Shown here one piece after another: positions 1 to 64,000 of a stretch of 64,000 bases of DNA; within the stretch, counting starts at the first letter, position 1, and every line of letters starts with the position of its first letter. The notes below the pieces were generated by a model that did not search any database, was not told where the DNA came from, and saw only the letters and a list, made by a program, of their open reading frames with translations. Location of the stretch: NCBI RefSeq assembly GCF_032854445.1, contig NC_088300.1, positions 46,536,984 through 46,600,983 on the forward strand, written 5' to 3'. The translations under genes were made by a program, and so were the position numbers. This DNA is from Liolophura sinensis. Its lineage: Eukaryota; Mollusca; Polyplacophora; Chitonida; Chitonidae.

Positions 1-1690
1 CAGTCCTCTTATCCCACGATAATACCCAATCTCGCTGTGTTTGCCTTCTTAAATGAATCATGCTTAAAAGCTATTCAAACCAGCCCATCGGAGGTCAAAA
101 ATCTGCTTCTTTCCCTGAACACCAAAAGAGCGCCAGGTATAGACGAAATTACCAACTATATACTTAAACATTGTGCTTAATCAATAGCCTTTTCTCGTTC
201 CTATTTGTTCAATTGCTCACTACAATCTGGAGAGTTCTTGTCTTCATGGAAGTTGTCACGGGTTTGACCGATTTATAAAAGGGGGACAGGCATGACATAT
301 CTAATTACACACCTTGTGTCTCTTCAACCATCATTGTCGAAAATCCTGGAAAAGATTGTTTCAGTTATATGAATACTGCACTTCAACCCATCTATTGATC
401 CCTAATAACTCCGGGTTCAAACATGGCGATTCCACAGTAAAACCAATGACTAAATATAGTTCACAAAATTTACCAAGGTTTGGACAGTAGAGATGATATG
501 TGCTGGGAATTTCTGGACGTAAGTAGGGCTTTTGATACGGTATGGCATGACGGTTTAATTTTCAAACTGAAGCATTTTGGAGTGGATGTAGCATTGTTAC
601 CATGGATTAAGAGCTACTTAAGTGGTAAATATAATAATATATGTGCTAACGGAGTCAGCTCGAACAGTGAGCGTATTTTCACTGGTGTACCACAGGGACC
701 CGTTGTGGGTCCTCTTTTTATTTCTTACATATGTTAATGATATCAGTATAAACATCGAATGTAACATTAACATCTTTGCAGTTGATACCTCACTAGCTGA
801 ACAGGTGCAAGATGTGACCACATCCGAAGAAAAGATCAACAGAGACTTGATAAGACTGTCTAATTAGGTAGAACAATGGCTTGTAATGTTTAATGCCCTT
901 AAAACTGTATACTTATATATGTCCTTGAAAAAAAATATTGTTTAACCGAAACTCTGCATCCAAGGAATTGAAGAAGAGAGTGTAAAATGCCACAAGCACT
1001 TACGCATTATCCTACAACAATACGGGAACCATATCAGGGATATTGTTAGCAAGGCTAGTAAGAAATGAAGTATTACGACAAGAGCGAAATGCACTCTTGG
1101 ACGTAAATGTATTTGTACATTAAATAAGAGTTCCATTAGACCTATTCTTGAGTATGGTGATGTTTTATTTAATAATTGCGGTATAAAGTTATCACAACAT
1201 ATGGAGCGAATTGCGTACTATTCTGTGTTTTGGGATTATTTCCAAAAGCGCCCGTGTGAAATTTTAATCAGTGGATCCAGTGAATTAAGTACAGATGATA
1301 AGGTATCTGTCTTTACATGTCTCCAACGTTTCATGGTGTATTAGCTCTCTATTTTTCACCTATTTTTAATCATATTTCCTATATATTACTCATATTTAAT
1401 ATGTTTTTATATGTTTTGTATGTTACTGTATGTATACACTTGCATGTATATGTTCAGGTATTTATTTGGAAATACACGTGCATACATTTGTGTTCAGGTA
1501 TACATATGAATATTTCACCTGTATAATTATCATTATATAAATATCAGTGTTTATCTGTATACCTTATAATTGTTATATCTGTATTATACTTAATTGCGAA
1601 CAAATGTATGTCAGAGGAGATCCCCTAGAGGCCAATTGGCTGTGGGTTATCCTCATTAGATAAATAAAGAACTAAATTAAAATAATATCA
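1..1690 (+). mobile_element. Degenerate non-LTR (LINE) retrotransposon, 3' part
   Basis: Remnant of a LINE reverse transcriptase and its 3' end. Near 120-180 the frame reads a KRAPGIDEI-type motif typical of the N-terminal part of LINE RT. Positions 510-740 read FLDVSRAFDTVWHD and later GVPQGPVVGPLF, the RT palm motifs. A shift of frame around 720 continues into YVNDI and FAVDTSL, where an intact element would have FADD; the first catalytic aspartate is therefore lost. Around 1125-1220 SSIRPILEYGDVLF and ERIAYYS match the usual region after the RT. Stops and frameshifts interrupt all of it, so it is dead. The 3' end is placed at the ATAAATAAAGAACTAAATT stretch near 1660-1685. The 5' end lies outside the window. 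The clade (Jockey- or CR1-like) was not resolved. Confidence 0.85.
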
Positions 1691-1707
1691 GCCTTCATGT
1701 ATCGAAA

Positions 1708-1755
1708 AATCTCCGTCGTGAAATAAAATCACGACGTTTCCCTATCGGAGGTGTA
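1708..1755. repeat. Short nested inverted repeat
   Basis: CGTCGTGA and TCACGACG form an 8-bp stem around an A/T loop, and an outer CTCCG / CGGAG pair brackets it. It sits between the LINE tail and the splice-site array. It may be a remnant of a foldback element; no function is claimed. Confidence 0.4.
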
Positions 1756-1828
1756 AATCAATCGGCGAACCAAATATCTTTGATTATCTCTTATTAGCAC
1801 ATTTTACAGCCACTAATATTCTCCACCG

Positions 1829-2490
1829 GAGGTTTACCACGTGCCAGAGTACACATTTCTGCATAAATCTCTTTACCTATTTCTTATTGCCACATATTAT
1901 AACCGCGATTTATCCCCACAGGAAATGTACCGCGTGCTGGAGTATACCTTTCTGCATAAATCTCTTTACCTATTTCTTATTGCCACATATTATAACCGCG
2001 ATTTGTCCCCACAGGAAATTTACCACGTGCCAGAGTGCACCTTTCTGCATAATTCTCTTTACCTATTTCTTATTGCCACATATTATAACCACTTTTTGTC
2101 CTCACAGGAAATGCACCGTGTGCTGGAGTAAAGCCTTTTGTATAAATCTCTTTACCTATTTCTTATTATCACATACTACAACCACTATTTGCCCTCACAA
2201 GAAGTGTACCGCGTGCTGGAGTACAAGCTTTCTGCACAAACCTCTTTACCTATTTCTTATTGCTATATATGACCACCACTATTTATCCCCACAAGAAGTG
2301 TACCGCGTGCTGGAGTACAAGCTTTCTGCACAAATCCCTTTACCTATTTCTTATTGTCACATATTACAACCACTATTTGTCTCCATAGGAAGTGTACCGT
2401 GTGCTGGAGTACAAGCTTTCTGCACAAATCTCTTTACCTATTTCTTATTGCCACATGTTACAACTTTTATTTGTCTCCTCCAGGAAGTGT
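1829..2490 (+). repeat. 93-95 bp tandem array containing repeated 3' splice sites
   Basis: Seven units precede the true exon at 2484. The anchor TACC(A/G)C occurs at 1835, 1928, 2021, 2114 (as CACC), 2207, 2301, 2395 and 2490, so spacings are 93, 93, 93, 93, 94, 94 and 95. Each unit consists of the first ~35 nt of the exon, then the pyrimidine-rich intron end (TTTACCTATTTCTTATTG) and a terminal CCCCACAG, CTCACAAG, CCATAG or CCTCCAG. The 93-bp units are multiples of three, so long open frames run through the array; these are a by-product of the period, not a gene. The last units (2207 onward) resemble the true exon most. Confidence 0.92.
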
Positions 2491-5400
2491 ACCGCGTGCT
2501 GGAGTACAAGCTTTTGCACAAATCCCTCCACCTTACCTTCAACATTCACACGGATACCTGGAATGTGGCCGCCCTGAAGAAAGCCGTCAGTTTGGTGGAG
2601 CACAAGGCCTTCACGTATGTATACCTGTATGGGCTATCTAGCGCAAACAGTATTTCAGTTTCTTTATATCATTAATATGCTTTACAACCGACTCAATATT
2701 ATTTCAGTTATCATGACGAAGGTATAAATGAAAAATTCTTAAATCTGATGTTAAGTAACAATCAATCAATGAATCAAGCATTCAATAGATCAGTAATGAG
2801 AAAGATGTTGTAGCTTAGTCAGAAGAAAACAGTGACTTCTAGACGATTTTGGGATGTACGAAGTACGATGCATACTCATTGCTGAAGTTTGACTGTTCTC
2901 CATATTAGATTTTAGAGACCGCTTTAAAGGACAGTTGTATCATTTGATACTTTCAACTGATATTTTGAATGCTGTCTTTCGCAGGTTTGAACAGTTGCAC
3001 TGCATCCGTGTGGCTTACCAGCTGTACGAACACCAAGACAGCAAGGGGATGTTACTTCAGCAGCGAGTCATACTCAGGACCCTTAAGGTAATATGTGCAT
3101 GCCCTCTGTGCTGTGGAAGACACCTCTGATCTTTGTATTTAGAAATTTAGAGCTATAAAACCTGCAAGGTACAGAAATTGGCTATCTCTGTTTCTGTTTT
3201 TATATGAAATAAATCCTTGCACTATATTAACTTAGTCTAACAGGTGTGATATCTCTGATTTTTTCCCCCATAGGCCTACATATGTTTTAAAGACGAGCAC
3301 ACTTTGATATTCCCATTTTGGGCTAACTTGATAAATTTTTTAAAAAATGATCTTTTTTATGTCGCTATTAATTGTGGTATATGCATCTCTTTGGGATTTG
3401 GAATTACTGTTGTTTTTGGACGGAAATTTAAAGTATACAATAACATTTTTATACCTTTAATGCTGGGTTTTTCTATTACTCATTTATTTTATTGGGATTA
3501 GACACCGAGCCTCAGAGTATTTTACTTTATATATGGTGCCTTTTTAGGTTTGTTAGCCTTAAAAAAGCTGTCTAAAACCTTATATAGTTAGTGAACTCAG
3601 ATTAGATTATGATCCTGATAAACTTATTTTTACCTCCAGATGTGTGGCCGGACAATAGCTCCATTAAAACTGATGCACCGTCTCAAACATATGAAGGGCT
3701 ATTTCGTGGAAGGCGGTAGAATACAACTTGATGAATTCCTCGACTTAATTCTCTGGTAAGTGCGGGATGAAATACAACCTACGTTATAGGCCTAATATGT
3801 GCTGTTCATGTAATGTCGATCAGAATTGAAAGTTGTTAGGAAGTGACTGTCCATGGTTGGTTGAACCATGGGAGTCGAGTCACTGCTGTTGAACACAGTG
3901 GTGGAGGTCAGACCAGTGTCAGTATAGTGCGAGTGCCTAAAGTGTCCAGTCTAATATCTTCAATATATGTTTAGGAAGTATTATAAATATGTCGGCATTG
4001 ATACCGACCTGTTACAAACACCGATTCGATAGGAACGGAGTGAAGTTTAATGTTCATGTTAATGTACACTGAGGGAGGCGGACTTGCAGTCATTTGATGG
4101 AATATAAAAAGCAACAGCCTGGATTGTAAAACTAGAGCAACGACAAAAGTTTGATAGTTGGCAAATGCTTAAATATTAGTAACTTACACACGCCCCCTAA
4201 CCTCATGGCTTAAGGAGATGGTCCAAAACGCATTTAATTGAAATTCATCAGACGTCAGTGGCCTATAATTACTCTAAATGCTGAGTTGTCATCAGATTTA
4301 ATAAACACGAAAACATTAAAACAATGCAAAGGGACTCCCGTGTGACTTTTGTCAACTTCTTATCTTCTGTCACGAACACCGTTTTACCATCCCTGAAAAG
4401 GGAGGTAATTCCGTGAGACTTCTGCACACATACTTTGTGAGTTCTGAATAACTTTTATTCCTTTTAACTGAAAAGAAACAGTGCTGAAGTTGATTTGTGA
4501 TTCGGAACAATTGTAATATTGGAACATTGTACACATATATAGATAACGATAATTGTATCAACAATGTTTCCAATGTAGCTTATCTACAAAGTACCCTGGG
4601 TACCCTACACGTAGGTAGTGTACAGCCTAGCGCACACGGACAACATTTGCTGTCCAAAATTAAATGATTCGGAATATTGGTTACCCGCACACGAGTAACA
4701 TTTGTTGTCCATTTTTGAAGATTCCAGCAGCGAAAACACGGTCACATGATACGTTCAAGGTCATGTGACACTAAAAAGGTGTGTCACAGCTTCCACTTTG
4801 TATATAAGGTGACATTTCCTTAGACGCCTATGTGTTGAAGTAGACGACAACAATTTCACAAGATCCAGATTGTCCGCAGACGAGCGACATTTTGTGCAAG
4901 GCTCATTTGGTCCTGGATTTATTGATGCTCAGAATTAAACAGGCTGAATCTTTGGATCAAGTGTTTCAGACTTCTTGTTGTGGTTACCCGCACACGAGTA
5001 AATTTCGAGGATTTTTTTCTTGTCTGGATCAAGAAATCTCGTTTTCGTCAACAAATCTTGTCTGTATGCGCTGGACTTAAGGATGAGTTCTAAATTCGTG
5101 GCCAAGGGACAAAAAAAATGGCCACCGGTTATGTCTGGGGATAACTGGAAGAAAAACAAATCCACTGATATCCCTTACTTTTCCCAGTCACCATGCAGAA
5201 GCTGATAATGCGTGTACTTTGTAATGAGCAGGTGTGACATATACGAGGGGTTTCAATCAGACGAGCTCATCTACAGTCGTGGGATGGATAATGATTTGTT
5301 CAAGGTAAATCACTACACCTGTAAAAAAATAAGTAATCTTGGTTTTGAAAATCCGCCGTTATGAAAACGTGAATCTGCTACGGTAAAGACATTGGTAGAT

Positions 5401-8400
5401 AAACTCAATACCATACGTAATATTTCATATTCCAGTTTTGTATCAACAGCAATATATCAACGCACTGCTGGCCTAAGTAAAAGTTCTTGAGTGCGACGTA
5501 AAACTCCAATCAAATAATTATACGACGGCAGTTACCATCTATGTTGTAATTACTAACTGGCATGTCTATCTGTCCGTCAGCTGGTTGCCTTTGACCGCAT
5601 GTTAACTCATCATGACCAGAGACTATCTGAACGACTCAACTCGGAATACATGGCAGACGAGTGGGACTTTGGGCAGGAATCTCTGGGAAGTAAACGAATG
5701 TTTAAGGAACCACCAGTCAATGATCAAATTAGAGTCCAGCAGGTAAGCCATTGTGTCCATTTGGCCACATTTTCGCTATACAAATGTTTAATACTGCGAT
5801 CATTTAAAATTGCCATGATTTGATAATTTATTTCTCTTTGATGTAAATGATATCAACATGTCTGAGCACAAGCTAATGGGAAGGCGGCAGTTAGCTGGAA
5901 GCAAGACGTCTAGACGTTTTTAGAATATGGGACGAATTGAATATGAAAAGAAATATGATATACATAGTAGAAGATGACACACGATATTAAAACTGTATAA
6001 TTTTCAAACTAATGAATGTCCGTTAATTATATGATTAGGTTTACTTTAATGTAAAGAAAAGGACACATAATATTATAAGTCTCTGTTTTTCAAATTTACA
6101 AACGTTCAAGAATGCTTGAGAATATTCCAACAAACTCCCAATGGCAACCAGCAAATCTCAAGAAGCTACCAAAAAATGCAATGAAGGTACCGACGGATGT
6201 CAAAATTTTACCCACCCATCTCAAGAAGATACCGGAATATCCCAACAAATCTCCAAATTGTAAGCGAACCAAGAAATCCCAAGGTGATACAAAGAGTCAA
6301 ATATCAAGATGGCACCCGTTTTAACAAATCCTTTTTTTTTTCCCTCGACAGGTTCAGAAACAAAGAGCAGCTTTCCATCCACTGAGGACAGAGGTGGATC
6401 GTTCTCAACACAGGGTTTACCGGTCTCGCGTTGGCTTCGTTAGACCGCGTCCTCTGACGGCTCCAGATCTCACTCGCTATGGGCAGACAACTGCGTCTTC
6501 TAACAAATCTGCCGATGGCACAGTGGCCTTAAGTGCCTACGAAATCATGCAAAAACTGCGTAGAAAGCCCCCTTCATCAGGTAAACCTGTCAATTATTTC
6601 CATTCCCCAAAATACTGACACCGAGTTTTACAAAAATCCATGAGGTTCTTCAGACCGAGAAATATTTGTCAACAAGATAGGGTCGGTTCAATAGACCGGG
6701 GTGGGGGTAGAGGTTTTTTACCTGTTCTAAACAAAAAGTAAAGAAATTTTTTCAGACTTTTTTGAAATTTGGGAGCGCACTTTTTGACACTATAAAAGGT
6801 ATTTTGTGGAATGATCAAATAATAATACCTTACTTATAAACAGTTATCAAAGATGAATTCCTGTCTGGATTTTGTGGTCTTCAAACGCTTACAGTTTTAT
6901 TTTATTATAGAACAGTTTTTCACCGGTGCCCCTTCCTTGATAGATATTTCTTGGTGCATTAGAACGCTCTATTCAGAAACACATACAAGACTGTCATAGT
7001 TATGCCGTTATTATGCGATATTGCACGATGCCTAATTCGGTATTGTATATTTAAGTCTTACTTTAAGTAGGTTGACGGTAACTCCACAAAAAATGATATT
7101 GATATGACCTTTCAAAAATTATATTATCTGTCCTGAAAAGTATTTTTATCTTCTAAAATGGCCAGCACATTTACTCCGTGGCTGTCTACATTCAGTTAAC
7201 TTAATGTCACCGAAAAAATGATCAATAACAACTTCATGCTTTCAGCCGATGCCTCTAAACTACGCCATACCGAACCATTTCAACCAATCGCCACCGAGAG
7301 AAAACATATACCCTCTGTTGTCACAGCTGATGATGTCACAGACGCGGCAAACAAACTTCATGACGTCATGTTTCAAATGGAAACACTGGTGACTAAAAAC
7401 AAGCATAGTTATACAGATGACATGACATACAGGCCCAGGGATCACAAAGCGATTTTAAGCTTAAGTCAAAATTTTAATCTTTAAAATTTATATGTTCCTT
7501 TCCGTTCACAATAACTTATCCAGAATTTACGTTGTCAAGCAATATTTTGACGTTGTTACGTAAGCAATAACAATTTTACAGTGATATGAAATCTTGACTT
7601 AAGCCTAAGTTTGTTTCGTGATCCGGGGGCCCGGTTTTCAGCTACATGAAGGCGTCTTGAAGATTTATTATATCGGGCTCTGGCTAACCCTCGCTTAATC
7701 TGCGGCTTTGTAACTTGAATAAAAGCGGTATAGTTTACGTCGGTTTCCTCAACCCGTCGTATAAATGAAAACTTACACAGAGTATGACGTTATATAAAGA
7801 CCGATCAAATAACTACATAAATGTGTGTAATTGTTATTATTTTTAGGCATCATTAATGCTAAGCCGCATTGTACTGGCACGATTTACCAGTTTTCCCTTC
7901 ACGCACAACATATCATTTAGAGCTTTAATGAGGGTGACATCGAGTGCTTTCCATCAAAAATCACTAACTAGATACACTGTTATACTTTTTTACATTCTCA
8001 TTTCCCAGAACTGGGAATCCGTGATAATTAATAATTTTAAATACTGTGATTAACAATTACCATAGGCCTAGAATCCTGTTTGTCATGCTTTTCAGGAAGT
8101 CAGATACGAATATGAAATGAAAAGAGACCTGGGCTTCCTGTTACCTCATTACACGGGGGGTCCCCGCCGTGTGCACGGTACGTCATCTTGTTCCGTCGGA
8201 TTAGAACATATGTCCTCGTTTATTTTCACTTTTATCGTAGCTGTATCTGGATTGTCCATTTGAGTGCATAAAGTGTACTTTTAATAATGTGCCGAGTTTT
8301 CCCCAGATTACCCCACCTGGTGAATTGAATATAAGTGGTACTTACAGGAGAGATCCTTTCCAGCTTTAAGTAAGTCAGGCTTAAGCTGTGTAGTAGCAAA

Positions 8401-11400
8401 CTGGAATCATAATGCATGTGTAAATAGAGAAAAATTGCCAGTGCGGCTTGGGTCGCCATTAAGCGGGAAAAGGTACCTCATTCGGTAATTTCAGTGAGAT
8501 GACAAGGCATCTTTAACCAGCTGATCCACTGAACAGCATAGCATAATAAATAAACAAAGCGACTGTGAAGAAATTCATTTTGACGATCTCAGTATTGCTA
8601 CTTTAATGAAGTTATCCTCGGGAGAATTTTGCCAAGGGAAGCACGTTTTAGCTATAGAGATGTTTGCAGTAGGCTCCCAGAAAAACATAATGCACAAACA
8701 TGTCTGAAAAGATAAGCATGGTAATAAACATTTATGGTCATCAGAATGATTTTTTCGAAGTTAATTTGCCCCTTTATTGAGGTAGACGTACATCTATACC
8801 TTACCTACCACAAATAAGTTAACGATGCTGCATGCGACTGAGTGAATCTTACATTGTTGTCTGTTATGTACACATCTTCTTGTTTAGGTGATCGGTCACA
8901 AAAGTTACGAGTGACCTCCATTATGTATTGACTGAAAACACTATATTTTTTTTTTCAGGACCGGATTCGGAAATTGCAAAGAATAATCCAAATCTAATTA
9001 AAAAGAAATCTTCAAAAATATCTCTCGAAGGTCGAATTGATCAATTAGTGCATCCTCGTTCCCATGCGTCTGTGAGTCACTCCAGGACGTGTGACGCCAG
9101 GTAAGTTTATCATGCGTATTTTGTAATCATTCCAAAACGTGTGACGCCAGGTAAGTTTATCATGAGTCTTTTGTAATCACTCCAAAACGTGTGATGCCAG
9201 GTAAGTTTATCATGAGTCTTTTGTAATCACTCCGGGACGTGTGACGCCAGGTAAGTTTATCATGAGTCTTTTGTAATCACTCCAAAACGTGTGACGCCAT
9301 GTAAGTTTATCATGAGTCTTTTGTAATCACTCCAAAACGTGTGACGCCAGGTAAGTTTATCATGAGTCTTTTGTAATCACTCCGGGACGTGGAGCGCCAG
9401 GTAAGTTTATCATGAGTTTTTTGTAATCATCCCAAGACGTGTGACGCCAGGTAAGTTTATCGTGAGTCTTTTGTAATCTCTCCAGGACGTGTGACGCCAG
9501 GTAAGTTTATCATGAGTCTTTAGTAATCACTCCAGGACGTGTGACGCCAGGTAAGTTTATCATGAGTCTTTTGTAATCACTCCAGGACGTGTGACGCCAG
9601 GTAAGTTTATCATGAGTCTTTTGCAGTCATTCCAAAACATGGGGCGTCAGATGAGTGTATTACGAGTGTTTTGTACATGAATGAATTGCAGAACTTACAT
9701 GAACAATTAGAATTAAACCCTGATAGAAGTAAATTGACAAGAGGTCATATTTCACCGCTTAATTGTGACCGTTTGCCATCTATCAAACTGTCGTCGCTGC
9801 TCTGGTTTTACTCTCTATGCTATACGTTTTTAACTACATTCAGTAGAAAATCCAAGATATGTGACGCCAGGCAAGTTTATCATGAGTATTCTGTAGTTAT
9901 CTCAAAACAGGGGACGCCAGGTTAGTTTATCATGAGTATTCTGTAGTTATCTCAAAACAGGGGACGCCAGGTTAGTTTATCATGAGTATTCTGTAGTTAT
10001 CTCAAAACAGGGACGCCAGGTTAGTTTATCATGAGTATTCTGTAGTTATCTCAAAACAGGGACGCCAGGTTAGTTTATCATGAGTATTCTGTAGTTATCT
10101 CAAAACAGGTGACGCCAGGTTAATTTATCAGTAGCCTTCATTAGAAAATCCAAGATATGTGACGCGAGGTAAGTTTATCACGAGTATCCTGTCGTCACCC
10201 AAAGACATGACACGCCAGGTGAGTTTATCATGAGTATTATGTAGTCACTCCACGACATGGAACGCCAGGTAAGTTTGTTAGTAGACAACCCTAGACATAG
10301 AACGCCAGGAAAGGATATGGTATGTTAAGGCGGGGAATCAGCCCCAGTGCAAGAAACTGTGCACCTCAAGAAGCGAAACTGACAATAACTGTGACTGACA
10401 GCTGCTGACACACTCGTAGGATATTTCTTTTTTCAGCTCTGTTTTACTTTTCTCTTCCTGTTATATGGACAGCATGCATTGAAGCAATGTATTGGTCATA
10501 AAATTAAAAACGGTAGCCTGCTCCACAAATATCTCTTTTTTTTTCTTTTTTTTTTTTTTTTGGTATTAGACACAGTAGAGTGGGGAAAACCACTGCACCA
10601 CAAATGTAACTTTCTGAAAAATTCTTCAGCACGCAGTTATACACCAACTGGTTAAATACATATATAACAAATATTCAGCCTTATACTTCCGCTACGCTTA
10701 ATGTTAATGTTAATGATAACTGGTGGACCACATGTGCTCTCAACCAGGATTCACTTATGGTTTCGCTATAGTTGCCACACGTTACGTAAAACCATGACTT
10801 AACAGTTATCTACTCTAATTCATGATAATTCCTCTCCGGCCGTACGTGGGAAGGTCTGTGGGAAGGTCTGTCAGCAACCAGAGGATGGTCGTTGGTTTCC
10901 CCCAGGTTCTGCCCGGTTTCTTTCCACCATAATGCTGGCCGCCGTTGTATAACTGAAATATTCTTGAGTACGGCGTAAAACACCAATCAAATATATAAAT
11001 ATTAAATGATTCATGATAACACTTATTTAATGAAAGACAACCTATGTCCTTACTCACTCAAAAATGTATGTTACCAAAGAAAAAGAAATCGTCAGAAGAT
11101 TCGACTTCATCAGTGCACTGGGCTATGAAGGATACCTGACAGACTTTGGCAGAAATACGGACTTTAAACTTATGCCACAATATAACAAAACTGATCATAT
11201 TACATAGTTTATTTTTTACATATGAAGACAAACCTTAACCAAAACGAAACTTTGATAGCACGTAGAAATACAAACGTGAAAGTTTCAGTGAAGATATTTT
11301 TCTGGTTAACGTTGATTTCATTCTGAACATTAAAGACACAGTGCCTCGTTTGAACGGAAAAATTAGCGTATTTTTGGCGAGTTAATACCATGTAAACATC

Positions 11401-13169
11401 TCTTTTATAGTCATATAACTTTTATGGGTGATTCGACCAAGTTGTATACTTCTAATTTTGAAAATTACAGAATTATGCCGGGATTTTGAAATTTGCATTT
11501 TCTTATCGTGCTTCTCTGGGATCGATTCTCCGCCTTACCATACCACGTCTTTTTATCACTAGCTTTCAGTATGAAATCCAAGACATGGAACGTCAGGTAA
11601 GTTATCACGAGTAGTCACGAGTCACTCGCCAATGGTACGTGGCGCCAAATAAATTTATCACCAGCCTTCAATACTCATTCGAATACATGTCACCACAGGT
11701 GAGTTTTATAGAGTCAGTTTAAGAGGAACGTGCGCATGCAACTCAAAGATAAGTCACATTATTATAGGTATGCTTCACACAAATCTTTAACTGCTAAAAT
11801 GGAAAGAAAAATTGATAGCGTTGCTTAATTTATTCAACTTTAGGCTATTGTTTTACCCGTGAGAAATGGAACAGTTAATACTGTAAATAGTGTACAAATA
11901 AAGTCGAGTGATTTATGTTGTAGGCACCGGGGCTGGCATGCTGCAAATACCAACGAAGGGCGCCATTACATACTGAGTTCACCTACACATCACAGATCCC
12001 CACAGGCTCATCTTCATCAACGTCTCTTTGAAAAGTCTTCCAAGGAAATTCGACATCTACACGGAAGCTACTTGTACCGCCATACTCCTTCACAACAGGA
12101 TGGTATTGGGAAAGCACGGCGACCATCCACTGCCCCGAGCACAACCAATGGAGGCCATTCTATGGATGGGTCACAAAGCGACTCTGAAGAGACCAAGTGT
12201 ATGGGTGACGACATGTACAGCGTTCAGGCAGAGGGTACCATCAGAGGATTATCGGAAGCCCAACCCCTGATTCGTGAACCGACAATACCTAAATGTACGA
12301 AAGTTGAACCAGAGAAATGCAACATTCCCTCTAACGACACATTGACAAAGGACGAGCCGTCACGTGATTGTCCTGACCCACTGGACCATGCGAGCTCCGA
12401 TGAGAGAATCCCCGCGCACGGTGTGGAGGACGAAAAAGAAGATGGCCGCCAAGATGTAAATTTTTTGCCGCCACCTTCAGCTGACGCTGTTACAAGACAG
12501 GACGAACTAACTACCGCTGAAACCTCGACTTCTAAAGACATTTCCAAAGAAAAGAGCTGCTTATCGCCTCCACCACTGCCAGTTCCGTACATGAAGCATT
12601 CCAAACCGGCCGTTGTGGAGGTTGGACAAATTGGTAAAATATCGCTCCTAGAAAACATTGCTGAGTCTCGTTTCTACGAGTCTGTTGCGGAAAGCTCTGG
12701 TATCAAAAAAAGCAAAATCACCAACGGCTCGTTAGAACCGTCTGCAAAGGAATCGAGAGGTGATCACAGCGTGGATAATGGAATTGTAGAGTGTGACTTG
12801 AAGACAGTTTTGACAGAGACTGCAACATCTGAACAAGAATCGTCCCACATAACCCAGATCGATGCTGAAGCGGAAGAAGAGCAAAAACTCAGAGCTATTG
12901 CCATGCTGCGCATTTACACCCACAGACTCGCCACACCTCGAAGAGGAAGCAAACGCTGGAAACAGAGTAGTCGTAGTGTTGCTGGTGAACGAAGATCTGT
13001 ATCAGCGAGGTGTTCCCGGCCCTCGGGGGCTAACCGCTGTGGAAGAGTTTGGGAGGAAGATGGGTACCGACGTGTCACCAAGTCTGCACATGATAAAACA
13101 AGGAAAATGATCAATGTGTTAACATCCAAGTCTTTTATAATCTCACAGAAAACTGGACCGACCATATAG
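2484..13169 (+). CDS. EF-hand-like protein of unknown function, C-terminal ten exons (5' end outside window)
   Basis: Exons: 2484-2614, 2985-3087, 3640-3755, 5232-5304, 5581-5742, 6352-6580, 7246-7388, 8096-8177, 8959-9100, 11924-13169. All have AG/GT borders, phases agree at every junction, and the sum is 2,427 nt (808 codons plus a TAG stop). The first exon starts in phase 0 inside the protein, so the N-terminus is upstream of the window. Residues from about 46 to 115 of this part look like a paired EF-hand whose loops have the central Gly and hydrophobic residue (HQDSKGMLLQ; EGGRIQLDEF) but lack most acidic calcium ligands, so calcium binding is unlikely. The remaining protein is polar and Ser/Pro/Glu-rich, with no membrane segment. 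I do not recognise the family; a ciliary or EF-hand scaffold protein is only a guess. The least certain border is the donor at 7389, chosen because CTG|GTGACT is the site I found that keeps phase. Confidence 0.78.
2985..3755 (+). CDS. Exons encoding the degenerate EF-hand pair
   Basis: Two exons, 2985-3087 and 3640-3755, encode the two helix-loop-helix units. The first reads CIRVAYQLYE, then loop HQDSKGMLLQQR and RVILRTLK. The second reads APLKLMHRLKHM, then a loop with GGRIQLDEF and DLIL. The spacing (about 36 residues between loops) and the pattern G-x-I-x-x-x-E-F in the second loop match the EF-hand fold. Acidic residues at loop positions 1, 3 and 5 are missing in the second loop and mostly missing in the first. 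This suggests a structural, non-calcium-binding EF-hand, inferred by eye only. Confidence 0.6.
4620..5002. repeat. Region with dispersed direct repeats (possible DNA-element fragment)
   Basis: TGGTTACCCGCACACGAGTAA is present exactly at about 4678 and 4981. Related words CGCACACGGACAACATTTGCTG (4632) and CGCACACGAGTAACATTTGTTG (4688) lie 57 bp apart, with a third diverged copy near 4873. This lies in the intron between exons at 3755 and 5232. It may be a decayed DNA transposon; no transposase frame is visible. Confidence 0.35.
5462..5520 (+). repeat. SINE tail fragment (AATCAAATAA family)
   Basis: TTCTTGAGTGCGACGTAAAA followed by CTCCAATCAAATAA matches the 3' end of the tRNA-headed SINE family seen in full near 29990 and 40106. 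Only the tail survives. It lies in an intron of the EF-hand-like gene. Confidence 0.6.
7432..7632. mobile_element. Foldback MITE, ~200 bp, in intron
   Basis: The left arm starts GGCCCAGGGATCACAAAG and includes GCTTAAGTCAAAATT. The right arm contains ATCTTGACTTAAGCC and ends CGTGATCCGGGGGCC. The right arm reverse-complemented aligns with the left over about 45 bp with several mismatches. There is no coding capacity between the arms. The element begins about 45 bp after the exon donor at 7389, so it sits at the start of that intron. Target-site duplication was not resolved by eye. Confidence 0.7.
9078..9650 (+). repeat. 50-bp tandem array of 5' splice sites
   Basis: Donor-like GTAAGTTTATCATG(A/C)G starts exactly every 50 bp at 9101, 9151, 9201, 9251, 9301, 9351, 9401, 9451, 9501, 9551 and 9601. 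Each is preceded by about 23 nt copied from the end of the exon (TCACTCC..GACGTGTGACGCCAG). Ten of eleven have CAG|GTAAGT; the one at 9301 has CAT|GTAAGT. The first, at 9101, is the border of the coding exon. Reading past it in frame gives TAA at once (GCC AGG TAA), so use of any downstream donor would place a stop in the message. Confidence 0.95.
9841..10315 (+). repeat. Diverged continuation of the splice-donor array
   Basis: After about 190 bp of unrelated sequence the same 50-bp theme resumes: GACGCCAG followed by GCAAGT (9871), GTTAGT (9921, 9971, 10020, 10069), GTTAAT (10119), GTAAGT (10169), GTGAGT (10219) and GTAAGT (10269). The units between 9921 and 10119 are nearly identical to each other, so this is a separate and more recent local expansion of a variant unit. 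A further decayed copy is at about 11570-11660 (CGTCAG|GTAAGTTATCACGAG). Confidence 0.85.
10828..11006 (+). mobile_element. SINE, body and tail
   Basis: Contains CTCTCCGGCCGTACGTGGG, the block GGTTTCCCCCAGGTTCTGCC, ATAATGCTGGCCGCCGTTG, and the end AAATATTCTTGAGTACGGCG with AACACCAATCAAATATATAAA. The tRNA-like head seen in the copies near 29990 and 40106 is missing, so it is 5' truncated. It lies in the last intron of the EF-hand-like gene. Confidence 0.8.
11924..13169 (+). CDS. Terminal exon of the EF-hand-like gene (414 codons plus stop)
   Basis: The acceptor is TTATGTTGTAG|GCACC and the exon supplies the last nucleotide of the AG|G codon, so it joins the donor at 9101 in phase. It encodes a hydrophilic tail rich in Ser, Thr, Glu and Lys, with a proline cluster (SPPPLPVPY) and basic stretches (RGSKRWKQSSR). 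No domain or transmembrane segment is visible. It ends KTGPTI and TAG. The frame stays open for more than 1.2 kb in AT-rich surroundings, which supports real coding. An upstream ATG at 11859 lies in the intron and is not the start. Confidence 0.85.
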
Positions 13170-13199
13170 CTGTGTATTTCATAATCACACAAGTCTTTC

Positions 13200-14795
13200 T
13201 TTATTTACCCTGTTTTAATGGTCTAGGCGTTTATGATTTAATTATGTTCCAGAAGCCCACTGTGACCTTCGATAAGAAATGCTTTTCTCTTCATTTCTTA
13301 ACGGTCATTTCTTGCAGAATTGCATCGTTAGAATGAGTACTTTTATTGGAAACCTATATGTAATGAAGTTTGTTCTGACAGAATGCACTGTATCACATGT
13401 TTGTGTGTTTCAAGAGAACAACAAACCTATATAAGAACATCGTCTTACTTAATTAGCATTTAATTATTACTTTCTCAAAACCTTAGTTCAGTTCCTTTTA
13501 CATGATGTGTATCATTTTCCCCGGGCCCTGCCCGGTTTCCTTCCACTATAATGCCGGCCGACGTCGGATAAGTGAAATATTCTTGAGTACGGCGGACTTG
13601 TCTATTACTCGTGTATGTGGGAAACCAGGAGTAATCAAATGCGGCTGTGTAACAGCCGTCTCTAGAGAAACTCTAACAGATCTCTATTGATCAGCAAACT
13701 GCTAGAAACTATATGTCAGAGAACTGAACGGAATCTCTGAATCCTGTTATGATCTTGTCGATTTGTATAATCCGGGCAGTGTGATAACACTCATCGATTG
13801 AACTCAAGATCATTCGGTAGCTGGAGGCATCGCTATATGTGGGTTATATCCTCTGGGTATTCAAACTTTTTAGAAGCAATGTCCATACAGAATTTCAACT
13901 GGAAACTTGAATTTATTCTTATATGATACACAACTTCAGTGTTCAACATGTAAACATTACTATGGACCCCTGGTTTAGATGATACATTAAAAAGCTCTAA
14001 ACAGTTTTAGTTTATGAGTTATGAGCAAAGAGTTCAATTCTGTAAATCCTATTGTGTTTTAGTTCGTAGCCTCAAGTCTCCTATGAAATGCTCATAGCCA
14101 GTGTTCAGAATTCAATCCCAAACTGAATGGTTGTCACTTGTACACTGAGCCTAATCAAATAATAGTACAACACTCATTTGCAAGTTCAGAATGCTAGCTT
14201 CCTATCTGATTGGTCTATCCACGGAGGCACTCGCTCATATGTTGTCGTCTGGTAAGACAGGAACGCAACTCTGACAATAATGGCTAAATCTCAGCGAGAT
14301 TTTTAACTCTGTATTTTCTGCTGAGAAACTAAATGTCCTGTGTTTAGCTACCCTTTCAAACATATCCTAAATAACTGCTCCTGGATGTTCTAAGTTTATT
14401 TTAAGACGTCGGATACTTGATGATGTTTGAAAATCCCATCCAAAATTGTGTAGTAAAGAGGCTCGAATTTTACGATAGTTCTCAATTTCGTCAGCACGGC
14501 GGTTTACGACATGAGAGTGGCAAGATGAATATATGACAATCAAACAAATATATAAATTGAAGTATATTATTTATACGTTCCATTGGTGTTCCAAATCTGG
14601 AAAATATTTTACCTTTATGACAATTCATGACCAATGTTCTCGAGCAGAATGTTCTGAGGTCGTAAGAATCCGCTGCCCTCGACAGCTAGCTGATTGGTGT
14701 TCAACGTGCATTCGAGAATATTGTCCTTACATCACGGAAGTCAGGTTTATGAGTACAGGAAACCTAGTCCAAGAGTGTCCTGACATTGGGTGCGG
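13200..14795. other. Intergenic, no gene seen
   Basis: The only recognisable content is a truncated SINE body at 13516-13597 (CCCGGGCCCTGCCCGGTTTCC through TTGAGTACGGCG). Short open frames here have no family features. Confidence 0.6.
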
Positions 14796-14798
14796 CGA

Positions 14799-15165
14799 AA
14801 TTTTGTTTGGCCAAGGATGGCCACAAACCAACGTCATAGCGCACACAATTTAAGCACAAGATGTAGTTACCTGATCCTTTCAAATATGTCGAAGATGTCA
14901 GTAGACTACAGCCGTTCGTTTTGAGCATCACCAAAAAATCCCAGGCCCACACGAACGAGACAATAGTCAATCGGTGTTGTCCTTGCGACAAGTCGACAGA
15001 CAAAAATGTAAGGAACATTGTTGGCAGCGGAGGCGTGTTTGATGGGCTATTTTTGTCTCAAAGGCCGAGACAAAACCGTCACGGCAGTTGTATCAGGTGT
15101 TAAATTGAATTGTGCTCTAACTTTGGTTTGGAACCACCTTTGGCCGAACAAAATATTTTGCCCAA
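14799..15165. mobile_element. Foldback element with ~55-bp inverted arms
   Basis: The left arm (14799-14853) reads AAATTTTGTTTGGCC then ACAAACCAACGTCATAG and CACACAATTTAA. The right arm (15105-15160) reads TTGAATTGTGCTCTAAC, TTGGTTTGGAACC and TTTGGCCGAACAAAATATTTT. The right arm's reverse complement aligns with the left over about 55 bp with roughly a fifth of positions mismatched. The ~250 bp between the arms has no convincing coding content. Confidence 0.6.
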
Positions 15166-16007
15166 ACTAACGTCAGAGCAATCTCGAACCTGGGATTAAT
15201 ATCCGCCTATCTTAAGCCCAGCTCGGACTAAGGAAACCGGGAAAGGTCCGGTGGAGTCACTGTCTTTCGCCAGTTACCTGAAAAACCTCCGATACAGAAG
15301 GAAGGGGAGCTAGATCAGAGTATCCAGCCCTTCGTAGAACCAATCAGCGGGGATGACAACGATCCCGACCACGATGACAATATGATAATTAGTATAAAGT
15401 GAGACATGAAATACCGGTGACTGTCAAATTTATGTCAGTTACGCACTGTATCATTTTTCTCCAGCCATGAAAAAAACTACTGTAATTCAAGCGCTGCATG
15501 AACATGCGTCTTTTTCATGCGTCAGCAGTTGAAAAGAATCGTATAGCTTTCTGGCGTGGACGAGACAAGAGTACATTCGTACACCAGGCCCTCTCCTGGT
15601 ATACCTAAGGAGAGTGATGAAAAGTGGAAACAACTAAACTGAAAGCCATAAAGCCGAGAAGCTCTGGGAAGCAAAAGTACATATTGATTACTGATACACA
15701 TGTACTTTTCTTCCGAATATATACTCAAACATCCTGATTGTCTGTGTTTTATCTGTTTAAGCAGCAACTAACTAAATGTAGACGAATAAATGAATCTACT
15801 GATACCAGCATGTAGCTCTATACATGTACATTTTGACGTCCCGTTTTTGGAACAAGACTACAAATGAAAATGAGCCACCCATCAGCATCAAACGTTGACA
15901 GTTTTATTTAAGGATGATAATTACTGGATGCTCTCTCGTAAGCAGTTTTCAGCAGTGTTCGTATAGATGGCCGGCGATGCCTGATCAGCGGCACTTTCTA
16001 TGTGTGG

Positions 16008-16253
16008 CTATCGTGGCACAGAGACTATGACTATATGTTTTGTAACGAACACGCTACCCGAGATGTATTTGTCCAAATCTTTCTTGGCCCGACCCCTGAT
16101 CCGGTCATCCTTCGAGACCTCACTGTGTCGATCGCATGTAGCACACCAGACTAGCGACACTTTACCGTCTGCTTCAGAATGAAATTTCATGTGACACCCC
16201 CACCTCCAGCCCCCGCACCCCGGGTTCCACTTGTCAAAAGTTTTCCATGTCAC
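16008..16253 (-). pseudogene. Possible zinc-finger-like coding fragment
   Basis: An 81-codon open frame has SLVWCATCDRHSEV followed by DRIRGRAKKDLDKYISG and TKHIV. A Trp-Cys-x-x-Cys pair, then a short basic segment and a late His, resembles the zinc-binding domain that precedes hAT-type or TTF-like domesticated transposase proteins in invertebrates. No flanking domain or splice context was found, so it is either an isolated exon or a decayed copy. Assignment is tentative. Confidence 0.25.
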
Positions 16254-16659
16254 GGTTGTGATGGACGCTATTCTCTACGCCAGACATTACTCGACCACAT
16301 TATCTAATGCTGCCTACATACATCAACTGGTGTGGGGATTCCGGCCTTATCCAATCAGAAGCTTTGTCCAGAAAGCCCATCGAGAGCATCATAGATGTTC
16401 TGTTGATTCGCAACAGCACAACAGATTTGATTAAAGATTAACGGATTTTTTAACGAGCCTGCGATAAAAAGTGTTCCTGGCTGTGGCGCGCTGTGGCGCG
16501 CGAGCGACCCCGCTCCATAAAATGAGGCCCAGGTACACATGTACGTTACAAGTTCCCTACTCGCCCTGTTACAAGAAGAAACAGTATATGTACACATACC
16601 TAATGACTCCGAGTCTTCATACGAATGAAAAATTGCCGAGTACACGTAAAAACTAAATC

Positions 16660-16692
16660 ATACATACATACATACATACACACATACATACC
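16660..16692. repeat. (CATA)n microsatellite
   Basis: CATACATACATACATACA, then an ACACATACATACC interruption. Simple sequence only. Confidence 0.85.
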
Positions 16693-16825
16693 AGTTACCA
16701 AGCTCCAGCCCCAGGTTGTTCATGTGTAATATAGTATTGCTTCGTTGAGCTCCGTCATTTGTATGTTTAAGGTTTAAGATTCACCCTTGTACACTTTCTG
16801 AATAACCGCAGTCCCACTGTATTGC

Positions 16826-16878
16826 GAAGAAACCTGGGTTAATATGTAAAAAGAACTCATATTAACCCAGGTTTCTTC
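16826..16878. repeat. Perfect 21-bp inverted repeat with 11-nt loop
   Basis: GAAGAAACCTGGGTTAATAT plus G at 16826-16846 is the exact reverse complement of 16858-16878. The loop is TAAAAAGAACT. The transcript of either strand would form a strong hairpin. It lies in intergenic DNA between the EF-hand-like and DCST genes. Confidence 0.9.
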
Positions 16879-17334
16879 TCTAACCCAGAATATGTAAAAA
16901 AGATTGTGGTTTGAAGGAAAATGAAAAAAAAAATATGTTAGTAAAATGAAAACGGCATATTTTTATCTCTCCGTAACCCCTTCGTGATGACCCCGCTTGT
17001 CGTTAGAAAATTTTTAGCGTCACGACCATTTTTATGCCAAACAGTGGAAAGTGGAGAAGCTTTTTTGTTCTTTTGTATATTAATACACATCCTAAACTAC
17101 ACATAAAACACATGACAACTACATGTTTCACGTATACCTTAAGTCACGGAGGTTTCAACAGTTTGAAAATTGGCCCATGTATAGTGATCAACAACCACTC
17201 GTAATTTTCGAGGCGACCAGGGCGTTATTCTGCATGACTGCTCGTTACTCTTCTGGTCACCACATCTTCACAGAAATCAGCATTGGTTTTGTACAGTGTT
17301 TGCCTCAGTAAATCCATGCGTCACAAATTCATAA

Positions 17335-17605
17335 TGTATGTGTTTTCCTGTATGTGTTGTCCTGTATGTGTTATCCTGTGTGTGTTGTCCTGCATATGTT
17401 GTCCTGTATGTGTTGTCCTGTGTGTGTTGTCCTGTATGTGTTGTCCTGTATGTTGCCATGTATGTGTTGTCCTGCATGTGTTCTCCTGTATGTGTTGTCC
17501 TGTATGTTGCCATGTATGTGTTGTCCTGTATGTGTTGTTCTGTATATGTTGTCCTGTATGTGTTGTTCTGTATATGTTGTCCTGTATGTGTTGTCATGTA
17601 TGTGA
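17335..17605. repeat. 14-bp minisatellite
   Basis: The unit is TGTATGTGTTGTCC with variants such as TGCATATGTTGTCC and TGTATGTTGCCA. Because 14 is not a multiple of three, all three frames stay open and give Cys/Val-rich repeats of 14 residues; these are not proteins. Confidence 0.9.
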
Positions 17606-17639
17606 AATTCTATTCTGGATGTACGCTGTATTTATTTAT

Positions 17640-17855
<216 letters not shown>

Positions 17856-18051
17856 TATTAATCTTGATTCACCGCTTCAACTACAAGGTGCATGCATTAG
17901 ATATTTGTAAATAATATACACTTATAAATTTACCACTTGTCAACACCCAGTTTTGCCATGCGGAAAGTCATTATCTCGGAAATCCGCTTCTCTCTCTCAT
18001 TTGGCTGCAGAGAGATATTCTGTGTGTGATGTCATCAGAGTGGCTTAAGAG

Positions 18052-18154
18052 TCATATATATATATCTGAGTCAAGCGTAAAACAACCAGAGTGATTCTCC
18101 TCACAGACGTGACAACAGCCATCTCGGGAACAAAGTTCTTTACATTATAATAAG
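18052..18154 (+). promoter_or_regulatory. Candidate TATA element and 5' noncoding exon of the DCST-like gene
   Basis: CATATATATATATCTGAG (18053-18069) could be a TATA box. Downstream, sequence ending TTTACATTATAATAAG meets GTAAGACT at 18155, a good 5' splice site. The matching acceptor would be TTTTCTTTTGTCAG ending at 18739, just before the first coding ATG at 18752. This is inferred from signals only; no transcript evidence is available. Confidence 0.3.
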
Positions 18155-18539
18155 GTAAGACTTAGATGAACGAGTCTAAATTCAGATTCAAGGTCCACAA
18201 GAATATATTACACTGTAACTGGTGAAACTACTATATAAAATGTCGCTTTTTCACATTTCTTTATCAAACCTTACGCCAAATAAACACCGCGTCCCATTAC
18301 CATAGTGCAAAGGAAAATACGGTTTATTACGGCAAAACAGACTCAGAGAATCTGAGACAGATATATACTCTGTATGCGAAAAGGTTTGTATGATTTGAAT
18401 GAATCTTTTGTTTGTTTGGTCTTGGAAGAAGCATGCACCAAGCCATTACATCTTGTTGGTGATGACAACAAATGTATTTTTTAAATGTCTCGTCACCATT
18501 GCCATCTATGCTTAAGATGCTATACAGGCCTGAGTAAAC

Positions 18540-18670
18540 CCGCAATCCCAGCTCCTTTTCTTGAATGAATGATTATGGGTTAAGGTCACGTCGGCAATAT
18601 TTCAGCCATATTGTGGCGAGACCTATCTTGAACATCTTAAAATCACATGAACTCAGGCTGTGGTTAACGA
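18540..18670. repeat. Fragment of a mollusc-style dispersed repeat
   Basis: GTCACGTCGGCAATATTTCAGCCATATTGTGGCGAGAC resembles a core sequence I associate with many mollusc SINE-like repeats. Only about 130 bp is recognisable. Identification is from memory of the pattern, not a search. Confidence 0.5.
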
Positions 18671-18751
18671 CACGGCCACGGACCTATTCCTACTTTTTTT
18701 AACGATACATTTGGTTTTTCTTTCTTTTTTCTTTTGTCAGATCACTAACAA

Positions 18752-21700
18752 ATGTTTTTATTTTCTATTTTAATCTTTGGTCTTGCTGTCGTTCAAAGAA
18801 TGGTGAGACAAAATGGCGAACACAAGGCGACGTCGACAGCTGGCAGTCGCTGGGCCTCCATTAGACAGAGCAAACTGTTTCCCGGAGCTATTGGCATTTT
18901 GGGTGGAATTTTGGGAGGAGGTTTTCTCTTTATGCTCCTCGTGCTTAGTTACGACTACTCCCCGTTTGTAGCAGGAATCATCTCTGCTGTGGTCACCTTG
19001 GCGATGTGTGTGGCGATGGCCTTTTCTCACCGCGCCCGCTGTACGTGCCTCCTGGTCCTCCCAAGTCTGGCCACAGGCAGGGGTAGGGCGGCAATCTTCT
19101 CACTCATCACAGCCCTACTCCTCCAGGGACCCGTCCTGAACTTAAACTTCAACGTGAACGAGATGGCGGCCAGCTTGTCCTGTGGTACGGAACTAGCCTA
19201 CAACCAGAGTCGAGAGCTACAGGAGCTGTTGAGGAAACCGATAGAAGCCCTGAATAATCAAATCATGGAGAATGTGGAGGAGTTCCGTGCAGTTGGATCT
19301 GGGATTCGAGGCGTTGTTAACGCCGTGGAATCAGCCACTCAAAGAGCGCAGAATTCGATAAGAGACGCCGTGAGCGCGGCGACATCAGTGAGTTTACCTT
19401 AACTTTTGCTTTATCACCACTTTATTTTATATTCATTAAGAATATATGCTAAATCAGCGCATTTTTTCATCACTATTACAGAACGCACTATGATGTGTGG
19501 TTAGAAAATGTTTAATACAGTTGGGTGAGAATAGTTAAGCATATGGCTCTCCACGCATGGCATGCTTACATGTCGTCCAACAGGAAACTTTCATTTATCT
19601 TTACAAATCGAGACAGCCATAATGTTTGGTATACTCTGAAACACTGAATGTAGAAGTTATCCGAGTTTTTAAGAATTAAAAATCCTCTTTTGATAATATG
19701 GCAGTAGTTAAATTTTTGAAATGGCTTTTTGGTTAAAGTCATATATATCTTACTACAAATTTCAAGTGCGGAGAATCGAACCAAACCTTTTACCCTTACC
19801 GATAAACTGTCAAGTCCCTTTCTCTATGATCATTACGATTTCCATTACTCATGAACCTGATAAGTGAAATACAATAGATTATACGATGTGAACTTCATAT
19901 TTTAAGGTCAAAAACATAACTCAAATATACGATCATGTATATATCACACTATATACTATATATGTGCTGAACTGGGATGAAGACGGGAACGATTTCACCA
20001 AGGTAGGTAGTTTTCAAAGGTCGCCTAATTTGACTGGTTCTGTTGTATATACACGTCATAGTTTCGAAAACAGTTATTATTACAAATTGCTATTTTGTGT
20101 TTCCTCTCATTTACAGTCATGTCGAAAGGCAATGAACAATGCCGCGAACAAGTGCTCTGGAAATGTGGACAAGGTCATTCGAGACTGTGAAGGAAAACTC
20201 AGAGTACCAGTCTTTGGGTAAGAACAGTGTTATTTAAGTTCTGCTTCTATACAACTGTGACATTAGATAAATCTACATAAACCTGGTAAAAATGAAAGGT
20301 CACGCGTGCCGCTGTAACGAAACAAAGTTGTTTAAAGGCGTGTAACGACAACTGCATAAATCATATGTTATGTTTTACAAAGATAAAGCCAATGAAGATG
20401 CAAATCCCCAGGGGACCGTTTTACAAAGAGGGTATGTCAGAAAGAACTGTAATGACGATATATTCCTAGATACTCCAACATGCTTGTCGTCGTGGTACAT
20501 TCTCTTGGTAAGGCGGATAAATATTATATCTCGCATGATTTCAACCAAATGTTAACCAATCCATGTCGATGTGCTTTGTCCAAAACAGTCGGTATAATTT
20601 AATCAAACTAACCTTAAATGACAGAGTAATAGCCCGTGCCGATGTGCTTTGTCAAACAATACCTGTGTTTTAATTATATGTATTGGTCGCATACAACCTT
20701 CAATTACATATTCCGTTATGTATGTGTTCCAGGTCAGTAACCACCGCACCTTGCAAACCACTAAACGCTGTCAGAAAATCGTGCTCCGCAGTAGGGGTTG
20801 TAGATGGAGTGTGCAACATTGTCTCAGGTGCCGACGTTGCTATTAATCGGGCATTGCAAACCTTCACCAGCGGATTCTCCGCGGTCAGGAATCAGCTTGA
20901 CTTCGGCATTCAGCAAGACGCTCCGATTAACAACAACGCAAACATTTCGCGAACAGCCCAAGAAATCACGGCAGCCATCAAGGCGGAATTCGCTCAGAAG
21001 ACGGATAGCGTACGCCTTGTTGTTAGTATCGCCAGTCGAGTAATGGCCGCCTTTCTCTTGGTTTTATTTCTAAACGCTGCCCTCTACTTACGATCATATC
21101 TCTTCAAAGACAAACACGATAATATTTACATTACCAGAGCTTTTATTGACCTTGATGAACGAAAAACCACTGAAGGTCAATCAGAGACCGTCTTACCACT
21201 GACCTCAAACGAACGTAACAAGTACATAACGGTCCGTTCCTGGCGACTTTCACCTTTCGAAAAGCGGACTTTGCTCAAGGGACTGGGAATGTTTTTCCTT
21301 CACCTTTTGATATCGTTGACTGTTTGCAGTTTGGATTACGTCTTGTACTGGGCGATGGAGATAATCCGGGATCAAGGACAGGTTGTCTTCTCTCTTACTG
21401 GAGATTCCAGTGTGCTGCTGAAAGTTACCGGTAATGGCATTATCGCACAGTTTATACGAACATTTGTTCAGGGTTTCTCCGAAGAGTTTCAGTATAACAG
21501 TACAATCAGTACGGCAGCGTGTTTGCCCGCGCCTCGACCAACCCCTAACTCCCAGCTATACACTCTGGCGTCCCTCTACCTGCTTACTCTACTGCTAGTT
21601 ATCCTACAGAGCTACGGTCTGCGTATCAGGCACTGCATTGCCAGCCTGTTCTATCCAGAGAGAGAAAAGGAAAGGGTTTTATATCTGCGCGATGCCATCT

Positions 21701-21825
21701 TTCGCAAACGCAGCTACCGAAAGTCGCAAGCGGATCGCATCAACAAGGAAGCCCATAGTGCGAAAATGAGGGCAGAGAAATTCCGTCTACCACCAAGAGG
21801 ATTCCCTTGGAAACGTGATGTGTGA
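18752..21825 (+). CDS. DC-STAMP domain-containing membrane protein (DCST1/DCST2-like)
   Basis: Exons: 18752-19387, 19907-20002, 20117-20217, 20733-21825; phases agree and the product is about 641 residues. Exon 1 encodes three hydrophobic segments (AIGILGGILGGGFLFML; VAGIISAVVTLAMCVAMAF; AIFSLITALLLQGPV). The small second exon (VKNITQIYDHVY to DGNDFTK) bridges to the Cys-rich ectodomain of exon 3 (SCRKAMNNAANKC). Exon 4 has the family block DNIYITRAF with VLPLTSNE, two or three more membrane segments, and the end YPEREKERVLYLRD. Vertebrate DCST1/2, fly sneaky and worm spe-42 are sperm membrane proteins needed for fertilisation, so a gamete role is likely by family. There is no C-terminal RING, which favours a DCST2-like assignment. 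The start could instead be the second Met at 18800. A polyadenylation signal AATAAA is at 21929. Confidence 0.88.
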
Positions 21826-21928
21826 GTTACATGGCTACCGGACAATTTCTTATCCCAGTGAATCTCCAATTACATTAAACAGTTTGTTTATAATACATCT
21901 GTACTCTATAAGTCAACTTAATTTACAA

Positions 21929-21934
21929 AATAAA
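21929..21934 (+). terminator. Polyadenylation signal AATAAA for the DCST-like gene
   Basis: AATAAA lies 104 nt after the TGA stop and is followed by T-rich sequence. A short 3' UTR is inferred. Confidence 0.5.
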
Positions 21935-22994
21935 ATGCATTCATTTATTGAGTTATTTGTTTACTTATTTCTTCATTTATTTTTTTTATCATTATTTTAT
22001 TTATTATTTACGCTGCATTTAGTGGATTGGTGTCCTGATTGGTTTTTTATTCATAATTGGCAACCACTGCATATATTGTTAAACTGAGTGTAAAATTTTT
22101 TCCACCAACACTCGGCAGTATTCGCCGAATGACGTCATACAAATCCAACCTTTACGAGCTGTCAGAGCTTCGCCATTTAGTTCAGTGTTAAGAAAGCCAC
22201 AAAAGTGACAACAAGCATATTGAATTTCTACACAAAATGGTTTGCTGTACTGCACACTGTTGTAAAAACAGGTGGTCGAAGAACCATGAAACCATGGGGT
22301 TTTTTTCAAGTTTTCAGACGATTTGGTCTTCAAGGAAGCGTGCATTCACGACACAAGAAGGAAGGGTTTTATACCCACCAAACATAGCCGTATCTGCTTT
22401 TGCCATTTTCCAGCAGAAAGCTACGAGAGGGATACAGATGAGCTCGAAAGATTTGGCTACTGTGAGGGTAGGAGTCGACTAAAACCTCAAACTATACCCA
22501 CCATAGTCACCATGGGTGGCAGACACAACCCAGGACATCTTTATTGAGACAATTTGAGCGAAACCCCCGATGTTGACACATGCACGATGATTGACCCTCC
22601 TCCAAGGCTTTCCATTTCACCCTTGCTGACTTTTACACAACAGACTTCCAATTCTGTCGGCATCACTACACAATTTGCACGACACCTGCACACAGTGGTT
22701 ATAAAATACTATCACCGTGTACTAAACTGAACTGAAAACTTACAAATAACTAATCTCTGTACACTAACGCCGACGTCCACATCGCACGTGTTTATAGGCC
22801 TATTGCACACAACTATAGGCCCCTAAAAGGCATAGGGTACCGGTAGTTGTCATTGCATATGTGTATGAATTTAGCATCTTTCGGGGAATGGAATGGTTAT
22901 TTGAAGCGGAAAGAAGGACAGAGTAGTAAATATTAAATCTTATATACACACGAAATGTACGACTACAGTGTAAGACAGGGTAAAGCTATAGCAA

Positions 22995-23110
22995 TGTAAC
23001 AAGTATCCCTACGGTACCGGTAAAAGATAATGCAATAGTCATAAGTCCTGGACCATGTGTGAGTCATAATGAGAACCGTTTAGCGTACCCGAATTCATTT
23101 CTCCTCGTGT
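22995..23110. repeat. Dispersed repeat, copy 1 (pair with 24401-24517)
   Basis: About 115 bp with TCATAAGTCCTGGACCATGT, GTGAGTCATAATGAGAACCG and TTTAGCGTACCC recurs in the same orientation 1.4 kb downstream with few mismatches. No coding potential is seen; it may be a fragment of a larger repeat family. Confidence 0.8.
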
Positions 23111-23629
23111 AAGGCAAGGCAAAGCTATAGCTTACCCCTTCTGTACCTGGCGGATAGCTGGAGATCGACTAGAGAAGTAAATCTATATTTTGGTGGATTT
23201 AAAGTTATAATTACGTTTCTCAGAGACCCTGCCGGTATCATACTGTGTAAACAGGTTATGAGCTTCATAATTAAAACAAGTAGCTAAATCTAATCCTTTA
23301 AGAAGACTTACTCGTACGAGGGGCATCAGATACACAGTCTTTTGTATCAGATTAGAAGATTGCTATACCCTATACCCCAGGCTTACTTTTTGTATAGGGT
23401 TTAGGGAATAGCATGATATAAGCTATAAGCACGAGCACTACCTATTAGATGCAAGGATCTGCAGTCAGATACAGATCCAGAGAATGGTGTAAATCTTAGA
23501 AGAAAGAAGTGCATCTCCTTCAGGACATAATGCCACATGCACCTGGTGCAACCAAAGCGACTGATATTTCACAGGACTGGTCATACGAGGCCTCATCTCC
23601 ATAATAAATTCATAATTTCTATATTTGCT

Positions 23630-23960
23630 AGTTAATGCCATACTCAAGAATATTCACCTGTAGTATAGGTGTCTGTTTTAGGGATAGAGGTAATAAGATT
23701 GTCCAAGGTAAAGCACTGACATTTGGCAAATTGCCAAAGCAACGTTCTCACACGCATGTGACCTATAGATGTGCACACCATATTGGTCAACGAGTGTCGT
23801 CGATCAAGCAACCCGTCTGTTGTCACCAAGAGCGAACAGTGAAAAAGAGAGAATTCCCTGTCCAAGGCCGGATTTGAACCCACAAATCAGGTGTTCTTTT
23901 TATTGCAAGACAAGCGTCTTAATTACTCAGGGACGATCCGCTCCCAACTTTATCATTTTC
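23630..23960 (-). mobile_element. SINE-like element, reverse orientation
   Basis: It begins GTTAATGCCATACTCAAGAA, the reverse of the SINE tail. It ends with GGCCGGATTTGAACCCAC and AATTACTCAGGGACGATC, which reverse-complemented gives a tRNA-like B box (GGGTTCAAATCC) and an A-box-like region. The middle is unlike the other SINE copies, so it may be a second subfamily or two adjacent insertions. Confidence 0.5.
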
Positions 23961-24400
23961 ATAATCAAGTAATCGGTGGCATCATATAATACAGAATACA
24001 GAGTTTGACGAGGATCGACTGACTGTTTCCTTCAGCTTTAAAGTTGCTTTCTACATTTCTACTTTCGCTATACCACAATATAACTTGACGATGTTGATGC
24101 CGTGATATGTTTAGTGCTGCCTCACCAAAGCATTATACAGAGGAGGCCAGATGATACCATAGTCAATCATAACAAATAACCTGATCACCAAAGTGCTAAT
24201 TCCTCAGTCATAAAGCAGTTACCAATACTGTTGCTATTACCTGATATCCAACCTGTGCATTCGAGGCAGACCATTTACTTTCAATTAAAAGAGAACTTGC
24301 AGATATTACAGCAAAACAATTGTCTCTATCCAAAAAATTTTACATGTAATTTGCTTCCACTCTTAGATTCACCAAGCACTTGCGGCAAGTAATCACACAA

Positions 24401-24517
24401 TGTTACAAGTATCCCCACAGTACCGGTAAAGGATAATGCAAGAGTCATAAGTCCTGGATCATGTGTGAGTCATAATGAGAACCGTTTAGCGTACCCGGAT
24501 TCATCTCTCCTCGTGAG
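24401..24517. repeat. Dispersed repeat, copy 2
   Basis: Direct-orientation partner of 22995-23110. The shared core TGTGAGTCATAATGAGAACC and GTTTAGCGTACCCG is nearly unchanged. Confidence 0.8.
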
Positions 24518-25286
24518 TTTCTGTATTCGGCACTCCTAGGTGCAATGAAATAATCATCCCTTTGTAGATAAACGGTATAGAAAGCGAAAACGGCACTACT
24601 AGTTATATTAGCAATTTCTTGTAAACTGGTCTCTTTTTAGCTGATGTTGACGTATTATATCGACGTTTGAATGATGTTCTAGATAAGTATATATTAGAAA
24701 TCTGTATTGTTTTAGAAAAGATTACACTGAAAATGATCTGGGGAAAAGAACATTTTGGATTTCTCACACAGCAAAATTTAGTTTATATGTGAGAGAAGTA
24801 TACACGTCATGAGGGTATTATGTGTTTTTCATCTTCTTCAGTTATGCCTACACGCCATTTAGTTGTGTCCCTTAATACGTGGATTCGGAAATGCACTCTT
24901 TACCACTTTCGGACACTGTGGCTCGATTTTCATTAAATGCTCTAATAATGTGGCGTTCATGAAGACGCTTAAGGTTCATTTACGGGATATCGTGGCTTAC
25001 AGGATACTTCGGATTTACAAGAACTAAAATTGCATCGTACGAAGGTTTCAATAGAAATATACACCAAAAAAGATGAACTGCATCGAGGTGGAAAGACCAA
25101 CAATGTGTGCACAAAATCTGTCATTCTTTTGAAATGGATACCTGTACATAAGGCTGAAACATTTTGCAATACAAGGAAAAACCCGAAGACTCTTTACGCG
25201 TTGTCATGCAGATGTCAGTCTAATTCCAAACCTTTTCTGTAACATTCTTAACATTCTGATAGTCTGTGGACAAATTATCAGTACAT

Positions 25287-25335
25287 CGGATCCTCCAATG
25301 CTGGGAATAGGCTGTGTAAAGGCACGGTAATATTC
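25287..25335 (-). pseudogene. Duplicate of the 3' coding end of the DHHC gene
   Basis: CCTCCAATGCTGGGAATAGG followed by CTGTGTAAAGGCACG is repeated about 110 bp away inside the DHHC coding region (25402-25437). In the real gene this encodes VPLHSLFPALEDP. The downstream copy lies past the stop codon, so it is a partial tandem duplication and is not expected to be translated. Confidence 0.8.
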
Positions 25336-25368
25336 CCTAACAGTCAATAGGGTATATTGTCACGTGAT

Positions 25369-26487
25369 CTACGGGTGGACGTCTGGCCAGTGCACTGGGT
25401 CCTCCAATGCTGGGAATAGGCTGTGTAAAGGCACGATTATATTCAGATACCAATATCGACCAAAAACAGATTTAAGTTTATTTTGTACTGACCGGCCATC
25501 TGACATCCTAATGTTGTTATCACGTTCAAACGACGTCTGTCCTTTCACTATCATGTCCATATTTATATACAGAAAATGAAACGTCAAGGGAAAAAAGAAA
25601 ATCAAAGACCACAACACAGAGGTGAGCGTTGTGGTTTTTCCGCTGGCTCGTCCAAAACACCAGCGCATGTGCACAGAGACCGGAAACATGTCCAAGATCG
25701 TCGTCTGCTCGAACATAATATAATAATAGTAAAGGCTTGAGTGGATTGCAGCATATAAACATGCCACAGAACCCCAAAAACAAAACACAATGAAGTGTCG
25801 CATGTTTCGATATCCTACACAAGAACCGACAAAAAAGCAGTGATGGTCCCGTTTGAGCACACACGTCCGACACAGAGCACAGTGGTGGCACCTCGGGGGA
25901 CGGGAATGATTACAGACGATGCAAGGCACCCAGGACCAATACGGATGAACCGTTCTCTGGGGTAGACCGCAGTCTGAGACTCCAGACATGACATACATCA
26001 CAGACGGAGAATTGTTCTTTGTCCCTTTCAGATCGTTGTTGTTGCTTACCTCTTGTTCAGTGATATGTAATTCCTCGTTTGATGAAGTGGACGTAATTGT
26101 CGCCTGTCTGATGTCTTCCCCATAAACACTCGGCGAATAGCTTGAAACCACATAACGGACACACAACCAATTGACAAACATTTCTACACATATGACGAGC
26201 ACGAAAAGTTGGCTTAGCGTTTCCCAGTATTGGGGCACTTCGGTGTAGATGGCGGGTATTACCTCGGTGTACCCGTACCAACCGGCGGTGCCGATGGTAA
26301 GCAGACACCAGACGGGGGCCCAGGTATTTAACCGACTGACATGGCATGGATCCGTCAACCACAGGTAACACGTTCCCCAAACTCCTCTCACTGACATATC
26401 GGGGTGTATAGGCCCAACCTTGCTCCAGAACTCGTGACCGGCGGACTTATCCAACTCGGTAATAATAAGGATCGTCCACGATGTCAA
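25369..26487 (-). CDS. DHHC-type palmitoyltransferase (ZDHHC22/24-like)
   Basis: A single uninterrupted 372-codon frame. It transfers palmitate to cysteines of target proteins at membranes. The Cys-rich domain is at about residues 189-233: CIVC, then RPPRCHHCALCRTCVLKRDHHC, with the catalytic DHHC at 214-217 and GSCVGYRNMRHF after it. Hydrophobic segments lie near 57-70, 92-112, 232-262 and 290-308, giving a four-pass protein with the catalytic domain between segments 2 and 3. TSFE at 318-321 is in the place of the usual TTxE motif. An insert of about 60 polar residues (120-180) precedes the Cys-rich domain. The start ATG is the first in frame; a second Met at residue 31 is possible. The last 15 codons are echoed just downstream. 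Confidence 0.9.
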   Translation of the reverse strand: MTSWTILIITELDKSAGHEFWSKVGPIHPDMSVRGVWGTCYLWLTDPCHVSRLNTWAPVWCLLTIGTAGWYGYTEVIPAIYTEVPQYWETLSQLFVLVICVEMFVNWLCVRYVVSSYSPSVYGEDIRQATITSTSSNEELHITEQEVSNNNDLKGTKNNSPSVMYVMSGVSDCGLPQRTVHPYWSWVPCIVCNHSRPPRCHHCALCRTCVLKRDHHCFFVGSCVGYRNMRHFIVFCFWGSVACLYAAIHSSLYYYYIMFEQTTILDMFPVSVHMRWCFGRASGKTTTLTSVLWSLIFFFPLTFHFLYINMDMIVKGQTSFERDNNIRMSDGRSVQNKLKSVFGRYWYLNIIVPLHSLFPALEDPVHWPDVHP

Positions 26488-26499
26488 GCAAATCAGTCT

Positions 26500-29400
26500 A
26501 TTTTACCTTTACATATCACATCTGGTGATAGAGTCAATCAAGGTTGTGTTGCTTTAGGCACGAGACGTTAGTGATCTGTGTTAACAGGGTGCCTGTGCGG
26601 ACAGCAAATCGTCTATGCCCGTGTCAGCATGCCAGTATTGGCACCTACATGTTTATATAGGTATGCACGACGGGCGATCAACACCCGCATATATAATCCC
26701 TACCACCCAATAATTCATGATCCGAATATTCAACTCAAAGCCGAATAGTTTTCAGAACTAGTTATGTAATGACAAATGATAACAAATGACCGAGTAACGC
26801 ATCGGTTTCGGATTAGTTATGGATCAGAGAACGTTCTGGATCTCCGTGGATGGTAAATAATTTGCAGATCATAACAACTACCAGGAAAAATTTCACAGAA
26901 ACTTACTCTGGTCTGGATTGGTACGGTTTGTTTTCACAAAAGTCGCAAAGTATAACAATGATTTCAAATTTATTATAATTCTTAACTCTTAAATGATACA
27001 GCATATCACATGTTGTGAGATATCAGTGCCAACTCAAATTAAAAAAGCTTTTGCCACGTAATAATTTTGAAAGCTGTAATGAAATGTTAAATTACAATAT
27101 ATTTCGCATGTACAACATTGCACACAACTCCTAAAAATGTTAATTTGACACAATATGGTGTTGGCATTTCTAAGTGGAAAAGAGCTTGGTAATTAATGAT
27201 TCAGTTTCAATATTTTAAAAGAAACTTCCGATCGCCTCAGGTTTGCACAAACTGAAATTGAGCACCTTTCAGGGGTAAAGTCCAGGGGACATTATGTTGG
27301 CAGAGCTGGACAAAATGGCGGAAAATTAGCCGCGGGTCAGAACTTATACTGTAAGCTTAAGCCGTAGCCAATTAGTACCTGAAATAGAAATCAACTCGCG
27401 CTCAGACTTGTACAGCCTAACGTAATCCGACTAATTAATCGGTCAGCAGAAATGCAGCCAACTGCACGCTACATACAAGCACTTAATGATCAGTTTAACG
27501 CCAGTCTTATTATGTACAGTATATCAACAACCTCGCCGGATCTGGGAGGTTACGCCAGGGAAAGTATAGATTATAATTAGAACTTGTCAATTCATTAGAC
27601 CAGTAACTATATGTATATTGCTCTTGGCTGATTACATTTCCAATAACGTTATTCAACTCAGTTGTATACCCCAATTCCAACACGAATAAAATGTTTGTCG
27701 AAGTTAGCGCTTATAGTTATGCATCGTTAATCAATTTGACCGATACATGAAAAATTTGATTCAAATCTGCGTTACTGGACGAGCACGCACTGAAAAAGTG
27801 TGATAAGTGGACGGGAAGTTTTTTTTTTTTAAAAACACATGTGTTTATCATGTGTGCAAAACATGTTTTCTTTCCCACTATGTATATGCTTTAGCTAACG
27901 TTTATAATCTGTTGACGCAGTTAACCTGTTTCGTGTTTTTTGACCTTTGATCATTTGCTTGTGTCGTGTCTTGCTTCTGACAAATGAGGTTGAAGGCTAG
28001 AATCCAGCTCTCGCTCGGTTTGGCAAACTGGCATTGCGAAGGGGAGTGGTCCCACTCCAGGCTCTCGGATTTTCTCAGTGCACATATAAATGTAAGTGAA
28101 TTCTTGTTTCTGGCGTTAAAGCGAAATCAAATAAATAAATAAATGTGGAATAGGCGATTGGGCCTGGCATTCCACCAAAATGAAGCGGAATTACAACGAG
28201 GTGCTGGCATATGGACCTACATATACGTGCTGATACTAAATAATTCATATAGCTTACAGTATTGTATTGTGCCATATGTTATAATAATAAAACACCTTAA
28301 TCCTATCAGCACCATGAGCATAGGTCTACACTCTTTAGTACGGCATGCCATTCGAGAGGTGTTCTATTGACATGACGATACCGGTTTACCTGTCTATGTG
28401 TTAAACACAACAGCTGTATGGCTCCCACAATCTGTGATGTTTCATCATCAATAGCACAGACCGCTAGCTGAGATATTTTCCTGTACATGTCCATACAGCT
28501 GCTGAATATATGCTGGGATAAAGTATGGATACCATATCCAAGATTACGTCATCTTCATCCATACGTCTAAGCAGATAACCTCATTATACCAATACCCAAA
28601 TTCTTCTTATCATAAGGACAGATATTATAGCAGTGGTGAAAGCAAAGAATTACATATCTATCCCAGTTTTTGGAATAGTAAAGATATGAATATGTTGTTC
28701 ATTAGATGGACTTGCCATGTGAAAAAAAAGAAACTAAAAACATATTCTTGCTTCAATTACGTGTATATTGGCTAAAAGCAGCAGACCAGGTATTCCAAAA
28801 ATTAGAAAAATTATAGGGTAAGTGATGAGATTCGTGTAACAGGTTATATGTACCTGTATAGTTTCAAAGACAGTAACGGGTTTAAATATATAGTGCTCTA
28901 TATTTCCATCCGTTATGCAGTTAGTAGACCGTGTGTTTAAACACCATTAACGAGGAGAGTACCACCTGTAACCAATTAACTTAGTAAACTGCAATCGAGA
29001 TCATTGGGAATTTTGAGGTGTACTTGTTCGCAGGCAAAGGGCCTGTACTCCACGGAACAATCAAAATTGTTTGACCGACACACTCAAACCAGCAAGAAAT
29101 GCTGGGAATTTCAAAATGATTGTTTGTAATACATTATTGTACTTTCATGCAGTAATTATATTAACAAATAATTACGAATATAATACCGGTCTTGTGCACA
29201 CATCATTTTCAACAAACTATACAATTGCAGTATTACTGATAAGTTATATACTGGCAGAATTCGGCACTTGCCATTTCTGACCGTTATGTGCAACTAATGT
29301 AATGGCAAGAGACTGTATCTCCGCCAGCGGTATAGCGTAGTGCTGAGCAGAATGTCTATACACGGATACTTCATCCTTCCTTGTTACCGATTCACAGTTC

Positions 29401-29980
29401 AGTATCCAAAATAATCTATGCATGGCAGGCGCCAAGTTTTCTTAGTTCACCACTATACATGACGTTCATTTAAATGATATTGGGTTATCTTATTAGACAC
29501 CTTTGCGTACAGCCTAAAGGATATGGTATCCATGGAAACATTCGATCGGAAACATAGCACGGACTTCATATTTTTATATTTTATATGTCGGCATGAGACG
29601 GCTGGTGTGCGGGCAGAGTCATGAATTGCGAAAATAACTAGTAAATACACAGTGCCTACAATGTTCGATCTGACAGAAATACTGGTACAGATGACCCTGA
29701 AGTTTGTACCTTAGTAGTGGTTTTGGGGCCATTACAGATCATTTGCCTTCCACTAATATGGCATATATATTCCGAGGATGAGGGTGAAACGTGTGTGTCA
29801 CATCTAGGAATGTTCGTGAGTTAGTTTCCAAAAGTTGGTGGCTTATTCGGGTTTAATTTGAGTCTCTTCCACCAATTAAAACTTACCACCGGGGTATACA
29901 TGAAACATTTTTAATAAGGGTGAAATAAACTAAAATAAAATAAAAAAAGATAAAAAAAATGAAATAGTCTTCCAAACTCG
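26500..29980. other. Intergenic, no gene seen
   Basis: AT-rich, with no splice-bounded coding block. The only identified piece is a SINE tail at 28098-28143 (GGCGTTAAAGCGAAATCAAA then TAAATAAATAAA). Short open frames lack family features. Confidence 0.6.
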
Positions 29981-29989
29981 TGACTCATT

Positions 29990-30192
29990 TAGTTAGCGCC
30001 CTAGCGCAGCGTAATGACCAAGGAGCCTCTCACCAATGCGGTCGCTGTGAGTTCAAGTCCAGTTCACGCTGACTTCCTCTCCGGCCGTAAGTGTTGGCCA
30101 CCGTCGTAAACGCGAAATATTCTCGAGTATGGCTTAAAAAAAGATACTGGTAAATCATCGCGGTGTTAAATAAAGTAAAATTTATAAATAAA
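29990..30192 (+). mobile_element. tRNA-headed SINE, near full length
   Basis: The head has TTAGCGCCCTAGCGCAGCG and GTGAGTTCAAGTCC, which fit the A and B boxes of an RNA polymerase III promoter. The body CTCTCCGGCCGTAAGTG, GGCCACCGTCGTAAACG and AAATATTCTCGAGTATGG matches the other copies. The tail reads GTTAAATAAAGTAAA and lies next to an A-rich run. It is a SINE and not a tRNA gene, because no cloverleaf can be completed. Confidence 0.75.
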
Positions 30193-30199
30193 TGATATC

Positions 30200-33000
30200 G
30201 GTATTACGAACCGATTAATCTGGGTAGGATTATCTGAACACTGATTATACCTCTTGTCGCCATGTGACTGAAAAATTGTGAAGTACAACATAATGACCAA
30301 AGCATACATATATATTACATATTCATATAGGTGAATAGAGCACATTAGGACTGACTGATTTTGCTTTATACATGCATGGTTTCCTCTTTGTATTTGTTCC
30401 TATGCCAAATCCGATATCTGTCTTTAGCCTAATACAATTTATAGCTATATGCATCTTATGCCATGGATGCTTATAAACAGATGTTATTAATTTATGGGAT
30501 GGAATTGTCTCGAATATTGTATCTTTGCTGAAAACAAAACATCAAGGCTTTTCAGGTTGTGGCACAGTTTGTTTGTACCATATACAGGTTTCATGTTACG
30601 TCCATAAATTGCTGGATTTGAGTAATCTCCCATCTACTTACGTTGTAAATTATTCAGTAATTTGGGAAAACGCTCAAAATATTAACCCTCACCGAATTTG
30701 GTTGCATTAAGTCCAAATTTAAACATCAGGATAGTATTCCTTGCATGTTATTGTTCAAGTTTTGAAATTGTATAATCATGACTCCAGTTTTTAAAATTTA
30801 GGATATGGATTGTGCTCGTTGGACACATGATACACAACAACAATAGTCCTAATTATAACCTTCATTCGATTTGTATCTTGCCTGGTTATATCCGTTAACG
30901 CTATTTGTTACGGAAATGTTTTAACCGACGGACGGGAATTCTCAGCGGTTGACTACGACTCCTTAAAACAGGAAATCCGGTTTCTTCCTATATATGAGGG
31001 CCATGGCTAACACCAGTAAATTAACATTCCTGATACTTCATCGCTTTATTTGAATTTTCAATTTAAGACAGGGTAATAACTTGTCCCTACGCCCAAAGAT
31101 TTAAAGTAAATTTCATTTATTTTTTTTTAATTAAATGCATTAAATTAAATGAATTAAATGCATTTAAATGTTTGAATTCTATGGTGGCCTTTATGGACCA
31201 TATAGCCGATGTTTAGATATTCTGAGGTCACAAGAAGTTTTCTCCATGTTGGAATAGCTCTTACTATCGACGAGTAAAAGATCTTTTAAATAATGTTCTC
31301 CAAAAATTTACCTGTAAGTGAATATGAAGGAAGATAACAGATACTATGACGACAGAGTACGTTGCCACGGCGGTATGATCCTTAAAGCCCACACTACTAC
31401 TCGAATAATTGGCAGAATTTAATTCTATGAAGAAAGCCTAAAAAAAAAGAATGTGAAAAAATTTCAGTTTTACTGGCCTGTCTCCTGTTTCCCACTTAAT
31501 ACGGTCTTTTCTTTTCGGTATTCCACATGCAGAGCCAATTGCTTCTTTTCTGTCAAGAAGGTGACGTCCACTCAACGGATGAAAATCCGTGCAGCATTGG
31601 AAATCCATAAAAGTGCATGTATAAAGTTCAAGAAACTTCTAGGGTTCCACACGAGTGAGACGCAAACGATAGTGTGGCCCACTATATTTCTTACATATCA
31701 TACATAATATATGAACACAAGCGGCAAAATAGCAGAATGCATTTTAGCATCACTCAAACAACACACTTTCTGTTAAATTTAACATTTTATTTATTTGAGT
31801 GTGAGTTTAATAAAAGCAGATGACCGCCAACCCTGCTTTCATAATGATGCAGCACAAAATAATCTGTATACTCAGGTATGTTTAGAAGGTATAGCTGTTT
31901 CATAGACCATGCAAAATATTATCACCAATAAAATCCTCTCAAGTGGTCAGTGTAATCTCTTGAGATCCAGTGTTTTCAGAATATGAGAAAATTACAGAAA
32001 ACAAGTGACACAAACGGACGTACAGACGGGCATCCAGATGACAGCCCAAAATATGCTCCAATGAAAGGCGTTACGTGATTTCCCACTACTGTTTTCAAGG
32101 CAGGCGCATAAGCAAATTACGTAAAATGTGACTAACGAAACAGGCACACAGAAACATGGAAGGGCAACAGTTTCATAAGCCAAACATATGCACCAACCTC
32201 AAGCGTTACATGCATATACTCACCCCAACCTGTGAGTTTCATGATTTTCCTCTAGTTAGTTTTCAAGACTTCACACTAATTAGTTTTCAAGACTTTAAAA
32301 CTGGCCCAAAGAAAAAGCAATCGTAATATAACCCTTCCCTTTTAAGGGATGTATGTATTCTTGGGTTTTCACGAGGGTAGTTATTCGGTGTGTGTATGTA
32401 TGTATGTGGCATGAGTCCAGCCGCCAGAATGCTGCCTTCATTGAAATATGCGGAAGACATCAGCCATGACACCTCAACCAGAAACATTATACAGACACCG
32501 GGCCAAACAATCTTGTTTCCTTGCTCTAACCTATCAATGTACACCTATCAGCAACAAGTCTTTGGTATGATCCCATCCGAAACGGATCGCAGATCTCCCA
32601 ACTTTGAGGCGCTCGCTCTCTCCATCGCTAAGCCACGCACCGAAGCGGTTCTCCCTTATAAAGATGGGGCGTGAATAAGTACAAAGGATACGAAGATTTG
32701 ATCGATTGTTTAGTGTTTGACGCCGTGCTCAATAATTTTTCTCTTATATCGCTGCACTATTGTTTATCTGTGGAGGAATCCTGAGATCCCGCAGATCCGG
32801 GAGAGACAAACCTGCTGACCGCAGCCTAAAAACTTCTGTCTGAATGAGCACATCTATTAATATTCAATAGGTTAATTATATGAATTATAAAAAGGAACGA
32901 AATACGAAGATTTATCATTCAAATGTACTAAACTTTGTTCAAATGTACTAAATTTTGAATCAATTCCAAACATATTCACGTGAATGTCACACAGAAGTCA
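30200..33000. other. Intergenic, no gene seen
   Basis: Nothing with coding character. The 32290-32680 stretch has overlapping short frames on both strands and words (GGTGTCTGTATAATGTTTCT on the reverse strand) that look like a dispersed repeat, but this could not be settled by eye. Confidence 0.5.
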
Positions 33001-33011
33001 TGTACGATGTT

Positions 33012-33192
33012 AGTTACGCTCGTAATATCAGTGGCAATGCCTCGCCATACTCGCTTCAAGTATGCTCGTAATATCAGCGGCTATGCCTCGCCATACTCGC
33101 TTCAAGTATGCTCGTAATATAAGCGGCTATGCCTCGCCGTGCTCGCTACAAGTATGCTGAGGCATAGCCGTTGATGTTATGAGCGTAGGTAT
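33012..33192. mobile_element. Foldback repeat with 46-bp internal direct repeats
   Basis: A 46-bp unit (CTCGTAATATCAGCGGCTAT, GCCTCGCCATACTCGC) is repeated three times with starts near 33019, 33065 and 33111. The end (GAGGCATAGCCGTTGATGTT, ATGAGCGTAG) is the reverse complement of the unit start, so the block folds back on itself. This is consistent with a MITE whose terminal repeat was amplified in tandem. Confidence 0.7.
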
Positions 33193-33297
33193 TACTATCG
33201 TATTTTTGACAAATACCAACATAAAATGGAATATCCCATCCGTATTTTGAATGGTACATAATGCATTGTTTTAGTTGAGACACTAAATCTGACTCTG

Positions 33298-33400
33298 ATC
33301 TGATTGGTGTTTTACGCTGTACTCAATGATATTCCACTTAAACGACGGCGGCCAGCGTTATGGATCTTCCCACGCACGGCCGGAGAGGACACTATATCTG
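33298..33400 (-). mobile_element. SINE fragment, reverse orientation
   Basis: TGATTGGTGTTTTACGCTGT, ACTCAATGATATTCCACTTA and GACGGCGGCCAGCG, then CACGCACGGCCGGAGAGG, are the reverse complement of the SINE tail and body. Confidence 0.75.
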
Positions 33401-34004
33401 TACAGCGGCGAAATCAGGCACAGCGCGCAATTCAACATATATGCGATGTACAGCCCATGGCCTTCCGGTTTGGGCAGCTTAGAAGGCTGGTGAGTACTTT
33501 CCACTTGAACTGCTAGTTTCAGACTAGTGAAGTACGACACCTAGAACAACCATTGTTCTCTTGACGAATTCTGAGCCAATGCCAAGGATTGGATGGGTAT
33601 GTCTAGGTCGGCGGTCAACTCTAAAATGCTGAACACATTTATGGCGTGTGTATTTTACACTCATGAGCATATCTTTGGCACGGGCCTGTGCCATGCTTTT
33701 TAAAAAAAAATTTCGCATCTTTTTTACGATAGGTTTTATTCTTAATAAATATTTCTGACAATGAACTGTTTCACTGCCAGTCTGGTGGCGTGTTTTTCTT
33801 ACAAACCAGCGCAGAATTTTCTATCTACGGCAACTTTGTATAATAAAGTCAACAAAGAATGCTCAGGGCAGAAGTCAGCACATGTACAACAATCTATTCC
33901 TCTTGGACAGCTCCCCACTCGAGGCTGCCACAAAGTCAGAAAAGCAAAAATACAGACCTGATATGGCATACGACTATGAAATCTGTTTTGCTTATTTATT
34001 AATT

Positions 34005-34236
34005 TTATTGGTGATTAATGCCGTGCTCAAGAATATTTCACTTATACTACAGCAGCCAGCATTATGGCAGAGCCCGTGTGGAACCCACAATCATCACCTT
34101 GTCGCTCGCAGACTTTTCTACCTACGACTGAAGAGGAAGCTAGAATGAGTTAAACTTGAACTCAGACTCAGTTTGAGAGGCTCGTGGGTCTTTGTGCTGC
34201 GCTAACACATTAACCACTACGCCACAAAATCTTTTT
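34005..34236 (-). mobile_element. tRNA-headed SINE, reverse orientation, near full length
   Basis: From the tail (GTGATTAATGCCGTGCTCAA) through the body (CAGCAGCCAGCATTATGG) to the head, which reverse-complemented reads GGCGTAGTGGTTAATGTG and GAGTTCAAGTTTAACTC, A- and B-box-like. It complements the forward copies near 29990 and 40106. Confidence 0.75.
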
Positions 34237-34299
34237 TTGCTAATTAACATCTAATAGTTTTTATGTGACTAGTCTGATTTAAGCATGTAACCCATGCTG

Positions 34300-36400
34300 A
34301 TGACAGGCCCTGCGCATATGAGGTTGAACGTTGGCCTTTGCTGATTTCTTAGCGGACTTAAGTAAGAAGGTATGCAAATAGCAGTGGTTTGCTTTGGTGT
34401 ATGTCCTTTTCCACGACCTGCAATTCCGATCATCATCATTTAAACCTAGTTTATATGTTGTTAAATACAGCAAACTACTGCAATGAGGTAAAGAACGCCA
34501 CAGCTCTGTCAATATCCAAATTGCAAATGAGTCTGAGAAAAAACGTCAGGCTTTATTGATGACAAAAACAATGTTTACAGGAAGCATATTGTACAATAAT
34601 ACTGTACATACATTATATCTTGCCCACAACGAAGGGCTGTTACATTCTGGTGAGAATTTAAATTGTCACAAGCTTCTTTGTGTGTTATTATTTAGCCATT
34701 GATGACAGGGTAGAAGTAGTATCTCCAACACAAATACCCTCTGCTGTTTGATGTATGCATACATGCATAATACCACGTGAGTTAAGCCACTTACCAATCT
34801 CAAAACAAAGCCATGAAATGTTGAAAAGTTCATTGTAAAGTGGCAATTGCATCTTTGATCTGTAGTTTGATATCTGATATGCATATCTTACTGCAGGTCC
34901 ACTTTGTTGCATCCACCGTGTAAAACTAAAGTCATGGTTAAGAAAGAAATTCCGCTAGAGGGCAATTTCTTCAAACACATGCGATATCAGTTGTTTTTGT
35001 TTTAGTTCACTTTTCCATAAAACCCTTCAACATAATATGCATGTACAAACATTGGCTATCAATCAGAAAGACCTGCAGTTTGACTCTCAAAGACAGAACT
35101 AAGTGCATTTGCCAATTCTTGACTACATCCAATACGTAAAACCTAGGCGTTGGTCTAATTCCAATAATTTATCTCTAAACAAAAATGACTGAATATGCTG
35201 GTGTAATATATCCATTGTCGATGGAAAACTCATGGCCCCTGATTTCATTCTTCATGACAACATCAATACGAAAGTTAAGTATCCACACAACAAATGATTA
35301 CAACAGTCATGAAAGTGACAATCAAGGCAGTCTGGCATGGGTTTTGAGACAAAATCATGACACCTATATTGCACTAAAACCATAAATCTATATCAGAAGG
35401 TGAGTTATCTTATAATATTGGTTGACTCTCTAGATCTAGAGTTTTGACAGTAATGTAAAAGACACAAATCAGAGGGCAAAGTGGGAAATTCTTCTTTACT
35501 CCTGCCCACCCCCCCAACATGCCAACACCTCCCCTATGCTTCAAGCAAAAACTAACAGATTGCTTGAGTTTTCATTCTGTGCTGTTAACTTCCTAAAAAT
35601 TCTGATCTCTAAGAATGTCTTCATTGTGGCTATTCTACTTTTTAAAAAAAAAATCAAAACAATATTTCAATAGCTATTTTTATTCATAAACTCCTTGCTT
35701 TTGGAGATCTAGAAAATATTAATTACAACCTAAGATGTTACAGTTTAGCTGATGGGACAGCCAAGACAGCCTGAGACCCCGAGAATGCTAATAAATACAA
35801 TTATATTAGATTCTCTTTGTACGCTGCTTATGAGTTAACAAAATACTCAAGGGCAGTGTAGCTGATGGAAGAGCCAAGATAGCCTAAGACCCTAATCTGG
35901 ATTATGCTAGAATGTTAAAAAAAACAATCAGATTCTCTTTCTTTGAGTTTACAAAATACTCAAGAACAATTGACTTTCATCAGAATACAAGCTGTGGCTC
36001 TGACAAAGAACTTCAAAATCATGACTTGATTGATTTACTGGCTAACGTAACAAGACATACGTTAACTCCGCTAAAATAAAATGTTTCTCATAATGTTATC
36101 ACATATCAGAAGAGAGACAGGCAGCAGAACTGTTCTGATGAACGTAACAGGATTTTGATAGATTTTAGTCTGGTTTGAACTAAAAATGGGTCAACTGCTT
36201 TGCAGATACAAAAACTTTATTAATTCCAGGCAATGGTTGCCTGATTATAGGTGTACTTCCATCCCACAGGTGAGAAAGAGAGACAGGTATACATGTACCT
36301 CAACAACAACTCTGCAAGCAGCACACTGATGTAGCTCAAGAAACAACTACATTTGACAACCACATTTACAACTGAAAACAGTTTTGATACAATGCAATAA
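34300..36400. other. Intergenic or extended CARS1 3' flank, no exon seen
   Basis: AT-rich sequence. It contains a ~113-bp direct duplication at 35746-35970. No coding block was found. It could include a long 3' UTR of CARS1, but a near polyadenylation signal at 36413 makes a short UTR simpler. Confidence 0.5.
35746..35970. repeat. Diverged ~113-bp tandem duplication
   Basis: TAGCTGATGG(G/A)A(C/G)AGCCAAGA starts at 35746 and again at 35859. Both copies contain AGATTCTCTTT and end ACAAAATACTCAAG. Mismatches and indels show it is not recent. Confidence 0.75.
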
Positions 36401-36412
36401 ATTAAGAAATTC

Positions 36413-36418
36413 TTTATT
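36413..36418 (-). terminator. Polyadenylation signal AATAAA for CARS1
   Basis: TTTATT on the + strand, i.e. AATAAA on the coding strand, 54 nt after the CARS1 stop codon. Confidence 0.5.
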
Positions 36419-36471
36419 TCACATTATTTTGTAGAGTTAGTTTAAAAGTTGATAATTATGGCCCCTCATCA

Positions 36472-39400
36472 TCATTGACCGCCCTTGGCCCCGGAATCAC
36501 TGCCCCCGTCATGGGCGGAGCTGTTCATGTACTCCTTGTACTTCTTCTCCTGGGCCTCGTACAGTTTGACCAGTTTCTTTAGCTGGGACTTGCTCAGCTC
36601 CTTTCCCGTGGCATCATGGGTAGGCAGGCCCTGTGGGGAAACATGAGAACGATATCAATCTGGTCTACATGACCCACGGGGTCACAAGTTCACTACAAAG
36701 AGAAATTCATAAAGCTTCTTCCTGTCTTAAATAAAGCAATTCAAAGCTATAAACTCTTTTGTTCTCTCTTGTGGCGTGTTACACTTTTTGAAGCAAATGT
36801 GCTGCAGGATTCTGGTACAAAACAATGTTTTTCTACACAATTCTGGGGCTCTTTCTACAGTTAGTCAGGGTAATTACCATTCTAGTTCAAACGTTGCATA
36901 AGAAAGGAGTTTGTAAGGTACTTGGCATGGTGCAATAGATTCTCCCAGGCCATACCAAGGTTTCTCAACCCATAAACATATGATAATCACTGTAGAGAAG
37001 GAATATTCTTGAATAAGGCATAAATCAAAGATCAAATCATTCAAATCTGGCTAAGAGAAACTCCACTATATATATATCTGTTGTCCCAGTCACGAATTTC
37101 TACCAATATAACGAAAGCCTTTATACACATGTATATTTGACCAAACAAATGGTTCACTCTGCATGCAGGACTCAAGATAAGGATACTTCATACTGCCTAC
37201 ATATTAAAGCAGTGAAGGTTACGGATCAAATCATCCAACTGTCTGGCCACAATCACATGAAAATGTTCTTCAGCATTCAGACATGTCCCTATCCCACGGA
37301 ATATATGCCAAGAAGCCTTATGCATGCTGTGGAAACCAAGACGACAACGAGAATTCCTCACTTTCACCATAATCATTTTTCAGCACTACATGTGTTGAAT
37401 TGTAACCTTTTTAATGAATCGTTCTGATACACAGAATGTTCAATGAACACTCGATCAGGGGAGGTTTTGATCAAAGATGTTAAACAGCACCTGCATGGAT
37501 CGAGATTTGTAAAAAACTAACTTTGGACAAGACTATAGCAGACCTTGAAGGTGAACAAACTCAACTCACACAGATCAACACGACAAACTTTCAAACATAA
37601 CAGTGAAAAGAAAAAAAAAACCCATTCTGACAGAAATTTTTGCATAAAAATACCTTGTCATCAAACTGTGAATACTTGTTTGTTTCATGTTTAAACATTT
37701 CTGATGGTGGCAGTCTCTTCTGAGCTTCCTTAGCTGCCTGGAATGTAACACAGAAATATGGAGACATAAGAAGATGAATAATTCATACATAGTGGAAAGA
37801 ACCTTCAACAGCAGACTTCAGGTAGACACAAATTCACCATACTTAACCAAGGTATCATGGTGTTCTGTATGACTTGCTTAACAGATTTACATAAGTATGG
37901 GCCATGTAATACTTAGTAAGACTTATTCAACAGACTTCAATGCTTGAATTCAACAGATTTTACTGACTATTTTAACTTGGTTTTCACCAACATTATTTAA
38001 TTGTGACTTCTAAGGTTACTACATGTACGTAAATGTCCAAGTGTCAATGTCACATTCAGAAACTTTGGACATATATATATATATGCCTTTCCAATTCCAA
38101 ACATAGTGAAATATTTAGAAAAAATGACTTACCTTCTCAGCTTCCTGCGCCTGTTTTTTCTTCTCCTTCTCAAGCCGCTTTTGTTCCTCAACCTGCAAAA
38201 TACATGGTATTTGTTTCTTTATCATTGCCAAAAATACCACCGTGTATTCATTACAGTTTATTAAAGCAGACATACACAATGTACTGATGAGTCGTGCACT
38301 TATCTGTTCGCATTGCTCGATGTTTCAGATTTAATGGCTGGCAGTGCTCTACTTTTTCTGCGTGTAGATTTCCAGAGTAAATATGGTATTGATGGTTTTT
38401 CGAGTTTGATGCTTCAGTTTTTCAGTAAATGTATATATTAGAAACACAATATATATGGAACGTTAACAAGAAGTAAGTGTGACACACACATCCATTAGGT
38501 TTAACAGCTTTGTGTGAGCAACACCCAGCCGTACATGCCAGCAACCTGTAGATGGTCGTGGGTTACCCCCCTGTTTCTTCCCACCATAACACTGGCTGCC
38601 ATTGTGTAAGTGAAATATTCTTGAATACAGCACAAAACCTAAATCTAATAAATAAATCAATAAATAAATAAATAAATAAATAAGAGCAACACTGTGAAAT
38701 TGTCACTTGCTATTTTCAGCTGGTTGTTTTAGAAATCAGAAATCTGATCTACACAGCGCCAGCTTACACTGGATGCACCTGTATTTCAAATCTCCATTTA
38801 TATAACAGCCTGTATAAATTTGGAAATGCGTGTTCACATCTGGAAACTGGGTATTTCCAGTTAGTTGCTACAGAAGCCAGAAATTTTTCATTACTGCTCC
38901 ATTTTAAATATGAATACAGTTGTATGTCTGTATAACCAAACATATATCCTTATCTCAAGCTGTATGACTTTGATACTGTGATATGATATTGCGATCACAT
39001 TGTTAGGATAAACATGCATGGTGATGAGATAATCTGTTCACAACAATATGGCCATGGGATAACAAGGAGGACACTACCACATTCCTAACTGACCTTCAGT
39101 TTCTCTTCCCTTTCCTTCATAAGAGTTTCCCGGTCAACCAGCTTGATGACGGACTGCTGACCCTCCTGGTCCTCAAGACGCACCCCCAGATTGGGCAGGG
39201 TGCTGTCACGGACCTCATCACACAGCTTCAAGATCCCTACCGCTGGTAAAAAAAAACAAAAAAAAACACCACAGACTATATATAATATCTCCCAGGTACA
39301 ATGCAAGGTAAACAAATCCAGTCATGGACCTCACCGCAAAGCTTTAGGGTGCCCACTGCTGCCAAACAGAACACTGTCAGGACTTAAAGACGCGTAAATA

Positions 39401-42400
39401 ACCTAATTCAAACAAATTATGTCCCCAACAAATTACACGAAAATTATGCATGGATGATGCTGTCTTCTTTTACTTAATCTGAAGGAGCACAAAATCAATA
39501 TGCATGCAAATCTTTTTTATACAGAAATCAGAAAGTATTTGAAAACAGCTACGGTACAGGAAACAAACCATTCAGAATCGCAGAAATCGTTAAATATACA
39601 AAACTGTTACTCACATGCAGGTGATTTTAATACAGATTTTACCAGACAGTAAACAATATTGACATACAGACAGACAGACAGACAGAGGGAACCAAATTAA
39701 TATTCCTTGCTTTAGCTGGTGTGTGGGATAAAAAACTGTACACATGACAGAAGTCACTTCCTTTAAAAGTGGCACATGTTTTTATTCTCGGAATTTCAAC
39801 ACAATACACCATGTCAATGTAAACAGTTTTTCAATGTTCTTTCATTCAAATTACTGAAAGCATAGAAATTCAAGTCAACCTTTCTGATTTCTTGCCTCTT
39901 GTCGCACTTCTTCCCGGAACTTTGCAAAGGCATTCAAGTATGGCATAACAGTCTCCTCAACCTGTGACCATAGTAAAACAGACAAATTAAACGCACAATA
40001 TCGTAAATATATACCAGAAATATTATACACAACAGTCAAGTTTAGATATACATACCCCTTCAACTATGTCCATTTATACAAGACTGTATTACATTATATT
40101 CTACATCAGGGCCTTCATGGCTGATGGGGTTGGACCCAGGAGCCTTTCACCAATGTGCGGTCGCTATCAGTCCAAGTCTAGCTCCTCCTCTCTGGCTATG
40201 TGGAGGAAGGTCTGCAGCAACCTGCGGATGGCTGTGGATTTCCCTCACTCGGTTTTCCCCTACCCCAATACTGGCCACAGTTGTACAAGTGAAATATTTC
40301 TGAGTACAGCATAAAACATCAATCAAATCAATAAATAAATACCTAATTTTCTACAAATTACTCTGCTGATATTCTTTTATAGCTGTCATAAGTGAATGGT
40401 GAATCTTACATTGACAGACTCCATTCCACCCAATGGGAAGCCCACTTTCTCCTCTTCACTGATTGCCCCAAACATCTGCAACAAATAAACATATGGCAAT
40501 TAAAAGAAAGTTTCATCCTTAAAAATTGTGGATACATAGTGTTCACAAGAAAGATATGTGAATTTAAAATTAAAAGCAATTGACAAATACATAAATATCA
40601 TCGACTTAAAACTATCAACTCCAAAGCCAGTCGTTTGTAAGTGCACATTCATTTTACAATGGACAGTTTTACCCAGACCATTATACATATGCTCCAGAAC
40701 TATTTATTGAATATAAACCATCTCAAATCAGATGGGCAATTTAAAAGATATAAACACACCTTACACCTTTCAATTACACTTGTTTTGATATATAGGGTCA
40801 TTTTATACTTAAGAATAACTGAATATTACAATCTTTCAAAATCTGAAATATGTTACATGTAACTGATTTTCTGAGCACATATAGGTAGCCTACAACTGTA
40901 TTACCATATTGCTGTAAGTTTTATTTACATGTACATATATGAATAAATTCATTATCCTTTCCTTACTCACCCTCATGAGGTTGGTGATATAAGCAGCGAT
41001 GTTTTTCAGTAGCATGCGGTTTGGTGTTGTCTTCGCTGCCCTATGCTCACCGATGTAGATATTTGCACTGCTCACCAACTCACGGATATTCTCCAGAGCT
41101 CCGCGAGTATCCACAGAATCTATACCACAAAGCATGAAATGACGTTTTCATAACCGATTTAAGTTATGAGAATGTTTTCCCACCTACAGTAATTTGGGAC
41201 AAAGCTGTGTAGTTTATAGTTGGCTATAAAGTGAGTTAGATCAATGGTCAGTAAGAGTTGGGTCTAAGTTGCCATTTGGCTGAAAAGGTAAATGTACCAC
41301 CTTCATGATCAATTTAAAAGGTGGTTTTGCGTGTTTGCTTTTTTACCTTGGAGCTTAATGTGCCTTTTAACGTTATTTTGTTCATATATCCCTACAGTGC
41401 CTCCCATTGTGGCTCACTGCCATCTTCCAGTCAGAATGTACTGATCTCAGACAACTGGTGTCTGGGATGTCAAATTCTTAGACTTAATTCAGTATCTCTT
41501 ACCTATGAGATACATATTAACCAACACAGACCAGTCAAATGACAGATTCCTAGGGAGAAACAAGTACTTATGAAGAACAATATAACCTTCAGTTGATCAC
41601 ACAGAAAACTGCCTAAAAGACTTACCACAGAGACATTCATGGACGCCTTGGCATTTCTCCAGAAACCTAAACAGAGGTAACTGGTGTAATTATTATATGC
41701 ATACATTCCAAAGAATACATAAATTACATTTCTAATCATGTTTGCAATATTTCCAATAAATATTTCCCTTTACACACCAGAATCTGCCAATTCTAGCCTA
41801 TGGACACGGATAATAAAAGGCACAACTATTCACTGCAGAACTTCTACTGTGGCAAGATTATTAACTCGGAGAACACAATCCATGATTGCAGCCCTCTACA
41901 GGGCATTGGAGACAGACAAAAAAACCTGTGATTTCATCTCTTTCTTTTTCTCTCAGCTTTATAGCTATTGTGGAATGCTCTGCATTACATATTTAGGAAA
42001 TGCTTGGATTAATGGACACATGCAATAATAAACAGAAGAATGGACTAGGAACTGGCAATGGCAATCATAAATTGCATCAGTTTTCAGAACCTTCTTGGTG
42101 GTGATCCGAGTCACTAAAACAAAACTTTACCACCATGTATCAGTCATTTTAAAGTTAAAGAAACAGTTGCATATGCTGTAGGCCCACATAGCTGTGTACT
42201 AGTGTAACTGAGATAGAACACTGCTTTTAATAACATAAGTATGATAAAATGTAATGATCCACTATCTACTCAGCACTATATGAGCTGTTACCATTTTTTC
42301 TAATAAAATATGCACAATTTGTAATGGTAAGAATATGGACAAAGGTCAGTTGCAAAGTGAGTCTCTAAACCAGCCTCATACTCAGGGGATGAACACTGTC

Positions 42401-45400
42401 AAATATCTGATGTAATAACTCACACTGAATTGAGATTTTTTTCCACTTCATTCCATTTCTCAAATGCAGCTATTCCATGACTGGGTGTGTTCCTCAAGAT
42501 GTCCTTCACTACCAAAAAAAATTCCTGGAAGAACAACAACACAAGCCAGTTAAAGAATTCTTCAGCTAAATACACTAGTTATTGAGAGTGATCTCCCCTT
42601 GTCCACAACTCTTGGTCCAATCCATTCCCTCTCAACGTGAGCTTGTGCAAGAGTTAGCAAAATTCTGACATCACTCTGTCAGATTACTATTCCATGGCAC
42701 ACTCTTATGGTGCACTCAAATTAATATATTTTTTGACGACCAATCCCTTGAATGCTAGATGCATTGCATAAGTGAAATATTCATGAGTACTGCGAAAAAC
42801 ATCAATGAAATAAATAAATCAATAACTTGATCAATGAGGTTAAATTTTCAAATCCAGTCTCTCAATGTTTTGTCTGCTACTTTAAGATAAGATTTGTGAG
42901 GTACAAAAATCAGTGGTTAACATACAGCACTCTGATTTTGTCATTTCTCAGCATGGCAATAAATACCAATCAAATGAACACGAATAAACAAAACATAAAT
43001 AAATATCTAAATACAAGTGCACTCACATTCACATGCTTTTCAAACTGTAGAGACACTTCCATAGTGTTATCACTATAGTCAAGAGTGTCCTTCCAGGAAT
43101 GAAGCAGGAATGCGATTCTCAGCTGACGAGCTGTGTGCCTCTTCAAAGCATCTTTGATTGTGATGAAGTTCTTAAGGGATTTAGACATTTTGCACCCTTC
43201 AATGGTCAGATGCCCAGCGTGGAGGAAGTACCGCACCCAGTGATCGTTACCATAGTATGCCTGAAGAAATATTAGAAAACATATCATGTCTAAGGATTGT
43301 TGGTTTGCTTTGTGAAGGATTGCATTTCTACTTGCAGCAGACCAGTCTCAGTGTGGACATATTTACAATGCTGCCGCCTCACTACAGTGCTATGCTAAAC
43401 ACACCAAAAATGAGCTCAAACCAGTCACAGTGCACAGACATTGGCCAGACCAGCACTTGTTTTACCCTGTACATGAGGCAACAAAACAGGAAGCAACCAA
43501 ATTACAAGCACCAAAACAAGTCCTAAAATATTATGCCTAACCCAAGTTAGACATGAACTCAAGCAAGGAAACTACATGTATTAAAGCGTAGCACTAAATG
43601 TTTAATGATTGAGCATTTATACCTTGATGGCACTGGTTAGGTCACAGACTCATTACAAGGAAAATGGTCACAGCATTTCCTTTCCTGATATATGGATGTA
43701 TTTGTAAACATTTGTGCATTTACATGTATACTGGCTACAATGTATCAATATAAATACACTATAGATCTGCAAAAACAGAAACACAATTTATATGTAAAAA
43801 TTGTGATACATGTTTTCATTGTTTGGTGAAAGATTTAAACAGTAGAAGGCGCTGCAAGAGTGATAACCTCTGCCACAGCTAAATGTTGAAATTTCGCACC
43901 TACAGAGAAAGGGACAATGAGAACTGCTCTTTTTGTCCCGTATGTTTATTAAGAATTGCTTAAAAAATTCAATGGATTGATCCATTGGTCAAACTGTGCA
44001 TTAAATTTCATCCAAATCCCTGCTTAACTTCTGACAAACAGACAAATGGGGTTTTACTTCATACCTAACAATTTTTCAGTCATATGACGACGACGAGTGT
44101 ACATACTTGTACACTGTGTATTCTTGTGGCAGGACGAGTTCATGCTGCTGAACCAGCTATGTTTATCTGCTCGAACCTCTCACAACCAAGCACCAAGCGA
44201 GGCAGCAAGTACCCTTTTTATAGTCTTTGGTATGATGCATACCACAGTGCACAACCAACAAATTTCAAACATTTATTACCTCAGACTGGGCGAGTTCGTT
44301 GTCATGGTGAGGAAACTTGAGGTCAAATCCCCCTGTATGGATGTCCATGGAAGCCCCAACTATACTGCTGGCCATGACAGAGCATTCAATGTGCCAGCCT
44401 GGGCGACCCTGAGAAGTGAGAAACACATGTCAAGGACAATGGCACAGGTATACAAACATACTTCATCAACCGTGATGAAATGGTAAGAGTAAACAAATAC
44501 ACTTCATCAACCGTGATGAAATGGCAAGAGTAAACCACTAGCACAGGTATACAAACATACTTCATCAACCGTGATGAAATGGCAAGAGTAAACAAATATA
44601 CTTCATCAACCGTGATGAAATGGCAAGAGTAAACCACTAGCACAGGTATACAAACATACTTCATCAACCGTGATGAAATGGCAAGAGTAAACCACTAGCA
44701 CAGGTATACAAACATACTTCATCAACCGTGATGAAATGGCAAGAGTAAACCACTAGCACAGGTATACAAACATACTTCATCAACCATGATGAAATGGTAA
44801 GAGTAAACCACTAGCACAGGTATAAAAACATACTTCATCAACCGTGATGAAATGGCAAGAGTAAACCACTAGCACAGGTATACAAACATACTTTATCAAC
44901 CGTGATGAAATGGCAAGAGTAAACAAATATACTTCACCAACGGTGATGAAATGGCAAGAGTAAACCACTAGCACAGGTATACAAACATACTTCATCAACC
45001 GTGATGAAATGGTAAGAGTAAACAAACATACTCCATCAACCGTGATGAAATGGCAAGAGTAAACCACTAGCAACAACACATGAAAAGCATATAAAAACCA
45101 TAATCATTTTTTCACTGCTGATCTTCTCTAAATCTTTCATTCCTGAGAAACAAAACACATAATTATTATAACAATATGTTGTAATTTCAACAGAAAAGAA
45201 GAGTTTAAAACTTACACTATTTTGGACTGTGGAACTTGAGTATCTTATTACAAAATTTGCAGACACTTAAAGTGTTTGGTATTTCTTTTTTGCACACACA
45301 AAATTTCCCCTCAATGTAAGATATGTACAATGCATATATACACTTTGAAATTTGAAACTACCTTTATTTTTATCTATGACTCAAATGATATATAGTGAAA

Positions 45401-48400
45401 ATATCTATTATTTTGGTTTCAATTTTAATGTATGAATCACATTTATGAACCAAGTATTTCTGCGGCTGGTTTGGGAGACAAAGCTAATACTGATATCCAC
45501 CTTTCCCCAGGGTGAGTCCCAAAATGGCTCCCCCGGTTTAGAGGCTTTCCACAGGGCAAAGTCATTAGGGCTACGCTTCTCACTAAGTCTGTCCTCTGAG
45601 ATGCTCAGATCACCTGTATAAAAAATACATGTACCTCCACTGAGCCATGGTCTTTGTGCAACATTGCGTTAATATAAATTTATAGGACAAAACAGCAGCT
45701 GGCTGAAACATATTTCAATCCAAAGCAGGATACTCAAGCTTTCTAAAAAGTATCATACTTTATCATTTTAATGAAATTTCACTGATTAACATGTGGAAAA
45801 AAACCCTGACAATACTGCACAAATGGCTGGAGTGAGGCGAAGCAGCCATGTTGAGAATTTCATTAGACTGCACAACCTAAGCTGTGACGTAGCCTTTACC
45901 CATTCACTCCATGAAGTGACATATGATAACACCTAAGTTATGTATTAGACAACATTTTGAAATCGCTAACAATCATTTAGTTACGTGTAGCCGATGGGCT
46001 ATTTCACAAAGTGTTGTGGGGCAGGTCTGTATTATTTATGGAGCACAAACCGTGTAATATTACGTACTTACGCTGTGTTAAGATCAAGTTTCACTCAACT
46101 TTTACTCGGTTAAAAAAAAACATGAAAAAAACATTTACTCTGGTTTGAGATACTTTGAATGGTCGTCTTTCAGTGGACATATACATTGGCCAGGTGCTGT
46201 TTTTCACTTTCAGAGTGAGAAATTTCAAATTCTGGTCATGCCTTTCCTTATAGGTCCTTTCAATGTGAGCTATGTTATCTTTAGTAAACCCAGGCTTCTC
46301 CCAAAGCTAACAAACCTCTCACCTTCCCCCTCATGAAGAGCTTTGCTGTCTCCAAATGCCTCGGGCACCAGTTTAGCATAATGGTGGTTGTCAGATTTGC
46401 TAAATGCCAATGTGTCAAAATACACAGACCCATTTGACTCGTATCTGAAAATGGTAATTAGAATACAAAAAGAAAATTTCTAGTCAGCCTCAGTATAATT
46501 ATTACTGTTCTGTTATCATGTTTATTTCAGACATTGTAGTTCATGTACAAAGAAGCTATATAAAAAAGATGAAATGTTCTTAAAAGTGACTGTCGTCAAA
46601 GTAACGTAAACTGTACACAAATACGTCTGACCACAAGTGTATCACTCAAAATTTTTGAGTATGGCATTAACTACAATTAACTGATCAATTATTTGGATTG
46701 GATGTATGTATGCATATTTGGAGTTTTTTATAACAAGTTTTTTTTAATCATATGATGACGAGGAGTCATTAGTTGTGAGTAAATATGTCATGTTTTCTTG
46801 TGGCAGGTCATCCATGCCGCCAAACTGCTGCCACCACTCAAAAATGAAGGTTATTAGTCATGCAAATTTTACAGTTAATTATCTTTAATCCAACTTGATG
46901 TAATTTTCACAGGGCTAAATGGCACGACAATTACATTATCAGGACACAGATCCCCATTAGAACTTCCATTTTTCCGGAGGGACGAATGTATTTCTGTGTA
47001 TTTTAGGGTGTAGAGTTTTTTCTTGCTGCCAGCCAGTTGATTTTGGTGTACAGGTGTGTTTGGTATCAAAATGATGGAAACTGTCTAAGCTTTGGGCAGG
47101 TAAGAGTTTTTATTGATGAAAGTTTGAAATTCTGGGCAAGGAGATGGGTGGTGACGAGGCTGCGAGTGACGTCCCCTTGGCGTTGCTAGGCACCCCTCCC
47201 AGCTGCCGGCATAGAAAGGTCCAGATTTTGACGGTCAACCTACGTCAAGATTTTTATGGCTTCTTTCTCACAGGCTGGGCCAGGTATGCACCAAAGCTTA
47301 TTGGCCACGGAATGTTTGAGGCTGAGCTACAGGGCTAAACGTTAACATTGTCGCTTACAGAAAACTAATGGGGGTCTGTGGCCATCACAAGCATTGATCA
47401 CCGCATGCAGCTGGTACTTACGCAAATTTGTTGCTGATGATTTTCTGCACATAATCAATGATTTCTGGCATGTACTCACTGACCCTGGTGAGTGCATCAG
47501 CAGGAAGCACCTGAAGTGTACAAAAATATCAATCACTTATCAAAGTTTATCACAAGTGTTCAACTGTGCAAAGAAATATGAGAGTGTTTTTTTAAACTGA
47601 TTATGGCATGAAGTGAGTTATCTCCCCTAAGAACAACTTCACCAAACCAAGTCTGCACAAGATCTCCACTACTGTAGCCACAAACAGCGTTAGAACATAA
47701 AATTTAGCAGACAGTTCATTCAGATCTTCTGCAAAATAGAATCTTTTACATTCACACATCTTTATATATTCGAACTTAACTTACATTTAAGGCTTCCATG
47801 TCTTTATGAAATTCTTCCTCAAAATGTCGAGGCAGGGCAGCAAATATGGAATTATCTGTAACCTCTGACCCATGTTTGGCATCCAGCCAATCAGCAAGTA
47901 GGTCTTTTTGAATCTTCAATAAGATTCTGAAACAGTATAGTAGAAGACATTGAGAAAAAGAAAGCCAAAGATTCAAATTAAGAACCTACGTAGTCCTACT
48001 ATTATTGGCTTAAAAACAGTGGACATGTTCCTAGTAATCTATAAGAAAATTGCATGCTATTTTAAAGTCAGTAAGAACCAGAAAGTGTCTGTAGGTAATC
48101 CAGTGTGGTGCCACTAGCCTGCCAGTGTGACTATAGAGTGATTGTAGGTCATTGAAACCATGCTTCATTTAGCTGGCTACCTTATCCATAAGTCATAGCA
48201 CCATTTCTACACCCTACATCAAGTGATCAGTACGAATATTGCACATCAGTATGAAAACAGTACATTATTTTATAGCCATTATGAACCTAAGGCAATTGGT
48301 ACAGTAACAGGTAGGATAGAAGTTCCTCTCTACACAAACCAGTGATGTATATGTGGCATGATTGTAAGAGCCCAGGGGAAACCCACGACCATCTGGCAGA

Positions 48401-51400
48401 CCTTCCAGACGTATGACCAAGCTTATCCATAGGCCATAGCAATATGTCTATACGCTCAGCTGATAAAGGCAAAATGAAGAGTAGTGGAAACATCTGATAT
48501 CTAATGTATTTGGGCATAAATTGTTCAGGTGAACAGTTTTTCTTGTCTTCCTTTCCGCAAGCTGATGCATACATCTTGGGTCATACGTCCCTCCCTAGGT
48601 TGGGTGATCTTACCGTCTTAGCCTGTTGCAACTCTGCAGGGTCACTGGCCTTCACTGCTGCCTCCAGCCTGTGTACAGCACCCTCTACCTTCTTGTAGAT
48701 CCTCTCATACATGGCTTTCTTGTCAGGGTCAGTCTCTGCCAATAGCTTCTCTCTAAATGGCTGTAACACAACCAGAAATATAAGAGTTCATACAAAATGG
48801 AAATCCACAATGTTTTCATTACAAGCATTGTAGAGCAGATCAGTCAAAACATGATACATCTAAAATTCCGTTAATTTTAGTGACCTGATTGAAAAATAAG
48901 GCTTTTGCCTTTTTTTACTGAATAAATGAATAATGTAGATTTAAACTGTAATTCCAGTATGAATTTGTTTATAGGATTTGTTTATGGGTACAGTGAATAT
49001 TTTCCAAACACTCTTTTACTGCAAATTCTCAACAGTGAATGCTGGATTACCCAAACACGCGCAACAGCAAACAGCTTACCTTAGCTGCCTCTTTGTATCC
49101 TCTAACACCTGTTTCAATGACAGTTCTTTCTCTTTGTATTTCTCCAGTAAATAATTTTGACGAGCTCGTCTTATAATCTAAAATTGGGAATAGACCAATG
49201 AGGAATGAATGTTATCTCACGTATGTGTATAAGACATATACTCATGAGAATTACAACGGCCACATAGTGGATAGGGTCCCCCACCCCATCACCCCTCATG
49301 CATGTTTCCTCCCACTGTAAAGCAGGCCACTGCCATATATGTGAAATGCATGTATTCTTGAGGATTAAAACAAAATCAAATAAATAAATATATAAATGGC
49401 CATACATTCTACACTCTTTATTTTATAATACCTCTATTATGTTTTTATACACAATGATATGCATGTTTCCAGGTACGTACATGTAGTTCAATCAAGTCAT
49501 AAAACAAAACAGATTTCAACCCTGAACATGCATGTATATCAATGAATATGCATGGATATCAATGAAAATGCATGGATATCAAGGAACATGCTCGAATATC
49601 AATAACAAATATCTTCTATGTGTAAATTTCTCTACTTACAGACAGTAATGCTCGGACCAGATCTGATACTATTCCATTTTATTGAATTCAGCACAACAAA
49701 ATGAATTATAGCTCTTGTCAGCTGTCCGAAGATTATATATAAACGCTTGTCCATTACGTTTTTTTGGATGATGGTTCCAGGTCGTCCCAGCCATAGAATT
49801 GACNNNNNNNNNNNNNNNNNNNNNNNNNNNNNNNNNNNNNNNNNNNNNNNNNNNNNNNNNNNNNNNNNNNNNNNNNNNNNNNNNNNNNNNNNNNNNNNNN
49901 NNNNNNNNNNNNNNNNNNNNNNNNNNNNNNNNNNNNNNNNNNNNNNNNNNNNNNNNNNNNNNNNNNNNNNNNNNNNNNNNNNNNNNNNNNNNNNNNNNNN
50001 NNNAAACAGTATGGTAGAAGACATTGAGAAAAAGAAAGCCAAAGATTCAAATTAAGAACCTACGTAGTCCTACTATTATTGGCTTAAAAACAGTGGACAT
50101 GTTCCTAGTGATCTATAAGAAAATTGCATGCTATTTTAAAGTCAGTAAGAACCAGAAAGTGTCTGTAGGTAATCCAGTGTGGTGCCACTAGCCTGCCAGT
50201 GTGACTATAGAGTGATTGTAGGTCATTGAAACCATGCTTCACTTAGCTGGCTACCTTATCCATAAGTCATAGCACCATTTCTACACCCTACATCAAGTGA
50301 TCAGTACGAATATTGCACATCAGTATGAAAACAGCACATTATTTTATAGCCATTATGAACCTAAGGCAATTGGTACAGTAACAGGTAGGATAGAAGTTCC
50401 TCTCTACACAAACCAGTGATGTATATGTGGCATGATTGTAAGAGCCCAGGGGAAACCCCACGACCATCTGGCAGACCATCTTATCCATAGGCCATAGCAA
50501 TATGTCTATACGCTCAGCTGATAAAGGCAAAATGAAGAGTAGTGGAAACATCTGATATCTAATGTATTTGGGCACAAATTGTTCAGGTGAACAGTTTTTC
50601 TTGTCTTCCTTTCCGCAAGCTGATGCATAAATCTTGGGTCATACGTCCCTCCCTAGGTTGGGTGATCTTACCGTCTTAGCCTGTTGCAACTCTGCAGGGT
50701 CACTGGCCTTCACTGCTGCCTCCAGCCTGTGTACAGCACCCTCTACCTTCTTGTAGATCCTCTCATACATGGCTTTCTTGTCAGGGTCAGTCTCTGCCAA
50801 TAGCTTCTCTCTAAATGGCTGTAACACAACCAGAAATATAAGAGTTTCATACAAAATGGAAATCTACAATGTTTTCATTACAAGCATTGTAGAGCAGATC
50901 AGTCAAAACATGATACATCTAAAATTCCGTTAATTTTAGTGACCTGATTGAAAAATAAGGCTTTTGCCTTTTTTTACTGAATAAATGAATAATGTAGATT
51001 TAAACTGTAATTCAAGTATGAATTTGTTTATAGGATTTGTTTATGGGTACAGTGAATATTTTCCAAACACTCTTTTACTGCAAATTCTCAACAGTGAATG
51101 CTGGATTACCCAAACACGCGCAACAGCAAACAGCTTACCTTAGCTGCCTCTTTTGTATCCTCTAACACCTGTTTCAATGACAGTTCTTTCTCTTTGTATT
51201 TCTCCAGTAAATAATTTTGACGAGCTCGTCTTATAATCTAAAATTGGGAATAGACCAATGAGGAATGAATGTTATCTCACGTATGTGTATAAGACATATA
51301 CTTATGAGAATTACAACGGCCACATAGTGCATAGGGTCCCCCACCCCATCACCCCACATGCATGTTTCCTCCCACTGTAAAGCAGGCCACTGCCATATAT

Positions 51401-53193
51401 GTGAAATGCATGTATTCTTGAGGATTAAAACAAAATCAAATAAATAAATATATAAATGGCCATACATTCTACACTCTTTACTATCTGTAACATTTATTTT
51501 ATAATACCTGTATTATGTTTTTATACACAATGATATGCATGTTTCCAGGTACGTACATGTAGTTCAATCAAGTCATAAAACAAAACAGATTTCAACCCTG
51601 AACATGCATGTATATCAATGAATATGCATGGATATCAATGAATATGCATGGATATCAATGAAAATGCATGGATATCAGGAACATGCTCAAATATCAATAA
51701 CAAATATCTTCTATGTGTAAATTTCTCTACTTACAGACAGTAATGCTCGGACCAGATCTGATACTATTCCATTTTATTGAATTCAGCACAACAAAATGAA
51801 TTATAGCTCTTGTCAGCTGTCCGAAGATTATGTATAAACGCTTGTCCATTACGGTTTTTTGGATGATGGTTCCAGGTCGTCCCAGCCATAGAATTGACCA
51901 GCACCATCCATATATGAAGTGAAAACTTCTTGAGTACGGTATGCATGATGTTAAACACCAGTCAAATATACCAATAAACAATGAAGTATTGAAGCAAAAA
52001 AACTGCCAGTCATATAATATTCCATGACAATGTGATGTGGTATTAAACCATGATCACTGATGACACCTCATACTGGCCTGGGATAGCTGCGGGTTTTCCT
52101 ACCATAATGGTGGCTGTTGCTGTATAAATGAAAATGGCGTAAAACACCAATCAAATAAATAAATAAATCACAATCATTCATTCCATGGCAATGTACTGTT
52201 CTTTTCATACAAAAAAACCCCCAGATCTTCATGTCTGCAGATTGTTGCACTGAAGCACAGTAGTCTGAGTCAACATAAAGTCCTTTGATATATATTTATT
52301 TATTAATTTGATTGGTGTTTTTACGAAGTACTCAAGAATATTCACTTATACTACAGAGGCCAGCATGATGGTGGAAGAAAACTGGCAGTACCCAGGGGAA
52401 ACTGACAACCATCCACAGGTTGGTGGCAGACCTTCTCACATGTGGCCAGAGAGTGGAGTTCTTTGATCATGCGTATAGATGCACCTTGAGACAAACACAC
52501 AGCCTGGTACCTGACATTTGACATTCAAAATACCAGTACACGTACAACATTCAAATGATGATATTTAGTTGAAGTCTAATGGCTTTATGGTTTGCATCGT
52601 ATTAGAACTCGCTTACTGTGTATACTAGGAAGGCATCTTACTGAGGTGGATGTACCAAATCAAGACAGATGTTTTTCACACTTTAAACTTTATTGTGACC
52701 ACATGCACTGTCCAATGCCCAGAAAAAACCCTGACCTTGTCATCAATATCTGTAATGTTCATGCAGTAGAACACCTCGTAGTTAAAGTAGTCTCTCATCA
52801 CCCGCCGCAAAATATCAAAGGAAATGTATGACCTGAAAGAATACACATCAGGGTCTTTCATTATATATGCAGGGGTGGGGAAAAAATTTTAAAGAAAATA
52901 TGAAATGTACTTGCACTTTACAGAATACAAAATACAATATAGCCAACTAAAATATTTAATAACTGGTAACCACAAACTTGCATGAAGAATAAGAACTGTA
53001 ATATGGACATTTAAAGATGTAAATATATTTCGTTATCTATAACTACAAAAGTGTAAAAAAAAACTTATGAATATTGTCAAAGTGTAACTTGGAGCTATGC
53101 TTACCTGGCATGCCCCATGTGGGACTGGTCATACACAGTTGGCCCACAGCCATACCAGGTGACAACACGCCCAGTCTGGGGTACAAACACCTC
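36472..53193 (-). CDS. CARS1: Cysteinyl-tRNA synthetase, cytosolic (19 exons seen; 5' exon(s) not found)
   Basis: Charges tRNA-Cys with cysteine in the cytosol. Exons in transcript order: 53105-53193, 52736-52832, 51139-51237, 50672-50818, 47785-47913, 47422-47510, 46323-46444, 45501-45613, 44280-44408, 43027-43260, 42424-42524, 41626-41666, 40971-41119, 40410-40475, 39880-39961, 39094-39242, 38133-38192, 37654-37737, 36472-36630. Together they give 712 codons and TGA, with every junction in phase. The HIGH motif is HMGHA in the first exon and KMSKS is in the exon at 43027-43260. The zinc ligands of the family (Cys in GCGPTVYD, Cys in WHIECS, His and Glu in HHDNE) are all present. The C-terminus has the eukaryote-specific Lys/Glu-rich extension ending GAKGGQ. 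The first exon seen starts EVFVPQTG, so roughly the first few tens of residues are missing. The gene also carries an assembly duplication at 47930-51898. Confidence 0.95.
38515..38684 (+). mobile_element. SINE, body and tail, in CARS1 intron
   Basis: AGCAACCTGTAGATGGTCGT, ACACTGGCTGCCATTGTG and AAATATTCTTGAATACAG, then a long ATAAATAAATAAATAAATA tail. Antisense to CARS1. Confidence 0.8.
39655..39745. repeat. CAGA microsatellite with flanking dispersed repeat
   Basis: CATACAGACAGACAGACAGA, then AATATTCCTTGCTTTAGC and GTGGGATAAAAA. A related block occurs near 61078-61160 (ACATACAGACAGACAG, AAATTAAATACCC, ATGGGATAAAAAG), so this is a dispersed family with a microsatellite core. Confidence 0.6.
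40106..40342 (+). mobile_element. tRNA-headed SINE, near full length, in CARS1 intron
   Basis: The head has GCCTTCATGGCTGATGGG and TATCAGTCCAAGTCTAGC (B-box-like). The body has GGTCTGCAGCAACCTGCGGA and TACTGGCCACAGTTGTAC, and the tail has ATAAAACATCAATCAAATC plus AATAAATAAAT. It is antisense to CARS1 and lies between the exons at 39961 and 40410. Confidence 0.8.
42740..42830 (+). mobile_element. SINE tail fragment in CARS1 intron
   Basis: TAAGTGAAATATTCATGAGT, ACTGCGAAAAACATCAATG and AAATAAATAAATC match the 3' end of the family; the 5' part is lost. Confidence 0.7.
43027..43260 (-). CDS. CARS1: CARS1 exon with the KMSKS signature
   Basis: 78 codons in phase 0 at both ends. It contains [19 protein letters not shown], the ATP-binding KMSKS loop, and [19 protein letters not shown], which follows the catalytic domain. 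The acceptor is TTCTTCAG and the donor AAT|GTGAGT. Confidence 0.95.
44074..44200 (+). repeat. Second dispersed repeat family (TCATATGACGACGA)
   Basis: TCATATGACGACGACGAGTG, CACTGTGTATTCTTGTGGCA and GGACGAGTTCATGCTGCTGA. A related copy is at 46748-46850 (TCATATGATGACGAGGAGTC, TTTTCTTGTGGCAGG, CATGCCGCCAAACTGCTGC). Both are in CARS1 introns and are antisense to it. Probably a SINE-like family. Confidence 0.6.
44280..44408 (-). CDS. CARS1: CARS1 exon with zinc-binding WHIECS and HHDNE motifs
   Basis: 43 codons, phase 0. It begins [10 protein letters not shown] and ends [12 protein letters not shown]. The Cys, His and Glu are family zinc ligands that select cysteine. The donor GAG|GTAATA and acceptor CTTCTCAG|GG are clear. 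A minisatellite starts about 30 bp upstream of the acceptor on the coding strand. Confidence 0.95.
44441..45068. repeat. 41/58-bp minisatellite with a hairpin in every unit
   Basis: About a dozen units of CTTCATCAACCGTGATGAAA then TGGCAAGAGTAAACCACTAG and CACAGGTATACAAACATA. Some units are a shorter 41-bp form lacking the CACTAGCACAGG part. Each contains TTCATCA-ACCG-TGATGAA, a 7-bp stem with a 4-nt loop. It fills the CARS1 intron upstream of the 44280-44408 exon. Open frames across it are artefacts. Confidence 0.9.
46748..46850 (+). repeat. TCATATGA dispersed repeat, copy 2
   Basis: Partner of 44074-44200. Shares TCATATGA(T/C)GACGA, TTCTTGTGGCAGG and the GCCGCCAAACTGCTGCC end. Confidence 0.6.
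47785..47926 (-). CDS. CARS1: CARS1 exon with two tandem acceptors
   Basis: Encodes [19 protein letters not shown] and a following [14 protein letters not shown], conserved in eukaryotic CysRS. Two AG sites lie 13 nt apart: TTTCAG before 47926 and TTGAAG before 47913. Only the inner one (exon end 47913, 129 nt) keeps phase with the upstream exon ending QQAKT; the outer would break the frame unless a small exon is missed between 47927 and 48613. Confidence 0.85.
47930..49803 (-). other. First copy of duplicated CARS1 segment (probable allelic contig overlap)
   Basis: Near-identical to 50004-51898. It contains the exon at 48614-48760 ([15 protein letters not shown] to QQAKT) and the exon at 49080-49177. 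The latter has 98 nt where the other copy has 99: CTCTTTGTATCC against CTCTTTTGTATCC, a missing T that shifts the frame at DTKEAAK. The copy ends exactly at the N run. Confidence 0.9.
49804..50003. other. Assembly gap, 200 N
   Basis: Exactly 200 undetermined bases, a typical placeholder size. The flanks are the two ends of an overlapping repeat, so the true gap is probably negative. Confidence 0.97.
50004..51898 (-). other. Second copy of duplicated CARS1 segment
   Basis: Contains the intact versions of the exons at 50672-50818 and 51139-51237 ([18 protein letters not shown] to DTKEAAK, 99 nt). It differs from the first copy by scattered substitutions and small indels: about 20 bp present only in copy 1 near 48402, and TATCTGTAACATT only in copy 2 near 51483. 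That level fits two haplotypes. Confidence 0.9.
52292..52455 (-). mobile_element. SINE, reverse orientation, in CARS1 intron
   Basis: TTTGATTGGTGTTTTTACGA, ACTCAAGAATATTCACTTAT, GAGGCCAGCATGATGG and CCATCCACAGGTTGGTGGCA are the reverse of the SINE. A forward tail fragment at 51900-51975 and a forward partial copy at 52070-52170 lie just before it. Confidence 0.8.
52736..52832 (-). CDS. CARS1: CARS1 exon with the NITDIDDK block
   Basis: Encodes [15 protein letters not shown] and [13 protein letters not shown], a hallmark of CysRS catalytic domains. The single leading G completes the Arg codon after the HIGH exon. The donor is AAG|GTCAGG. Confidence 0.95.
53105..53193 (-). CDS. CARS1: CARS1 exon with the HIGH signature
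   Basis: Encodes [33 protein letters not shown] is the class I HIGH motif and the Cys of YGCGP is the first zinc ligand. It begins after TTATTTTCAG in phase 0, so at least one 5' exon with the start codon lies upstream, beyond the minisatellites or outside the window. Confidence 0.95.
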
Positions 53194-53259
53194 CTGAAAA
53201 TAACAATTGCCATATGTCAGATGGGTACAGAAAAGATATGTGACATAATAACAGGAATG

Positions 53260-54085
53260 GTGGAATTACAAGTAGATGTAGGTATCCTACGCCCCACAGC
53301 CTCAATGAGGTGGAATTATGTGTAGATGTAGGTATCCTACACCTCACAGCCTCGATGAGGTGGAATTATGTCTAGATACAGGTATCCCATACCTCACAGC
53401 CTCAATGAGGTGGAATTACATGTAGATGTAGGTATCCTACACCTCACAGCCTCAATGAGGTGGAATTATGTGTAGATATAGGTACGCTACACCTCACAAC
53501 CTCAATGAAGTGGAATTACAAGTAGATATAGGTATCCTACACCTGACAGCCTCAACAAGGTGGAATTATGTCTAGATACAGGTATCCCATACCTCACAGC
53601 CTCAATGAGGTGGAATTACATGTAGATGTAGGTATCCTACACCTCACAGCCTCAATGAGGTGGAATTATGTGTAGATATAGGTACGCTACACCTCACAAC
53701 CTCAATGAAGTGGAATTACAAGTAGATATAGGTATCCTACACCCCACAGCCTCAATGAGGTGGAATTACTTGTAGATATAGGTATCCTACACCCCACAGC
53801 CTCAATGAGGTGGAATTACATGTAGATGTAGGTATCCTACACCTCACAGCCTCAATGAGGTGGAATTATGTGTAGATATAGGTATCCTACACCTCACAGC
53901 CTCAATGAGGTGGAATTATGTGTAGATATAGGTACGCTACACCTCACAACCTCAATGAAGTGGAATTACAAGTAGATATAGGTATCCTACACCCCACAGC
54001 CTCAATGAGGTGGAATTACTTGTAGATATAGGTATCCTACACCTCACAGCCTCAGTGAGGTGGAATTACATGTAGATGTATAGGG
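53260..54085. repeat. 50-bp minisatellite with 200-bp higher-order units
   Basis: About 16 units of GGTATCCTACACCTCACAGC, CTCAATGAGGTGGAATTATG and TGTAGATATA. Four-unit blocks recur: the stretch from 53371 repeats at 53571 with the same variants (TCTAGATACAGGTATCCCAT, GGTACGCTAC). It starts about 70 bp beyond the CARS1 HIGH exon. Confidence 0.92.
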
Positions 54086-54289
54086 ATTATGCATCTCACA
54101 ACCTCAACGAGGTTGGATTACCCACATGGCTCCTAACACCTCATCACATCAAAACATATAGCTATCTTGCGCCTCAACAAGATGAGCTTACAGATATCTT
54201 GTACCCAATTCAAAGCCTCACAAACTCTCACTCTCTGGAGGGTTGTGTTACTCTACATCAGTACACTTCACAGTCATAGGGGGTACAAA

Positions 54290-57200
54290 ATGTAGTGTTA
54301 CAGATACTGGTATCTGGTAGTCTTATAGACATCAGTACCCTACACTTCACAGTCTCAGGGAAGTACAAACTGTAGTGTTACAGATACTGGTATCTGGTAG
54401 TCTTATAGACATCAGTACCCTACACTCCACAGTCTCAGCAAGGTACAAAATGTAGTGTAACAGATGCTGGTATCTGGTAGTGTTATAGACATCAGTACCC
54501 TACACTCCACAGTCTCAGCAAGGTACAAACTGTAGTGTTACAGATACTGGTATCTGGTAGTCTTACAGACATCAGTACCCTACACTCCACAGTCTCAGGG
54601 CTGTACAAAATGTAGTGTTACAGATGCTGGTATCTGGTAGTGTTATAGACATCAGTACCCTACACTCCACAGTCTCAGGGAGGTACAAACTGTAGTGTTA
54701 CGGATACTGGTATCTGGTAGTCTTATAGACATCAGTACCCTACACTCCACAGTCTCAGCAAGGTACAAAATGTAGTGTAACAGATGCTGGTATCTGGTAG
54801 TCTTATAGACATCAGTACCCTACACTTCAGTCTCAGGGAGGTACAAAATGTAGTGTAACAGATGCTGGTATCTGGTAGTGTTATAGACATCAGTACCCTA
54901 CACTCCACAGTCTCAGGGAGGTACAAAATGTAGTGTTACAGATACTGGTATCTGATAGTGTTATAGACATCAGTACCCTACACTCCACAGTCTCAGGGAG
55001 GTACAAACTGTAGTGTTACAGATGCTGGTATCTGGTAGTCTTATAGACATCAGTACCCTACACTTCACAGTCTCAGGGAGGTACAAAATGTAGTGTAACA
55101 GATGCTGGTGTCTGGTAGTCTTATAGACATCAGTACCCTACACTCCACAGTCTCAGCAAGGTACAAAATGTAGTGTAACAGATGCTGGTATCTGGTAGTC
55201 TTATAGACATCAGTACCCTACACTTCAGTCTCAGGGAGGTACAAAATGTAGTGTTACAGATACTGGTATCTGATAGTGTTATAGACATCAGTACCCTACA
55301 CTTCACAGTCTCAGGGAGGTACAAAATGTAATGTAACAGATACTGGTATCTGGTAGTCTTATAGACATCAGTACCCTACACTCCACAGTCTCAGCAAGGT
55401 ACAAAATGTAGTGTAACAGATGCTGGTATCTGGTAGTCTTATAGACATCAGTACCCTACATTTCACAGTCTCAGGGAAATACAAAATGTAGTGTTATAGA
55501 TACTGGTATCTGGTAGTGTTATAGACATCAGTACTCTACACTCCACAGTCTCAGCAAGGTACAAAATGCAGTGTAACAGATGCTGGTGTCTGGTAGTGTT
55601 ACAGACATCAGTACCCTACACTCCACAGTCTCAGCAAGGTACAAAATGTAGTGTAACAGATGCTGGTATCTGATAGTGTTATAGACATCAGAACCCTACA
55701 TTTCACAGTCTCAGCAAGGTACAAAATGTAGTGTTACAGACGCTGGTATCTGGTAGTGTTATAGACATCAGTACCCTACACTCCACAGTCTCAGGGAGGT
55801 ACAAATTGTAGTGTAACAGATGCTGGTGTCTGGTAGTGTTACAGACATCAGTACCCTACACTCCACAGTCTCAGGGAGGTACAAACTGTAGTGTAACAGA
55901 TGCTGGTATCTGATAGTGTTATAGACATCAGAACCCTACATTTCACAGTCTCAGCAAGGTACAAAATGTAGTGTTACAGACGCTGGTATCTGGTAGTGTT
56001 ATAGACATCAGTACCCTACACTCCACAGTCTCAGGGAGGTACAAATTGTAGTGTAACAGATGCTGGTGTCTGGTAGTGTTACAGACATCAGTACCCTACA
56101 CTCCACAGTCTCAGGGAGGTACAAACTGTAGTGTTACAGATACTGGTATCTGGTAGTCTTATAGACATCAGTACCCTACACTCCACAGTCTCAGCAAGGT
56201 ACAAAATGTAGTGTTACAGATGCTGGTATCTGGTAGTGTTATAGACATCAGTACCCTACACTTCACAGTCTCAGAGAGGTACAAACTGTAGTGTTACAGA
56301 TACTGGTATCTGGTAGTCTTATAGACATCAGTACCCTACACTCCACAGTCTCAGGGAGGTACAAAATGTAGTGTTACAGATGCTGGTATCTGGTAGTGTT
56401 ATAGACATCAGTACTCTACACTCCACAGTCTCAGGGAGGTACAAAATGTAGTGTAACAGATGCTGGTATCTGGTAGTGTTATAGACATCAGTACCCTACA
56501 CTTCACATTCTCAGGGAGGTACAAAATGTAGTGTTACATATACTGGTATCTGGTAGTCTTATAGACATCAGTACCCTACACTCCACAGTCTCAGGGAGGT
56601 ACAAAATGTAGTGTTACAGATGCTGGTATCTGGTAGTGTTATAGACATCAGTACCCTACACTTCACAGTCTCAGGGAGGTACAAAATGTAGTGTAACAGA
56701 TGCTGGTGTCTGGTAGTGTTATAGACATCAGTACCCTACACTCCACAGTCTCAGCAAGGTACAAAATGTAGTGTAACAGATGCTGGTATCTGGTAGTTTT
56801 ATAGACATCAGTACCCTACGCTCCACAGTCTCAGGGAGGTACAAAATGTAGTGTTACAGATACTGGTATCTGGTAGTGTTATAGACATCAGTACCCTACA
56901 CTCCACAGTCTCAGCAAGGTACAAAATGTAGTGTAACAGATGCTGTTATCTGGTAGTCTTATAGACATCAGTACCCTACATTCAACAGTCTCAGGGAAAT
57001 ACAAAATGTAGTGTAACAGATACTGGTATCTGGTAGTGTTATAGACATCAGTACCCTACACTCCACAGTCTCAGGGAGGTACAAAATGTAGTGTAACAGA
57101 TGCTGGTGTCTGGTAGTGTTATAGACATCAGTACCCTACACCTCACAGTCTCAGCAAGGTACAAAATGTAGTGTAACAGATGCTGGTATCTGGTAGTGTT

Positions 57201-57490
57201 ATAGACATCAGAACCCTACATTTCACAGTCTCAGGGAGGTACAAAATGTAGTGTTACAGATACTGGTATCTGGTAGTGTTACAGACATCAGTACCCTACA
57301 CTTCACAGTCTCAGGGAGGTACAAAATGTAGTGTAACAAACACTGGCATCCGGTAGTGTTACAGACATCAGTACCCTACATTCCACAGTCTCAGGGAGGT
57401 ACAAAATGTAGTGTAACAGGCACTGGCATCTGCTAGTGTTACAGACATCAGTACCCAACATTCCACAGTCTCAGGGAGGTAAAAATGTTG
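54290..57490. repeat. 80-bp minisatellite, about 40 units
   Basis: The unit is ACAAAATGTAGTGTTACAGA, TGCTGGTATCTGGTAGTGTT, ATAGACATCAGTACCCTACA, CTCCACAGTCTCAGGGAGGT. The period is exactly 80 over most of the array, with CAAG/GGAG and TACT/TGCT variants spread through it. It decays after 57480. Together with the 50-bp array it makes a 4.2 kb block in the CARS1 5' intron. Confidence 0.95.
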
Positions 57491-57499
57491 TGTAACAGA

Positions 57500-60400
57500 C
57501 ATTGGTACCTAACATTGCTATGGACGTCTTAGTGATGATGTGTTTATCGCATATATTCCATAGTATCCTTCATATCTCAGCTTCAGGGAGGTGAAGTATT
57601 CTTGACAAAGATATACATCATCCAATAAATACGGGAATAAATAAATAAACATTGTCAAGTTCAGCCAGATTACACAACAGCCCCTGGACACCATATCTCC
57701 TTAATGATACAAGCGCAGATACTGTCGTCAGCTATATAAATGTGTACGGAAGCGGGTTTAGATACGGCAGTGCATGAAAATCAAGCATATTAAAGTATTC
57801 ATGTCAACTAACTGTCAGATTTATTACTTCTTTATATCAAATCAACTTTTATCCTGTAATCTCCTAAGAATGATAAGTTTTTCATGTGCTAGTCTCTGTA
57901 GTGTGGCTTACAGGGAAGCCATTCAGTGGAATGAGAGTGAAGTGGTGCGGACATAACCTGGGCTCTCTGCCAACACGCAACAGAGCAAAAAGTCCAATGT
58001 CAAGACAAGATACATACATGGAAGTGTACATATCTTAAACCAATAATTCGGTGAGTTCGAAAAACAGAGCTCAGGTTTCGCAAAGGTTCTTTAGCGTCAT
58101 TTTGTTTTATGATTAGGTTTTATACTGTGTTTTTTTGGGGGGGTTTGTGTGTGTGTTTGTGAAATGACGAGTAAACCTGCTTTTAAAAGCAGCACATATT
58201 TCTTATATGTAACACTCAAGTACAATCAAGGTTATCTCCCCTGAACTGTAAAATTATAATCTGGGCAGTTAGAGGATTCACACCTTGCCATGAACTGTGC
58301 ATCTGGCAGAGTAACTTCTGGTAAGTAATCAGCTGTAAACTCTCCTGTCAATACCTATCAACATCAATATGGACAACCTCACTTTAATTATTTCTCTATG
58401 TGATTTGCATTTAATGTTGTAAACAAAATGTTTGCTTATCCTGCACATCCATGGCTCCTGCAAGAAAACTACTGCCCTTTGCCTGCTTGTGGTAGTGGCT
58501 CCTACCAAGCCAGCCACACTAGCAAGAGCTGGATCCAATCGGCTGTGTGTAAGGGCGACATAAAAGCACCAGTAAGGGCTCTTTAACATACCTGGTAAAT
58601 TTAGACAGCTTCAAACTCAGGGGCTTTTTAGCTTGAATGTATACATGTAGCGGTATGGAAAAAGGCTAAATCTCTTTTCGTATACATCTGGTTTTTTTTC
58701 CTAACATGAAATCTGAACGAGCACCCAAGAAAAATCACCGACAGAGTTCTTTTTTATAGTGAAAGCTAATGAACTATAGCAACCTGATTATGATAGTGCC
58801 AATTTCAATTCATTTTAATGAAGGCCAGCATCGTGTATAAGAAGAAACAATTTCAACACGGATTAGACTCGCACTTTGGCCAACCAGACATTTTGCAGAT
58901 CATAAGCATCTTGCACATCCTCACGTGTATCAAGAGAAATCACCTACAGACAGATGTAGGTTTGGTGATTACTCCATAAAGGTTTGTGTTTTGGCAGTTG
59001 ATAATGGAGTTCTATCATTTCGAAATAGGACAGAACTGGCTACACATCAATAAGGAACTTGTAAAATTCTTTTCTGGTTGATGTAGCAAAGCAGTCCAAA
59101 GCCACAAACTCTGTTCTTTCCTTTATTAAGTCACAATTATCGGTGTATGTGTGTGTGCTAATAAAATGTCTATGTAGTAAACAAGCGCTGAAAATTCACA
59201 GAACAAAACAATATTCTCTACTGTCATTTGGACTTCTTCGTGTAGCTCGTCCTCAAGTCTCCCACTGAACACAGGGCGACAACTAGCAGAATACCAAATT
59301 ACAATCGCTGGAAAATCAAACTGCAATGGCCATGTCTGCCAAAAGAAACATACAAAACACCATGTAATGTTCGATGGACAAAACACATTCACATCTCAAC
59401 TGGCAATCAAATCTACACATGCAGACAATGTCAAAGAACGCACAAAAAATTCCACCCGATGGGAAGGGGTCAAACGATATCAGTGTAAGACAAAAAAGAA
59501 ATGTGGTTCACATCAAAAGAACCCATTCCCAACAGGACTGTGAAAAAAAGACCTGTAAATCCTTTATATGTCTGGTCTTTCTGCCCTTTGAGACAACCAG
59601 CAGACTTTCCAGTCATCAGATGTGACACCAAGCCAGATTAGAGCATCTTGATCAGCTTAGTCTAGCTTACATAATCTTTCAATTCCACTGTAGAAATCCC
59701 TACTCCATGGCATTCCTAAACATTGCCATGGGTATGCACATGTTTACTTTCTTTTCTTTTTGCTGCTGATTGATTTTTTATGCACTTAATTAATAAAGGA
59801 TTCAAGTTTACTGCTGGAGGTCACTGAACAGTGGTGCCATACAATCAACTGACAATGTTTCAGACAGAATAGAAAAGCTAGTGAGAGATGGATTTGAACA
59901 TATACCTGCACTGGTGAGAGGCCACAAGAGTTAAACTAGGCACCTTTTTTTCATTTAGCTAGAAGATACACATGTATGTTAGTAACTTCGTAGCTCAACT
60001 TAATTTACATGTATTTGATTGGTGTTTTACACAGAACTCAAGAATATTTCACGTATACGTCGGGCCTGCCTATGTACAACCATAGCAGAAGCCAGCATTA
60101 TTGTTCTAATGTTTAATGATGTCTCATCAAATCATTACATAAAACTGAAAATGTTTAAGCAAAATCACATTTCTCAGTATTTACCGATAAATTTTAGACC
60201 ACAAATATCACAATAACATTCTTTTCTTTTGTTGGAACCTAAAAAAAACCTGCTGACTAAAGATAGCTGAAATGCATAGATTACGACAGATTTGATCTTT
60301 TAACTGTAATACAAATGAGAAAAAGTTACAGAAGAGACATATAGTTAGCTTGATTTCAGCACTTAGTGACTCATTAAGCTGATATATCTTTCTCCAAGCT

Positions 60401-61960
60401 GAATTATCATTCAGTTATGCCATACAACCCAGCTGAAGAGCACTGTCCTATTTAACAACAGGAATTAAACTGAAATGTATCTGGCTCATATCCAATAATT
60501 CAAACTTTTCCATCGAAAGAAAATCTTATTAAGCAAACCTTTTGAAATGGACCTTGAAAGCAGATACCTACTGCAGACGAATTTCAGACTTAATAAACCA
60601 CATCTGTCAATACACCGATGACATTTGGCAAAACAGTGGCAACCTGAATGATATTAATTACCACCACAATAATAATAGAACTAATAAATATCACAATAAA
60701 ATGGTAACTTTTTTTTCCTAAAAAAATTGCCACTGGATACTCTGCAATAGAGAAGTTATTGCAGAAATCTAACATCCACCAATGAGAAAATTGTGTGAAT
60801 TTGTGATTTCTAGGAAGATGAAGTAACAAGCATGCTCAAGAAAGGCAAAGGACAAAAATGTTCTGAACAGTAAGTTATAATTATTTACAAATTATACAAG
60901 ATTAATGCCATATTTTTTGTCAAAAATCACATAACTGTAGATACAACAAGCAATTTCAGCAAATTTATATCCCTTGCTAAATTTGTAAATCTTTAACACA
61001 GATCTATATTAGAGCAGTAAAATGTCCAGAAATCAATGACCAACGAGAATCATGCAATTCATTAAATATGCAAAACATATGTAAAGACAGACAAATGGAC
61101 ATACAGACAGACAGCCCAAATTAAATACCCTTTACTTTTCATCAAAGCATGGGATAAAAAGATACGTGAACAGTTTACATCAGTTTTTTTTTGGTTTGCC
61201 CCCACCCCACGACCCTCACACCCAGTAGCATGGAAATGACACCCCCCCTGATAATACCTTAACATTCTCTGGGATGTCTCATTCCTGGAAGACCCATGTC
61301 TATACAAGTGGAATGATGTATTAAAGAGAAAGTATGGCGAGGTAAAGCGAGATGACTAATGGAAAGTGGGTGGGGGGGGCGGGGATGGAAGAGAAGGAGA
61401 GCTGAGGGGCAGCTGTGTCGCAGGGCATGCAGCCCAGACAACAGTCTTCCACCACCCCTCCATCTCGCAGTCCGCACGCGGCCGCATGCATAATTTAATA
61501 TCTACATAAACAGTTAATTACTGGGCCTGGGGCTACACTGCTCCACGAGAACATACGGCTGTCTGATAAACGTGACATTCCTCCATCGACCTTTAAACCA
61601 ATCAGCAAAGTAATTCTCTGTTCAAACTCGATCACGAAACAAGGCGGCTTTTCCCTCACTAATTAACCCAAGAAAGTTTTCCAAATACACAACTTACTTC
61701 CTGGTGTGAACTTCCTGAAGACAAACAAGAAGTCTGATTATGTTAAACCATGTCACCACAATACACAGACACGTTGCCATTGGAAAACTTTTCTTCAGCC
61801 ATAACAGTCACAGAAATGGACAAACTTTGTTCAGATAATGTGTGTAGTGGAAAAAGACAACAGGCACATGTTGTCTATAATTTCATGATATGTACAACTT
61901 GTAATTACCAACACAGGTCATTCATGGCTGACAAAACTACTTAAGGGCTTCTGCTATACA
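57500..61960. other. Presumed CARS1 5' intron or flank, no exon identified
   Basis: I looked on the minus strand for the N-terminal CysRS exon that should precede EVFVPQ and found none. A SINE fragment in reverse is at 60011-60105. A 17-nt stretch at 61690-61706 has perfect AG/GT borders but is too short to call. Confidence 0.5.
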
Positions 61961-61964
61961 TTTC

Positions 61965-62155
61965 CCTTGCCCCTGATCAATGAGGTCACACGTTCAAGCT
62001 CATCTTACAGTTTATCAGCAGTTTCATGCCAGGAATATTTGTCAGGTACATGTACCTGGTGGTTTCCAGGGTGTTTGTTTCCCTCCAGCTTTACCTGGTT
62101 TCTTCCACCTACAAACCTGACCTGAGGTGAACAATTCTTCAGCATGAAGCGATCT
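61965..62155 (+). mobile_element. SINE-like element with tRNA-like B box
   Basis: GAGGTCACACGTTCAAGCTC is B-box-like. The body has GGTGGTTTCCAGGGTGTTTG and ACCTGGTTTCTTCCACCTAC, related to the CCCGGTTTCCTCCCACC block of the main SINE, and the end is TTCTTCAGCATGAAG. Confidence 0.5.
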
Positions 62156-62698
62156 TGTCACGAAATACTTAAGGGACATTGGCCTATAGCATAAAGTTTA
62201 AATTTTAACTATTACTAATACACAAATAGGACGATAAATACATATAGAGTTTTCCAGGTAAACTGTTTTAAAAACATGGTGGTTTTGGATTTGTATGAAC
62301 ATTTTTCTTTAAATTTTGATGGTTTTCATTACCATGTCAAAAACCAATCACTCCAAAATACTCACCACGGTAAGGCTGAAATATTGTTATTGTGGCATAA
62401 ATCCATAACCATTCATTCATTCATTCTTCAGTGCGCATACATGTATGTACCAATCAAATTCTTGCCATATAAGAAAGTAAGAATGTCACTGATGGAACAA
62501 CTCTGTCAGGCACACACACATGAGGTATTCAGTATTTTGTTATTCAGTCATTTCACCTTCCTTGTTCAGTAGTTTTAACTGATTTTATAAACAGGCCCAT
62601 CTATTTCACTTGATTTTGGAAGTTCTCATTAGCACATCAAAAATCATTCATGGCTTCCTGGCTTAAACATGTTCTCATCATGATACGGGCGACAAATT

Positions 62699-62902
62699 GC
62701 CAAGGTGGGGATATGCCAAAACGGTTCACTCAGCCAAGGTGGGGATATGCCAAAACGGTTCACTCAGCCAAGGTGGGGATATGCCAAAACGGTTCACTCA
62801 GCCAAGGTGGGGATATGCCAAAACGGTTCACTCAGCCAAGGTGGGGATATGCCAAAACTGTTCACTCAGCCAAGGTGGGGATATGCCAAAATGGTCCACT
62901 CA
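62699..62902. repeat. 34-bp minisatellite, six units
   Basis: GCCAAGGTGGGGATATGCCA, AAACGGTTCACTCA begins at 62699, 62733, 62767, 62801, 62835 and 62869. The first four are identical, the fifth has one change and the last a few, so expansion is recent. Since 34 is not a multiple of three, all frames stay open; those frames are not genes. Confidence 0.95.
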
Positions 62903-63654
62903 TTTCTTGTTCAATAGCATCATTGAAGTATGTATGTGTACAAACAAATGAGTTGGCACAACAGTTTAGAGTGTCTCATTAGAGACCAATACCTGGTAAA
63001 GAGTGAACCTGGTTGTCTGTAGAAAATCTAGTCTGCCATTTGTCGAGATTTGACAGCAGAATCCGTACAATAACCGCTTCACTGTCCCTCTACAGTGCTT
63101 ACATGGACAATGTATTAAAGTGAAGTTTTATCATTTTCCTGAGCAGGTCACAAAAAACACAAACTGGAAAAAAAGCTATGCAAATTTCACCTTCAGGTCA
63201 CAGAATGGTTTGTTTCTTTTTATTTTCCCTTAGCTATGATACAAGTCCAGTATTTGCTTGATTTATCTACTGTACACAGCTGCATGTGTCATCATCCATA
63301 TTAAAAAAGAGAACAACAACGAAGAGGAACAGCAATAAGACAGATAAGATGTGATTGATAAATCTAACCATTGATGAGGTAAGGGGAACACTTTGATCTT
63401 GTTCTAACAGCAGGCCGATGGCTTCCCTTTAATACAGTCACCAGAGCTGATGCATAACTTCAATATTAATATGCAACATGACACCCATTATAGGCCTGCA
63501 GCTCATTTTTTCCTCCTTCTTATTGCCTGCTAATGAGTCTCCAGTGATGAACAGCCAAGGATCAGGCTGTGCGCCTCTCTAAGTTTTCACTTTGTTGGCA
63601 GGCATTAAACTTCCAGCGGGTTGTTGCATATTCACACTGCCCAAACAGGAAGGC

Positions 63655-63812
63655 ATAAGTGGGAAGGTCTGCCAGCAACCTGCAGATGGTCGTAGGTTTC
63701 CCCCGGGCTTTGCCCGGTTTCCTCCCACCACAATGCTGGCTGCCGTCAAATAAGTCAAATATTCTTGAGTACAGTGTAAAGCACCAATCAAATAAATAAA
63801 TAAATAAATCAA
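63655..63812 (+). mobile_element. SINE, body and tail
   Basis: GGGAAGGTCTGCCAGCAACC, GGTTTCCCCCGGGCTTTGCC, CAATGCTGGCTGCCGTC and ATATTCTTGAGTACAGTG, then AATCAAATAAATAAATAAAT. It is the copy closest to a consensus body in the window, lacking the tRNA-like head. Confidence 0.85.
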
Positions 63813-63906
63813 ACAGGACAGTGTGAGGAGAAACTTCCAGCACCATCTAAGGGTCACTGGGTAAATGACACAAAATTTCCACCACATCTGAGGGACACTG
63901 GGTAAA

Positions 63907-63926
63907 GTGGGGGGGGGGGGGGGGGG
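63907..63926. repeat. Poly-G tract
   Basis: About 20 G in a row between two related GGGTAAA..CTTTCAGCATCATC-type segments (63850-64000). Such a run could form G-quadruplex DNA and is also prone to sequencing error. Confidence 0.85.
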
Positions 63927-64000
63927 TACATGATAGCAAACTTTCAGCATCATCACAGGGAAACTGGGTGAACGGGGGATATGATACCAAACTTCCAGCA

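Follow-up and report, generated by a model that had tools for sequence, protein, structure and literature searches.

The array of 5' splice sites at exon 9 of an unnamed gene in the chiton Liolophura sinensis is best explained as a splice-junction minisatellite (a 'mirage') that has expanded into the intron, the protein being made from the exon-proximal donor while the further copies are tolerated, a reading to which we assign a probability of about 0.77. The array lies in a window of 64,000 nucleotides, the whole stretch of DNA analysed here (C6:46536984-46600983 of a 609-Mb assembly in 632 contigs), and all coordinates below refer to this window. The assembly was built from PacBio HiFi and Omni-C data and published as Liolophura japonica (PMC11068029), a name later corrected to L. 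sinensis (PMC12441733). In the proposed scenario, a 50-bp segment of the junction, comprising 24 exon and 26 intron bases, would have undergone tandem duplication, followed by expansion and turnover through slippage or unequal exchange, and the diverged clusters farther into the intron would be its older products. The spliceosome would use the exon-proximal copy at 9101, as suggested by the reading frame, donor strength and the comparison with other genes, and the further donor copies would be spliced out together with the intron. Selection would then maintain mainly the outermost copy, so that the remaining copies drift, while splicing from a further copy would result in an immediate stop codon and probably in nonsense-mediated decay.

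The host gene is encoded on the plus strand. Its model contains nine exons with GT-AG ends that combine into a single open frame of 393 codons, eight of them at 2484-2614, 2985-3087, 3640-3755, 5232-5304, 5581-5742, 6352-6580, 7246-7388 and 8096-8177, and the ninth, which seeds the array, at 8959-9100 (142 nt, phase 1 to phase 2). The frame continues from an acceptor at 11924 through a last exon of 1246 nt (11924-13169), whose phase matches that of the 9101 donor and which ends with TAG at 13169, yielding a predicted product of 808 aa. The intron between these two exons would thus run from 9101 to 11923 (2823 nt). Neither a start codon nor a first exon was found, open frames in the 20 kb upstream included, and a comparison of the 808-aa product with Pfam returned no family above the cut-off. 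Elsewhere in the window, large arrays with units of 50 bp (17 copies) and 80 bp (40 copies) are present at 53259-57499, near an apparent cysteinyl-tRNA synthetase gene encoded on the minus strand, for which Pfam tRNA-synt_1e matches at 42973-43347 and 52679-52888. The window further contains a reverse transcriptase fragment at 450-734 (Pfam RVT_1), probably from a LINE, and sequences of a DC-STAMP-like protein (plus strand, 20674-21822) and a DHHC palmitoyltransferase (minus strand, 25372-26502).

A preliminary description of this DNA had placed the array at the end of an exon, and this position is supported as probable by the open frame, the GT-AG ends and the U1 duplex of the donor at 9101. 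A different exon end can nevertheless be proposed, in which exon 9 ends at 9071 (TCT|GTGAGT, donor 9072) and is joined to an exon starting at 11844, leaving the array entirely intronic and all of its donors decoys. This junction is in frame, with phase 0 on both sides, and keeps the frame open for a product of 825 aa. However, the 9072 donor has a U1 duplex of only -5.5 compared to -12.1 for the 9101 donor, situated 29 nt downstream, and in five other genes of the same genome (see below) it is the donor at the array edge that agrees with the protein. We consider the 9071 end improbable.

Array 1 (9077-9626, plus strand), delimited by identity and repeat finding, consists of eleven units of 50 bp, each made up of the last 24 exon bases (copies of 9077-9100) followed by the first 26 bases of the intron. 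The GT dinucleotides at 9101, 9151 and onward to 9601 form eleven 5' splice sites at a constant spacing of 50 bp. GT is retained in all eleven units, and ten of the donors are CAGGTAAGT (CAG|GTAAGT), the exception being CATGTAAGT at 9301. This agrees with the preliminary description, which had reported eleven donors 50 bp apart, ten of them with this consensus and each with the copied exon end. Tandem Repeats Finder reports the array at 9077-9675 with a period of 50, 12.0 copies and a 90% match; a degraded twelfth unit starts at 9627, extends to about 9675 and has CAGATGAGT at the donor position. The mean pairwise identity inside array 1 is 0.915 (ungapped). Between 9078 and 10315, CAGGTAAGT was observed 11 times, ten times in array 1 and once in a second array, whereas by chance, in 1000 dinucleotide shuffles of this segment, it arose 0.011 times on average and never more than once. 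Deeper inside the exon, beyond the 24 nt, repeat similarity was not significant (p 0.34, 2000 shuffles).

Two further clusters occupy the same intron. The first, array 2 (9859-10276, plus strand), comprises 8.4 copies of diverged units with an ungapped identity to array 1 of about 0.72, and its donors read, in order, GCAAGT, four times GTTAGT, GTTAAT, GTAAGT, GTGAGT and GTAAGT. It corresponds to the later block with drifting donors (GTTAGT, GCAAGT and GTGAGT) that had been noticed before. The units that multiplied in array 2 carry the weakened donor GTTAGT, with a U1 duplex of -8.2. The second cluster, which was absent from the preliminary description, consists of older repeat remnants at 11563-11720 (plus strand), with an ungapped identity to array 1 of about 0.5; donors are present at 11597 and 11699, and the unit between them, at 11649, has lost its GT. 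The repeats are therefore homogeneous inside array 1 (0.915) and divergent in the edge copies (0.72 and about 0.5). These features also bear on the integrity of the assembly, as tandem repeats can be misassembled and the array could represent an artefact. However, the assembly is HiFi-based (PMC11068029), the eleven units differ from one another by 27 substitutions, the outlying clusters have diverged, and a genome-wide DNA search with the array repeat, in which very common words were skipped, gave two matches, arrays 1 and 2 only, at this one genomic location. An artefact is hence very hard to credit.

The same gene contains a companion array of copied 3' splice sites at 1771-2524 (plus strand), where exon 2484-2614 begins, with eight units each measuring about 93 bp. 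Its exon-proximal copy is intact, and the AG has been lost in three of the seven upstream copies. The gene model thus uses the exon-proximal copy in the donor array as well as in the acceptor array. The occurrence of two arrays within one gene may indicate a local cause.

Donor arrays are also found elsewhere in the genome. A pattern of three CAGGTAAGT words with 15 to 45 bases between them (24-54 bp start to start) matched 264 times genome-wide, compared to 158 times for the reversed word, which served as the sole control. Grouped by position, the matches listed for C1 and C2 correspond to 14 donor-word loci and 6 control loci. The spacing class 36-45, taken completely, holds 39 matches at 12 places including the locus in the window, with six of the 39 belonging to the window array. 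A total of 23 further loci, 15 from the genome-wide pattern and 8 from class 36-45, were examined for an exon at the 5' edge of the array. At five of these, fusing the array-edge exon with the exon that follows produces a single continuous protein match. The junctions at the SMAD2/3, POLR3A and GH31 alpha-glucosidase loci match a solved protein without a gap (E 5.8e-51, 1.1e-29 and 1.4e-68, respectively), the DERA locus gives a protein match (3.8e-12) whose single gap does not touch the junction, together with Pfam DeoC, and the diacylglycerol kinase (DGK) locus gives a single Pfam DAGK_acc match over the junction (3.9e-23), judged by score only. In the GH31 gene, the exon after the donor array is present as a tandem duplicate with small differences, at 5576 and about 5780 (oriented). 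At a sixth locus (L043), a BTB exon ends at the array edge, as judged from the upstream exon alone. Two loci (L033 and L037) offer just an open frame with an acceptor; their candidate exons have no Pfam match, and that of L033 has no PDB match either. The remaining 15 loci have no demonstrable exon at the array edge, with at least one array (L045) being longer than the stretch examined. Taken together, at least 6 of the 23 examined arrays are located at exon ends. Across the window gene and the five named genes, array size ranges from 11 to about 105 units, with the maximum in DGK.

Three of the 15 loci without an exon (L027, L035 and L036) have a donor minisatellite that starts at the A-rich AATAAATAAAT tail of an element that we take to be a SINE. 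Dispersed repeats can therefore carry donors, and the window array could in principle have originated from such a repeat that was inserted at the exon end and captured as a splice site. Against this origin, the window locus was the sole genomic match of its repeat (very common words skipped), and the units of the five named genes contain conserved coding bases (5 to 37 nt). Insertion of a dispersed repeat is thus a rather remote explanation compared to duplication of the junction itself. The latter fits the abundance of minisatellites, of which 64 non-overlapping arrays with a period of 20-120 were counted in 232 kb, a non-random sample. A strong donor word was found in none of these 64 outside the arrays at donor loci. 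Donor arrays are thus a minority within a dense minisatellite population, from which occasional births at junctions are to be expected.

The consequences of splicing at a further copy can be read from the frame. As had been pointed out before, a TAA follows directly after the first donor in the window gene, which is correct, yet generic, because a phase-2 intron beginning with GTAA always reads ..G TAA. None of the 24 downstream NAGGT sites is reachable before an in-frame stop, in agreement with the earlier proposal that the downstream donors give no normal protein. Regulated alternative 5' splice sites would entail more than one array donor with a usable product, and none of these 24 provides one. 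The same absence of any reachable downstream donor holds for five of the six genes (the window gene, SMAD2/3, POLR3A, DERA and DGK), the sixth being GH31 with a unit of 39 nt, in which 6 of the 14 downstream donors are reachable before a stop. The unit length is divisible by three at L043 (45 nt) and at the GH31 locus (L031, 39 nt), and both are open across several copies, so that splicing from some of the later donors would yield longer rather than truncated BTB and GH31 proteins.

The five named genes allow a comparison of position with donor strength, for which NAGGT sites were counted between the exon end and the start of the following exon, with the first donor included. In all five, the conserved protein requires the first donor, as far as sequence can tell. 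In SMAD2/3, DERA and DGK, the first donor is unsurpassed in its pairing with U1, with 12 of the 21, 22 of the 38 and 103 of the 108 sites, respectively, being equal to it. The first donor of POLR3A, CAG|GTAAAT (-8.3), is surpassed in strength by 14 of the 70 sites, and that of GH31, CAG|GTATGT (-8.3), by 13 of the 16. Since the real donors of POLR3A and GH31 are weaker than some or most of the candidates, the position of the splice site seems to outweigh donor strength in these two genes. A tentative generalization, which we hold to be possible rather than probable, is a first-donor rule in the chiton: the exon-proximal 5' splice site would be committed before identical or stronger downstream copies matter, probably co-transcriptionally, and conserved genes would therefore tolerate arrays that reach roughly a hundred near-perfect donors.

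Whether the copies are neutral or selected can be approached through the substitutions within array 1. Of the 27 changes in its 11 units, 20 fall within the 24 exon-derived columns, as expected if those copies were noncoding. The donor, occupying 9 of the 50 columns, took one of the 27 (nominal binomial p 0.03, with shared changes ignored). Eleven of the 50 possible nine-column spans, that of the donor included, are equally invariant; all of them overlap the donor, which consequently lies within the least variable stretch of the unit. The column variability of array 1 thus leans toward donor conservation. A ranking over 12 arrays (the window's two blocks and 10 of 15 loci, with L025, L027, L030, L035 and L036 left out) has the same leaning, with a mean rank fraction of 0.35 for the donor columns, although ten of these arrays had been found by their intact donors.

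U1 is well established to suppress premature polyadenylation, a process termed telescripting. The array could, as the preliminary description had speculated, be viewed as a regulatory cassette, in which the strong U1 sites would either form a switch for premature-stop decay or allow U1 to suppress early polyadenylation within the intron. In line with such a function, the ten perfect donors of array 1 are fully complementary to U1 with a duplex of -12.1 each, a stop is met immediately past the first donor, and the donor resides in the least variable part of the unit (nominal p 0.03). However, the expanded units of array 2 carry the weakened GTTAGT (-8.2), the GT has been lost in 10 of the 38 units of the DERA array, and arrays of like build occur in several unrelated genes. 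A regulatory cassette is therefore considered unlikely, and the copied donors are most likely tolerated decoys with no selected function, although the conservation leaves some room for a role.

Mirages have been described in lancelets, in Adh3, the globins BflGb6 and BflGb9, TnC and PGBD5, where tandem repeats span the boundary at either end of the intron with the AG or GT copied and splicing reportedly undisturbed (PMC3087553; PMC3902484). The chiton arrays are alike in having repeats of tens of bases or more across the exon-intron boundary, in copying the splice signals and in affecting both 5' and 3' boundaries. They differ in having a mollusc host, in occurring in several genes of one genome, in reaching about 105 copies (DGK) and, in two genes, in containing copies with a stronger U1 pairing than that of the real site. 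Furthermore, polymorphism and normal splicing are reported features of the lancelet mirages; in the chiton, splicing may likewise be undisturbed, for which the five conserved genes give indirect support, and one copy of the window locus was found in the assembly. Four features identify the window array as a probable member of this class: its unit spans the boundary with 24 + 26 bases, given an exon end at 9100; it has many copies with the splice signal (GT in 11 of 11, CAG|GTAAGT in 10 of 11); both boundary types are duplicated, the acceptor array at 1771-2524 lying in the same gene; and the inner copies appear to have turned over in concert, with divergent copies at the edges.

Two other systems are related. 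Genes in human segmental duplications contain variable internal tandem repeats, some at exon-intron boundaries (PMC2812944), and resemble the chiton arrays in that minisatellite expansion touches splice junctions, but these repeats average about four copies, belong to recent paralogues and are half coding (PMC2812944). Intron gain by tandem duplication (PMC4974935; PMC2891723) is similar in that the duplicated segments can carry splice signals, whereas the chiton array lengthens an existing intron. A search of the open-access literature, with several terms required jointly, showed no mirages outside lancelets, including in molluscs and chitons, among the results listed.

Studies of how one of several equal 5' splice sites is chosen have used a few artificial duplications. 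A single chiton genome would provide natural tests of this choice in six genes, for five of which the correct protein is known. Furthermore, the presence of mirages outside lancelets would mean that they are not a lancelet oddity.
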